DNA from: Deltaproteobacteria bacterium
Lineage (GTDB): Bacteria > Desulfobacterota > BSN033 > UBA1163
Length of the DNA: 47,288 nucleotides
Assembly: GCA_018333535.1 (NCBI GenBank)
Contig: JAGXTA010000045.1
Coordinates: forward strand, 1 to 47,288
Direction: 5' to 3'
The notes under the pieces were generated by a model. It did not search any database and was not told where the DNA came from. It saw nothing but the letters and a program-made list of their open reading frames with translations. The translations under genes and the position numbers were made by a program. Positions 1-47,288 of this stretch are shown one piece after another. Within the stretch, counting starts at the first letter, position 1. Each line of letters starts with the position of its first letter.

Positions 1-1
1 T

Positions 2-106
2 GGGTTGGCTAAGGTAACTTTGGAGTCCTTGTGGGCTTGTTTGACCTATAACATCTGTCAATGGATTCGCCTTTGCTGGAAACCCCAGAGATTGGCTCAA
101 GCCTAA
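2..106 (+). CDS. Transposase, C-terminal fragment (cut by window edge)
   Basis: An open frame enters from the left edge and ends at a TAA after 34 codons. The peptide (starts GLAKVTLESLWACL, then TYNICQWIRL) has the Leu/Trp-rich C-terminal helix seen at the end of several DDE transposases of IS elements. The catalytic part lies outside the window, so family and integrity cannot be judged. It would mark the end of an insertion sequence. The call rests on general resemblance only. Confidence 0.5.
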   Translation, partial: GLAKVTLESLWACLTYNICQWIRLCWKPQRLAQA

Positions 107-308
107 GGGTAAACCGGTAGAGTACCCCCTTGGATTAAGACCGAGAGGGGAAATGGATGAATTGAGGTTAATCGATAGCTTTAAGTTCTTCATATTTGAT
201 GGTTAGTCGTCCATTCAAAAAATAAAATTCAATAACCCCAAACCCCACTGTAGCTGAATTTTTTCACAGCTTCAGGGGGATAAAGGGGGATTTTAAAATT
301 ATGCCGGG

Positions 309-343
309 AAAATCTCCCCTCGCCCCTCTTTGCCAAAGAGGGG
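309..343. repeat. Dispersed 35-bp hairpin repeat, copy 1
   Basis: The right 21 bp (323-343) are a perfect inverted repeat with arms CCCCTCTTTG and CAAAGAGGGG around one base. The whole 35 bp recur at 5244-5278 with a single C/T difference. Both copies are intergenic. Confidence 0.8.
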
Positions 344-451
344 TATAATAAAAAGGTATTTGTATTATTGGAACCCATAACTGAGGGGTTACCCGTCCCG
401 AGAAATTTTTCTGGACAAATCGTTATTTTCGGGGATAATTAATAAGGAGAT

Positions 452-493
452 AGGAGGCAGAAGGCAGAAGGCAGGAGGCAGGAGGCAGGAGGC
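452..493 (+). repeat. 7-bp tandem repeat before the DUF3108 gene
   Basis: Six tandem heptamers of the form AGGAGGC or AGAAGGC end 10 bp before the ATG at 504. Each AGGAGG resembles a Shine-Dalgarno core, so the gene has several possible ribosome-binding sites at changing distance. Copy-number slippage could alter translation; that is inference. Confidence 0.75.
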
Positions 494-503
494 AGAATAA
501 AGA

Positions 504-1277
504 ATGAAACCTCTCTTTATTATCATATTGATTTTGATCTTCGGATCGCCAGCCTATGGGGGGGAGCAGGGGCGGGCCCCCGCCCCGGGAAACGGATCAG
601 AAAAGACATTTATTTACACTGCAAAGAAACTTGGCCTTCCTATCCTCAAAGCGAGCATTAAAATCGGAAACGGATATTCGGAACAGGGAAAGAATCTCCA
701 TAAGATTGAGGCTCAGGTGATTTCCCTGAAAGTTCCCGGATTTTTGTTCCGGATAAATAACCACTTCACTTCTTTTATGGAGATGAATTCTTTCTCTCCG
801 CTCCGATACGTGAAGGAGATCGATCAGGAAGGACTTTTCATCCAGAGAAAAAATTATTCAGAGACCATCACCTTCGATTCCATCCTTCATAAAGCCATCG
901 TAGAGAAGAAAGAGACCGGAGAGAGGAGAGAGGTCCTCTTTCCCTCCCATGCTTACGATCCTCTTGCTTTGTTTGCCCGATACCATTTAAAGGAGAGCCT
1001 CCCTCCGGATCAGGAGGTCCGGATATCGATCTTCGATGGGGTTAAGTTCCGGCAAATGGTCTTTCAGTCGAAGAGATCGAGGGTGATTTCGAAAGTTTTT
1101 GGAGAGGTGGATGCCGTCTGCCTCGAGTCGACCACCGCCTTCTCCAGCTTCGGAGAGAAAGAAGGAAACATTCGCATCTGGTATACGGCAAACGGGGATA
1201 AGATTCCAATCTCCCTGGAACTGGACCTTCCGGTGGGTGTAGTGAGGTTTGAATTGGAGGAGATCAGAGAAGGGTAA
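504..1277 (+). CDS. DUF3108 domain-containing exported protein
   Basis: A 257-residue protein with a clear signal peptide (residues 1-19: basic start, hydrophobic core, small residues before the cut). The mature part begins with an aromatic-rich strand (FIYTAKKLGLPILKAS, about 36-51) followed by alternating beta strands, as in the DUF3108 family of periplasmic or outer-membrane-associated beta proteins. No catalytic motif is visible and the family has no firm biochemical role. It stands alone, with a 289-bp gap to the next gene. The ATG at 504 is preceded by the purine-rich heptamer repeat, which supplies Shine-Dalgarno-like sequence. Confidence 0.75.
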   Translation: MKPLFIIILILIFGSPAYGGEQGRAPAPGNGSEKTFIYTAKKLGLPILKASIKIGNGYSEQGKNLHKIEAQVISLKVPGFLFRINNHFTSFMEMNSFSPLRYVKEIDQEGLFIQRKNYSETITFDSILHKAIVEKKETGERREVLFPSHAYDPLALFARYHLKESLPPDQEVRISIFDGVKFRQMVFQSKRSRVISKVFGEVDAVCLESTTAFSSFGEKEGNIRIWYTANGDKIPISLELDLPVGVVRFELEEIREG

Positions 1278-1381
1278 TGAAAATGGTCAATCGGTCAGGG
1301 TAAAGGTTAGGAGGCCCGTATCGGTTAGGGTTGAAGAGAATATCGTTTAACGGTGACGACGCTGGTATCGAAGCAGGAAGC

Positions 1382-1442
1382 TCGATGCTCGAATTTCGAC
1401 ACATATGGGTTCGAGCCTCCGGTTTCGACAGTCGAGCATCGA
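1382..1442. repeat. Inverted repeat with 11-bp perfect arms
   Basis: TCGATGCTCGA (1382-1392) and TCGAGCATCGA (1432-1442) are exact reverse complements 39 bp apart. About 50 bp further on, TCCCGCG-AAA-CGCGGGA (around 1494-1510) forms a second hairpin. Neither is followed by a T run, so they do not look like terminators. The rest of the 1278-1566 gap shows no gene. Confidence 0.6.
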
Positions 1443-1566
1443 TACGAACTTCGACAACGATAAACATCATTTTCAATTTGACGATACGGGTCCCGCGAAA
1501 CGCGGGATTACCGTTGCCGTTAGACGGAACCCATATTTTTGGATAATTATTCTATAGGAGGGAATC

Positions 1567-1734
1567 ATGGCTACAAAGAAAACGGTGAAGAAAGTTTCAA
1601 AGAAGGGCGTAAAGAAGGGCGATGCCTACCAGTGTTATGTGTGCGGGCTGGTCGTCTCAGTGGATGAGGTCTGCGGATGTGTCGATACCTGCGATATCGT
1701 CTGCTGCGACAAACCGATGAAACCCAAGAAGTAG
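1567..1734 (+). CDS. Small Cys-rich, desulforedoxin-like metal-binding protein
   Basis: A 55-residue protein. The first 18 residues are Lys-rich (MATKKTVKKVSKKG...). The rest carries cysteines in YQCYVCG, EVCGCVDTC and IVCCDKPMK. The pattern CxxC, about 20 residues, then CC-x-KPM resembles desulforedoxin and the N-terminal domain of desulfoferrodoxin, which bind Fe(SCys)4. Extra cysteines (CGCVDTC) lie between the two halves, so a different metal site is possible. The start is set by a strong AGGAGG 6 nt before the ATG. An electron-carrier or metal-storage role is inference; the flavoprotein at 2115 is a possible partner. Confidence 0.65.
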   Translation: MATKKTVKKVSKKGVKKGDAYQCYVCGLVVSVDEVCGCVDTCDIVCCDKPMKPKK

Positions 1735-1837
1735 GCTTGAACGATTCATTTCTTTCCTGATAAATCGGCAGTAAACTTTTAAGCCTTTGCATCGTTGGTA
1801 AGGGCGAGGTGTATCCAAACGCATGGAGGAGGTTTGC

Positions 1838-2110
1838 ATGAAAGCCCCTTATCGTGTTGAGGCGAAGGTGGTTGAGCAGAAAGGGAAGTGCGAGTTCGGG
1901 CATCGCGTAGGAGATCTGGTGACCTTCGATGGAGAAGGAATCGAAGGGAAGATTTGCTGGCATTCCCTCTGCAGTATGATGTATAAGGTTCACGGGATGC
2001 TCTACGGAGCGGACTATCCGTGGCTGGGCAATAAGGATGTTGGAAGCCATCCCTGCCCGGATTTCAAGAATCCGGTCATCTACGAAATCCGGCGATTCAA
2101 AGTAGAATGA
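1838..2110 (+). CDS. TIGR04076-type small conserved protein
   Basis: A 90-residue protein (MKAPYRVEAKVVEQKGKCEF...) matching the TIGR04076 pattern: an N-terminal beta strand, KCEFGHRVGD, an ICWHSLCSMMY segment and a C-terminal HPCPDFKNPVIYEIRR. These proteins are common in anaerobes and often sit beside redox enzymes; their biochemical role is not established. Conserved Cys and His (C18, H21, C44, H46, C49, C78 approximately) could bind metal. An upstream in-frame ATG at 1823 is rejected, because GGAGGAGG overlapping it is the Shine-Dalgarno for the ATG at 1838. The flavoprotein gene begins 4 bp after its stop, so the two are probably co-transcribed. Confidence 0.75.
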   Translation: MKAPYRVEAKVVEQKGKCEFGHRVGDLVTFDGEGIEGKICWHSLCSMMYKVHGMLYGADYPWLGNKDVGSHPCPDFKNPVIYEIRRFKVE

Positions 2111-2114
2111 TCCT

Positions 2115-3713
2115 ATGGAAAATATCTCTACCGATATCCTGGTGATTGGCAGTGGTCTGGCGGGTATGGTCTCAGCCCTGGAGGCTGAGAACGCAGGCCT
2201 TCAGGTCCTGATCACCGGCAAATTTACAATCGGATCGGGAACGAACACCACCCTGTCAAACGGGGCCTTCTCCGTGTCCAACTCCCTTTTTTCCAAAGAG
2301 GATCATCTCAGGGAGACCTTAAACACAGGAAAAGGATTAAACCATCCCGGGATGGTAAAAACCTTGATCGATAGAGGACCCGATGCCATGGAGAAATTGA
2401 AAGGCTACGGGGTTTCATTGATTGAGAATCAGATGGGATATTTCGTGGAGAGGCACAAGGGTTCAGCCTCATTGCCGGGAGTCCTTCTGACGAATCCATT
2501 GAAAGAGAGATTGAAAAACAGTTCCATCCGGCTTCTTCCAGGCCTGATCATTTTCGATCTGATCGTAGAGGACGAGAGAGTCCGGGGGGCCTTCGGTTTT
2601 TTAAACGACGGGAGACCCTGTCTCATCCGATCAAAAGCAGTCATATTGGCGGCAGGCGGGGCAGGCGCCATCTACCAAAGAAATGACAATCAAAGGGGTG
2701 CCCTCGGGGATGGATATGGTCTGGCCCTTCGGGCAGGCCTTCCCCTTCTCGACCTCGAATTTGTTCAGTTCTATCCCTTTGTGATTGCAGAGCCAAGGCT
2801 TCATACCTTCATGCTCTACCCTCCCTACCCGAAAGAGACAAGAGTGTTGGATGAGAGAGGGGAAGATCTTTTAGAGAAACTAAATCTTGGAGACGATTTG
2901 AATCGGGCGATCATTACCCGGAGAGACTCCCTTTCCTTTACCCTCTTTAAGGCTTCCCGAAACGGAGATATCTATTTTGACCTGACACGGGTTCCGGAGG
3001 AGAAGTGGAGCCATTATCCGCTCAATTTTCTCGGGCGATCGAAGTTCCCTTTTCGAGATCGTCCCTTTCTGGTCTTGCCGGCGGTCCATTTCTGTATGGG
3101 AGGAGTTGAGAGTGATGAGAACGGAAAAACCGCCCTCCCCGGACTCTATGCGGCAGGAGAAGTGGTCTGGGGAGTCCACGGAGCCAATCGTCTTGGAGGA
3201 AATGCCCTGACCGAATGTGCGGTCTTCGGTATTCTGGCCGGTCAGTCCGCCTCAGAATATGCAAGAGGAAGAGAGCCCGATCTTATTTCTGAACCCTTTA
3301 AGAGGAGATGGGAGAGGAAAGCGGGAGGTTACCTGAAAAAGAGCAGGGGGTCCTTCGATCCTCCAGCACGCATTCTCAAGGATCTGAAGGTTCTGGCCTG
3401 GAAACATGCGGGACCGTTTCGGGAAGAGAGCTCATTCAAGGAGGGGTTCGAGCGGTTAGCGTCGATAGAAAAAAAGATCGAGAAGGTCTATCCCGCCACC
3501 TTGAAAGATTTGTTCAGGAAGAGAGATCTGGAGAATGTGGCTCTTCTTTTAAAGGCTATCCTGAACGGGAGCTTGGCTCGAAAAGAGAGCAGGGGCTCCT
3601 TCTTTCGTCAGGATTTCCCGGATCAGAATGACCGGGAGTGGCTGAAAAATACCTATTATCGCCTTGAGAAGGGAGATCTCCAAATCACCCACCGACCCGT
3701 CTTGGAAACGTGA
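2115..3713 (+). CDS. FAD-dependent oxidoreductase, fumarate reductase/aspartate oxidase superfamily
   Basis: A 532-residue flavoprotein. The N terminus has the Rossmann dinucleotide motif GSGLAGMVSALEAENAG (about 12-28) followed by a serine/threonine-rich flavin loop. A second FAD segment (AAGGAGAIYQRNDN) lies near 180, and the typical C-terminal FAD motif GLYAAGEV...HGANRLGGNAL at about 345-365. His in PAVHFCMGG (about 325) and an Arg-rich segment (NRAIITRRDS) sit where this superfamily places substrate-binding residues. It is not clearly SdhA, FrdA, NadB or AprA, and the C-terminal helical domain is short. No Fe-S or membrane anchor subunit is adjacent. The substrate is unknown; C4-dicarboxylate or a related enoate is an inference from family. 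Confidence 0.75.
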   Translation: MENISTDILVIGSGLAGMVSALEAENAGLQVLITGKFTIGSGTNTTLSNGAFSVSNSLFSKEDHLRETLNTGKGLNHPGMVKTLIDRGPDAMEKLKGYGVSLIENQMGYFVERHKGSASLPGVLLTNPLKERLKNSSIRLLPGLIIFDLIVEDERVRGAFGFLNDGRPCLIRSKAVILAAGGAGAIYQRNDNQRGALGDGYGLALRAGLPLLDLEFVQFYPFVIAEPRLHTFMLYPPYPKETRVLDERGEDLLEKLNLGDDLNRAIITRRDSLSFTLFKASRNGDIYFDLTRVPEEKWSHYPLNFLGRSKFPFRDRPFLVLPAVHFCMGGVESDENGKTALPGLYAAGEVVWGVHGANRLGGNALTECAVFGILAGQSASEYARGREPDLISEPFKRRWERKAGGYLKKSRGSFDPPARILKDLKVLAWKHAGPFREESSFKEGFERLASIEKKIEKVYPATLKDLFRKRDLENVALLLKAILNGSLARKESRGSFFRQDFPDQNDREWLKNTYYRLEKGDLQITHRPVLET

Positions 3714-3724
3714 GGTTTTTGCTC

Positions 3725-3752
3725 TTGACATTGAGGGCAGGTCTAATATAAA
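3725..3752 (+). promoter_or_regulatory. Sigma-70-type promoter of the TAXI TRAP gene
   Basis: TTGACA at 3725-3730, a 16-bp spacer, and TATAAA at 3747-3752. The predicted start lies about 25-30 bp before the ATG at 3788, which has a strong AAAGGAGGT ribosome-binding site. Confidence 0.7.
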
Positions 3753-3787
3753 TTTAAGCCAACATTAATACTGAAAGGAGGTATTTC

Positions 3788-4747
3788 ATGAAACGGTTCA
3801 TCATCTTTGGGATTATCGCTCTATTTGTTTTTGGGGCTTCCACTGTGTGGGCCCAGAAGTCGGTTCGTCTCTCTATTGCCACCGGAGGAACCGGAGGGGT
3901 CTATTATCCGCTCGGCGGCGGAATGGCCAATATCATATCGAAACATATCCCCTATATGGAGGCAACAGCAGAAGTGACCACTGCCTCTGTAGATAACTGC
4001 CGGCTGGTGGGTGCGGGAAAGGCAGAATTAGCCCTGATCATGGCAGATACGGGGTGGGATGCATATCAGGCAAAGGCGCAGTTTAAGGAGAAGGTTCCTT
4101 TGAGGACCCTTGCGGTTCTTTACCCCAACAATATGCATATTGTTACGGCAGAGGGTAAAGGCATTGAGAAAGTGACCGATCTCAAGGGGAAAAGGGTTTC
4201 GACCGGGGCTCCGGGGAGCGGAACCGAGGTAATGGCCCTGAGGGTCATTGAAGCTTATGGATTGGATCCGACCAAGGATATGACACGGGACAAACTGGGC
4301 GTTTCCGAATCAGCCGGTGCATTGAAGGACCGAAAGATTGATGCCTTCTTCTGGGTGGGAGGCCTTCCCACTGCAGCCGTAACAGACTTTGGGGCCACCC
4401 CCGGGGTTAAAATAAAACTCATTGGCCATGTAGATGCGGTTCCAAAGATGAGGGAGACCTATGGGCCTATTTATGTGAGAGGGGTCATTCCTACCAAGAC
4501 CTATCCGGGACAGGATGTGGATGTTCCAATCGCCGTGGTATGGAATCTGCTGGTCTGCCATGAAAATATGAAAGGGGATGTGGCCTATGATATCGTGAAG
4601 ACCCTTTTCGAGCGCAAACCGGAGCTGGTGGCTGTGCATCGGGACGCGGGATGGCTCGCCCTGGAACCACAGGTCGGCGGCTCACCTATCCCCATACATC
4701 CCGGAGCGATCCGTTATTTTACAGAGAAAGGACTGAAGTTTAAATAA
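3788..4747 (+). CDS. TAXI family TRAP transporter solute-binding protein
   Basis: A 319-residue periplasmic binding protein. Residues 1-22 form a signal peptide with an AXA-type cut site (VWA-Q). The mature start (RLSIATGGTGGVYYPLGGG) is the hallmark of the TAXI family: a beta strand, then a Gly-rich ligand loop with Tyr. Further family landmarks are TTASVDNCRLVGAGKAELAL and LKGKRVSTGAPGSGTE. It captures a small carboxylate (in studied members glutamate, 2-oxoacids or similar) and delivers it to a Na+- or H+-coupled permease. The DUF1850 gene starts directly after its stop, and the fused permease is at 6853. The substrate is not predictable from sequence. Confidence 0.92.
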   Translation: MKRFIIFGIIALFVFGASTVWAQKSVRLSIATGGTGGVYYPLGGGMANIISKHIPYMEATAEVTTASVDNCRLVGAGKAELALIMADTGWDAYQAKAQFKEKVPLRTLAVLYPNNMHIVTAEGKGIEKVTDLKGKRVSTGAPGSGTEVMALRVIEAYGLDPTKDMTRDKLGVSESAGALKDRKIDAFFWVGGLPTAAVTDFGATPGVKIKLIGHVDAVPKMRETYGPIYVRGVIPTKTYPGQDVDVPIAVVWNLLVCHENMKGDVAYDIVKTLFERKPELVAVHRDAGWLALEPQVGGSPIPIHPGAIRYFTEKGLKFK

Positions 4748-5233
4748 TTGAGTAAGAAGAACTGGCTCCTCCTGACGCTGATTGGGCTTTTAATCGTGTT
4801 GGGAGGGGCCTTTATTTTTAAGAAGATCACTTTTCTCCATTTAGAAAACCTGGACCGTAGAAAGACACTCCAGATACGGACGAGCTCTTCCGAGCCCTTC
4901 TCCATCTTCTATGTCCATTCCATCTATCTCGAGCCTGTAATCGAAGAATTCCGGATCGAAAAGGGGGTCATTCTCCTTCAAGGAGTAAGAACGAAGAGTC
5001 CTGCGGTGATGGAATATTACGGATTTGAAGATACTAAAGAATTTCATCCCGTCACCCAGAGATTGGGGGCCATCTATTTTAAATGGGGAACCGGAGAGGG
5101 GCAGGGATTGATCGTAAGAGAGAGGAAGATCTATTTAAGCGAGATCGGAGAGAAAGGGAACCGGATTCGATTGAGGGTAGAGTCCGTTCCTCTGGGAGAA
5201 TATCTTTTATTAAGAGTCTCAAAATTGAATTGA
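4748..5233 (+). CDS. DUF1850 domain-containing protein (TRAP accessory)
   Basis: A 161-residue protein with one N-terminal membrane anchor (about residues 5-22). A beta-rich periplasmic domain follows, with the DUF1850 pattern FSIFYVHSIYLEPVIEEFRI and ...GVRTKSPAVMEYYGFE. DUF1850 genes are nearly always found between a TAXI binding protein and a fused TRAP permease, and their role is unknown. The start is TTG at 4748, immediately after the TAA of the binding protein. Coupling by re-initiation is likely, and no alternative ATG lies nearby. Unusually, the permease does not follow directly. Confidence 0.85.
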   Translation: MSKKNWLLLTLIGLLIVLGGAFIFKKITFLHLENLDRRKTLQIRTSSSEPFSIFYVHSIYLEPVIEEFRIEKGVILLQGVRTKSPAVMEYYGFEDTKEFHPVTQRLGAIYFKWGTGEGQGLIVRERKIYLSEIGEKGNRIRLRVESVPLGEYLLLRVSKLN

Positions 5234-5243
5234 CATGTTCTAC

Positions 5244-5306
5244 AAAATCTCCCCTTGCCCCTCTTTGCCAAAGAGGGGGATTTTCCCTCCCTTTGGCAAA
5301 GGGAGG
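5244..5306. repeat. 35-bp hairpin repeat copy 2 plus second hairpin (terminator-like)
   Basis: 5244-5278 repeats 309-343 with one mismatch. It is followed by GATTTT and then by a second perfect inverted repeat, CCTCCCTTT-GGC-AAAGGGAGG (5286-5306). It lies 10 bp after the DUF1850 stop, where tandem stem-loops would end the transporter transcript. The sequence recurs elsewhere, so it is primarily a dispersed repeat. Confidence 0.7.
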
Positions 5307-5440
5307 TGAGGAGGGATTTTAAAAAACAACGTCGTTATTATTATGAGATTGTTAATAAGGCATTTTCGGTTTTCCCGGCTTTTGCGTGGATAATACTTTA
5401 TCGATCACCCTGAGGCTCTCGAAGGGTGAGGAGGGATGGA

Positions 5441-6730
5441 TTAATCAGACAAGTCCTTTTTTCTCGTCTCATCCAGGCGGAGGCCTAATAGGTTTCCCTG
5501 TACAATGAAACCCATGGGATACGGACCTTCCACTATCTTCAGGTCAGGTCTTTGGAGGAGTTCTTTCTCATAAGTCTCTGAGATCTCCGTCTCATCCAGT
5601 TGAAGGGTATTCTTGATGTGAACGACTCGGCATCTCTCCGGCCGGATCAGACCGAGAGAACTGAAGGCGACGCTTAAGGCTTCCTGATCCGTTTCAAAAT
5701 AGATAGGAATTGCTCCCTTTTCGAGACTGATCGCCGTAGCGCAGTTCATATAAGTAGCCGGATAATCGATCTTTTCTACAAGCCTTTTTGTGGTGAGATC
5801 AGCCAGACCGATTCCGATGGCATTGCCATTCGACGAAGCCGTAAGATCCCGCACAAAGATCCTTTTAACACGGGTCGGATGAGGAAAGGTTCCTGTGATG
5901 TCCCGATTTCGGCCTGTGACATTAGGATCCATTCCAACTCCGCTGATATCTTTCCCCATTTCATCCACGATTAACAGATCGATATCGTCAAATGGGAGTT
6001 TTGGCATCATCGCTTTTGCCTGAGATAAAAGGTCTTTTTCCCCCGACTCGATCTCTTCCGGCAGAAGGCCCATCACCCTGGCTGTCTCATCGTAGCCATT
6101 CTCAACAATTCCGAGTCCGAAGAGGATAGGAGCCTTCTCCAACACCACCCTCGCGGCATCCTCGATGATTTTGGGGAAACCGTACTCAATGGCCGCCTTA
6201 TGAAAAAGGTCTGCTCCTTTTTGCTTACCCATACCGATGGCCATCATCTTCATCAACCCACTCTCAATAGGTCCTTTGAACTTGGTATGGGGTTTAATAC
6301 GATTGACCACGATGATATGGTCAGCCCGAAAGGCATGCTGATCGATATAAACCGGAAGCCCTCCCTCTGTTCTGCCGATCTCCATGACTTTCATGGAAGA
6401 GAGGATCGGAGCGCCGATGACATCTTCAGTGACCTGATAATATTTGAGAAGAGCCACCTGGCCTTCAGCCGTGGCGCCTCCGTGGCTGCCCATAGCCGGA
6501 AAGAGGAAGTGTTTGGCCCCGAGGGCATTGAGGTATTCCACGATCGTTTTGAGAATCAGGGCAATATGGGATATTCCACGGCTTCCAGCAGTGATCGCCA
6601 CCCGATTGCCCGGCCTGAGGGTTTCTCTCAGGCTCAGTTTTGTTAATTCCTCCCCAACCGTTCTCCGAATGTCTTGGACAGAAGTCCGATCAAAGGCCTG
6701 ACGAATGCGTAACATTCTCGGATACATCAT
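5441..6730 (-). CDS. LarA-like (lactate racemase N-terminal domain) protein, putative nickel-pincer isomerase
   Basis: About 429 residues. The sequence GNRVAITAGSRGISHIALIL, then FLFPAMGSHGGATAEGQ and a histidine-containing NRIKPHTKFKGPIESGLMK, match the lactate-racemase (LarA/DUF2088) superfamily. That superfamily uses a nickel-pincer nucleotide to racemise or epimerise 2-hydroxy acids and sugar acids. It is probably a LarA relative of unknown substrate rather than lactate racemase itself. A TTG at 6769 is in frame but falls in the -35 region of the promoter, so the ATG at 6730 is chosen; an internal ATG at 6727 is also possible. It sits, on the opposite strand, inside a TRAP cassette, which suggests the transported acid may be its substrate (inference). 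No larB, larC or larE is present here. Confidence 0.7.
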   Translation of the reverse strand: MMYPRMLRIRQAFDRTSVQDIRRTVGEELTKLSLRETLRPGNRVAITAGSRGISHIALILKTIVEYLNALGAKHFLFPAMGSHGGATAEGQVALLKYYQVTEDVIGAPILSSMKVMEIGRTEGGLPVYIDQHAFRADHIIVVNRIKPHTKFKGPIESGLMKMMAIGMGKQKGADLFHKAAIEYGFPKIIEDAARVVLEKAPILFGLGIVENGYDETARVMGLLPEEIESGEKDLLSQAKAMMPKLPFDDIDLLIVDEMGKDISGVGMDPNVTGRNRDITGTFPHPTRVKRIFVRDLTASSNGNAIGIGLADLTTKRLVEKIDYPATYMNCATAISLEKGAIPIYFETDQEALSVAFSSLGLIRPERCRVVHIKNTLQLDETEISETYEKELLQRPDLKIVEGPYPMGFIVQGNLLGLRLDETRKKDLSD

Positions 6731-6736
6731 GACGAT

Positions 6737-6765
6737 ATTATTATTTATTAGTGTGTTTGTGTCAA
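6737..6765 (-). promoter_or_regulatory. Promoter of LarA-like gene, predicted leaderless
   Basis: Read on the minus strand: TTGACA (6765-6760), a 17-bp spacer, and AATAAT (6742-6737). The expected transcription start is 6-7 nt downstream, which is the ATG at 6730. No Shine-Dalgarno is present. This both fixes the start codon and implies a leaderless mRNA. Confidence 0.6.
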
Positions 6766-6793
6766 TCAAATGATCGTGACATTGAATTTTCTC

Positions 6794-6821
6794 TTGACAT
6801 TAAAATAATGTTTCATTTAAG
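6794..6821 (+). promoter_or_regulatory. Possible promoter of the TRAP permease gene
   Basis: TTGACA at 6794-6799 with TTTAAG at 6816-6821 (16-bp spacer). The -35 is perfect and the -10 matches 4 of 6. It would start transcription about 25 bp before the ATG at 6853, so the permease can be expressed separately from its binding protein. Confidence 0.4.
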
Positions 6822-6852
6822 TTTAAAATGCTTTTATCCGGAGAGGTGAAGC

Positions 6853-8796
6853 ATGGAAGAAGAAAAGATAAGACAGTTTGAAGAAGCAGTCATTACTGAG
6901 GAGGCTCTCAGGGAAGCGGAGAAGTATATCGAAGAGGAAGAGGGTCCTTCCCGAAGGCTCACGGGAAAGATAGAAATCTTTATCACCGCGGTGGCGGTGA
7001 TCATGTCTCTGGTCCATCTATACGCAGCCATCGGCATCATCATGACGCATGTCCTGAGAGGAATTCATGTCATGTTTGTCCTCTTCCTCTCTTTTTTGGT
7101 CTTTCCCTCCTTCAAACGATTTAAGAACCGGATCGTCTGGTATGATTATATCCTCGCCCTGCTTGGGGTCGCAGTCATTCTCTATATGCTGATCGACTTC
7201 GATCAGTTCATTTACCGCTCTGTTGTTCCCAATTCCTGGGATATTGTTTTCGGAATCATTCTGATCTTTCTGGTCCTTGAGGCGACCCGCCGGACAACGG
7301 GCTGGATCATGCCCGCAGTGGTCATTGCTTTCATTATTTATGCCTTTATCGGCCCCGAGCTTCCAAAACCATGGACCCATCGAGGATATGACATTGACCG
7401 TCTGGTAGGCCACATGTATATGACCCTTGAGGGGATCTTCGGCGTTCCGATAGACGTCTCTTCCACGTTTATCATCCTCTTCACGATCTATGGCGCTTTT
7501 CTTGAATTCTCAGGAGCAGGGAAGTTTTTTATTGATTTCTCCTTTGCGGCCATGGGAGGAAAACCGACCGGCGCTGGGCGAACCGTTACGCTGGCCTCGT
7601 TTCTTTTGGGGGGACCCTCCGGAAGCGGTGTGGCGACCACCGTCACTCTGGGCTCGGTAGCCTATCCTATGCTCGCCAAAGCAGGCTACAGCAAGGATGC
7701 CGCAGGAGGCCTTCTCTCTGCAGGCGGGATTGGAGCCATTCTCTCGCCCCCTGTGCTTGGGGCCGCGGCTTTTCTCATCGCTGAGTTCTTGAAGATCTCC
7801 TATCTCGATGTGATCATCATGGCCTGCATTCCAACCTGCCTTTACTACTGGTCGATTTATTTGATGGTGGAAATTGACGCAAAGAAATTCGGGGTTAAAG
7901 ATATTGCCGTGGACAAGACTTATAGCCTGTGGCAACTTACCTATCTCTACGGGTTTCATTTTATTTCTCTGATCGCCATTGTAGCGATCATGGTCCTCGG
8001 CTTCACCCCGATCATGGCGGTCTTCTGGGCAACGGTCGTGGCTTTTGCGGTCAGCTTTATCCGCAAGGAAACAGCCCTTACCCCTGGCAAACTGGTGAAA
8101 GCACTAAGAGGAGGTTCGATCGGTGTTTTAAGTGTGGCCTCCACCTGCGCGGCCGCAGGGATCATTGTTGGAGTCGTAACCCTCACGGGGTTGGGGTTAA
8201 AGTTTAGCTCCATCATCATTGCCTATGCCGGCGGAAATCTTTTGCTGACGGCGATCTACACCGCCCTGATTGTTTGGGTGATCGGTTTAGCCGTTCCGGT
8301 CACGGCCTCTTACATCATCTCTGCGGTGATTGCGGCTCCCGCATTGATCCAGCTTGGGGTTCCGGATTTTGCGGCCCATATGTTTGTTTTCTACTATGCC
8401 CTCCTTTCAGAGGTTTCTCCTCCCACCGCGCTCTCCTGTTTTGCCGCGGCTGCGCTGACCAAAGGAGACCCTTATAAGACGACGATGTATGCCTGGAAAT
8501 ATACCCTGCCGGCATTCATCGTGCCCTTCATGTTTGTGCTTGATCCTAAAGGCGTTGGGATTTTGCTCAAGGGACCTGTCATCGATGTGATCTGGACGAC
8601 GGTCACCGCCTTTATAGGGGTTGCCTCCCTGGCAGGAGGTGTGGAAAACTGGTTCTTTAAAAAGACGACCCTTTATGAACGGATCATGTTGCTGGCAGCA
8701 GGCTTGCTCCTGTTCTACCCTGTTGCCTTCTACGATATCATCGGATTCGGCTTGATGGGCCTGGTCATCGTGTCTCAGAAGTTAAGGAGAAGATGA
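6853..8796 (+). CDS. TRAP transporter fused permease (DctQM type)
   Basis: A 647-residue inner-membrane protein. After a charged cytoplasmic N terminus (residues 1-38) come about 15 or more hydrophobic segments. The DctM core is recognisable from TLASFLLGGPSGSGVATTVTLGS and AGGLLSAGGIGAILSPPVLGA, the substrate and sodium-binding helical hairpins, repeated later in ...VPVTASYIISAVIAAPAL and SEVSPPTALSCFAAAA. Length and N-terminal helices fit the QM fusions that pair with TAXI binding proteins. The binding protein and DUF1850 gene lie 1.6 kb upstream, on the other side of an opposite-strand gene. The Shine-Dalgarno is GAGAGGTG 6 nt before the ATG. The next gene overlaps its stop (ATGA). Confidence 0.92.
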   Translation: MEEEKIRQFEEAVITEEALREAEKYIEEEEGPSRRLTGKIEIFITAVAVIMSLVHLYAAIGIIMTHVLRGIHVMFVLFLSFLVFPSFKRFKNRIVWYDYILALLGVAVILYMLIDFDQFIYRSVVPNSWDIVFGIILIFLVLEATRRTTGWIMPAVVIAFIIYAFIGPELPKPWTHRGYDIDRLVGHMYMTLEGIFGVPIDVSSTFIILFTIYGAFLEFSGAGKFFIDFSFAAMGGKPTGAGRTVTLASFLLGGPSGSGVATTVTLGSVAYPMLAKAGYSKDAAGGLLSAGGIGAILSPPVLGAAAFLIAEFLKISYLDVIIMACIPTCLYYWSIYLMVEIDAKKFGVKDIAVDKTYSLWQLTYLYGFHFISLIAIVAIMVLGFTPIMAVFWATVVAFAVSFIRKETALTPGKLVKALRGGSIGVLSVASTCAAAGIIVGVVTLTGLGLKFSSIIIAYAGGNLLLTAIYTALIVWVIGLAVPVTASYIISAVIAAPALIQLGVPDFAAHMFVFYYALLSEVSPPTALSCFAAAALTKGDPYKTTMYAWKYTLPAFIVPFMFVLDPKGVGILLKGPVIDVIWTTVTAFIGVASLAGGVENWFFKKTTLYERIMLLAAGLLLFYPVAFYDIIGFGLMGLVIVSQKLRRR

Positions 8797-9830
8797 GAAG
8801 AAGTCTAAAAACCTTTCTGCCCCTTCTCTGCTTCCTCCTGACGGGGTGCGGAAATTTCTTCTACTTCTCCAAATTGGGATGGCACCAGTCCTTCATCACC
8901 TTTCAGAGCGTTCCCGTTCAGGAGGTTATCGGGGACGAAACGCTGGAAGATGAGGGAAAAAGGAAAATCCACATCATCCAGGAGGTGAAGCGCTATGGTG
9001 AGGAGAGGCTGGGATTGCGAAGGACAGGGAGTTACACAAAATATTTTGAAGTGAAAAGGCCTGTCCTTCATATCATCACGGCGACCGAAAAAGACCGCCT
9101 TCACCTTCATCACTGGAACTTTCCGATCATCGGCAGAGCAACCTACAAAAGCTTTTTCACCCTAAAGGGAGTTTTGAAGGAGAAGGAGTCCCTGGAGAAA
9201 AAAGGTTATGACACCTATCTCCAGCAGGCGGCCGCCTATAGCACGCTCGGATGGCTGAAAGACCCCATCTTTTCGACGATGCTGAAATGGGATGAACCCA
9301 CCCTGGCCAACATCATTCTCCACGAGATGGCCCATGCCACGGTCTATTTTAAAGGAGAGACCGATTTCAACGAGCAGGTGGCGACTTTCATCGGAAATCA
9401 AGGGGCAGTCCATTTTCTGACTGAGAAGTATGGTCCCGGTTCAAAAGAGGTGGCCCTGGCGATCGATTATCAGGGGGATGATCTGCTTTTTTCGAAGTGG
9501 ATCGATCAGGCATACAAACGGTTATCGGGATTATATGAGCAACCCGTTTCGAGAGAGGAGAAGGTGAGAGGAAGGGAGGAGATCTTTCAATCGATTCAAG
9601 AGAGTTTCGTGGAGATCAGAGATCAGTTTAAAACGGATTGTTATAAAGATTTTGGCGGAAAGAGACTGAACAATGCAGTCCTCATGGCCTACCGGCGATA
9701 CTTCCACCGCCTCGACCGGTTTGAAGCCCTTTACGAAAGGTTTGGAAAAGATCTGAAAAGGGTTGTTGAGTTTTTCAAGGAGATTAAATCTTCAGGAGAC
9801 GAAAGGGCTTTAACTTCTTTTAAAGAGTGA
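8793..9830 (+). CDS. Putative zinc aminopeptidase lipoprotein (PF10023 type)
   Basis: A 345-residue lipoprotein. The signal ends in the lipobox LTGC, so Cys19 would be lipid-modified. The mature protein carries a gluzincin motif HEMAHAT (about residues 180-186), followed by FNEQVATFIGNQGA, whose Glu is the likely third zinc ligand. This arrangement is characteristic of the predicted aminopeptidase family PF10023. It would act in the periplasm, anchored to a membrane. The start overlaps the TRAP permease stop by 4 bp with AAGGAGA upstream, so the two are translationally coupled. A role in peptide turnover is inference; no substrate is known. Confidence 0.8.
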   Translation: MRRSLKTFLPLLCFLLTGCGNFFYFSKLGWHQSFITFQSVPVQEVIGDETLEDEGKRKIHIIQEVKRYGEERLGLRRTGSYTKYFEVKRPVLHIITATEKDRLHLHHWNFPIIGRATYKSFFTLKGVLKEKESLEKKGYDTYLQQAAAYSTLGWLKDPIFSTMLKWDEPTLANIILHEMAHATVYFKGETDFNEQVATFIGNQGAVHFLTEKYGPGSKEVALAIDYQGDDLLFSKWIDQAYKRLSGLYEQPVSREEKVRGREEIFQSIQESFVEIRDQFKTDCYKDFGGKRLNNAVLMAYRRYFHRLDRFEALYERFGKDLKRVVEFFKEIKSSGDERALTSFKE

Positions 9831-9850
9831 GATTCTTAGATTTTTTTAAC

Positions 9851-9900
9851 TCCGAACTCGGAACTCCCCGCCCCGATTCTATCGGGGCGAACTCCGAACT
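9851..9900. repeat. GAACTCC repeats around a GC-rich hairpin
   Basis: The perfect stem CGCCCCGAT-TCT-ATCGGGGCG (9869-9889) lies among copies of GAACTCC/CCGAACT between convergent genes. The T run is on the wrong side for a standard terminator on the plus strand (9841-9847). The same GTTCGGAGTT words recur at 27406-27488 and 37885-37948. Confidence 0.55.
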
Positions 9901-9905
9901 TTTGT

Positions 9906-11018
9906 CTACCTCTCCCTCTTTCCCTCAATAAACTCCTCTACCATTAGTTTGGCTTCATTATCAGGGAATTGGATGAGGGGATGTTTCATCGCATAGGCGG
10001 AGATGGAGAGGAGGGGGCCCCCAATGCCACGGTTGCGGGCAATTTTGCAACATCGGATGGCATCGATGGTGATCCCGCCGCTATTGGGAGAATCTTCAAC
10101 CGAGAGTCTCAGTTCGAGATTCAACGGAATCTCTCCGAACCCTCTTCCTTCCATTCTGAGAAAACAGACCTTGTTGTCATTCTGCCAGGGGACATAATCG
10201 GAAGGGCCAATGTGAATATTTTCCGGCTCAAGAGGAACTCCTAACTGAGACTGAATCGCTTCGGTTTTGGAGATCCGTTTATTCTTCAAACGACTCCGGT
10301 TGAGCATATTGAGGAAGTCGGTGTTGCCGCCCGTGTTAATCTGATAAGTCCGGTCCAGTTTTACTCCGCGGTCCTCGAAGAGTCTGGCCAGCGCCCGATG
10401 GATGATGGTGGCGCCCATCTGGGATTTCACATCGTCACCCACAGCAGGGATGCCTTTCTCTTCAAATCGTTTTGCCCACCCGGAGTCCGAGACGATGAAG
10501 CTGGGCATACAGTTGATCAGGCTGACCCCTGTGTTCAGACAGGCTTCCGCATAGAATTGAGTCGCCAGATCCGAACCCACGGGAAGATAGTTGAGAAGAA
10601 TTTCCACTCCGGATTCTTTGAGAACCTTTTCCACATTGCAGGGTTTCTCGTTAGCCAGGACGAAAATGCGGTCTTCGGGGTAATCCTTCATATGTTCTGA
10701 AACACCATCCAGCACTTCACCCATTGAGACGATGACGCCTGAATCGTTGAATTGGGAGAAGATGGTCCTGGTGCAATTGGGCCTGGCGAAGATCGCCTCT
10801 CTGAGAGGTTTTCCCACTTTTCTCCGGTCGATATCGAAAGCCGCTCCCACCTCGATATTCCAGGGCCTGTAGCCTCCGAGATCCATATGCATCAGGCCGA
10901 GGGGTTCGAATTTTGGGTTCTTTCGACTGAGATCCCTATAGAATTCAATCCCCTGGATGAGAGCGCTGGCACAGTTTCCGACACCTACGATGGCAATCCG
11001 GATCGAATTCTTTTTCAT
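9906..11018 (-). CDS. ino1: Inositol-3-phosphate synthase
   Basis: A 370-residue protein that would convert D-glucose 6-phosphate to 1D-myo-inositol 3-phosphate using NAD+ as a recycled cofactor. The NAD-binding motif IAIVGVGNCASALIQGIEFY lies at residues 8-27. Other family landmarks are NYLPVGSDLATQFYAEACL, the active-site loop GDDVKSQMGATIIHRALA, and NTGGNTDFLNML. The length fits the short bacterial/archaeal form rather than the roughly 510-residue eukaryotic one. The product feeds phosphatidylinositol-type lipids or soluble inositol compounds. The gene is divergent from the deoxyhypusine-synthase-like gene, and a TTGACA (11093-11088 on the minus strand) lies at a suitable distance upstream. 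Confidence 0.9.
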   Translation of the reverse strand: MKKNSIRIAIVGVGNCASALIQGIEFYRDLSRKNPKFEPLGLMHMDLGGYRPWNIEVGAAFDIDRRKVGKPLREAIFARPNCTRTIFSQFNDSGVIVSMGEVLDGVSEHMKDYPEDRIFVLANEKPCNVEKVLKESGVEILLNYLPVGSDLATQFYAEACLNTGVSLINCMPSFIVSDSGWAKRFEEKGIPAVGDDVKSQMGATIIHRALARLFEDRGVKLDRTYQINTGGNTDFLNMLNRSRLKNKRISKTEAIQSQLGVPLEPENIHIGPSDYVPWQNDNKVCFLRMEGRGFGEIPLNLELRLSVEDSPNSGGITIDAIRCCKIARNRGIGGPLLSISAYAMKHPLIQFPDNEAKLMVEEFIEGKRER

Positions 11019-11199
11019 AACGATTCAGCCTTTCCGAAAACAATCTGTCTTTTTTCAATTAAACTAACTATCTCATTTCATTCCGATTGTCAAGAAAATT
11101 GGGGAATCCTTTCTGGTGAGAAACCACTTATTTCTTGACTTCTCTTTTTTTATTTGTTAACTTCCGCAGCAATCCATCGTTCCTCAAGGGTGTCCACCG

Positions 11200-12249
11200 A
11201 TGAAAAAAAGAGGGAAATCCGCCATTCTCCAGCATCCCGTTCGCTCTCTCGAAATGAAAAAGACCCGGAGCCTTTACGATCTGATCCAGGCCTTTCAGCA
11301 CACCTCCTTCCAGAGCCGCAACCTCTTCAAATGTTTTGAGGTGTTTCGTAAGATGCTGAGCGATCCTGCCTGCATCATCTTTATGGGATTGTCAGGAGCG
11401 ATGATTCCTGGCGGAATGCGGCAGGTCATCCGCGATATGATCGAGATGAAGTTGATCGATGTCCTCGTCTCCACGGGCGCCAACATCTTCCACGACCTCT
11501 TTGAAAGCTTTGGGTATCGGCATTATATCGGATCGGTGGAGGGGGATGACGATGGACTGCGAAAGCACCGGATCGTGCGGGTCTATGATGCCCTGATGGA
11601 TGATCACGAGATTAATCAAGTCATTAACCTCCTCTCCGAGGTTCCGGAAGAGTTAGGGGAGAAGGTCGTTTCTTCAAGGCGCTATCTGGAGGTTTTGGGT
11701 AATTGCCTCAAAGATGACAAATCGATCCTGAAGACAGCCTCCCGGTGCGGTGTTCCCGTCTTTATCCCCGCGCTCAGTGACAGTTCCATCGGCATCGGCC
11801 TGACCTTTCTCCACGCCCGGAAGAAGAATTCTTCCGAAGGACTGATCATCGACCAGATCCGGGATAGCTTTGAGATTGCGCAGTTAAAGAGGATGGCCAA
11901 AACGACCGGGGCGATCTATATAGGAGGAGGCGTTCCGAAGAATTATATTCAACAATTGGGCCCTGTGAGCGAGCTCCTTTTCCGGAGAGAGAGCGGCCAC
12001 CAGTTTGCCTTTCAGGTGACCACGGATGACCCCAAATGGGGCGGCCTCTCAGGCTGCACCTTTGAGGAGGCAAAGTCCTGGGGAAAGATTGAGAAAGAAT
12101 CGGCCTATGCCGCCGTCTATATGGACGCCACAATCGCCCTTCCTTTGCTGGTCGGGGCAGTTTTTCAAGAGGGAAAGATCTGCCAAAAGAGAAAGAGACG
12201 CCAGTTTATCTGGGAGGCCGACCGGCTCAAGTCGATCAAATTTGTTTAA
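11200..12249 (+). CDS. Deoxyhypusine synthase family protein (putative homospermidine-synthase-like)
   Basis: A 349-residue member of the deoxyhypusine synthase family. It has the NAD-binding segments LSGAMIPGGMRQVIRDMIE and STGANIFHDL, then VPVFIPALSDSSIGIG, the His in FLHARKKN, and GGGVPKNYIQQ, whose Lys247 matches the catalytic lysine that forms the imine in human DHS. EAKSWGKI also matches. Bacteria lack eIF5A, so the acceptor is probably a small amine. Some bacterial homologues make homospermidine or related polyamines. In the eukaryotic enzyme the lysine is followed by HH, here by NY. The exact product is unresolved. Confidence 0.8.
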   Translation: MKKRGKSAILQHPVRSLEMKKTRSLYDLIQAFQHTSFQSRNLFKCFEVFRKMLSDPACIIFMGLSGAMIPGGMRQVIRDMIEMKLIDVLVSTGANIFHDLFESFGYRHYIGSVEGDDDGLRKHRIVRVYDALMDDHEINQVINLLSEVPEELGEKVVSSRRYLEVLGNCLKDDKSILKTASRCGVPVFIPALSDSSIGIGLTFLHARKKNSSEGLIIDQIRDSFEIAQLKRMAKTTGAIYIGGGVPKNYIQQLGPVSELLFRRESGHQFAFQVTTDDPKWGGLSGCTFEEAKSWGKIEKESAYAAVYMDATIALPLLVGAVFQEGKICQKRKRRQFIWEADRLKSIKFV

Positions 12250-12355
12250 CGCTCCATGATGATTTAATCGAATTTCCATTCTTTTCCACCTTTCGGAGTT
12301 GATTTGCATCCGAACTTCTCAATCCGCAATCCACAATCCGAAATAAGAAAAGGGC

Positions 12356-12383
12356 TTGAAAATAGGCCAACAAGGGTTATATT
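12356..12383 (+). promoter_or_regulatory. Promoter of the ClpX-like/DnaJ operon
   Basis: TTGAAA at 12356-12361 with TATATT at 12378-12383 (16-bp spacer); TATTAT at 12380-12385 is an alternative at 18 bp. The TTG at 12356 that opens the longest reading frame is part of the -35, so translation cannot start there. Confidence 0.55.
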
Positions 12384-12421
12384 ATATCTATAACTTGCGA
12401 AAAAAAAGGAGTTTAGTGTTC

Positions 12422-14209
12422 ATGAAAGATTCCGATTCAAAGATTCCGGACCAGAAGGAATTAGAGAAGGAGCTCAACGAGTATTTAGGGAAGAAGTATG
12501 GAGACCGAATCCGGCTGGTGGTTCCCATGCTCTTTCCCAAGCCCCAGGCCGAAGAGGTCTCGAAGGATGAGAAAGAGGCCGGTGAGAAGAAGAAAAAGAT
12601 CCAGTTTGATCTGAAGCCCGAGGAATTGGAGGCCTTTCTCAATGACTACATCATCCGGCAGGAAGGGGCAAAGGAGATCCTGGCCACCAAGATCTGCACC
12701 CACTTCAAACGGATCAAGTTCACCGAGATGACAAAGGGAAAGACCCGATATGAAGGTGTGGGCCACATCAAGAACAATATCCTGATGGTCGGGCCGACCG
12801 GCGTGGGCAAGACCTACCTGATCAAATTGATCGCAAAGAAGATCGGTGTTCCTTTTGTCAAGGGGGATGCGACGAAGTTCAGTGAGACCGGTTATGTGGG
12901 AGGGGATGTGGAGGATCTCGTCAGGGATCTCATTTATGAAGCCGATGGCGATATGGAGATGGCTCAGTATGGGATCATCTATATCGATGAGATCGACAAG
13001 ATCGCTTCGTCCAACCATACCATCGGCCCGGATGTCTCCAGGACGGGAGTCCAACGGGCCCTCCTCAAGCCGATGGAAGAGACAGAGGTGGATCTCAAGG
13101 TTCCACACGACCCCATCTCCCAGTTAGAGGCCATCGAACATTACCGGAGAACCGGAAAGAAGGAGAAGCGGACGATCAATACGAAACATATCCTCTTCAT
13201 CATGAGCGGAGCCTTCAATGGTCTGGAGGAGATGGTGAAGAAACGGCTCAACCGGGAGGGGATCGGTTTTGGGGCGGAGATCCGCTCCAAGGATGAAAGA
13301 GCCGAATATCTCAAACAGGCAAGGGCCGAGGACCTCATCACCTTTGGATTCGAATCGGAATTTATCGGAAGGCTTCCGGTCGCCGCCATTTTTGAGAGAC
13401 TTGAAATTGGGGATCTCTATGCGATCCTTAAGAACCCCAATAACCCCATCATTCTCGGAAAGAAAAAAGATTTCAAATCCTATGGGATCGATATCCAGTT
13501 TGAAGAAGACGCCCTCTACGAGTTAGCGGTGAGGGCTTATGAAGAAAAAACAGGAGCGAGGGGACTGGTCAGCGCTGTGGAGAAGGTGCTCCTCAAATTT
13601 GAGAAACGGCTTCCCTCAACCGATATTCGCCAATTCGTCGTCACCCGGGAAGTGGTCGAACACCCGGAGCAGGAACTGGGACGATTGCTCCAGGACCCCA
13701 TGCATCCCGAGAGGCTGGCTCAGTTTGAGAAGCTTCTTTCACGGGAGAAGAGGGAGTTAAAGGAGTCGGTCATGAACAGGGAAGGGGAGTTTCGCAAACG
13801 TTATGGGATTGCTTTCCCGGAGAGCCGAATCGACCTCATCGCCCGCCGGATGCTCAATAAGGGTTACGATGTCAACACCGTGTTTGAAGAGGTGGTCGAG
13901 GTTCAGCGAGAGATCGAGGAGTTTGAGAAAGACTTCCAGCAGAGAAATGGGATCCGGCTCCAATTTGACGGAGAAGCCATTGATCGGATAACGGAGATGG
14001 CCCTCGAAGAAAATATGAAGGGTGAGATGGTTTGCTCCCGCCTATTAAAAGATTATGAGCATGGGATGAAATTGATCCGGGACAGAATGGGCCGGAAGGA
14101 GTTTGTGATTACGAAGGAAGCGATCGATGATCCTGAAGGATATCTCAATCGGGTCATCCAGGAGGTCTATAGCAGGCGGTTCGATTTAGAGGCCGAGGGT
14201 AACGGATAA
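12422..14209 (+). CDS. ClpX-like AAA+ ATPase with C-terminal extension
   Basis: A 595-residue hexameric unfoldase candidate. Landmarks are Walker A GPTGVGKT (about 123-130), pore loop GYVGGD (about 157), Walker B IIYIDEID (about 186-193), and the ClpP-docking loop type motif IGFGAE (about 281). The small-domain sensor-2 motif KTGARGL is near 376-382. The N-terminal ClpX zinc finger is missing; residues 1-85 are Lys/Glu-rich instead. About 170 residues follow the normal ClpX end: a helical, charged region with no motif recognised here. The ATG at 12422 has AAAGGAG 10 nt upstream. Its stop overlaps the dnaJ-like start. The retained IGF loop suggests it may feed a peptidase, perhaps ClpP elsewhere. 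Confidence 0.8.
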
Positions 14210-15129
14210 TGGCGAACAGAGATTATTATGAGGTTTTAGGCGTCAGCAAGACCGCCAGCGACGAAGAGATGAAGCGGGCTTACCGGAAACTGGCGATGAA
14301 ATACCATCCGGACCGGAATCCGAACAAGAAGGAGGCGGAAGAACGCTTCAAGGAGATCAACGAGGCCTATGCGGTTCTGAGTGATAAGGAGAAACGAAAG
14401 CAGTACGATACGTTTGGCGCCGATGGATTCCGTCAGCGATTCACCCAGGAGGACATCTTCCGGGGATTCGATTTTGATGACCTTCTCTCGGGCCTCTTCG
14501 GTGGAAGGGGGCGGCGAGAGTTTAAGTTTGGGGGGACGAGGAGTGGCGTCGATTTCGGAGATCTTTTCGGTGGTTCATACGGTTACCAGGATATGGGCCG
14601 GATGGGCCAGAAGGGAGAAGACATCCTTTATGAGTTGACGATCTCTCTTGAAGAGGTGGCTTCAGGCGGAGAGAAGAGGATTTCCTATCGCAAAAATGGC
14701 AGGGTGGAGGAAGTATCCGTAAAGATTCCGAAGGGAATGCCGGCCGGGAAGAAGCTGAGGCTTGCCGGAAAAGGGATGGAGGGGAAAAAAGGCGGGCCTC
14801 CGGGCGATCTCTACCTGCAGATATCCATCCAGGAGCACCCCATCTTTACCCTGGAGGGAGATGACCTTATAGTGGAGAAAGAGGTTAGCTTTTCAGAGGC
14901 CGTCCTGGGAAGCTTTGCTGAAGTTCCCACCCTTGAGGGGACAAAGAAAATCAAAATTCCTCCGGGCACTCAGAGCCATACGAAGATGCGTTTGAAAGGG
15001 CTTGGCCTTCCCCACTTTCAGAAAGAGGGCAGGGGAGATGAATATGTGAAGGTGATTGTGAAGATTCCCAAAAGGGTGTCAGAAAAAACAAAAAGTCTGA
15101 TCCAGGAGCTTGCCAAAGAAGGCATCTAA
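14209..15129 (+). CDS. DnaJ-like co-chaperone without zinc finger (CbpA type)
   Basis: A 306-residue Hsp40. The J domain occupies residues 4-70 with the HPD motif at 33-35 (KYHPDRN), which stimulates DnaK ATPase. A Gly/Phe-rich linker (about 75-125) follows, then the two-barrel C-terminal substrate-binding domain ([20 protein letters not shown]). No CxxCxGxG zinc repeats are present, so it is type II, like CbpA. Its ATG shares one base with the stop of the ClpX-like gene, showing tight translational coupling. The pair probably works on the same misfolded clients, with DnaK supplied from elsewhere. Confidence 0.9.
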
Positions 15130-15203
15130 ATTCTCAATTTACAATTTCCAATTCATAACTCATAACTCATAACTCTCAACTCTCAATCCATCTTTTGCCC
15201 GCG

Positions 15204-15230
15204 TTGACTTTTCCAGTGATCTGTTATAAA
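15204..15230 (+). promoter_or_regulatory. Promoter of the Lon-like protease gene
   Basis: TTGACT at 15204-15209 followed by TATAAATA at 15225-15232, giving spacers of 15 bp (TATAAA) or 17 bp (TAAATA). It precedes a strong CAGGAGGAAAG ribosome-binding site and the ATG at 15275. Confidence 0.55.
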
Positions 15231-15274
15231 TAAACTCGAAAGAGTCCGTTATCCGAATCAGGAGGAAAGAGATC

Positions 15275-17758
15275 ATGGCCGAGAAGACCTATGAAGAAGT
15301 GCCTGTTGAGAAGTTACGCTGGCGGTGCGATCCCAATTCATTCCCTATGGAAACCACCGAAGCGATTGAGCCCTGTCAGGAGATCATCGGTCAGGAAAGA
15401 GCCCTGGAGGCGATCCGGGTTGGGCTGGAAATCGAGAGCATCGGATACAATATCTTTGTGACCGGACTGGCAGGCACAGGCCGCTTCACTACGATCAAAG
15501 CGGTCTTCGAAGAGATGGATGTAAAAGGGAAGATTCCCAATGACCTCTGCTATGTCAACAACTTCAAGAACCCGGATATGCCCCATATGCTCAGCCTTCC
15601 AGCGGGGCAGGGAAATGGTTTCAAAAAAGAGATGGAGACCCTGATCGAAGCCTTGAAGAAGAAGGTCCCCCTCATCTTTGAGAACGAGAACTACCTCAAC
15701 AAGAAGAAAGAGCTGGTTGAGGGATTTCGGAACAGGCAGGCCGAGATGTTCCGGGAGTTTGAAAAGAAGGTGAACAAGGAGGGTTTCGCCCTCGTTCAGA
15801 TCCAGATGGGGCCCTATTCCCGTCCGGGTATTTTCCCGGTGGTGGAGGGGAATCCGGTCAACATTGAGCAGCTTGAAACGATGGTGGAGGAGAATAAATT
15901 CTCCAGAGAGGAGATCGAGAGGATCAAGGGAAAACAGGCCGAACTGGTCAGCGAATTGGAGGATATCTTTAAGGAGACCCGGAAATCGGAGAAGGAGATC
16001 AAGGATGAATTATCCGCTCTGGATACGCAGATGATCTCTCCGGCCGTCAAAGACTCCATTACAGACATTAAGGAAAGGTTTAATTACGAAAAGATTCATC
16101 ACTACCTGGATGGGGTCCAGGAGGATATCGTGGCCAATTTCCATCGTTTCAGGGAGAAAGAGGAGTCTTCCCCTTCGCCCATTCCAGGGTTGGTTCTGCC
16201 TCAGCCGGCGGATACATTTGCCGAATATCAGGTCAATGTCCTGGTCGATAATTCCGAGACCAAGGGGGCGCCCATCATCGTGGAGATGACGCCAAACTAC
16301 CGAAACCTTTTCGGCACCATCGAGAGAGTAGTTGATCGCTCCGGAGTCTGGAAAACCGACTTCACCCATATCAAAGCAGGGTCATTTCTGAGGGCGAATG
16401 GCGGGTATCTGGTTTTCAATGCGCTGGACGGCCTCGTGGAACCAGGGGTCTGGCCCGCCTTGAAGCGGACCTTGAAGAATCAGGTGATGGAAGTTCAGAC
16501 TTTCGATCCCTTCTATTTCTTTGCCACCACTGCGCTCAAGCCGGAGCCCATCGAGTGCAATACGAAGATCATCATGATCGGTGACACCCATCTCTATCAC
16601 CTCCTCTTCAATATGGACGATGACTTTAAAAAGATTTTTAAGATCAAGGCGGACTTCGATTCGGTCACCGGCAAGGATGAAGATAAAATCCGGCAGTATG
16701 CCTCCTTCATCCGGAAGGTCTGCGATGAAGAGAAATTGAGGCCCTTTGATCGAACGGGTGTGGCAGCGGTTGTGGAGCATGGGGTGAGGATTGCAGGAAG
16801 GCAGAAAAAGCTCTCCACACGATTCCACCTGATTGCCGATCTCCTGAGAGAGGCCAACTACTGGGCTGGGAAGGATGGTTCTCCGGTGGTCAAAGAGTCC
16901 CATGTGGACAAGGCCATTGAGAAAAGGGCTTATCGATTGAATCTTGTGGAGGAGAAGATTCAGGAGATGATTGATGATGGGACGATCCTGATCGATTCCG
17001 ATGGAATGGTCGCAGGACAGGTCAATGGCCTCTCCGTCTATAACCTGGGGGATTACGCCTTCGGGAAACCCTCACGGATTACCGTCAAGACCTCCCTGGG
17101 AAAGGCTGGAATTATTAATATTGAGAGGGAAGTGGAGATGAGCGGCCCCATCCATAATAAAGGGGTCTATATCCTTTCGGGATACCTCCGGGACAGATAT
17201 GCTCAGGACAAACCGATCACCATGAGCGCCAGCATCTGTTTTGAACAGTCTTACAGCGGAGTGGAAGGGGACAGCGCCTCCTCCACGGAACTCTATGGAC
17301 TTCTTTCGAGCCTTTCCGGCCTTCCTCTCCGGCAGGATATTGCCGTGACGGGTTCAGTCAATCAGAAAGGAGAGGTTCAACCCATCGGCGGGGTGAATGA
17401 GAAGATCGAAGGGTTTTTTGAAGTTTGCAAGGCAAAAGGTTTAACGGGAAAGCAGGGCGTGATGATCCCTCACCTCAATATCGATGATTTAATGTTGAGA
17501 AAGGATGTGGTACAGGCGGTTCAGGAAGGGAAGTTTCGTGTCTATCCGGTCAAAACCATCGATCAGGGGATTGCGATCCTCACCGGTGTGGAGGCAGGCG
17601 AGCGGCTGGAGGACGGGCGTTTTAAAGAAGGCACGGTCAATGACCTGGTGGACAGGAAACTTCAGGAATTGGGAAAGAAGATCAAAGAGTATGAGGGGGG
17701 CGGAGAAGAAACCAAGGAGAAGAAGAAAAAGGGGGGAAAAGCCTCCTGCAATGGATAG
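15275..17758 (+). CDS. Lon-like ATP-dependent protease (AAA_32/LonB type)
   Basis: An 827-residue protease. The N-terminal region carries the P-loop GLAGTGRFTTI (about 64-74), in which the usual Lys is Arg. A long coiled insert (about 120-290) and the rest of the ATPase module follow. The C-terminal Lon proteolytic domain has Ser667 (EGDSASST) and Lys710 (GGVNEKIEGF). Their spacing of 43 equals that of E. coli Lon Ser679/Lys722, so the catalytic dyad is intact. The architecture fits the YcbZ/LonB-like family without the classical Lon N domain. It may degrade clients in parallel with the adjacent ClpX-like/DnaJ pair. The extreme C terminus is Lys/Glu-rich and disordered. Confidence 0.9.
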   Translation: MAEKTYEEVPVEKLRWRCDPNSFPMETTEAIEPCQEIIGQERALEAIRVGLEIESIGYNIFVTGLAGTGRFTTIKAVFEEMDVKGKIPNDLCYVNNFKNPDMPHMLSLPAGQGNGFKKEMETLIEALKKKVPLIFENENYLNKKKELVEGFRNRQAEMFREFEKKVNKEGFALVQIQMGPYSRPGIFPVVEGNPVNIEQLETMVEENKFSREEIERIKGKQAELVSELEDIFKETRKSEKEIKDELSALDTQMISPAVKDSITDIKERFNYEKIHHYLDGVQEDIVANFHRFREKEESSPSPIPGLVLPQPADTFAEYQVNVLVDNSETKGAPIIVEMTPNYRNLFGTIERVVDRSGVWKTDFTHIKAGSFLRANGGYLVFNALDGLVEPGVWPALKRTLKNQVMEVQTFDPFYFFATTALKPEPIECNTKIIMIGDTHLYHLLFNMDDDFKKIFKIKADFDSVTGKDEDKIRQYASFIRKVCDEEKLRPFDRTGVAAVVEHGVRIAGRQKKLSTRFHLIADLLREANYWAGKDGSPVVKESHVDKAIEKRAYRLNLVEEKIQEMIDDGTILIDSDGMVAGQVNGLSVYNLGDYAFGKPSRITVKTSLGKAGIINIEREVEMSGPIHNKGVYILSGYLRDRYAQDKPITMSASICFEQSYSGVEGDSASSTELYGLLSSLSGLPLRQDIAVTGSVNQKGEVQPIGGVNEKIEGFFEVCKAKGLTGKQGVMIPHLNIDDLMLRKDVVQAVQEGKFRVYPVKTIDQGIAILTGVEAGERLEDGRFKEGTVNDLVDRKLQELGKKIKEYEGGGEETKEKKKKGGKASCNG

Positions 17759-17770
17759 AATCGTCAGTTG

Positions 17771-17948
17771 CCAAACCGGACATGGGCAAGCCGCTCTTCA
17801 AGGCTTCGAATGGCGATGGATTTGAAATCTTATGGGAAACAGAGGATTTCCTTTTAGGTGAATTCCGGGAGGGTAAGGAAACGAGATGGTTGATCCACAA
17901 AAGGTTCGCCTCGAAGCCTTTACGAACGGCTTGCCCATGCCTGTTTGG
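17771..17948. repeat. 178-bp element with long terminal inverted repeats
   Basis: 17782-17809 and 17911-17938 pair as reverse complements at 25 of 28 positions. The pairing extends outward to 17771 and 17948 with a one-base gap. The roughly 100-bp centre contains an open frame (56 codons from 17782), but that frame uses both arms and has no ribosome-binding site. It resembles a miniature inverted-repeat element or a large hairpin between the protease gene and rsmE. Confidence 0.65.
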
Positions 17949-17958
17949 ATAAAGGTTT

Positions 17959-18714
17959 ATGCAATATATGGATAGAATCGTTCTGGATCAGAAGCTCGAA
18001 ACAAGGAAAAAAGTGATCATCGAAGGGCCTCCGCTGGAGGCCCTTCGATTTCAAGGAGGCCGTGCCGGTAGCATTATCACCGTGACCGATGCTGAAGGGA
18101 AGGACTTCAGAGCGAGAGTTCTTCGACTCTCCGGAGAAAGGGCTTCTGTTCTCACCTTTGAAACTTTTCAATCACCCACAGAATCACCTCTTGAAATTAT
18201 CCTCCTTCAAGCGCTCCCAGAAAAGGAGAGAATGGAACTGATCATCCAGAAGGCGACCGAGCTGGGTGTTTCAGCGATCGTCCCTTTTAAGTCCGAGAAG
18301 TCTATTTCGCTGGAGGAGAGGGAGACTAAACAAAAAAAGGCTCACCGATGGCAGAAAATCGCGATCAAAGCTGTCCAGCAATCGAGAAGGGCAAGGGTGC
18401 CGAAGGTGGAGCCTTATCGCTCTTTCATTGAATCTCTGGAGTTTTGTAAAGAGGATGTGTTGAAGATCCTTCTCTGGGAGAAAGAAGGCGAGGGCCTCAA
18501 AGATGCCCTCAAAAAATATTCCACATTACATCCCCCCTTTGGAAAAGCCTATCTGATGGTTGGGCCCGAAGGAGGATTTACCGAAGAAGAGGTGAGATTG
18601 GCTGAGAAGAAGGGATTCATACCCGTGAAACTGGGCCAGCGTATTTTAAGGACCGAAACCGCCACCATCACCCTCATTGGAATCCTTCAATACGAACTCG
18701 GTGACCTTGGTTAA
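17959..18714 (+). CDS. rsmE: 16S rRNA (uracil-1498-N3)-methyltransferase RsmE
   Basis: A 251-residue SPOUT-class methyltransferase that would use SAM to methylate U1498 of 16S rRNA in the 30S subunit. An N-terminal PUA-like beta domain (about 1-75) is followed by the knotted SPOUT domain. Its hallmarks are QKATELGVSAIVPF, MVGPEGGFTEEE and LGQRILRTETATI. The length is typical. The ATG at 17959 has AAAGG only 3 nt away, and the ATG at 17968 (MDRIV) has it 12 nt away, so the start is uncertain by three codons. The inverted-repeat element directly upstream could affect its expression. Confidence 0.93.
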   Translation: MQYMDRIVLDQKLETRKKVIIEGPPLEALRFQGGRAGSIITVTDAEGKDFRARVLRLSGERASVLTFETFQSPTESPLEIILLQALPEKERMELIIQKATELGVSAIVPFKSEKSISLEERETKQKKAHRWQKIAIKAVQQSRRARVPKVEPYRSFIESLEFCKEDVLKILLWEKEGEGLKDALKKYSTLHPPFGKAYLMVGPEGGFTEEEVRLAEKKGFIPVKLGQRILRTETATITLIGILQYELGDLG

Positions 18715-18737
18715 TATTTAAAGATGGGGATGACTGG

Positions 18738-19055
18738 TTAGGCTGCGACTTTTTCTTTACGTCTTCCGGAACTGCTACTCAAGGATTCCCGTTCGAGGAT
18801 AATTTGTTTTGCGAGAAAAATTTTTGCAAGACTTTGATAAGGCACATCCTTCTTATTTGCGAGGGTTTTGAGCTCAACCAGCAAATCTTCTGGGAGACGA
18901 ATAGAGATAGATTTGAGTGAGGGCTTCAGATTGGGAAATGAGCTCCTTTTGAACTTTTTCGAATCAAAATAATCCAGAGGGGAATGAATAGCCCAAAATC
19001 CTCGTTCTTCGTCTTCATTCTTAAAATTCGGAATTTTTCTTTTCATTTTCTTCAT
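18738..19055 (-). CDS. brnA: BrnA-family antitoxin
   Basis: A 105-residue protein. The N-terminal half is charged and likely wraps the toxin. The C-terminal half contains a ribbon-helix-helix (SISIRLPEDLLVELKTLANK, about 50-69, then YQSLAKIFLAKQIIL) used for DNA binding by CopG/BrnA antitoxins. BrnA normally neutralises BrnT and represses the shared promoter as a complex. The gene overlaps the end of the BrnT gene by 35 bp, and GGAGA lies 9 nt before its ATG. The toxin-first order is usual for brnTA. Confidence 0.85.
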   Translation of the reverse strand: MKKMKRKIPNFKNEDEERGFWAIHSPLDYFDSKKFKRSSFPNLKPSLKSISIRLPEDLLVELKTLANKKDVPYQSLAKIFLAKQIILERESLSSSSGRRKEKVAA

Positions 19056-19338
19056 AGAATTTTCTCTCCTTACTATTCATGTCTCGTGCGGAGATGACTC
19101 TGAGCAGATTGCCTCTCTTCGTGAATATCACCACGAGGAGACGACCCGAATCTGTCTTGCCAAATCCGGCCCATCGCTTTTCAGCAACCGAGTGCCCCGG
19201 GTCGTCGAGAACGAGGAGTGGTTTGTTAAAGAACACCTGCTCACACTCCCAGTTGTGAACATTGTGTTTGAGCAGGTTTTTATCACTATTACCTTGGTCC
19301 CATTGGAAGCTAACAAAGCTGCCAAAAACATCTTCCAT
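19021..19338 (-). CDS. brnT: BrnT-family ribonuclease toxin
   Basis: A 105-residue protein with the BrnT pattern: FQWDQGNSDKNLLKHNV near the N terminus, then a long strand region with RWAGFGKTDSGRLLVVIFTK and the C-terminal RVISARDMNSKERKFYEE. BrnT is a RelE-fold ribonuclease that inhibits translation. The N terminus has about 10 residues more than typical family members, which begin close to the F-x-WD motif. No GTG or ATG occurs nearer that motif. The promoter predicts transcription starting just before this ATG. Confidence 0.87.
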   Translation of the reverse strand: MEDVFGSFVSFQWDQGNSDKNLLKHNVHNWECEQVFFNKPLLVLDDPGHSVAEKRWAGFGKTDSGRLLVVIFTKRGNLLRVISARDMNSKERKFYEENEKKNSEF

Positions 19339-19346
19339 GGCTTGTT

Positions 19347-19375
19347 ATTGTATATGACAGGGATATACATGTCAA
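19347..19375 (-). promoter_or_regulatory. brnTA promoter with palindromic operator in the spacer
   Basis: Minus strand: TTGACA (19375-19370), 17-bp spacer, TACAAT (19352-19347). The spacer and -10 contain a perfect inverted repeat, TGTATAT-N7-ATATACA (19349-19369), a likely site for the BrnA/BrnTA repressor. The -10 ends 8 nt before the ATG at 19338, so the mRNA should be leaderless or nearly so. Confidence 0.7.
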
Positions 19376-19545
19376 GGCTTTTCTGCAGAAGGGAGAGGGG
19401 AGTTTGTTATGCCTATTTAAACTGTGTAACTATCAGCCATCCCTGCTTGCGGCAGACCCTGAACCTAATATGGTACAGGGCAGGCAGGCGCTGAAGTAAA
19501 AACCGAGTTACCGATGCCTGACACCAATTCTCAATGATTCTGTGG

Positions 19546-19725
19546 TCACGTGGATTTTCGTGCTCTGTCATTAACGGGTAATGGTTGTTTCTCCACGAGT
19601 TTCTCTTGTAATCTTTTTGCTTTGTCCCTAACAAATTTAATCTGCTCTTCTACCGAAAGGTTTTTGGTTTCCTCATAGTGCTTATCTCTGATCTTGCGGA
19701 CCATCTCAATTGCCTTGACCGCCAT
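19546..19725 (-). CDS. Small helical protein, antitoxin-like, unassigned
   Basis: A 59-residue protein beginning MAVKAIEMVRKIRDKHYEET, followed by a second charged helix (EEQIKFVRDKAKRLQEKL). A strong GGGAGGTGA lies 7 nt before the ATG, so translation is well supported. Small two-helix proteins of this style often accompany a toxin-like gene. Here the overlapping upstream frame (19706-19846) looks like the tail of such a partner that is no longer complete. Function is unknown; antitoxin is only one possibility. Confidence 0.6.
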   Translation of the reverse strand: MAVKAIEMVRKIRDKHYEETKNLSVEEQIKFVRDKAKRLQEKLVEKQPLPVNDRARKST

Positions 19726-19846
19726 AGGTTGTCACCTCCCTCGGTGAAAAAATCAAAATTGGTTTATAACCCATCTCGATATTAACGGCATTGAATTTCT
19801 GGATCTTTTCGAAAAACGATATGGGTGACCCCTCTTCTCCACAACG
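19706..19846 (-). pseudogene. Truncated coding remnant in frame after the Dam stop
   Basis: An open frame of 46 codons continues directly from the TAG of the Dam gene. It includes FFEKIQKFNAVNIEMGYKPI and then LIFSPREVTTYGGQGN. It has no start codon or ribosome-binding site of its own, ends overlapping the small gene at 19725 by 20 bp, and looks like real protein sequence. It is read as the 3' end of a gene whose front was lost when the methylase module arrived. Confidence 0.35.
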
Positions 19847-20794
19847 CTATACCACGTCAGCTCGACTCAATTGTTGGGCGATGTATTCCACCCTTTCTTC
19901 GAATAGAACCAACTGTTCGGGCTTCGGCTCAACGCCGTAATTGTGTATTCGGATGTTTGCGGAAAAGTTGAAGATGAGAGCCTCAATAATAGCTCTGCGG
20001 TTTTCAATCTTACCGCCCGAATGAAAGAAATGATCGCGCGTAACAATATTGAACTTGCTCCACAGTTGACCGATCATTGGATTTTCGCGAAAATCATTGT
20101 GGTGCCAGGTGGAGAGTATGAAACGCGCTGGCGTCTTGTAGAGGAGATCAAACAATCTCTTTTCATCCTCATCAGTCCATCCACTAAAGTAATCAACATA
20201 CCTGCCCAGATACGGCGGATCGCAGTAGATGATGTCATCCTTGGTGGCCAGAGGAATCACCTTCTCAAAAGGCGCCACGATGAATTCCCATTCTGGCTGA
20301 ATTAGGCAAGCAACATCGTGAACCTGATTGACGATTTTGGTAACGTAGGAACGATTGAATCGGTCAGGCTTTTGACAGAAGGGGATGTTCCATCCACCAT
20401 TTCGATTGAAACGCATCATACCATTGAACCCGGCCCGTGAGAGAAAGAGGAAGTCCAAAGGATTCTGCGAAGTATTGAATCGATCTTTGACAACTCTAAA
20501 GTAGGCGTAACCATCATTCGACGCTTCCCTCAACCGCTGTCCTTCAGTTTCCAAAAATCTCCGAACTGAGGATGGGGTAATCTCGCGTTCCTTGACCTTT
20601 TGATAGAATCTTATGACATGCGGGTTGATATCGCTTAGAAGTGCTTTGCGGAAACCAGAATTAAATGCGACGACTCCGGTGCCCAAGAATGGTTCTATCC
20701 ATCGCCCATGTGCTGCAGGCACCAAAGCCTGGATCCAGGGTACAAGTTTTGTCTTGATGCCTTGGCTCTTTATCGGAGGGACGATTACTCGCAT
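19847..20794 (-). CDS. D12-class DNA adenine methyltransferase (Dam family)
   Basis: A 315-residue N6-adenine methyltransferase of the D12 (alpha) class. The SAM-binding motif is RWIEPFLGTGVVAFNSG (about 31-47) and the catalytic motif is DDIIYCDPPYLGRYVDY (DPPY near 195). Conserved KSQGIKTKLVPWI begins the protein, as in Dam and DpnM-type enzymes. Most D12 enzymes modify adenine in or near GATC, but the site cannot be fixed from sequence. The gene overlaps the end of the preceding remnant by 10 bp and has GAGGAGGG before its ATG. The arrangement suggests a decayed restriction-modification pair. Confidence 0.88.
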   Translation of the reverse strand: MRVIVPPIKSQGIKTKLVPWIQALVPAAHGRWIEPFLGTGVVAFNSGFRKALLSDINPHVIRFYQKVKEREITPSSVRRFLETEGQRLREASNDGYAYFRVVKDRFNTSQNPLDFLFLSRAGFNGMMRFNRNGGWNIPFCQKPDRFNRSYVTKIVNQVHDVACLIQPEWEFIVAPFEKVIPLATKDDIIYCDPPYLGRYVDYFSGWTDEDEKRLFDLLYKTPARFILSTWHHNDFRENPMIGQLWSKFNIVTRDHFFHSGGKIENRRAIIEALIFNFSANIRIHNYGVEPKPEQLVLFEERVEYIAQQLSRADVV

Positions 20795-21311
20795 AAGCCC
20801 TCCTCGTCCCGCAACTTCTTCTTCGACCGCAAGGGCACAATCTTGCTCTTGTCACCGGCTTTGAAGTCCAAATAATCCTTAAGAGACCGTATCGGGATTG
20901 CTTTACCTTTCTTCATCATTGTTGTGACTCCGTAGTTCATCCAATACTCATCGAACCATCCCTCGCCGAGCTTTGCAAACATACCATTCCCAACCAAAAT
21001 GTCCTTTATCCACGTGATTGACCCAATGTTTGCAGTGTTTCCTGATCCTTGTCGGTCGGATGCTAATTTCCACTTCTCGCAGACAAAGAACTGAAAGTCT
21101 TTGACGACAGAGGCGATTGAGCGAAGGTTCTCGACCCGGGTGACTCGGTACTTGCGAGGAGTTTACCATTTCCCTCATCTTCCAATTCCTTCGCCCGGAT
21201 AACTTCTGTTTCGCCCAAGTCCTTAGAGTCTGCTCTCGTCCCAAAACAAGCGCGAATGGGAAGGCAAATCACAGTCGACGTGGGGAGCCGGAAAACCGGC
21301 CGAAATTGCGA
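20785..21311 (-). pseudogene. Frameshifted partner gene of the Dam methylase (possible restriction endonuclease)
   Basis: Two open frames join into one protein-like sequence if one missing base is restored near 21155. The upstream frame is read from about 21311 and includes LPIRACFGTRADSKDLGETE and AKELEDEGNGKLL. The downstream frame includes YRVTRVENLRSIAS, FQFFVCEKWKLAS, GNGMFAKLGEGWFDEYWMNY and the stop at 20785. The 5' end has no ATG or ribosome-binding site. The position directly before and overlapping the methylase suggests the cognate restriction enzyme, but no PD-(D/E)xK site was identified, so the family is unknown. Confidence 0.5.
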
Positions 21312-21872
21312 TCAATTGGTTAGCCTTCCCCAAACTGAAGTCATACCCCTCCCTTCCATTGCTTGATTCCCTACGGAATGTGAGACACGGTTTAAGTCAA
21401 TTCTCCTTTGTTGCGTATTGGTAAGAGGTGATGGTTACAAAAACAGCCCGATCCAGTTTTATTTCATTAAGTGACCCGACACATCTTAATCATTGAGAAG
21501 GCTCTGAGATAACTTTCAGGAAGTACTCGGCGATACGAGGAGTTGATACGTTCGACGGCGCCAAACCCCGATTTTTAAATCGGGGTAATGGTTCGACAAG
21601 CCTCTCGACAGGCTCAAGGCCCAGAGCCTCTCGGCCCTGAGCTCGAGGCCGAAGGGTTTATCGAAGGGGCTCACCATCCCGATCAGAGTCGAGGGAAAAG
21701 CGCCGCTCAGTATCAACCCTGAGGGCTTCGACTGAGCTCAGCCGAATGTCCATACCCCGGGCGCCTGTCCTGAGCGAAGTCGAAGGATCAGACCGGGGAG
21801 TCGAATGGGTTGATTTTTCGATCCATATCCTCCTTTTGGTGACTGAAGTCCTTTCAAACTCTATACAGGGTA
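21312..21872. repeat. Non-coding stretch with inverted repeats
   Basis: No gene is supported. Between about 21540 and 21800 the sequence is built from repeated words such as TTCGAC, CTCGACAGGCTCA and CTGAGC. GGCTTCGACTGAGCTCAG (from 21724) is an imperfect reverse complement of CTGAGCGAAGTCGAAGGA (to about 21788). Such elements are typical dispersed intergenic repeats and probably mark the boundary of the accessory island. Confidence 0.5.
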
Positions 21873-22661
21873 TTACCACTTTGGAATGGGCTGGGGAGAG
21901 ATGTATTTCTTGATAGCTTTGAGGCTCCTCCAGAGATGAGCCTCCTCGTGGGGTTCGAGTGTATGGATGGGGGTTAATCCCCATCGTGAAAAGAGGCTGA
22001 AAAGCTCCCTGAAATCGAATCCTCCATCGCCTATGGGCAGATGGTCATCCATCTGCCCGTGATTGTCGTGAAGGTGGACCTCGACGAGATATTCTTTCAA
22101 TGACTCCATCCAGAGGGGAAGAGGGGTTTTGCTGAAGACATGGTGGTGACCGGTGTCGAAACAGAGCCGGAAGTGCAGCGAATCGATCTCTTTCAGAAGC
22201 ATTAGCAATGAATCAGGGCTTTCTTCATAGACATTTTCAAGAGCGATCGTGAGCCTCCGTTCTTTCGCCTCCTCTACCAGAGGTTTCCATGTCTGGAGAC
22301 TGCTCTCAAACCAGAGACCGACGTCTCCATCGAATTTCCACTTCTCATATCCGGGATGGAAAACAATCGCTTTCGGCTTGAACAGGGTGGCCAGATCGAT
22401 TGTTCTTGAAAATCGCTCCAGCGTCACTTCCTTGATTCTTTTGTCCACTCCTCCTGGACTTAAATCCATAAAGGGGCCATGGATGGTGATCTCGAGTCCG
22501 TTTCGTTGAAGGGTCTCTGCAAGTTCTTTTGCTTCTTTATCATTGCAGGCGTCGAGATCTTCGGCGCTGAAGTAGATTTCGGGATGAAGGTGATGCTCCA
22601 TGACAAAATCGATTCTCTGAAGGAGCATGGAGTAAGGGATATTGATCTGGATGGTGGTCAT
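21873..22661 (-). CDS. TIM-barrel metalloenzyme, sugar phosphate isomerase/epimerase (AP endonuclease 2) superfamily
   Basis: A 262-residue single-domain (beta/alpha)8 protein. Metal-ligand positions of the superfamily are visible: HGPF, VFHPG, ALENVYEE, CFDTGHHH, VHLHDNHG and TLEPHEE, which provide His, Glu and Asp at the ends of successive strands. Members include sugar isomerases, endonuclease IV and the cobamide-remodelling phosphodiesterase CbiR. Nothing here separates these, although the GDGGFDF motif near the C terminus suits isomerase-type members. AAGGATG lies 7 nt before the ATG. It is monocistronic, with repeat-rich DNA on both sides. Confidence 0.75.
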   Translation of the reverse strand: MTTIQINIPYSMLLQRIDFVMEHHLHPEIYFSAEDLDACNDKEAKELAETLQRNGLEITIHGPFMDLSPGGVDKRIKEVTLERFSRTIDLATLFKPKAIVFHPGYEKWKFDGDVGLWFESSLQTWKPLVEEAKERRLTIALENVYEESPDSLLMLLKEIDSLHFRLCFDTGHHHVFSKTPLPLWMESLKEYLVEVHLHDNHGQMDDHLPIGDGGFDFRELFSLFSRWGLTPIHTLEPHEEAHLWRSLKAIKKYISPQPIPKW

Positions 22662-22748
22662 AGGGGTTCATCCTTTTTAATCATTTGGTTTTATCATTGG
22701 TGATTGAAGTTTTGATGGTCTTTTAAAAAGCCTGGAAAGGCTATTTTC

Positions 22749-22850
22749 TGTCATTCCTGCCCCGTATCAAGTACGGGGTAAACTCCAGCAGGAATCCAGT
22801 CTTTTCAGGGAGTTAAAATTCTCTGGATTCCCGTTTTCACGGGAATGACA
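22749..22850. repeat. TGTCATTCC inverted-repeat element, copy 1
   Basis: 102 bp bounded by TGTCATTCC and its inverse GGGAATGACA. It contains GGAATCCAG and CTGGATTCCCG as inner arms. Related copies are at 37347-37433 and 42455-42564. It lies between convergently unrelated genes and has no reading frame. Confidence 0.75.
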
Positions 22851-22951
22851 ACTTTTTATGAAACCATCAAGTTTTGGTTATTATTTGATTATTGGTGATT
22901 GGAATTTGGATGTCGGTTTATAACATTCTCATCCATAAAACTCAACCCGCC

Positions 22952-24937
22952 TCAGGATGATGACTCGATCAGTTCGATCGCCCTCAGAACTTTTTCTCTC
23001 TCTCCGATGAGATAGACGATATCCCCTGTTTTAAAGACAAAGTCCGGGTCAGGACTGGGCAGAATCTCCCCATCCCTTCTCACGGCAATGACTGTGGCGC
23101 CTGTCCTGGAGCGTATCTTCAGATCTCTGATGGTATGGCCAGCCGCAGGGGTTTGCTCCCTGATCAGGTAGGTTTCGGTCTCGATATCCGTGATGATCTC
23201 GCATTTTTCAGGGAGGCTCTTCACGGGAAGCTCCACTCTTCTTAATGCCTCATAACTTCCGCTCCGGATCCTCTCAATTTGATCGTAGAGGAGATTTCGC
23301 GGTACCTGATAACGGTGGAGGACTTTTGCAAAAATTTCGATCGATGTCTCGAACTCTTCGGGGATCACCTCGTTGGCTCCGAGAAGGAGGAGGTCCTCCA
23401 CTTCAGCGGTGTAGCGGGTTCTGACGATGATGTAAATTTTAGGGTTCTCTTTTCGCGCAAGGCGGACCATCCTTCGGGTCGAAGCCGGGTCCGAGATGAC
23501 GATGACGAGCATTCTGGCGCTTGCAAGTCCAAGTTTGTGGAGGATCTCCGGACTGGTGCCGTCTCCGTAGAAGATGGGTTCGCCCCTCTTTCTCATCTCA
23601 CGGACGGTCTCATTATTGAGATCGAGTACGACATAGGGAATCGATGTCTCCCTCAGAACCTCTGCCAAATTCCTGCCATTTAATCCAAAACCGATGATGA
23701 TGACATGGTCCGCTTTTCCCGGGAGAAAAAATTCCTTCTCTGCCCTCTTTCTCATCCTGTCCAGCCGGGAAAGGAGTTTTTTCGAGCTCATCCAGGCTGA
23801 AATGGAGGGGGATGCTTGGATGAGGAAAGGGGTCAGGATCATCGTGATTACAGAGGTTGAGAGGAAGAGCTGGTAGTGATTCTCCGAGATCAGCCCGGCC
23901 GATTTCCCGGCCATGGCCAGGACGAAAGAGAATTCGCCGATCTGCGCCAGATGGATCCCGGTCTGGAGGGAGATCCGGAGGGGATGGCCGATGAGATGGA
24001 CAGAGAAAAAACCAGAGAAAGTTTTGAGCAGGAGGATGAGGACCACGCCAATGAGAATCAAGAGGATATTCTGATGGAGGAAGGTCAGGTTCATCAACAT
24101 CCCTATGGAGATGAAGAAGAGTCCGTTGAAACTGTCTTTGAAGGGAAGGATATCGGAGATGGCCTGATAGGCATATTCCGATTCGGAAATGATCAATCCC
24201 GCGAGAAAAGCCCCAAGGGCAAGGGAGAGGCCAAGCCATGAAGTGAAAAGGGCTGTTCCCAGGCAGAGGAGGATGATGGTGATAACGAAGAGTTCACGGC
24301 TTCGGGTGTGGACGATCTGGTGAAGGATGTTAGGAACCATCCACCTGGCGCCGAAGATGACAATAAAGATGATGGCGGCGGACTTAAAAAGGGTCCATAA
24401 AAGCTCAAGGGAACTTCCCCTTGCTCCGGAGAGGATGGGGATGAGGAGCATCAGGGGAACGACGCAGAGGTCCTGGAAGATGAGGATGGCGATGGAGAGG
24501 CGTCCATGGGGAGAGTCGATTTCACCCCGGTCAAAGAGCATCTTCATGACAATTGCCGTGCTGCTCAGGGCGACGAGGAAACCGGCAAAAAGAGAGGCGT
24601 TCCATTGCTGGAGGAATGGATAAGCCATCGCAGTGGTGACGAGAAGAGTAAGGAGAACCTGAGAGAGTCCCCCTCCTAAAACAGTAGAACGAATTCTGTT
24701 CAGATTCTTTAGCGAAATCTCCAGCCCGACCGTAAAGAGAAGGAGGATGATCCCGATCTCTGCGAGGAGTTCAACCTCATGAATGTCCCGGACCAATCCA
24801 AATCCATGAGGGCCGAGAAGGACTCCAGCTGTGAGGAAGCCCACGATGGAGGGCACCCTCAATTTATGAAGCAAAAAGATCACTGAGGCCGAGACCCCAA
24901 AGATGATGACCAGTGTCTTTAAGAATCCGAGTTCCAT
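22952..24937 (-). CDS. CPA2-family cation:proton antiporter with RCK domains (KefB/C-like)
   Basis: A 661-residue membrane protein. Residues 1 to about 385 form 12-13 membrane helices with the CPA2 motifs LLFTVGLEISLKNL, QDLCVVPLMLL and LGAFLAGLIISE. A TrkA-N (RCK) Rossmann domain follows (HVIIIGFGLNGRNLAEVLR, about 412-430). A C-terminal TrkA-C domain is near 570-655. It probably exchanges K+ or Na+ for protons under nucleotide control. The longest frame would start at 24958, but that ATG lies inside the TATAAT -10 element (24957-24962). The ATG at 24937 has AGGA 7 nt upstream and is chosen. Confidence 0.9.
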   Translation of the reverse strand: MELGFLKTLVIIFGVSASVIFLLHKLRVPSIVGFLTAGVLLGPHGFGLVRDIHEVELLAEIGIILLLFTVGLEISLKNLNRIRSTVLGGGLSQVLLTLLVTTAMAYPFLQQWNASLFAGFLVALSSTAIVMKMLFDRGEIDSPHGRLSIAILIFQDLCVVPLMLLIPILSGARGSSLELLWTLFKSAAIIFIVIFGARWMVPNILHQIVHTRSRELFVITIILLCLGTALFTSWLGLSLALGAFLAGLIISESEYAYQAISDILPFKDSFNGLFFISIGMLMNLTFLHQNILLILIGVVLILLLKTFSGFFSVHLIGHPLRISLQTGIHLAQIGEFSFVLAMAGKSAGLISENHYQLFLSTSVITMILTPFLIQASPSISAWMSSKKLLSRLDRMRKRAEKEFFLPGKADHVIIIGFGLNGRNLAEVLRETSIPYVVLDLNNETVREMRKRGEPIFYGDGTSPEILHKLGLASARMLVIVISDPASTRRMVRLARKENPKIYIIVRTRYTAEVEDLLLLGANEVIPEEFETSIEIFAKVLHRYQVPRNLLYDQIERIRSGSYEALRRVELPVKSLPEKCEIITDIETETYLIREQTPAAGHTIRDLKIRSRTGATVIAVRRDGEILPSPDPDFVFKTGDIVYLIGEREKVLRAIELIESSS

Positions 24938-24956
24938 AAGTTTTATCCTGGACGCC

Positions 24957-24962
24957 ATTATA
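24957..24962 (-). promoter_or_regulatory. -10 element of the CPA2 antiporter gene
   Basis: A perfect TATAAT on the minus strand, preceded by TTGTCA at a longer than usual distance (20 bp). It excludes the ATG at 24958 as start codon. Confidence 0.45.
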
Positions 24963-25298
24963 ACTTAAATCGGGACATTTTTTGACAATTTATATTCACC
25001 AATAAGTTTCGCCTCCCCCCTTTTGCAAAGGAAAGGTGTGAAGAAATTGGAAAACTGTGCCTCGGCTCTCAGGGTTGGACGACTTGTCCAAGTTTTAGAA
25101 GGCGGGTTATTAGATGGTATAGGTAACCTTCATTTTATGTAAAATAATGGTATCATCCTGGTTTAAGCAATGTAGTTTCATATCTGAGGTTCCGCTCTAA
25201 AACTTTGCCAATTCCCCCAACCCTGAGGGCCGGAACAATGCCGGTTCTAAAAATGGGATTTTTAAACACCTTCTATTCTACCTTCGGTTGTGATCCCA
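24963..25298. other. Intergenic stretch, no gene seen
   Basis: About 340 bp between the divergent antiporter and tat operons. It contains a short CCCCCCTTTTGCAAAGG segment reminiscent of the dispersed hairpin repeats. No reading frame or RNA gene could be supported. Confidence 0.5.
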
Positions 25299-25328
25299 TT
25301 GAAAAGAATAGAAGGATTGTGGTATAAA
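25299..25328 (+). promoter_or_regulatory. Promoter of the tat operon
   Basis: TTGAAA at 25299-25304, an 18-bp spacer, and TATAAA at 25323-25328. It lies just before the ATG at 25346, with GAGGTGAAG between. Confidence 0.6.
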
Positions 25329-25345
25329 ACCAATGAGGTGAAGAG

Positions 25346-25759
25346 ATGTTTAATATCGGATTGCCGGAGATTCTGATCATCGGAGCGATTGCACTGATCG
25401 TCTTTGGACCCAATAAACTTCCGGAGCTGGCCAAGGCTTTTGGCAGGGCGATGCGGGAGTTTAAGAAGGCGACCGACGAGGTGAAGGAGAGTTTTGAAGC
25501 TGAGACCAGGGACCTGGAGGAGATCAAAACCGCCATCGCCGACGAGAATGTCCTGGGAGATCTGGCCAGGGAGATAACCACTCTTGAAGAGCCTTCTCCG
25601 GAGGCAGAAATGACCGAAGGGTCTCCTCCGGAAGCATTGGGACAAACAGAGATCCCCTCCGCTGAGGAGGTGGCGGCTTCTCCGGATGAGAAAGAAGTTG
25701 AAGAAAAGAAAGAGGAGAAACCGGAAGGGATAAAAGAGGGGATCCCCTCCCATGGATGA
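25346..25759 (+). CDS. tatB: Twin-arginine translocase TatA/TatB family subunit
   Basis: A 137-residue protein. A short periplasmic start (MFNIGLPE) and one membrane helix (about 8-22, ending FGPNKLPEL) are followed by an amphipathic helix with an [14 protein letters not shown] segment. A long acidic, disordered tail completes it. The length and the GLPEI start favour TatB over TatA, but both look alike at this level. It works with TatC to bind twin-arginine signal peptides and export folded proteins. The TatC start overlaps its end by 8 bp. Confidence 0.85.
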
Positions 25760-26495
25760 GCAGAAGCAACCCTTAACCTCTCACCTCAAGGAGCTGAGAA
25801 AACGCCTCATCCTTTCCTTTATCGCGGTCGTAACCGGGTTTATCGTCTGTTATGCGTTTTCCCAAGACCTCTTCGATATTCTTTCCAAACCCCTTCTCAA
25901 GATGATGCCTTCCGGAAGCTCTCTCATTTTCACAAGTGTGGCAGAAGCTTTTTTCACTTATATGAAGGTGGCCTTCATTGCGGGCATCATTTTGACTTCT
26001 CCCTTTGTTCTCTTCCAGGTCTGGGCTTTTGTAGCGCCGGGGCTTTATCGTAATGAAAAGCGGTATGTGATTCCCTTTGTCGCCGCCGGCTCCTTCTTCT
26101 TCGTCTTGGGAATTCTATTCGCCTACTTTGTCGCCATCCCCGTCGGTTTTAAATTTCTTCTTGGATATGCCACCGATTTCATCAAACCGATGCCAAGCAT
26201 GAAGGAATACCTCTCCTTCAGCATCAAATTCTTATTGGCCTTCGGTCTGGTGTTTGAATTTCCGGTGGTCCTGGTCCTTCTCGCGCGGATCGGCGTGGTT
26301 GATGCAAAGACGATGGCGCGGCACAGGAAATATGCCATTCTGCTGATCTTCATCTTTGCGGCAGTGATGACCCCGCCGGATATCATCTCACAGTTGCTTA
26401 TGGCGATTCCTCTGATGGGGCTTTATGAATTGAGCATTATTCTTTCAAGGATTTTTGGGAAGAAGAAGAAGGTAGATCCTCCACCCAGTGAATAA
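25752..26495 (+). CDS. tatC: Sec-independent protein translocase TatC
   Basis: A 247-residue inner-membrane protein with six helices. Hallmarks are the N-terminal [10 protein letters not shown], which contacts the twin-arginine signal, [28 protein letters not shown], and [16 protein letters not shown]. It forms the receptor core of the Tat translocase with the preceding TatA/B protein. The frame begins at ATG 25752 inside the end of tatB, so the two are translationally coupled. No second tatA gene is in the window. Confidence 0.95.
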
Positions 26496-26543
26496 ATAGT
26501 ATCAATTTCATTGTTTGAAATCGTTTTGTAAAATCCCTCCCAA

Positions 26544-26628
26544 CCTCCCTTTGCCCTCCGGGTCAGAGACCGCTCTGGGTCGGAGGGCAAAGGGAGGAGA
26601 AACATTTCCCCCTTTTGACAAAGGGGGA
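26544..26628. repeat. Two hairpins after tatC
   Basis: A perfect 17-bp inverted repeat, CCTCCCTTTGCCCTCCG / CGGAGGGCAAAGGGAGG (26544-26560, 26581-26597), has an inner CAGAG/CTCTG stem in its 20-bp loop. TCCCCCTTT-TGAC-AAAGGGGGA (26607-26628) follows. The words resemble the 35-bp repeat at 309 and 5244. It may end the tat transcript, although no long T run follows. Confidence 0.65.
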
Positions 26629-26711
26629 TGAAGGTCGTTGCGACTCGAAACCGAGGGGATTAGATCAGTTTTTTCAAAGCTCTAAAAAGATATAATAAAT
26701 ATTTTCGAGTC

Positions 26712-27401
26712 ATGGCAGAATCTCACTATAAGATTTCCAGATGGCCGGAGAAAGAGAGGCCGAGAGAGCGGTTGCTCCAGCAGGGGGCGCAGTATCTCAC
26801 CGAGGCCGAACTCTTAGGGATTCTGATCGGGAAAGGGACGAGGAAAAAGACCGCCATCGACCTGGCAAGGGAGCTTCTGGACCGGTACGAATCGCTTGAG
26901 AACCTCTTCAGCCGTTCCCCTTCGGAATTGATGAAGGTCAAGGGCATTGGCTCGGCCAAGGCGGCTACGCTCTCGGCAGCCTTCCAGTTGGTGAGACGGA
27001 TTCAGGCAAAAAAGACGACGAACCGATCCACATTCAAGCGATCCTCGGATGTAAGAGACCATTATCTCCCGTTGATGAAAGATTTGAGGAAAGAGGTCTT
27101 CAGGATTCTTCTCCTCAGCCGCGCCAATCGGTTGATTAAGGAAGTCATTATATCCGAAGGAACACTCGATGCGAGCATTGTCCATCCGAGGGATGTTTTT
27201 CGGGAGGCCCTCCTGGAATCCGCCGCTGGGATCATCCTCCTCCATAATCATCCGAGCGGCAATCCGAGCCCGAGCGAAGAAGACCTCCGGATCACCAAAC
27301 AATTGGTGGAGGCAGGCCGGGTGATGGGGATCAAGGTTTATGACCATATCATCCTGGGAGGGGAGGATTACCGCAGTCTGGCAGATGAAGGACTAATTTA
27401 A
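26712..27401 (+). CDS. radC: RadC/JAB-domain protein
   Basis: A 229-residue protein. An N-terminal helix-hairpin-helix region (LMKVKGIGSAKAATLSAAF, about 75-93) is followed by the JAB/MPN metalloprotease-like domain. The JAMM ligands are in HNHPSGNPSPSEED (His178, His180, Asp191). RadC proteins were once linked to DNA repair, but that role is doubtful and their biochemical activity is not settled. The length is standard and all metal ligands are present. It appears monocistronic, flanked by repeat sequences on both sides. Confidence 0.93.
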   Translation: MAESHYKISRWPEKERPRERLLQQGAQYLTEAELLGILIGKGTRKKTAIDLARELLDRYESLENLFSRSPSELMKVKGIGSAKAATLSAAFQLVRRIQAKKTTNRSTFKRSSDVRDHYLPLMKDLRKEVFRILLLSRANRLIKEVIISEGTLDASIVHPRDVFREALLESAAGIILLHNHPSGNPSPSEEDLRITKQLVEAGRVMGIKVYDHIILGGEDYRSLADEGLI

Positions 27402-27405
27402 AATC

Positions 27406-27488
27406 AGTTCGGAGTAATTAGTTCGGAGTTCGGAGAATTTCATTTAAATCTTTTACTCCGAACTCAAAACTCCGAACTTCGAACTTGT
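27406..27488. repeat. GTTCGGAGTT inverted-repeat cluster
   Basis: Left words AGTTCGGAG are repeated three times and are mirrored by CTCCGAACT words near 27455-27480, so the segment can fold on itself. It ends 2 bp before the ATG of the ATP-grasp gene, leaving that gene without an obvious ribosome-binding site. Confidence 0.55.
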
Positions 27489-27489
27489 T

Positions 27490-28785
27490 ATGAAAGCACT
27501 GGTTACCGATGGTCACTTTCGAAAGACACTCGCTGTGGTTCGGTCCCTCGGTCGAAAGGGGGTCCATGTTACGGTCGGGGAGAGGACTTTCCTTAACACC
27601 TCGTTCTTTTCAAAATATTGTTCAAGGCGACTCATCTATCCTTCTCCACGGCGATATCCGGATCGGTTTATTGAATTTCTTTTAAGGGAGATAAAAAAAA
27701 ACCGGTACGACTGTCTCTTCCCAATGGAAGAGGAAACCCTTCTTCTTGTCGCAAGACATCGATCCGAAATTTCAAAACATACCTACCTTCTTACCCCTGA
27801 TCTTGAGAAGATCGAATTTGTGCGTGACAAAGGGAATCTGATTCGGTTTGCGGAGAGTCACGGGATCCCGGTGCCGAAGACGTATGATCTCCCGCCCACC
27901 CTCACCCTCCCCCGCGAGAGACTGTGTCGTAATTCCGTTCATGGTTCGAGAACCTCACCACGAACGGAAAACGACATGTTAAAAATCAATGAGTTAGCCG
28001 TTCGTCCTGAGCATGTCGAAGGGCGAATGGCTAATTGCGACACAGTCTCCGAGGGGGGAGGGGGGGGCTATGTGATTAAGCCGAGGATCAGTTCCGGTTC
28101 CTTTGGAATTGCCTATGTTAAGGATAGAGAGGATATCATCCCTTCCTATCAAAAAGTTCACGAGAGATATCCTTTTCCGTTGATTCAGGAATTTATTCCG
28201 GATGGGGGAGGGACATTCGGGATATCCGCCCTTTTCGATGAGTCATCGAATGTCAAAGCCGCCTTTGTTCATAAGAAATTGAGGATGTACCCGGTTCAGG
28301 GAGGCCCCAGCACTTTGCGTGAAGGGGTGGAGCATCCTCAAATCATGGAGCTGGGGCTCTCGCTTCTTAAGGTATTGAATTGGGTTGGCATTGCGATGGT
28401 GGAGTTTAAGGTGGATCCGAGAGACGGGATTCCGAAGTTGATGGAGGTCAATCCCCGTTTCTGGGGGTCTCTGCAATTAGCCATCTTCTCCGGCGTCGAT
28501 TTCCCGCATCTCATTCTGAAAATGGCAAAGGGAGAGAAATTCGAGCCGGTGCTTCACTATACTGCTGGCAGGCGCAGTCGCTGGCTTCTATTCGGAGATA
28601 TCCTCCATTTTTTCAACAATCCTGAGCGTTTTCATCTCCACCCCTCCTTCTGGGATTTTTTTGATCAGAATACCTGTTATGATATTATTTCAAAACAGGA
28701 TCCGTTTCCCGTCCTGGGCGCCATGGCGACTTTCTTCACTTTTCTCTATGATCCGGAAATGAAACGATTTTTAGAAAGACGATAA
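27490..28785 (+). CDS. ATP-grasp domain carboxylate-amine ligase-like protein with repeat insertion
   Basis: A 431-residue ATP-grasp enzyme. It has an N-terminal pre-ATP-grasp domain (ALVTDGHFRKTLAVVRSLGR), the nucleotide-binding VIKPRISSGSFGIAYVK (about 195-211), and metal-binding KLMEVNPRFWGSLQLAIFSG (about 317-336). Such proteins join a carboxylate to an amine through an acyl phosphate; the substrates are unknown. Residues about 143-187 are not protein-like (low hydrophobicity, Arg- and Gly-rich) and coincide with a 132-bp repeat element. The reading frame passes through without stops. It precedes, but need not be co-transcribed with, the deacetylase gene. Confidence 0.8.
   Translation: MKALVTDGHFRKTLAVVRSLGRKGVHVTVGERTFLNTSFFSKYCSRRLIYPSPRRYPDRFIEFLLREIKKNRYDCLFPMEEETLLLVARHRSEISKHTYLLTPDLEKIEFVRDKGNLIRFAESHGIPVPKTYDLPPTLTLPRERLCRNSVHGSRTSPRTENDMLKINELAVRPEHVEGRMANCDTVSEGGGGGYVIKPRISSGSFGIAYVKDREDIIPSYQKVHERYPFPLIQEFIPDGGGTFGISALFDESSNVKAAFVHKKLRMYPVQGGPSTLREGVEHPQIMELGLSLLKVLNWVGIAMVEFKVDPRDGIPKLMEVNPRFWGSLQLAIFSGVDFPHLILKMAKGEKFEPVLHYTAGRRSRWLLFGDILHFFNNPERFHLHPSFWDFFDQNTCYDIISKQDPFPVLGAMATFFTFLYDPEMKRFLERR
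27918..28049. mobile_element. 132-bp inverted-repeat element inserted in frame in the ATP-grasp gene
   Basis: Ends are GAGACTGTGTCGTAATT (27918-27934) and the inverse AATTGCGACACAGTCTC (28033-28049), 16 of 17 paired. Inside lie GGTTCGAGAACC and CGTTCGTCCTGAGCATGTCGAAGGGCG-type words common in dispersed repeats. C-rich and G-rich tracts on each side extend the pairing. The length is exactly 44 codons. Confidence 0.7.
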
Positions 28786-28825
28786 AATCCACGAGTAGGA
28801 AAATGGGTGACCCCTATCGCTGTCT

Positions 28826-28854
28826 TTTAGAGATGGCAGAATTTGGGTTATAAT
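28826..28854 (+). promoter_or_regulatory. Promoter of the polysaccharide deacetylase operon
   Basis: TTTAGA at 28826-28831, a 17-bp spacer, and a perfect TATAAT at 28849-28854, about 37 bp before the ATG at 28892. It marks a likely transcription start for the long plus-strand run that follows. Confidence 0.55.
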
Positions 28855-28891
28855 GTATCAGACTTAAATTGGGTCGATTGATTAGCTAAAC

Positions 28892-29719
28892 ATGAAAAAC
28901 TTACTGACGGTGGATGTGGAGGACTGGTATCATATCTGTGATATCGAGCACATCCTTCCTCGTTCTGCCTGGGGGCAATGTGAGAGCCGGATCCTCTTCA
29001 ATCTGGAGAAGATCCTCACCCTTTTTGGCCGGTTTAAGGTGAAAGCCACTTTCTTTGTTCTCGGTTATGTCGCAGAACGAAACCCAGAAGCGGTGGAAAT
29101 GATTCATAGCGAAGGCCATGAGATTGCTTCGCATGGTTATGGCCATCTACAGGTCTATAAACAGACAAAGGATGAATTCCTAAAAGACCTTTTGCGGTCG
29201 AAGAGCCTGATCGAAAGCATGACCGGAGAGAAGGTGATCGGTTACCGGGCACCCCAGTGGTCGATCTGTAAGGGGAAGAGAGATTCCTACTGGGCGCTTG
29301 ATCTACTGGTCCGGAGTGGATTCCTCTATGATTCAAGTATCGCTCCGCTCAGGTTTATCGGGATTCCAAAGGCCCCCAACACACCTTACACGGTTTCCAC
29401 TTCCCATGGAGAGATCAGGGAATTTCCACCGCTGGTCATGCCCTCTCTCCTTGGGAACCTCCCCGCCGGAGGCGGATGGGGATTGAGAATATTTTCCTAC
29501 CGGAGCATCCGAAGGAGAATCGAAGAATTAAATCGTCAGGGCGATCCTGCCCTCCTCTTCCTCCATCCCTCTGATTTTGATGCGCATCGGCCTAAAATCC
29601 GCCTTCCCCGGATCAAACGATTTGTCTGTTATGGAAAGATTAAAACCACAGAGGAGCGGATCACCCGGCTCCTCAATGATTTTGAGTTTACAACGGTAAG
29701 GGAGGTTCTTATTGGATAA
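28892..29719 (+). CDS. Polysaccharide deacetylase, DUF3473 type
   Basis: A 275-residue NodB-fold deacetylase. Metal and catalytic motifs are TVDVEDWYH (residues 4-12), ATFFVLGYVAERNP, and HEIASHGYGH (His pair near 78-82). RAPQWSI near 117 follows. The C-terminal region with GGGWGLRIFSYRSIRRRI and LFLHPSDFD matches DUF3473, found in deacetylases of exopolysaccharide clusters, often with exosortase systems. It probably removes N-acetyl groups from a surface glycan. The next gene starts inside its last codons, giving translational coupling. Confidence 0.88.
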   Translation: MKNLLTVDVEDWYHICDIEHILPRSAWGQCESRILFNLEKILTLFGRFKVKATFFVLGYVAERNPEAVEMIHSEGHEIASHGYGHLQVYKQTKDEFLKDLLRSKSLIESMTGEKVIGYRAPQWSICKGKRDSYWALDLLVRSGFLYDSSIAPLRFIGIPKAPNTPYTVSTSHGEIREFPPLVMPSLLGNLPAGGGWGLRIFSYRSIRRRIEELNRQGDPALLFLHPSDFDAHRPKIRLPRIKRFVCYGKIKTTEERITRLLNDFEFTTVREVLIG

Positions 29720-30383
29720 CATCTGTGTTCTCATCCCTGCCTATAATGCCGCACGGACGATCGGTTCGGTGTTGGAGAAGGCGCGATCGCTTCATCTCGA
29801 TGTGATCGTTGTGGATGACGGTTCCATAGATCATACTGGTAAGATTGTCAAAGAATATGGAGCGCATCTCCTGGAACATTCTCGCAACCTCGGGAAAGGA
29901 ACCGCCCTTCGCACAGGCTTTAAATATATTCTCCAAAAAGACTATCAACTAGTCATCACGCTCGATGCTGACGGACAACACGACCCTGCGGAGATTTCAT
30001 TCCTCCTTAAAGTATTTCAGAGCGTAAAGCCCGACCTCCTCATCGCCTCACGGGCCGGGGAATTTTACAGGATGACCTTCCTTCGCCGGTTCTGGAATCG
30101 TCTGGGCGTCAAAGCAGTTGCCCGGCTCTGCCATGCTGATATCACGGATAGCCAATCCGGTTTCCGGCTGATCCGCACAAAAATCTTAAGAGAAATTTCA
30201 TTGACCACCACCGGATTTGAAATGGAATTGGAGCTCCTGATCAAGGCTTGCAAAAAGGGGTTTGGTGTGTTATCCATTCCTATAAATGTTCCGAGGGTGG
30301 ATGGTACGAGCTCCAGCCATTTCAGACCCGTGACCGATACCTGGCTTGTCTGTAAACTCTTTCTTCGAAGTCTGTTCTGGTGA
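29712..30383 (+). CDS. Family 2 glycosyltransferase (dolichyl-phosphate-mannose synthase-like)
   Basis: A 223-residue GT-A enzyme. CVLIPAYNAARTIGSVLEKA and VIVVDDGSIDHTG form the nucleotide-sugar site. TLDADGQHDP carries the metal-binding DxD, and ADITDSQSGFRLIR is the acceptor-side motif. There is no C-terminal membrane helix, so it is probably peripheral to the inner membrane. It likely transfers a sugar to a polyprenyl phosphate. The start is TTG at 29712 with GGAGG at 29701-29705, overlapping the deacetylase stop by 8 bp. The radical SAM gene overlaps its end. Confidence 0.88.
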   Translation: MDNICVLIPAYNAARTIGSVLEKARSLHLDVIVVDDGSIDHTGKIVKEYGAHLLEHSRNLGKGTALRTGFKYILQKDYQLVITLDADGQHDPAEISFLLKVFQSVKPDLLIASRAGEFYRMTFLRRFWNRLGVKAVARLCHADITDSQSGFRLIRTKILREISLTTTGFEMELELLIKACKKGFGVLSIPINVPRVDGTSSSHFRPVTDTWLVCKLFLRSLFW

Positions 30384-31789
30384 AAAAGATGGATTTTTAT
30401 CAAAAGGCGAAATTTTATTCCATTTCAAAATTTACAACAACCGCCCTTTCCCTTCTGGCCAGCGCCTCAAAGGAAAATCTGATCCGGCTTACCTATCTGG
30501 CCGAGAAGATTCCTAAAAAGGAAGCCTATCGTGAAAAGATCCGGTGGATACGGACTCTCTTTGAGACCGATCATCCGGCCCTGACCATTGCAAGAAGGCT
30601 TCTCAAAGAGACTCATCCCCTCCATCGAAAGAAGATCATCACCAACTTCATCATCAACCAGCTTCTGGTGGGCACCAACCGAAGAAAGGCATTTGAAGAA
30701 GAGAGAGGGTTTAAGCCGCCCAATGCCATGCTCATCAGCCCAACGATGCGATGCAATCTCAACTGCTTTGGCTGTTATTCGGGCTCGTATCCGACCGAGG
30801 AGGAGCTTTCGTTTGAGGTGATGGATCGTCTCGTCGGAGAGTGCAAGGAGATGGGCATCTACCTGGTCATCATCACCGGCGGCGAGCCCTTTTTAAGAAA
30901 GGATCTCTTTGATCTCTTCGAAAAACATCCCGACACCCTTTTCCAGGTTTATACGAATGGCACCCTGATCGACGAGAAGATGGTCGAGCGATTCGTTGCC
31001 CTGGGCAATGTCGTTCCTTCGATCAGCCTCGAGGGAATGAGAGAAGAGACAGACGCACGGAGAGGAAAAGGTCACTTTGACCGGGTGGCCCGGATCATGG
31101 ACTGGCTCAAAAAAGCAGGCATCTTCTTCGCCGTTTCAACCACACAGACGATACGAAATTCAGAGACGATTGGAAGCGATGACTTTGTCGATTTTCTTGT
31201 AGAGAAGGGATGCATCTTCCTCTGGAACTTCCATTATATCCCCATCGGTCGAGATGCAGACCTCAGTCTGATGGCCACCCCTGAACAGAGGGCGCGGATA
31301 CGGGAACGGTTCGCCTATTTCAGGGCGACGAAGCCTTTGCTCATGGTGGACTTCTGGAATGACGGATGCCTCACCGAGGGATGCATTGCCGGAGGGAGAA
31401 AATACTTCCATGTCAATGCCCGTGGCGATCTGGAGCCCTGCGTCTTTTGCCACTTTGCCTATGACAACATCAAGGAGAAGTCTCTCATCGAAGCCCTTAA
31501 CTCTCCTCTTTTCAAGGAGATGCGCTCCAGACAGCCCTTTTCGGACAACCTTTTCATCAACTGCCCTCTGATCGATCATCCGGAGCACGGAAAAGAGTTC
31601 GCCCTTAAATTCGCCAGATACTTTACTCATGAGGGAGCGGAGGGTTTTTTTACGGAACTGGCTCCGGCGATTGATGCCTATTCAAAAACCTACCGGAAGA
31701 TGGCCGAAACCGCCTGGAAGGAGAAGATCGAAAGCGACAGTGATCAGACTCACACAAAAGAGAAAAAGGTTGCAGGTCAACATGGATGA
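30380..31789 (+). CDS. Radical SAM/SPASM domain protein
   Basis: A 469-residue protein. An N-terminal helical region of about 110 residues precedes the radical SAM domain. The [4Fe-4S]/SAM motif is CNLNCFGC (Cys125, Cys129, Cys132), followed by IITGGEPFLRKDLF. The C-terminal cysteines (GCIAGG, LEPCVFCHF, NCPLIDHP) form an auxiliary-cluster SPASM-like domain. No peptide substrate gene is adjacent, so a small-molecule substrate is as likely as a RiPP. The GTG at 30380 overlaps the preceding stop; an ATG three codons on is an alternative. The HgdB-like gene overlaps its end by 4 bp, implying shared expression and probably pathway. Confidence 0.88.
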   Translation: MKKMDFYQKAKFYSISKFTTTALSLLASASKENLIRLTYLAEKIPKKEAYREKIRWIRTLFETDHPALTIARRLLKETHPLHRKKIITNFIINQLLVGTNRRKAFEEERGFKPPNAMLISPTMRCNLNCFGCYSGSYPTEEELSFEVMDRLVGECKEMGIYLVIITGGEPFLRKDLFDLFEKHPDTLFQVYTNGTLIDEKMVERFVALGNVVPSISLEGMREETDARRGKGHFDRVARIMDWLKKAGIFFAVSTTQTIRNSETIGSDDFVDFLVEKGCIFLWNFHYIPIGRDADLSLMATPEQRARIRERFAYFRATKPLLMVDFWNDGCLTEGCIAGGRKYFHVNARGDLEPCVFCHFAYDNIKEKSLIEALNSPLFKEMRSRQPFSDNLFINCPLIDHPEHGKEFALKFARYFTHEGAEGFFTELAPAIDAYSKTYRKMAETAWKEKIESDSDQTHTKEKKVAGQHG

Positions 31790-32886
31790 AGGTCACCTTT
31801 CCCCATCTTGGCACGATGCACATCTTCTGCAAGGCGATTGCAGAGACTGCTCAGATTCCCTATGTTGTTCCTCCCGAAACCAGCCGTAAAACCCTGACCC
31901 TGGGTGCCCTCCACTCGAACGAGTCTATTTGCCTTCCCTTTAAGATCATCCTGGGGAATTTCATCGAGGCCCTTCAGTTGGGAGCCGATACGATTGTGAT
32001 GGTCGGAAGCGGCCCTCCCTGTCGCCTGGGACTCTATGACCTTGTCCAGAAGGTGATCCTCGAAGATATGGGGCTTCGCTACCGGTGGCTGACGATCCCG
32101 CCCCGGTTGACCTGGCAGGCCATCTGGAAAAATTATGAGGAGACGAAGGAGTTGAAGAAGGAATTAAGCTGGAAGAATATTCTTCTCTTTCCTTACGGAC
32201 TCCGTATGGGGTGGAAGAAGATGATGGCCTGCGAAGCGCTGGAAAAACTGGCGATGAAGGTCAGGCCGAGAGAGGTTCAAAAAGGGGAGACGCAGAAGCG
32301 ATTGAAGAAAGCCCTTTCAGGAGTGGATGAGGCCAGGACTCTGCGAATGCTCGATGAGACATTGCAGAGAGGGACGGCCCTGCTTCAAGAGACAGAGCAG
32401 GATTTTTCCCGGGCCCCTCTTAAGATTGCGATCGTGGGAGAGCTCTACACGGTGATGGATCCCCATATCAACCGGGGAGTGGAGCAGAAATTGGGTGAGC
32501 TGGGAGCAGAGGTGACTCGCACCTCCTGGTTTTCCACGCATATCCTGAGGAGCCTGAGAAAGAACAAGGCGGATCAAACCTCGGAGAGGATTCGATTCTT
32601 CGAGGCATCGAAGGCTTATCTCGGTTATGATGTGGGCGCGGAGTGCAACCTCTCCATCGGCGAGGCGATTGTGAGATCACAGGACGGATACGATGGGGTG
32701 GTCCATCTCATGCCCTTTGCCTGTATGCCCGAGACCACTGCCTCCGGAATTTTGACCCGTGTGGGAAAGGATTGGGACATCCCCATCCTTACGTTGATTC
32801 TTGATGAACAGGAGATCGAAGGCCGCATCCAGACCCTTCTGGAAGCCTTTGTCGAGATGTTACAATGGAAGAGAAAGGCCGCATAG
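31786..32886 (+). CDS. HgdB-like (2-hydroxyacyl-CoA dehydratase/CoA activase-associated) protein 1
   Basis: A 366-residue protein of the superfamily that holds the [4Fe-4S] subunits of 2-hydroxyacyl-CoA dehydratases, benzoyl-CoA reductases and double-cubane proteins. Three conserved-looking cysteines are in SICLPFK (Cys49), GPPCRLG (Cys79) and FACMPET (Cys313), the usual three-Cys cluster site. A central helical insert (about 120-220) separates two Rossmann-like lobes. It overlaps both neighbours, and the next gene encodes a second, shorter homologue. The two probably form a heterodimer energised by the activase at 34054. The reduced substrate is unknown. Confidence 0.8.
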   Translation: MKVTFPHLGTMHIFCKAIAETAQIPYVVPPETSRKTLTLGALHSNESICLPFKIILGNFIEALQLGADTIVMVGSGPPCRLGLYDLVQKVILEDMGLRYRWLTIPPRLTWQAIWKNYEETKELKKELSWKNILLFPYGLRMGWKKMMACEALEKLAMKVRPREVQKGETQKRLKKALSGVDEARTLRMLDETLQRGTALLQETEQDFSRAPLKIAIVGELYTVMDPHINRGVEQKLGELGAEVTRTSWFSTHILRSLRKNKADQTSERIRFFEASKAYLGYDVGAECNLSIGEAIVRSQDGYDGVVHLMPFACMPETTASGILTRVGKDWDIPILTLILDEQEIEGRIQTLLEAFVEMLQWKRKAA

Positions 32887-33872
32887 GCATTCCCAGGGCC
32901 CTGATGTTTTACCGGTATTTCCCCCTCTGGAAAGTTTTTTTCGAGGAGCTGGGCTGGAGGGTGATCGTTTCCGACGGATTGGGAAAGAGAGGGAAGCTCG
33001 TCTATTTTGAAGACAGCTGCCTCCCCATGAAACTGCTCATCACCCATTCGATGGATCTGAAGGAGAAAGTGGATCACCTTTTTATCCCGAGACTGGTCAG
33101 CCTCCACCGGTCCTATATCATGTGCCCCAAGTTCCGGGGGGCTCCGGATATCGTTCGCCTGGCCACGGAGGGAACCGTTTCGATCCTCGATGAAACAATC
33201 GATCTCAGGATGAGGGAACATTCGACGCTCCGAGCCTTGTTGAAGACCGGCAAGCGATTGGGCGTCACGGAAAAAGACGGGAAGAGGGCTTTTCAAAAGG
33301 CGGAGCGGTTCTTTTTAAATTTTCAGAAGGGATGGGAGGATCGGATCAATGGACTTCCCTTGAAACAGGTCTTTCATCTCGAATCTCCCGCACCGGCGAA
33401 AAACGAAGAAAAACCGTTCCGAGTGGCCTTCATCGGGCACCCCTACAATCTCTTCGATACGGATGTGAACAAGGATATCCTCTCTTTCGCCAGAAGCCTG
33501 GGGATGAGAATAATCACCCCGGATGGTCTTTCAGAGAAAGAGATCAATGCGCAGGTTTCAGAGTTTTCAAAGGAGATCTACTGGTCTTCGGGAAGGGAGA
33601 TCGTGGGCTCCCTGTTCCATTTCCTTTCGGGAGGAGTGGACGGAGTTGTCTTTCTTACGTCCTTCAAGTGTGGCATCGATGCCCTCCTTCAGGAGTTCAT
33701 CAGGAGGAGATTGAAATTAAAAGGAGGGGTTTCGATTCCCCTTCTCGTCCTCTCCCTTGATGAACATTCAGGAAGGGAGGGACTGACCACAAGGCTGGAG
33801 GCCTTCAGGGATGTGATAGAGCAACAAAAAATTCGAAATCCGAAGCACGAAATTCGAAACAATCCTAAATGA
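32865..33872 (+). CDS. HgdB-like/DUF2229 protein 2
   Basis: A 335-residue protein starting RIGIPRALMFYRYFPLWKVF, the DUF2229 signature of CoA-activase-associated proteins. Cysteines in EDSCLPMK (Cys52), YIMCPKF (Cys87) and SFKCGID (Cys269) match the three-Cys pattern of its neighbour, so each subunit could hold an Fe-S cluster. The last 20 residues are encoded by AT-rich repeat sequence (AAATTCGAAATCC...). The original C terminus may therefore have been extended by a repeat. It overlaps the preceding gene by 22 bp. Confidence 0.8.
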   Translation: MEEKGRIGIPRALMFYRYFPLWKVFFEELGWRVIVSDGLGKRGKLVYFEDSCLPMKLLITHSMDLKEKVDHLFIPRLVSLHRSYIMCPKFRGAPDIVRLATEGTVSILDETIDLRMREHSTLRALLKTGKRLGVTEKDGKRAFQKAERFFLNFQKGWEDRINGLPLKQVFHLESPAPAKNEEKPFRVAFIGHPYNLFDTDVNKDILSFARSLGMRIITPDGLSEKEINAQVSEFSKEIYWSSGREIVGSLFHFLSGGVDGVVFLTSFKCGIDALLQEFIRRRLKLKGGVSIPLLVLSLDEHSGREGLTTRLEAFRDVIEQQKIRNPKHEIRNNPK

Positions 33873-33990
33873 CCAAATTTCAAATGTTCGAAGCAAAAAT
33901 AGTTTAAGACATTTGGATTTTGAAAATTTGAATTTGTTTCGGATTGGTCCAAGACGGACGCTTCGCCCGATATTCGAATTTCGGATTTAG
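33826..33990. repeat. AATTCGAAATCCG-type repeat region
   Basis: Short words such as AAATTCGAAA, TCCGAAGCACG and ATTTGGATTTTGAAA recur here in both orientations. The region spans the last codons of the HgdB-like gene and the gap before the activase. Similar AT-rich words occur near 42380-42430 and 42600-42660. Confidence 0.45.
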
Positions 33991-34053
33991 ATGTGAAGGG
34001 AAGTTTGAAAAAACAAAAGACGATTTAAAAAAACAGGCCAAGGTATAATTTAA

Positions 34054-35019
34054 ATGGCACTTTATCTTGGTATTGATGTCGGCTCCATTACGGCGAAGAT
34101 GGTTGTGATTGACGAAGGAGATGGGGTTTTAGCGGAAGTCTACCTCCGTAACAACGGCCGTCCTCTCGAAACGATCCAGCAGGGATTGGAGATCCTCTCC
34201 TCCCGGTTAGGTGAAAAGGCCTCCATCGATGGGGTGGCGACCACGGGCAGTGCCCGGCATCTGGCTGCTTACCTCGTAGGAGCGGATCTCATTAAGAATG
34301 AGATCACCGCCCATTCCATCGCTGTGATCGATCTCTTTCCGGAGGCGAAGACCATCTTCGAAATCGGAGGACAGGACTCGAAGGTGATCGTCTTGAGGGC
34401 GGGAGTGGTCGTCGATTTTGCCATGAATACGGTCTGCGCCGCAGGCACAGGTTCTTTTTTAGACCAGCAGGCCGCACGGCTCGGTATCTCCATTGAGGAG
34501 TTTGGAAGGCTTGCTATGCAAGCTAAACATCCTGTCCGGGTTGCCGGACGTTGCACTGTCTTCGCCGAAACGGACATGATTCATAAACAGCAGATCGGCC
34601 ATTCCGTTGAAGACATCGTCGGAGGGCTTTGTGACTCCCTGGTTAATAATTATCTGAACAACGTCTGTCGCGGCAAAGAACTCCTTTCTCCGATTGTCTT
34701 TCAGGGAGGGGTGGCCGCCAATGGGGGAATCCGGAAAGCCCTTGAGAAGGAGCTGGAAACGGATCTGATCATCCCGAAGCATTTCGGTCTGATGGGCGCC
34801 ATCGGTGCGGCCAAATTAGTGAAGAGGGTGAAACCTGTCCGGACCCAATTCAAAGGATTTGAACTCTCCCGGAAATCCTGTTCGACCCGGGGATTCGAAT
34901 GTAGTGAATGCGAAAATCAATGCGAGGTGGTCGAGCTCCTGGTCGATCGGGAGGTGGTTGCCTGCTGGGGAGACCTCTGCGAGAAGTATCGCAAGTCTTC
35001 AGGTCTTATCACCGGATAG
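34054..35019 (+). CDS. Acyl-CoA dehydratase activase (BadF/BadG/BcrA/BcrD ATPase family)
   Basis: A 321-residue ASKHA-fold ATPase. ATP-site motifs are LGIDVGSITAKMVVID (residues 4-19), EIGGQDSKVI and GGVAANGGIRKAL. Cys128 (NTVCAAGTG) and Cys167 (GRCTVFAE) match the two cysteines by which the HgdC homodimer bridges a [4Fe-4S] cluster. It would use ATP to push a low-potential electron into the HgdB-like pair upstream. A Cys-rich C-terminal tail (CSTRGFECSECENQC, then ACWGDLC) goes beyond HgdC and may hold another metal site. It lies 181 bp after the HgdB-like genes, so separate initiation is possible. Confidence 0.9.
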   Translation: MALYLGIDVGSITAKMVVIDEGDGVLAEVYLRNNGRPLETIQQGLEILSSRLGEKASIDGVATTGSARHLAAYLVGADLIKNEITAHSIAVIDLFPEAKTIFEIGGQDSKVIVLRAGVVVDFAMNTVCAAGTGSFLDQQAARLGISIEEFGRLAMQAKHPVRVAGRCTVFAETDMIHKQQIGHSVEDIVGGLCDSLVNNYLNNVCRGKELLSPIVFQGGVAANGGIRKALEKELETDLIIPKHFGLMGAIGAAKLVKRVKPVRTQFKGFELSRKSCSTRGFECSECENQCEVVELLVDREVVACWGDLCEKYRKSSGLITG

Positions 35020-35043
35020 TCTTATGGTCAATTGGAGTTAAGA

Positions 35044-35955
35044 ATGGAGGAGCGCCACGTCCGGTCCTTAAACCGATTTATCTACCTTTTCCTCTTTCGA
35101 TTCTGTTCAACCCTGATCCCTCGATCTGTCCAAAAATTCTTCAGTGTGGTCGTGGGAGATATCTTCTATCTCCTGATGAAAGAGACGAGAGGCCATGTCA
35201 GGGAAAATATCGAGGGAATAAGTGGGGGAAGGTGGTCGAAGAAGAAGGTCGATGTGTTGACCCGGAAGACCTTTCAAAACTATGGCCAGTACCTTCTGGA
35301 CTATATGGTGATGCACCGCCTCCAGCCTTCCAATAAGGATCAATGGGTCGAAGAAGAGGTGGGAGGCCATTGGATGATCGAAGCTCTTCAAGGAGGGAAA
35401 GGGGCCATCTGTATCACGCCTCATCTCGGAAACTGGGAGATAGGAGGGTTGCTCTTCTCCTTTAAGGGAGGAAGGCTCAATGTGCTCACGCTGGACGAGA
35501 GGGATCTGGACACGAAATCTTTTCGGGAGGAGATGAGGAGGAGAAGGGGGATCAAAAATATTTATATTGACCCGAAGGATGATTCTCCGTTGGCGGTGAT
35601 CGATGCGGTCAGGGCCTTGCGGGAGAATGAGATCGTGGCGATGTTAGGAGATCGAATCGAGACCCAGAAGACGATGGTCCTTGATTTCTTCGGAAGGAAG
35701 ACCCCTTTTCCCATTGGGGTGGCGATTCTCGCCATGGCCACCGGCGCGCCGGTGCTTCCGGTCTTTGTGGTGATGGAGAAGAGCCGAAAATATCGAGGCA
35801 TCATCGAAACCCCCATCCATTTCGATGCCACTGCAAGGAAAGACCGGGAAGCAGTCCTTCGAAACGGGATGGAAAAATTGATTAAAAAATTTGAGGAGTA
35901 TATCGAAAAATACCCGGATCAATGGTATAATTTTTATTCTTATTGGAAGCAATAA
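35044..35955 (+). CDS. LpxL/HtrB-type lysophospholipid acyltransferase
   Basis: A 303-residue membrane-associated acyltransferase. A hydrophobic N-terminal segment (about 8-45) is followed by the acyltransferase motif TPHLGNWEIGG (HxxxxE type; here H-L-G-N-W-E near 122-127). MLGDRIETQKTMVLDFFGRK follows near 201. The family transfers acyl chains from ACP to lipid A precursors or other lipids. The ATG at 35044 is chosen because GGAG lies 7 nt upstream; an in-frame TTG at 35032 has no such site. An acyl carrier protein gene follows at 36041. In aryl-polyene-type clusters a similar acyltransferase attaches the finished chain to a lipid. Confidence 0.85.
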   Translation: MEERHVRSLNRFIYLFLFRFCSTLIPRSVQKFFSVVVGDIFYLLMKETRGHVRENIEGISGGRWSKKKVDVLTRKTFQNYGQYLLDYMVMHRLQPSNKDQWVEEEVGGHWMIEALQGGKGAICITPHLGNWEIGGLLFSFKGGRLNVLTLDERDLDTKSFREEMRRRRGIKNIYIDPKDDSPLAVIDAVRALRENEIVAMLGDRIETQKTMVLDFFGRKTPFPIGVAILAMATGAPVLPVFVVMEKSRKYRGIIETPIHFDATARKDREAVLRNGMEKLIKKFEEYIEKYPDQWYNFYSYWKQ

Positions 35956-36040
35956 AGGGTTCAAGGGGTCCAGTGAAAATCCACTCTAACCCTGGAACCC
36001 TCGAATCCTTGAATCCTATTTTTGTCAAAAGAGGAGAAAC

Positions 36041-36313
36041 ATGGCTGAAGCGAACAATGACCTGATCGAGAAGCTTAAACAACTGATCATTACGAGATTG
36101 AAACTTGCGGATCTGACGCCTGATATGATCGAGACTGACGCCCCCCTTTTCGGCGAGGGGCTCGGACTGGACTCGATCGACGCCCTTGAACTGGTCCTGG
36201 GCCTGGAGAAGGAATTCGGAGTGATCATCCCGGATGCGGAGGTTGGGAGAAAGGTTTTTCAATCCGTCAGGACCATGGCCCAGTATGTCGTGGATCAAAA
36301 AGAGGGTTTCTGA
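36041..36313 (+). CDS. Acyl carrier protein
   Basis: A 90-residue carrier protein. Ser45 in LGLDSIDALEL is the 4'-phosphopantetheine attachment site, within the usual four-helix pattern. The sequence (FGEGLGLDSIDALELVLGLE) resembles carriers found in aryl-polyene and similar type II clusters more than housekeeping AcpP, which is more acidic and usually about 78 residues. AGAGGAG is 6 nt before the ATG. It probably tethers the acyl chain handled by the acyltransferases, thioesterase and FabG encoded around it. Confidence 0.9.
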   Translation: MAEANNDLIEKLKQLIITRLKLADLTPDMIETDAPLFGEGLGLDSIDALELVLGLEKEFGVIIPDAEVGRKVFQSVRTMAQYVVDQKEGF

Positions 36314-36358
36314 AAAAACATAGAAACCCCTAATCAGAGGTCGTTGATATAGGTTTCA

Positions 36359-37285
36359 ATGACCTCAAAAAGAGATAGCCTAATGGGAAGGACGGCTTTC
36401 TGTTTTCCCGGTCAACTTCAAGAGAGGCCAACCCTAAAAGAAGACCATCCTCTGAGGAGAGATCCCCATTTTAAAGAATGGGTGGAGAGGGCTTCTCATC
36501 AGACCTCTTTTGATCTCCTCAGTTTTTCATTTAAGGGCGAGGAGACCGGGTTCAATCTCAAGCTACAGATAGCGACCTATCTTCTCTCGATGATCCACTT
36601 CTCCCGGCTCCGGGCAGAGGGGTGGGTTCCGGATATCATCACGGAACACAGCATGGGAATTTATGCTGCATTAGCCGCCTCTGAGGCGATCACCTTCGAG
36701 AAAGGTTTATGGATCACCGAATCGATCGGAAGGATTCTCGAAAGAGAGGGAACCTCTTCCGGAGGAGCCATGGCGAGCATCGTGGGACTTGCGTTCAGAG
36801 AAGTTGAAAAAATCAACCAGGACCTGAATGGGTTCGGTCTTTCCATCGCCAATTATAACGGTTCGAAGCACTTCGTCCTTTCCGGAAAAGAGGAGGGGAT
36901 AGAGAAAGCCATTGCTCTCGCTCTTTCAAGGAAAGCCATCTCTGCCGCCCGGCTTACATTCAATATAGGGCTCCATTCTCCCAGTCTCTCCGGTTTAAGC
37001 GAGGAGATACAGGCTCTTTTGGAAGAGATAGAGATTCGGCCACCTAAATTTCCCATCCTCAATCACTGGACCGTCAGGCCGTTGAAGAGAGAGGAGATTA
37101 AAGACTTTCTCTCCCAGGAGATCGGGCAGCCTGTCTATTGGGACCGGTGTGTGGAGTGGCTGATCAAGGAAGGGATTAACCAATTTATTGAAGTCGGGCA
37201 TCGAGCCACTCTGACCAAATTGATTCGATGGATCGATCGGGAAGTGGAGGCTTTCTCGGCGGGAGATCGGCTATTGAATAAATGA
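36359..37285 (+). CDS. FabD-like acyltransferase lacking the malonyl-binding arginine
   Basis: A 308-residue protein with the malonyl-CoA:ACP transacylase fold. It has FCFPGQ near the N terminus, nucleophile Ser98 in EHSMGIY and His206 in LHSPSL. The Ser-His spacing (108) matches E. coli FabD (109). Counting from the serine, the position of FabD Arg117, which holds the malonyl carboxylate, is Ile123 here. The usual GHS is EHS. It should therefore handle a monocarboxylic acyl group rather than malonyl (inference). Start at 36359 or 36383; neither has a strong ribosome-binding site. Confidence 0.8.
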   Translation: MTSKRDSLMGRTAFCFPGQLQERPTLKEDHPLRRDPHFKEWVERASHQTSFDLLSFSFKGEETGFNLKLQIATYLLSMIHFSRLRAEGWVPDIITEHSMGIYAALAASEAITFEKGLWITESIGRILEREGTSSGGAMASIVGLAFREVEKINQDLNGFGLSIANYNGSKHFVLSGKEEGIEKAIALALSRKAISAARLTFNIGLHSPSLSGLSEEIQALLEEIEIRPPKFPILNHWTVRPLKREEIKDFLSQEIGQPVYWDRCVEWLIKEGINQFIEVGHRATLTKLIRWIDREVEAFSAGDRLLNK

Positions 37286-37346
37286 GTCTTATTGAAATTG
37301 GCTTTATTAAACAGGTGAAACCTTTGATTTGAATCTTTTCTTATGG

Positions 37347-37433
37347 TGTCATTCCCGTGAAAACGGGAATCCAGATTAGCTTTTGTGCAATAAACTAAAG
37401 AATCCCTGGATTCCTGCTTCCGCAGGAATGACA
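37347..37433. repeat. TGTCATTCC inverted-repeat element, copy 2
   Basis: 87 bp. Left end TGTCATTCCCG-TGAAAA-CGGGAATCCAG and right end CCTGGATTCCTG-CTTC-CGCAGGAATGACA form mirrored ends. Related to 22749-22850 and 42455-42564. It lies between the acyltransferase and thioesterase genes. Confidence 0.75.
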
Positions 37434-37458
37434 TTCCTAATGGTCAGAAGGAAGATTT

Positions 37459-37881
37459 ATGAAATACCACGAAACAACCATTCAGGTTCGATTCTATGAA
37501 GTGGATGCCTATGGAGTGGTCTGGCATGGACACTATGTGGGCTGGTTTGAGGTGGGCCGGAATGAATTGACAGAAAGATTTCATATGGGTCCCCTTCAAC
37601 TCAAGGAGAAGAACCTTTTAGCTCCTGTGGTCGAATTGAATTGTGAATATAAATTCCCGGCCACTTTTGGAGAGTCCCTTCTCATTCAGACGACGATGGA
37701 AAGGACCGAAGTGGCGAAACTGATCTTTCACTATCGGGTCCTCTCACAGGGAAACGGAAAGGTACTGGCCACAGGCTCCACGACCCATGTTCTCACCGAC
37801 CTTAACGGAAATCTTCTCTACCGTGTTCCTCCGGAGGTGCTTCAAAGAATCGAGGAAATGAGGAAGTATTTAGAGGTGTGA
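37459..37881 (+). CDS. Hotdog-fold acyl-CoA/ACP thioesterase (4HBT family)
   Basis: A 140-residue single hotdog domain. The catalytic motif is VDAYGVVWHGHYVGWFE (Asp16 in the position of the 4-hydroxybenzoyl-CoA thioesterase nucleophile or base). It probably releases an acyl chain from CoA or from the carrier protein encoded at 36041. A comparable thioesterase is part of aryl-polyene clusters. Upstream GAAGGAAG lies near the ATG. The gene follows a repeat element, so it may or may not share a transcript with the acyltransferase. Confidence 0.88.
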   Translation: MKYHETTIQVRFYEVDAYGVVWHGHYVGWFEVGRNELTERFHMGPLQLKEKNLLAPVVELNCEYKFPATFGESLLIQTTMERTEVAKLIFHYRVLSQGNGKVLATGSTTHVLTDLNGNLLYRVPPEVLQRIEEMRKYLEV

Positions 37882-37884
37882 CTA

Positions 37885-37968
37885 ACAGTTCGGAGTTGTG
37901 AGTTCGCCCGCCTGCCAAGCCCTGGCAGGCAGGGAGTTCGGAGTTTAAAATCCGCAATCCAAAATCCT
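37885..37968. repeat. GTTCGGAGTT cluster with GC-rich hairpin
   Basis: Contains AGTTCGGAGTT twice and the stem CTGCCAAG-C-CCTGGCAG, then AATCCGCAATCC words leading directly to the ATG at 37969. This leaves no ribosome-binding site for that gene. Confidence 0.5.
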
Positions 37969-39396
37969 ATGAAGATTCTTCTCATTGATCCTCCTCACCG
38001 GCTCTTTCCGGGTCTTCGAATGTGGACCCCTTCTTTTGGCCTTCTTCAGTTAGGGGCATATTTGGAGAGGGAAGGAATAGAAGTCCAGATCATTGATGCG
38101 ACCACGCTTACAAACTCCTGGAAGGATATTGCTTCTCTCGTTTCCACATCAAAGGCGGATGTGATCGGGATCACCTGTTCAGCCACCGGCCTCTCTCCTG
38201 AAGCGCTTCAGACCATCCACCTCTGCCGGAAACTTTCTCCTCATTCCTTCATTGTCGCAGGCGGAGGCCACTTTACGCTGATGGCAGAATCGATCCTTCG
38301 AGAGATGGAGGAGCTGGATTACATCGTTCTGGGAGAAGGGGAGATCGCTTTTTCCCAACTTCTAAAGAACTTATCGAATGGAGAAGATGGAAAGAATGTT
38401 AAGGGAATCGCTTATCGGGACAATGGGAAGGCCGTCCAGAACGGAAGGCAGCCGATCATTCCGAATTTAGACTCTCTTCCTCTTCCCGCCTACCATCTCA
38501 TTGATATGGAGAGCAACGCTTACTACTGGCATGGGATGGGAAGAAGGGCTTTCGGTCTCTCCACCAGCCGTGGCTGCGGGGATCGCTGTACCTACTGTTC
38601 CGAGACGAGGTTTTGGGAGGGGGTCTGGAGGGGCCGGAGCGGCAAGAAGGTAGTCGAAGAGATTTCCTGTCTCTATCACCAACACGGAAAGAGCCTTTTT
38701 GTCTTTAATGAAAATACGTTCAACTGGAGCCGGAGAAGGGTAGAGGAGTTTCTCGATGAGCTTGGGAGGTCAGGACTGCGCATCCACTTCTGGTTTCAAT
38801 CCCGGATCAAAGACATCCTTCGGGATGAGGATCTCATTCCGGAGATGAGACGCCTCGGCCTCTATGAGGTGATGCTCGGGATAGAAAGCATCCATCCGGA
38901 TGTGCTCGATCGATATGAGAAACAACAGTCAAGGGAGATGGCACAGAAGGCGATCGATATCCTGAAAAAGAATGATGTTATGGTGATGGCCAATATCATG
39001 TTCGGGGACTGGAATGATTCCGAGGAAACCCTCAAGGAGGTTTTTCAATTTGTCAAAAAGCAGAGCGATTTTCTCGTCCTCACGATGACCACGCCTCTTC
39101 CCGGGACGAGATACTTTGAGGAGGCGGAACGGTTGGGAAGGATCCGGGAAAAGGACTTTGGGAAGTATGATTTCATGCATCCCATTATGGATACGAAGTT
39201 CTTATCGGCAGAGGAGGTTCATCGGCTTCATCAGGCTTATTTGAAGAAGTATTATACTCAACCGAGAATCCTTCTGGGGGGTTTCTTCAACCCGAACCCC
39301 TTCAAACGAATGGCTTACCGGCTGATTCTCCGGTATGTCTGGGAGAATGCAACCCAGAGGCCCTGGAGGCAACCGAATTTAGAAGAAGAACCGTAA
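37969..39396 (+). CDS. B12-binding domain radical SAM protein 1
   Basis: A 475-residue enzyme. An N-terminal cobalamin-binding Rossmann domain (ILLIDPPHRLFPGLRMW to about 140) is followed by the radical SAM core with CGDRCTYC (Cys203, Cys207, Cys210). A C-terminal helical region of about 70 residues ends it. The layout is that of class B methyltransferases and BchE-like enzymes. No DxHxxG corrinoid motif is seen, so cobalamin would bind base-off without a His ligand, as in other members. It is the first of three such genes in 4.4 kb. Methylation or ring chemistry on an acyl chain is plausible but unproven. Confidence 0.88.
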   Translation: MKILLIDPPHRLFPGLRMWTPSFGLLQLGAYLEREGIEVQIIDATTLTNSWKDIASLVSTSKADVIGITCSATGLSPEALQTIHLCRKLSPHSFIVAGGGHFTLMAESILREMEELDYIVLGEGEIAFSQLLKNLSNGEDGKNVKGIAYRDNGKAVQNGRQPIIPNLDSLPLPAYHLIDMESNAYYWHGMGRRAFGLSTSRGCGDRCTYCSETRFWEGVWRGRSGKKVVEEISCLYHQHGKSLFVFNENTFNWSRRRVEEFLDELGRSGLRIHFWFQSRIKDILRDEDLIPEMRRLGLYEVMLGIESIHPDVLDRYEKQQSREMAQKAIDILKKNDVMVMANIMFGDWNDSEETLKEVFQFVKKQSDFLVLTMTTPLPGTRYFEEAERLGRIREKDFGKYDFMHPIMDTKFLSAEEVHRLHQAYLKKYYTQPRILLGGFFNPNPFKRMAYRLILRYVWENATQRPWRQPNLEEEP

Positions 39397-39478
39397 GTAG
39401 TGAGTGGTCAGTAGCCAGTTGTCAAAAAAGATGTAAAAAAATACAAGGGACAAAAGACAACGGACAAAGGGTTTAATT

Positions 39479-40825
39479 TTGATTCCGCAATCCGCAATCC
39501 GCAATCCGCAATCCAAAAAGGTTCTTCTCATCTTCCCAAGGGAGAAGGGAGTTAAATTCTCCAATGACACGCTCTATCCCTTTCCCATGCTGGGGTTGAC
39601 CCTTCTCGCCTCCTATTTTCCTGAGAGTTACGAAGTCAAGATCATCAACGAGGCGATTGAGGAGATCGATTTTGATGCGAATGTAGATCTGGTGGGAATT
39701 ACTGCCCTGACCTGTGTGGCCAAAAGGGCTTACGGAGTGGCAGACCGGTTTCGCAAGAGAGGGGTGAAGGTCATTTTGGGAGGGGTCCACCCCAGTCTTC
39801 TTCCGGAGGAGGCAAAGGAGCATGCTGACACTGTCTTCATCGGAGAGGCAGAGGGGATGCTCGACGGAGTTTTAATGGACTTTGAAGCGGGAGCGCTCCA
39901 GCCGTTTTACAGGAGTGAGAAGTGGTCGGACTTGAAGGGAATGCCTTTCCCGAGGAGAGATCTTTTAAGCAAGCGTTACAGCCCCCTTTTCAAGGCGATT
40001 GAGACGACCCGGGGCTGTCCTCATCAATGCGAATTCTGTTCCGTGCCCACGATCAATGGGAAACGTTACCGGACACGACCCCTTGAGGAAGTGGATCAGG
40101 AACTCTCCTCCATCCTCCGTAAGAAGGGAGAATATCTCTTTCTCGCCGATGATAATGTGATGGCAAGAGAGGATTACGCATTAAGTCTTTTCGAAATCTT
40201 TAAACGCCACAGAGTAAAATGGATGGGATTCGCAACGGTCCAGATTGCAAAAGGGGAGGTCCTTCTCAGAAAAGCTCAAGAAAGCGGCTGTATCTCTCTC
40301 TTCATCGGGTTTGAATCCCTTCTCCAAGAGAATCTGAATGAAGCTTCGAAACGATTTGTTCATGTGGAAGAATTGTCCGAAATGATCCGGACCATTCAGA
40401 AACACGGAGTCGGTATCCATGGCTCCTTCATCTTCGGTTTTGACGGTGACGACCCGACTGTTTTTAAAAAGACCGTTGAGTTTGTTCAGAAGAATCGTAT
40501 CGAGCTTCCAACCTTTTCCATTCTTACCCCCTTTCCAGGAACTCCTCTTCGAAAACGATTGGAAGAGGAAGGAAGAATCTTTGACCATGACTGGTCCCAT
40601 TATGACATGAGCCATGTGGTCTTCAAGCCGAAAGGGATGACCGTTCGCGAACTACAGGACGGATACTTCTGGGCACAGAAATATACCTGCGCTCCGCGCT
40701 CCATTTTCAAGCGGCTTCTCCGGGGGCCCCGAAACCACTTCTTCTACTTTTTAATGTCAAACTTTATGCTTCGCGGCGCCCAGATGGAAGTGATTAAGAG
40801 GATTAAAAAGGAGAATAACCAATAA
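39479..40825 (+). CDS. B12-binding domain radical SAM protein 2
   Basis: A 448-residue enzyme with a cobalamin-binding domain (KKVLLIFPREKGVKF... to about 125) and the radical SAM motif CPHQCEFC (Cys180, Cys184, Cys187). The C-terminal part, with LQDGYFWAQKYTCAPRS, resembles the DUF4070 tail of hopanoid-methylase-type enzymes. The only start available is TTG at 39479, inside four tandem TCCGCAA repeats, so the first 12 residues are repeat-encoded. The native start may have been overwritten. It is probably paired with the flanking homologues. Confidence 0.85.
   Translation: MIPQSAIRNPQSKKVLLIFPREKGVKFSNDTLYPFPMLGLTLLASYFPESYEVKIINEAIEEIDFDANVDLVGITALTCVAKRAYGVADRFRKRGVKVILGGVHPSLLPEEAKEHADTVFIGEAEGMLDGVLMDFEAGALQPFYRSEKWSDLKGMPFPRRDLLSKRYSPLFKAIETTRGCPHQCEFCSVPTINGKRYRTRPLEEVDQELSSILRKKGEYLFLADDNVMAREDYALSLFEIFKRHRVKWMGFATVQIAKGEVLLRKAQESGCISLFIGFESLLQENLNEASKRFVHVEELSEMIRTIQKHGVGIHGSFIFGFDGDDPTVFKKTVEFVQKNRIELPTFSILTPFPGTPLRKRLEEEGRIFDHDWSHYDMSHVVFKPKGMTVRELQDGYFWAQKYTCAPRSIFKRLLRGPRNHFFYFLMSNFMLRGAQMEVIKRIKKENNQ
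39484..39511 (+). repeat. Tandem TCCGCAA x4 at a gene start
   Basis: Four exact 7-bp units covering codons 2-11 of the second B12 radical SAM gene. Related AATCCGCAATCC words occur at 12320-12345 and 37950-37966. Confidence 0.8.
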
Positions 40826-40974
40826 CCAAATCTCAATAACCAAATAATGAGCATTCACCAAAACAACAATAACTCTATAAGAATTTTGTCTTCGTTTGTT
40901 TATTGGTTATTGGAATTTGTTTGGTGATCGGTTATTGGTCATTGGTGATTAAATTCATGAGTATTTAAGTTGCT
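40826..40974. repeat. CCAATAACCAAAT inverted-repeat gap
   Basis: AATAACCAATAACCAAAT-type words at 40816-40845 are mirrored by TTTATTGGTTATTGGAATTTG and GGTTATTGGTCATTGGTGATT at 40900-40950. It is an AT-rich dispersed repeat that can fold into a long hairpin. No gene is present. Confidence 0.55.
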
Positions 40975-42372
40975 ATGAAAATCCTTCTCATTTCCGTCAA
41001 TCGTGAACGAATGCCTGGTCCGGTTTTCCCGCTGGGGCTGGCATATATTGCCGGAGCGTTAAAAAGAGAAGGCCATTGCCTTGAGGCACTGGATCTCTGT
41101 TTTTCACATGATGTCAATGCCGATTTGAAGGAAGCACTGAACCGTTTTCAGCCCGAATTGATCGGGCTTTCCCTTAGAAATCTGGACAATTTGACCTATC
41201 CAGCTTCCATCTCCTACCTGAAAGAAGTGGAAGAGGTGATTTCAACCTGTCGCCAGTTCTCTTCATCAAAATTGGTTATCGGAGGTTCGGGGTTTTCACT
41301 GGCTCCCCAAGAACTCCTCGCACACTTGGATGTTGATTTTGGAACTGTGGGAGAAGGCGAAGACATTTTCCTCCAATTAGTCGATTCGCTTGAGAGAAAA
41401 CTCCCCATCCCCTCATCTCCCCATCTCCTCATCAAGGGTGACATTCATTCCTCTGTGGTGAGTGGAGCGCAGGTCTCTTCCATCTTGACTCCCGACCGGA
41501 CCCTCTTCAAAACAAAGCGTTACCTGGAGGAGGGAGGGATGTTGAACCTTCAGACAAAGCGAGGCTGTCCGTTTTCCTGCATCTACTGCACCTATCCTCT
41601 CCTGGAGGGTAAAAAGGTCAGGCTTCGAGAAGTGGATGAGGTGATTGAAGAGATTCGCCATCTTATTCAGGAACAAGGAACGGATTATATCTACTTTGTG
41701 GATGACATCTTCAATTATCCGGTTTCTTTCGCTGAGAAGTTATGTAGAAGGGTAACGGAAGAAAAAATTAGGGTCCGATGGAGCGCCTTTGTCAACCCCG
41801 GGTTTTTATCGGAAGACCTTTTAAAATGGATGAAAGAAGCAGGTTGTGTTGGAGTTGAATTTGGGACAGATTCCGGGTCCGATCGAATGTTAAAGAATTA
41901 CAGGAAGTCCTTCACGATAGAAGATGTGGCTCAGGCCTCACAACTCTGCTCGAAACACAGCATCAACCACTGCCATTATCTCCTCTTCGGGGGTCCCGGC
42001 GAGGAAGGGGAGACGATTGAAGAGTCTTTCCAATTAATGGATCAACTCGATCCAACTGCGGTCATTGCCATGCTTGGCACCCGGATCTATCCGGGAACGG
42101 AGCTGGAACAGATTTCCCTCTCTCAGGCGATCATTAGGAAAGATACGAATCTCATCTATCCCCATTTTTATATTTCTCCTGGATTAAAAGGGAGATTAGA
42201 GGATATCATTCGAGAAGAAGCCCTAAAGAGAAGGCAGTGGATTGTTCCTGGACTTGAAATCAACATCACACAGAACCTGATGGAACAAATCAGGCGATTT
42301 GGGATTCGAGGCCCCCTGTGGGAACTCGTGGGAAGGATGAAAAGGCCAAGGGTCAGTCCACTTCGGGACTGA
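40975..42372 (+). CDS. B12-binding domain radical SAM protein 3
   Basis: A 465-residue enzyme with a cobalamin-binding domain (ILLISVNRERMPGPVFPLG to about 145) and radical SAM motif CPFSCIYC (Cys198, Cys202, Cys205). LLFGGPGEEGET follows near 338. It resembles B12 radical SAM proteins found in lipid-type biosynthetic clusters. It differs enough from its two neighbours that they are not recent duplicates. No ribosome-binding site is obvious before the ATG. Confidence 0.87.
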   Translation: MKILLISVNRERMPGPVFPLGLAYIAGALKREGHCLEALDLCFSHDVNADLKEALNRFQPELIGLSLRNLDNLTYPASISYLKEVEEVISTCRQFSSSKLVIGGSGFSLAPQELLAHLDVDFGTVGEGEDIFLQLVDSLERKLPIPSSPHLLIKGDIHSSVVSGAQVSSILTPDRTLFKTKRYLEEGGMLNLQTKRGCPFSCIYCTYPLLEGKKVRLREVDEVIEEIRHLIQEQGTDYIYFVDDIFNYPVSFAEKLCRRVTEEKIRVRWSAFVNPGFLSEDLLKWMKEAGCVGVEFGTDSGSDRMLKNYRKSFTIEDVAQASQLCSKHSINHCHYLLFGGPGEEGETIEESFQLMDQLDPTAVIAMLGTRIYPGTELEQISLSQAIIRKDTNLIYPHFYISPGLKGRLEDIIREEALKRRQWIVPGLEINITQNLMEQIRRFGIRGPLWELVGRMKRPRVSPLRD

Positions 42373-42454
42373 AATGACAAATGTCAAAGCTCAAAGTTCA
42401 AATGAATCCAAAATTTCAAATGACTATGTATGGCGACATAAATCTTAACCGGGT

Positions 42455-42564
42455 TGTCATTCCGGGCTTGACCAAGCCTGCCCCGTACTTGATACGGGGG
42501 AATCCAGTGTTTTTCTGGATTCCCACTGGAGTTGATCCCGATGAAAATCGGGGCGGGAATGACA
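42455..42564. repeat. TGTCATTCC inverted-repeat element, copy 3
   Basis: 110 bp starting TGTCATTCCGGGCTTGACC and ending GGGCGGGAATGACA, with GGAATCCAG and CTGGATTCCCA inside. CCCCGTACTTGATACGGGG forms an internal stem that also occurs in copy 1 (CCCCGTATCAAGTACGGGG). The rest of the 42373-42721 gap is AT-rich AAATTTCAAATG-type repeat without a gene. Confidence 0.75.
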
Positions 42565-42721
42565 TGCTTTGTTGTGATTAATGTCGCTGTGTATAAAAAT
42601 AGAGTTTTGAAATTTAGTCATTTGGAATTCATTTGGCATTTGGATTTTGGCATTTGAACTTATACCTCCGGGTTTGTATAGAAATTCCAGCTGCAATAAT
42701 GCCAAAGTGAGGAGATGAAAG

Positions 42722-43462
42722 ATGCTACTTAAAGATAAAGTCGCTATTGTCACGGGCGGAACGAAAGGGATCGGGAGAGCCATCTCTCTGCTCTTTGCAG
42801 AAGAGGGAGCAAGGGTGGTTGCCAATTTTTCAAAGGATGTGGAGGCTGCGGAAGGTCTGATCAGTGAAGCCCAATCCAAAAGGTTGAGTCTGGGTCTCTT
42901 TAAGGCGGATGTCACTCAATTCGATCAGGTGAAGCAGATGGTGGAAGATGTCTTTGCCGAATATGGCAGAATTGATATATTGGTGAACAATGTGGGACTC
43001 ATTCGGGATAATTTTCTGATGCTGATGAGCGACGAGGACTGGGATTCCTTAATGAAGGTGAACCTCAACAGCCTCTTCTATTGTTGCAAGGCAGTGATCC
43101 GAAAAATGATCCCGGAAAAAAGGGGGAAGATCATCAATATCTCTTCTGTGAGCGGGATTATCGGTACTTCCGGGCAGACGAACTATGCGACAACAAAAGG
43201 AGGAGCGATCAGCTTTACCAGATCCCTTGCACGTGAGTTGGGTCCCTTCAATATTCATGTCAATGCAGTGGCTCCAGGATTGATCGAATCCGAAGTCCTA
43301 TCTAAAATGCCGAAAGAGAAGGTCGAAGCCATCATCAAATCATCCAGCCTCGGGAGGATGGGAAAGCCGCAGGAAGTCGCCCGGGCTGTACTCTTTTTAG
43401 CGTCCGATCATTCAGACTACATCACCGGTCAAACCCTCATCGTTGACGGAGGAATTGTCTGA
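42722..43462 (+). CDS. fabG: 3-oxoacyl-ACP reductase (FabG-like SDR)
   Basis: A 246-residue short-chain dehydrogenase. TGGTKGIGRAIS (about 11-22) is the NADP(H) site, NNVGL the core motif, ISSVSG carries the catalytic Ser, and Tyr155 and Lys159 (NYATTK) complete the site. Length and sequence fit FabG, which reduces 3-oxoacyl-ACP with NADPH. It may be the housekeeping enzyme or a pathway copy serving the carrier protein at 36041. No ketosynthase or dehydratase gene accompanies it. GAGGAG lies 8 nt before the ATG. Confidence 0.9.
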   Translation: MLLKDKVAIVTGGTKGIGRAISLLFAEEGARVVANFSKDVEAAEGLISEAQSKRLSLGLFKADVTQFDQVKQMVEDVFAEYGRIDILVNNVGLIRDNFLMLMSDEDWDSLMKVNLNSLFYCCKAVIRKMIPEKRGKIINISSVSGIIGTSGQTNYATTKGGAISFTRSLARELGPFNIHVNAVAPGLIESEVLSKMPKEKVEAIIKSSSLGRMGKPQEVARAVLFLASDHSDYITGQTLIVDGGIV

Positions 43463-43774
43463 ACAGAATGGGTTTTAGGGCCAGCAATAGGTTTTGTGTA
43501 ACATCTTTTTACTGACCCCGATCGTTCGTCTTCCCACCCAAACCATCCCCAAGTTTTTAACTTTCATCCCCCCATATCGACTTGATGGGGTTGGGTTCAC
43601 GAGGAATAGTCCCCTTTAGAATGGACAATTTTTGTCCAAATTCTTCAATTATGTCTAATTCATTTTTTTAATGATAAGGAAAGACCTTGAAATTTGTTGA
43701 TAAAATATTTTTGTCTTGTGGCATATAAAATGCATAAAACTTCATTAAGAAAATTAAAAATTTTGGAGCCTAAG
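43463..43774. other. Intergenic stretch, small palindrome only
   Basis: 312 bp without a supported gene. TGGACAA-TTT-TTGTCCA (43622-43638) is a perfect inverted repeat that could be an operator. CATATAAAATGC near 43725 may include a -10 element for the next gene. A longer in-frame start at 43694 (TTG) is rejected in favour of 43775. Confidence 0.45.
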
Positions 43775-44983
43775 ATGGTTATTTGTCCGCGATGTGGTAT
43801 TGAGTACAGGGGAGGGGAGGAGTTTTGTAGGAAATGTGAAGCCTTCCTTTTGATTGATGAAGACCCTGCTCCCCCAATAGAGAACGTAAAAGTTCAACTG
43901 ATTTGTCCGATGTGCCAAGATTTTCATCACAAGGGAAACTATTGCAAAAAATGTGGCTCTCTATTGATGCAAGGAACTCCCTCTCGAGAAACAAACCTTC
44001 AACCATTAGAAAAAAAATCAATTAAAGAACAGTCAAAGAAATGGCTGAGGTTGTTTAAAGAAAAGAAAGCATTAGAAATCTGTTTAAGGAAATTGGAGGC
44101 GCAGAAGGGGAAAATCTCAAGCGATGTGTTCGATCCTCTGTCTGTTCGTTATCAAGACCGGCTGAAAGAACTCTTGCCTCTCCATCAAGAAATTGAAACA
44201 GAGCTTGATTTTGTTCGAAGAAAGGCATCGGAAGAAATCGATTTGTTAGAACAAGAGTTAAAAACCATTCAAAAAAGGCTTGAGGAATTTCGATTCCTCT
44301 ACAAGGAAGCTGGGGTAACCAAAGCCGATTTTCTTAGAGAGAAGCATAAAATGAATAGGGATATTCGATCAAGGGCGAGAAATTTAAAAAAAAGCCGACA
44401 AATCCTCTCTCTCTTGCCTCTGGAGATGAGAGGAAGTATTGCCTCCAAAGGATTAGCAGAGACTCTCTTCCGGCCATTTCCCCTGCTCACAGCGTGTGGT
44501 CTCATGATCCTTGTGGGTGCGGGAGGATACTTTCTCCATCAATGGTATTCTCGGTCCGACAAGGTCATTCCAAAAGAAATCGTCACTCCGCCTTCCACTC
44601 CTTCCTCTTCACACAGTCCACGAACGATGCTTGCAGACCAGGAGACCGGAAAAATAAAGTCTCTCTTCGAAACGGTCAGACAGGCAAATTTACAGCAGGA
44701 CATTGACCTCTTCATGACCTGCTTCTCCCGTGATTTTACCGACAGGGAAAAGAAGCGGTTAGAGGCGCTTAAAACATGGAACCATTTCAATTACATCAAC
44801 CTCTCCTACGATTTGAAGAAACAGATGATATCCGGTGATACTGCCGATATCCGGTTAGAGTGGCTGATAAAATCTTCTGAAAAAGTTGGCGGAAAAGTGC
44901 AGGAGAACAGAGTCACGATAGAGGCCATATTGAGGAAGGAAAACGGCCGTTGGAAGATTCAAGAGATTAAGCCCGTAAGTTAA
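43775..44983 (+). CDS. Double zinc-ribbon, coiled-coil, single-membrane-span protein
   Basis: A 402-residue protein of unknown function. Two zinc ribbons come first: CPRC...CRKC (Cys4, 7, 18, 21) and CPMC...CKKC (about 44-62). A long charged coiled coil follows (about 80-230), then one membrane helix (FPLLTACGLMILVGAGGYFL, about 240-259) and a Pro/Ser linker. An NTF2-like C-terminal domain (about 290-402, IKSLFETVRQANLQQDIDLF) completes it. The topology puts the ribbons in the cytoplasm and the NTF2-like domain in the periplasm. The ATG at 43775 has GGAG 8 nt upstream. The following gene also starts with a zinc ribbon. Confidence 0.7.
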   Translation: MVICPRCGIEYRGGEEFCRKCEAFLLIDEDPAPPIENVKVQLICPMCQDFHHKGNYCKKCGSLLMQGTPSRETNLQPLEKKSIKEQSKKWLRLFKEKKALEICLRKLEAQKGKISSDVFDPLSVRYQDRLKELLPLHQEIETELDFVRRKASEEIDLLEQELKTIQKRLEEFRFLYKEAGVTKADFLREKHKMNRDIRSRARNLKKSRQILSLLPLEMRGSIASKGLAETLFRPFPLLTACGLMILVGAGGYFLHQWYSRSDKVIPKEIVTPPSTPSSSHSPRTMLADQETGKIKSLFETVRQANLQQDIDLFMTCFSRDFTDREKKRLEALKTWNHFNYINLSYDLKKQMISGDTADIRLEWLIKSSEKVGGKVQENRVTIEAILRKENGRWKIQEIKPVS

Positions 44984-45010
44984 GCTTCCGAATGTTATAG
45001 GAGGGCAAAT

Positions 45011-45466
45011 ATGTTTTGCAATTATTGTGGCGCTTCCAATGACAACGATGCGGAATTCTGTATTAATTGTGGCGGATCCCTCAGTAAGCTCCGAAGAGTA
45101 AAAAAATTTTTGCACAAAAGATTGTTAAATGCCCGGTTCCCGCTTAATAAAGCTTATCTTCTTAAGGCCCTCTTTGATGTTTCATTCGAGCAGTTTGTCA
45201 GTTTTAAAATAATAAAATTTATCTATGGCCTATCTATTCTATCTGCGGGTCTCATAGCCCTCCTTTTCGTCATAGCAGGGTTTCGTGTCTCACTGTTGTT
45301 TGGAGTTTTTGTGCTCCTCATCGGAGCTCCCCTGATATTTCTTCTAATTGTGCTTTATAGCAGGATTCTATTGGAAGTTATTCTTTTAAATTTCCGAACA
45401 GGTAACCATAAGATCAAGAAAGAGGAACAACCCGAATCAGTCGATAGCATCGAATGGAATGTCTAA
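45011..45466 (+). CDS. Zinc-ribbon membrane protein
   Basis: A 151-residue protein. A single zinc ribbon at the extreme N terminus (CNYCGASN...CINCGG; Cys3, 6, 17, 20) is joined by a basic linker to two strongly hydrophobic segments (about 75-95 and 98-122). A short charged tail ends it. A strong AGGAGGG precedes the ATG. It lies 27 bp after the previous zinc-ribbon gene and is likely co-transcribed. Such proteins are common, and their function is rarely known. Confidence 0.75.
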   Translation: MFCNYCGASNDNDAEFCINCGGSLSKLRRVKKFLHKRLLNARFPLNKAYLLKALFDVSFEQFVSFKIIKFIYGLSILSAGLIALLFVIAGFRVSLLFGVFVLLIGAPLIFLLIVLYSRILLEVILLNFRTGNHKIKKEEQPESVDSIEWNV

Positions 45467-45587
45467 GCTAACTTATATCCCACCAAACTATTCCCAGATC
45501 CCTTCAAGTTATTACGTATAACACGTACAAAGAGTGAGGATAGGCATTCAATACGATCTGAAGATTTTCGACTGAAATCGAGCGACC

Positions 45588-45637
45588 AAAATCAGCGGGG
45601 CCCGATAGCCCCTCCGCTGGAATGACTCGCTGATTTT
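45588..45637. terminator. Bidirectional terminator-like stem-loop
   Basis: AAAATCAGC (45588-45596) and GCTGATTTT (45629-45637) are perfect complements enclosing an inner GGGGC-CCGATA-GCCCC stem. Each side ends in a short T run on its own strand. It lies between convergent genes (zinc-ribbon protein on plus, restriction enzyme on minus), the expected place for a shared terminator. Confidence 0.55.
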
Positions 45638-45641
45638 ATAA

Positions 45642-46253
45642 TTATGGTGCGATTCCAATAATAATCAAAGGAACCGAGGGGACACCACGGCCCTGTCTGA
45701 CAACATTGTAGAACTCACCCTCATAATAGGGGACGCCTGAACTCATGTGTGATTGGAGTGATTTCATTGGTAGAATTTCAACACCGACGTCAATATGGTC
45801 GCCGACATAGAAGGCAAGATGCTTCACGAAGAGGTCATATGCTACGAATGAATATTTACCGAATTGGACTTCAACGGCTACGCGGTCTTTGACAAAATCA
45901 GTCTGGTTGTAGCTGAAAATAGGCACTTCACCTGCCGCCTGGATTTCTTTTTTTTGTGCCTCCGGTGTCATCGTAAGAGTCTTTCGGATCAGCTTCTCGC
46001 TCTTAGTCACCCAATAACTGACACGGCTTTCCTCCCAGCTCTTTGCGCGTAGTAACCTTTTAAACTCAGCATTCATACCAACAGGGCTATAAAGAATTTT
46101 GCCCTTCATCGTCTTCTCTTTGGAAACTTTGGTCTTAAACTTCTCCGCATCCACATTGTTAATCACAGACTGTATTTCTCGCCATAGATTAGGCTTGTGA
46201 ACAAGAAGATATTCAAGGCCATTCAGATGGGAATAGGTTTCTACAATTTTCAT
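45642..46253 (-). CDS. Type II restriction endonuclease, BglII/BstYI-like
   Basis: A 203-residue protein with the likely catalytic stretch DFVKDRVAVEVQFGKYSFVA (about 119-138). Asp followed by E-x-Q is the PD-(D/E)xK variant used by BglII and BstYI. The length is close to BstYI. The family cuts GATC-centred sites such as AGATCT or RGATCY; the exact site here is inference. The ATG at 46253 overlaps the methyltransferase stop by 4 bp, so modification enzyme is made first and restriction enzyme by coupling. The region looks more AT-rich than the core genes, consistent with transfer. Confidence 0.8.
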   Translation of the reverse strand: MKIVETYSHLNGLEYLLVHKPNLWREIQSVINNVDAEKFKTKVSKEKTMKGKILYSPVGMNAEFKRLLRAKSWEESRVSYWVTKSEKLIRKTLTMTPEAQKKEIQAAGEVPIFSYNQTDFVKDRVAVEVQFGKYSFVAYDLFVKHLAFYVGDHIDVGVEILPMKSLQSHMSSGVPYYEGEFYNVVRQGRGVPSVPLIIIGIAP

Positions 46254-47200
46254 TTTGTGCGGTATCTAACTTTCCTTTCTTTAATCAACAAAAGTTGCCT
46301 CGAAATATTGTGATTTGCCCAGGGGGCTACAGTTAGGCTATTACCCGCTTCAATTGGATCATATACAGGCTTGTCCATTGGTCGTGTTCTTAATGTTCCA
46401 GCAAGTTCCTGTTGTATTCTATCCTTGGCCAATTTAATGTACTTGGGAACAACTTCTGCACCTATCCCACGGCGATTGTGACGAATAGCTGCAATAATTG
46501 AAGTGCCAGTACCAAGAAACGGATCTAAAACCCAATCCCCTTGATTTGTCATTGCAAGAACAAGACGCTCTATAAGTTCCACTGGAAATTGACAGGGATG
46601 TTCGGTCTTTTCAACATGGTTACTCTTTACATTAGGGATAACCCAAAAATCCCCTGGGTTTTTGCCGAGAGGATTGCAAGAATATTTCCCGGCATTTGGT
46701 CCTTTGAAATATTTTTTGCCAGGATACTTCTGAGGCACTCTTACTGAGTCGAGATTAAATGTATACTCATCAGATTTTGTGAACCATATAATCGTTTCGT
46801 ATCGTCCGGAAAATCTACGGCTACAATGTAAGCCGTGTTCAAAGTGCCAGATAATCCGATTTCTCATTTTAAGACCTAAATTCCTAAAGATCGGATAGAG
46901 CACTGTGTCGAGAGGAACGATGGCGCCATTGTCCACATAATTTCCAACCTGCCAACAGATGCTACCGTGCCGAGAAAGACATCTCACGGATTCCCGGATA
47001 ACAGCGGCCTGTTGTTCAAGGTAGGATTCTAATTTGAGCCGCCTCTCATATTCCTTTCCAATATTGTAAGGTGGTGATGTTACAACGAGTTTTAATGACT
47101 CATCCGGGATGGTCTTAAGCAATTCCAAGCAGTCACCGTGATAAATGACGATGTGCTCTGACAGACCAAATTCCTCAACTATTTTCCTTTTGTCGAACAT
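46250..47200 (-). CDS. Site-specific DNA methyltransferase (N4-cytosine/N6-adenine, beta-type order)
   Basis: A 316-residue methyltransferase. Catalytic TSPPYN is at residues 41-46, followed much later by SAM-binding DPFLGTGTSI (about 229-238) and GIGAEVVPKYIKLAKDRI. The catalytic motif before the SAM motif marks the beta class. SPPY favours N4-cytosine, as for the methylases paired with BglII-type enzymes, but N6-adenine is not excluded. The longest frame would begin at a TTG (47251) that lies upstream of the promoter. The ATG at 47200 coincides with the predicted transcription start and is chosen. Confidence 0.87.
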   Translation of the reverse strand: MFDKRKIVEEFGLSEHIVIYHGDCLELLKTIPDESLKLVVTSPPYNIGKEYERRLKLESYLEQQAAVIRESVRCLSRHGSICWQVGNYVDNGAIVPLDTVLYPIFRNLGLKMRNRIIWHFEHGLHCSRRFSGRYETIIWFTKSDEYTFNLDSVRVPQKYPGKKYFKGPNAGKYSCNPLGKNPGDFWVIPNVKSNHVEKTEHPCQFPVELIERLVLAMTNQGDWVLDPFLGTGTSIIAAIRHNRRGIGAEVVPKYIKLAKDRIQQELAGTLRTRPMDKPVYDPIEAGNSLTVAPWANHNISRQLLLIKERKVRYRTK

Positions 47201-47206
47201 AACTTT

Positions 47207-47235
47207 ATGATAACAAGACAGTGGTCTTGAGTCAA
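47207..47235 (-). promoter_or_regulatory. Restriction-modification promoter with palindrome in the spacer
   Basis: Minus strand: TTGACT (47235-47230), 17-bp spacer, TATCAT (47212-47207). The spacer holds a perfect inverted repeat CAAGAC-CACT-GTCTTG (47229-47214). Transcription should start at or within a base or two of the ATG at 47200, giving a leaderless methyltransferase mRNA. No separate controller gene is visible. Confidence 0.65.
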
Positions 47236-47288
47236 TGGATTCATTTTTCAATTCAGTGAACGTTATTTTTTATAATGTCGATTTGCAG

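Follow-up and report, generated by a model that had tools for sequence, protein, structure and literature searches.

A probable locus of a split lipid pathway of ladderane and aryl polyene type, with B12 radical SAM enzymes and a BCR/HAD-type reductase unit, in a deltaproteobacterial metagenome genome

The stretch of DNA analysed here (the window) is an entire contig of 47,288 bp, C45, from a 4.39-Mb metagenome genome that is 97% complete. Its pathway genes are referred to as locus 1, and those on two further contigs of the same genome, C182 and C64, as locus 2. The features of locus 1 and its downstream flank are as follows.

28892..29719, + strand: XrtA-type polysaccharide deacetylase (DUF3473); TIGR03006 at 260.7 bits, slightly below the cut-off of 276
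29712..30383, + strand: GT2 glycosyltransferase; PF00535
30380..31789, + strand: radical SAM/SPASM protein; PF04055 and PF13186
31786..32886, + strand: HgdB1, BCR/HAD-type iron-sulfur subunit; DUF2229 and HGD-D matches
32865..33872, + strand: HgdB2, second BCR/HAD-type subunit; PF09989 at 1e-40
34054..35019, + strand: BcrA/HgdC-type ATPase (electron activator) with a Cys-rich C-terminus; PF01869
35056..35955, + strand: LpxL/HtrB-like acyltransferase; PF03279 at 7e-33; HX4E motif HLGNWE
36041..36313, + strand: acyl carrier protein (ACP); PF00550 at 5e-11; serine motif; NF006617 at 74.8 bits, above the cut-off of 70
36359..37285, + strand: FabD-like acyltransferase; TIGR00128 at 145 bits, below the cut-off of 261
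37459..37881, + strand: hotdog 4HBT thioesterase (YbgC/FadM type); match at 2e-17; TIGR00051 at 75.9 bits, above cut-off
37969..39396, + strand: B12-binding radical SAM protein 1, BchE-like branch; PF02310 and PF04055
39479..40825, + strand: B12-binding radical SAM protein 2; PF02310 and PF04055; best NCBIfam match only 95 bits
40975..42372, + strand: B12-binding radical SAM protein 3, TIGR04072 rSAM_ladder_B12; 407 bits against a cut-off of 360
42722..43462, + strand: FabG-like 3-ketoacyl-ACP reductase; match at 1e-65; TIGR01830 at 283.5 bits, slightly below the cut-off of 298; S-YxxxK motif
45642..47251, - strand: BglII-type restriction enzyme and DNA methylase; PF09195 at 2e-34 and PF01555 at 2e-51

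A preliminary description had placed a cluster of eight genes on one strand between positions 35044 and 43462. All eight are present as open frames on the + strand, each with a significant domain match, but the unit is larger and reaches upstream to at least position 30380. The order radical SAM/SPASM, HgdB1, HgdB2, BcrA, LpxL, ACP, acyltransferase, thioesterase, B12 proteins 1, 2 and 3, FabG is maintained in the genus and its sister genus, where some genomes have a fourth B12 radical SAM gene between BcrA and LpxL, and also in another family; the conserved neighbourhood of the B12 set that had been proposed as a check is thus found. Two versions of the cluster that occupy a single locus, L106 in genome G046 and L107 in genome G083, come from two other families. 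In both, the polysaccharide deacetylase stands first, the GT2 gene follows, and a counterpart of the radical SAM/SPASM protein (50-53% identical) lies between GT2 and LpxL, immediately 5′ of the latter. The window's deacetylase, whose counterparts adjoin pathway genes in these two distant families, and its GT2 gene are accordingly probable members of the pathway. Gene maps outside the window were made by simple ORF calling and BLAST against the window and C182 proteins; they may overlook small genes, and their unlabelled ORFs may be spurious. To judge from sequence, the cluster genes have intact domains and are under strong purifying selection, with dN/dS of 0.04-0.17 against the closest relative, G007, for the nine genes tested.

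The three B12 radical SAM proteins are, as originally noted, distinct from one another. Each combines B12-binding and radical SAM domains with a CxxxCxxC motif, and a tree assigns them to different families. Identification of protein 1 as BchE (Mg-protoporphyrin cyclase) was rejected, its TIGR02026 score being 251 bits against a cut-off of 481, and protein 2 has no match to any characterised family. Protein 3 groups with a protein of genome G114 (623 bits) at 100/100. Of 148 genomes, 21 carry orthologs of both protein 1 and protein 2, while one alone is found in two and one genomes, respectively (Fisher 3e-22, a descriptive value that ignores shared ancestry; 1e-8 by genus). TIGR04072 lies above its cut-off in 20 of these 21 genomes, and the remaining one scores 351.8 bits. 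The tree does not support equating proteins 1 and 2 with the radical SAM proteins of G046, G083 and G114; it places the radical SAM protein of the one-locus versions with that of locus 2 on C64, and proteins 1 and 2 are for this reason not established as universal parts. The TIGR04072 and FabG genes of family f12 stand beside a genuine HGD-D pair, apart from proteins 1 and 2.

In E. coli FabD, an arginine binds malonate. Alignment of the window's FabD-like acyltransferase with the genome's own FabD and five orthologs shows that the catalytic serine and histidine are kept, while in 6/6 sequences, drawn from five families, isoleucine or valine replaces this arginine (isoleucine in the window); the same sequences carry the motif EHSMG where FabD has GHSLG. 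Lacking the malonyl-binding arginine, the enzyme probably loads no malonyl groups. A role as FabD malonyltransferase was rejected on the missing residue and on the TIGR00128 score (145 vs 261 bits).

The preliminary description saw no ketosynthase (KS) in the cluster and supposed that the B12 enzymes take its place. Absence is correct for the window but, because the window is a whole contig, it is uninformative for the genome, which carries one KS on the 3.5-kb contig C143 (KS143) and three more on C182 (KSa, KSb and KSc). A pathway devoid of ketosynthase was rejected for the genome, and the idea of replacement is not supported. The suggested search just outside the cluster was productive: in seven other genomes a KS comes after FabG, directly in G005, G001, G017, G046 and G083 (the last two distant), with a short insert between them in G003 and with about 7 kb in G015, and KS143 is an ortholog with 79% identity to the KS of G005. 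In the window, FabG is followed 3′ by two zinc-ribbon proteins and by the restriction-modification pair, which is outside the pathway; at three other loci (L093, L100 and L135) a ketosynthase occupies the place that the restriction genes hold here. Judged by these relatives, the zinc-ribbon and restriction genes appear to have been inserted between FabG and KS. On C143, a gene without assignment adjoins the KS on the opposite strand. This contig was rejected as a demonstrated continuation of the window, no exact overlap of their ends having been found, and is kept as a presumed one on the grounds of the relatives and the inserted restriction genes. In relatives, an isocitrate dehydrogenase gene lies beyond the KS.

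KS143 and KSb retain the Cys-His-His residues. KSa, which resembles a chain-length factor, and KSc do not; both have Glu at the second His position and Asn near the first. The Asn/Glu of Kuste3606 and Kuste2805 (PMC2649909) is similar, an approximate match because column alignment gives Ala at the exact first position.

These data bear on a reading in which the cluster acts alone: an acyl chain completed by primary fatty-acid synthesis would be loaded on the ACP by the arginine-less acyltransferase, modified by the B12 enzymes and moved by the LpxL-like enzyme, with the linked KS serving otherwise. The Ile/Val substitution in all six acyltransferases speaks for it, as does family f12, where acyltransferase, thioesterase and B12 proteins 1 and 2 form a run with no KS nearby. 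FabG, however, would have no obvious task if the chain is not extended, a KS follows FabG in the seven genomes, and in two families TIGR04072 and FabG share an operon with KS, KSa and LolA. We regard this reading as decidedly improbable.

Further chain-building genes are found at locus 2. C182 carries an acyl-CoA-dehydrogenase-like protein, KSa, a small membrane protein, a FabZ-like dehydratase, two methyltransferases, LolA, KSb and KSc, some of these labels having been given by eye from the sequence and from neighbours. In G001 and G008, locus 2 runs on into a phytoene-desaturase-like oxidoreductase (PF01593) and a B12 radical SAM protein. The three genes of the G001 tail (flavoenzyme, uncharacterised protein and B12 radical SAM protein) lie together in the window's genome on a contig of their own, C64, whose flavoenzyme is 77% identical to the PF01593 protein of G001 and G008, is absent from locus 1 and has no close match to the flavoenzyme of G114.

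Within the window's genus, loci 1 and 2 lie apart in every case. In other families their members adjoin. L107 has in one run a deacetylase, GT2, radical SAM/SPASM, LpxL, ACP, B12 radical SAM, acyltransferase, thioesterase, TIGR04072, FabG, a KS143-type KS, a KSa-type KS and LolA; L106 follows the same order without the thioesterase, and adds a second B12 radical SAM, a dehydratase and a LolB-like gene. In family f12 (L174 and L175), HgdB2, KS143, KSa, membrane protein, dehydratase, the two methyltransferases, LolA and KSb follow one another on one strand, together with a few additional ORFs. Parts of C45, C143 and C182 are therefore neighbours elsewhere. Across 23 class-level genomes, both loci are present in 16, each is alone in one and neither occurs in five (Fisher 0.001, with presence scored by hand and kinship uncorrected).

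Since protein 3 passes the TIGR04072 cut-off and the parts are fused in other families, the C45 genes probably form locus 1 in a lipid pathway of ladderane type/aryl polyene type that resembles type II fatty-acid/polyketide synthesis and is distributed over at least three sites in the genome. The loci might instead represent two separate pathways of shared ancestry, with locus 1 and C143 making one product and locus 2 (C182 and C64) another. Their separation throughout the genus would fit such an arrangement, as would the intact KS of locus 2 (KSb) and the presence of locus 2 without locus 1 in G012. It is nevertheless unlikely, given that dehydratase, chain-length factor and LolA are in locus 2 and missing from locus 1, and that members of both adjoin in other families, including the HgdB2-KS143-KSa run.

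The split pathway that we favour would include the three genes upstream of LpxL. In HgdB1, Cys15, 49, 79 and 149 are conserved in 8/8 sequences and Cys313 in 7/8, and in HgdB2, Cys52, 87 and 269 are conserved. BcrA matches the activator of 2-hydroxyisocaproyl-CoA dehydratase (PDB 4eht, E 1e-36); no PDB sequence match was found for HgdB2, a relative of which (47% identical) opens the KS operon in family f12. Two predicted iron-sulfur subunits with conserved cysteines and an ATPase activator place the unit in the BCR/HAD family, with HGD-D matches that are partial and below cut-off. Members of the BCR/HAD/double-cubane family likewise have two homologous subunits, at least three conserved Cys in each and an actin-like ATPase activator, and operate at potentials below -600 mV (PMC11971306); the unit described here differs in its location among lipid genes rather than among genes for aromatic or amino-acid degradation. 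The last step of BchE may also require a very low potential (PMC13142503). We hypothesise that low-potential electrons couple the Hgd/Bcr unit to the B12 enzymes.

A scheme for the pathway can be proposed, in which the joint action of the loci and the order of steps are deduced from gene content. The chain would be built on the dedicated ACP by the KS of C143 with KSa of C182, the FabG of locus 1 and the dehydratase of C182. While carrier-bound, it may undergo oxidation and rearrangement (desaturation, cyclisation or methylation) through the B12 radical SAM proteins and the locus-2 flavoenzyme. HgdB1, HgdB2 and BcrA would supply ATP-driven electrons of very low potential, used either to dehydrate (by a radical route) or reduce the chain or to keep the B12 enzymes reduced. 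The chain would then be freed by the thioesterase, or set on a lipid or glycolipid by the LpxL-like enzyme acting together with GT2 and the deacetylase, and LolA would transport the product to the outer membrane. The earlier proposal that a carrier-bound chain is modified and then placed on a lipid is plausible, with a lipid as the probable end point. More tentatively, and with considerable doubt, the genes may serve anaerobic lipid synthesis, with an ATP-driven enzyme of BCR/HAD type working on the carrier-bound chain or powering B12 radical enzymes that do so; the outcome would be a new kind of acyl lipid, cyclised or reduced, in the outer membrane.

The preliminary description recognised no standard pathway with these parts. 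The cluster class itself is already known: TIGR04072 is named for ladderane clusters, and ladderane-type clusters with B12 radical SAM proteins were described in 2009 from Kuenenia stuttgartiensis and Desulfotalea psychrophila (PMC2649909) and subsequently across Desulfobacterota and other phyla (PMC9902471). Compared by description with the Kuenenia and Desulfotalea clusters, the window's genome likewise has a TIGR04072 protein, several B12 radical SAM proteins, multiple KS paralogs (some divergent), FabG, ACP, a polysaccharide deacetylase and a phytoene-desaturase-like flavoenzyme (here in locus 2), also spread over several loci. Its differences are an ATP-dependent reductase unit of Hgd/Bcr type and an acyltransferase without the malonyl arginine. 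The G114 locus contains no clear ortholog of B12 proteins 1 and 2. Neither an acyl-CoA ligase nor an MmpL exporter was found in the loci read.

Four of these shared parts (TIGR04072, the phytoene-desaturase-like flavoenzyme, divergent KS and polysaccharide deacetylase) are named in anammox clusters and would suit true ladderane biosynthesis, with cells producing cyclobutane lipids. Such lipids have, however, been reported solely from anammox bacteria, Desulfotalea with its syntenic clusters gave polyunsaturated hydrocarbons and no ladderanes (PMC2649909), and the candidate genes are unproven even in anammox, where the pathway is called unknown (PMC4790861). Production of ladderanes here is thus most improbable.

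Likeness to aryl polyene clusters had also been remarked upon, and a dedicated carrier-bound acyl pathway with such parts is borne out. Shared with these clusters, whose gene roles are tabulated for E. coli (PMC8253772), are KS and a chain-length-factor-like KS, FabG, dehydratase, ACP, thioesterase, a GT2/LpxL-type acyltransferase, a SAM methyltransferase and LolA, with a LolB-like gene in L106; the B12 radical enzymes and the Hgd/Bcr unit are additions. The set of KS/chain-length factor, FabG, dehydratase, ACP, thioesterase and LolA is present in the window's genome over C45, C143 and C182, and in one run in L107 (all except a labelled dehydratase) and L106 (all except the thioesterase). As to an ApeH-type acyl-ACP synthetase for an aromatic starter, no AMP-binding protein is among the genes read in loci 1 and 2, and no RND transporter was seen in the loci read.

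No description of an Hgd/Bcr unit in a ladderane-type cluster was found in the open-access library searched, and this speaks only weakly for novelty. Two features are apparently unreported: an ATP-dependent reductase unit of BCR/HAD type in such a pathway, and a FabD-like acyltransferase that lacks the malonyl-binding arginine. In a different phylum, the TIGR04072 family is here linked with a defined carrier protein, with a KS/KSa pair and with a reductase of BCR/HAD type, and the one-locus versions L106 and L107 are compact enough for expression, providing a concrete set for testing. Were it confirmed, a BCR/HAD-powered lipid pathway would offer a non-anammox way to probe ladderane-type B12 radical chemistry. 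More generally, core enzymes that seem to be missing from metagenome contigs may simply sit at another locus. A scan of named genomes with a single protein returned only close relatives, uncultured Deltaproteobacteria/Thermodesulfobacteriota, some of them labelled Syntrophaceae.

In genome G132, a full HGD-D pair of the BCR/HAD type and an FMN reductase adjoin a TIGR04072-type protein and FabG (L102:9003-14507), an arrangement that hints at a second link between the TIGR04072 family of B12 radical SAM proteins and BCR/HAD enzymes.

The contig end of the window encodes a methylase and a BglII-type restriction enzyme (45642-47251), and this pair is probably a recent insert that separates FabG from its ketosynthase. 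Transposase-like frames, IS630-like by eye, lie at the end of contig C182 of the same genome (L022:31-1091) and are a possible cause of the break between locus 2 and contig C64.

A TGTCATTCCCGTGAAAACGGGAATCCAGA element, probably a dispersed intergenic repeat, occurs as identical, inverted 29-nt copies at 22822-22850 and 37347-37375, one of which is located between the FabD-like acyltransferase and hotdog thioesterase genes. An ATP-grasp gene of the window carries an in-frame insertion of a 168-nt palindromic element (27900-28067; arms of 35 nt, 80% complementarity) that, by comparison with genome G005, is not present in the homologue there.
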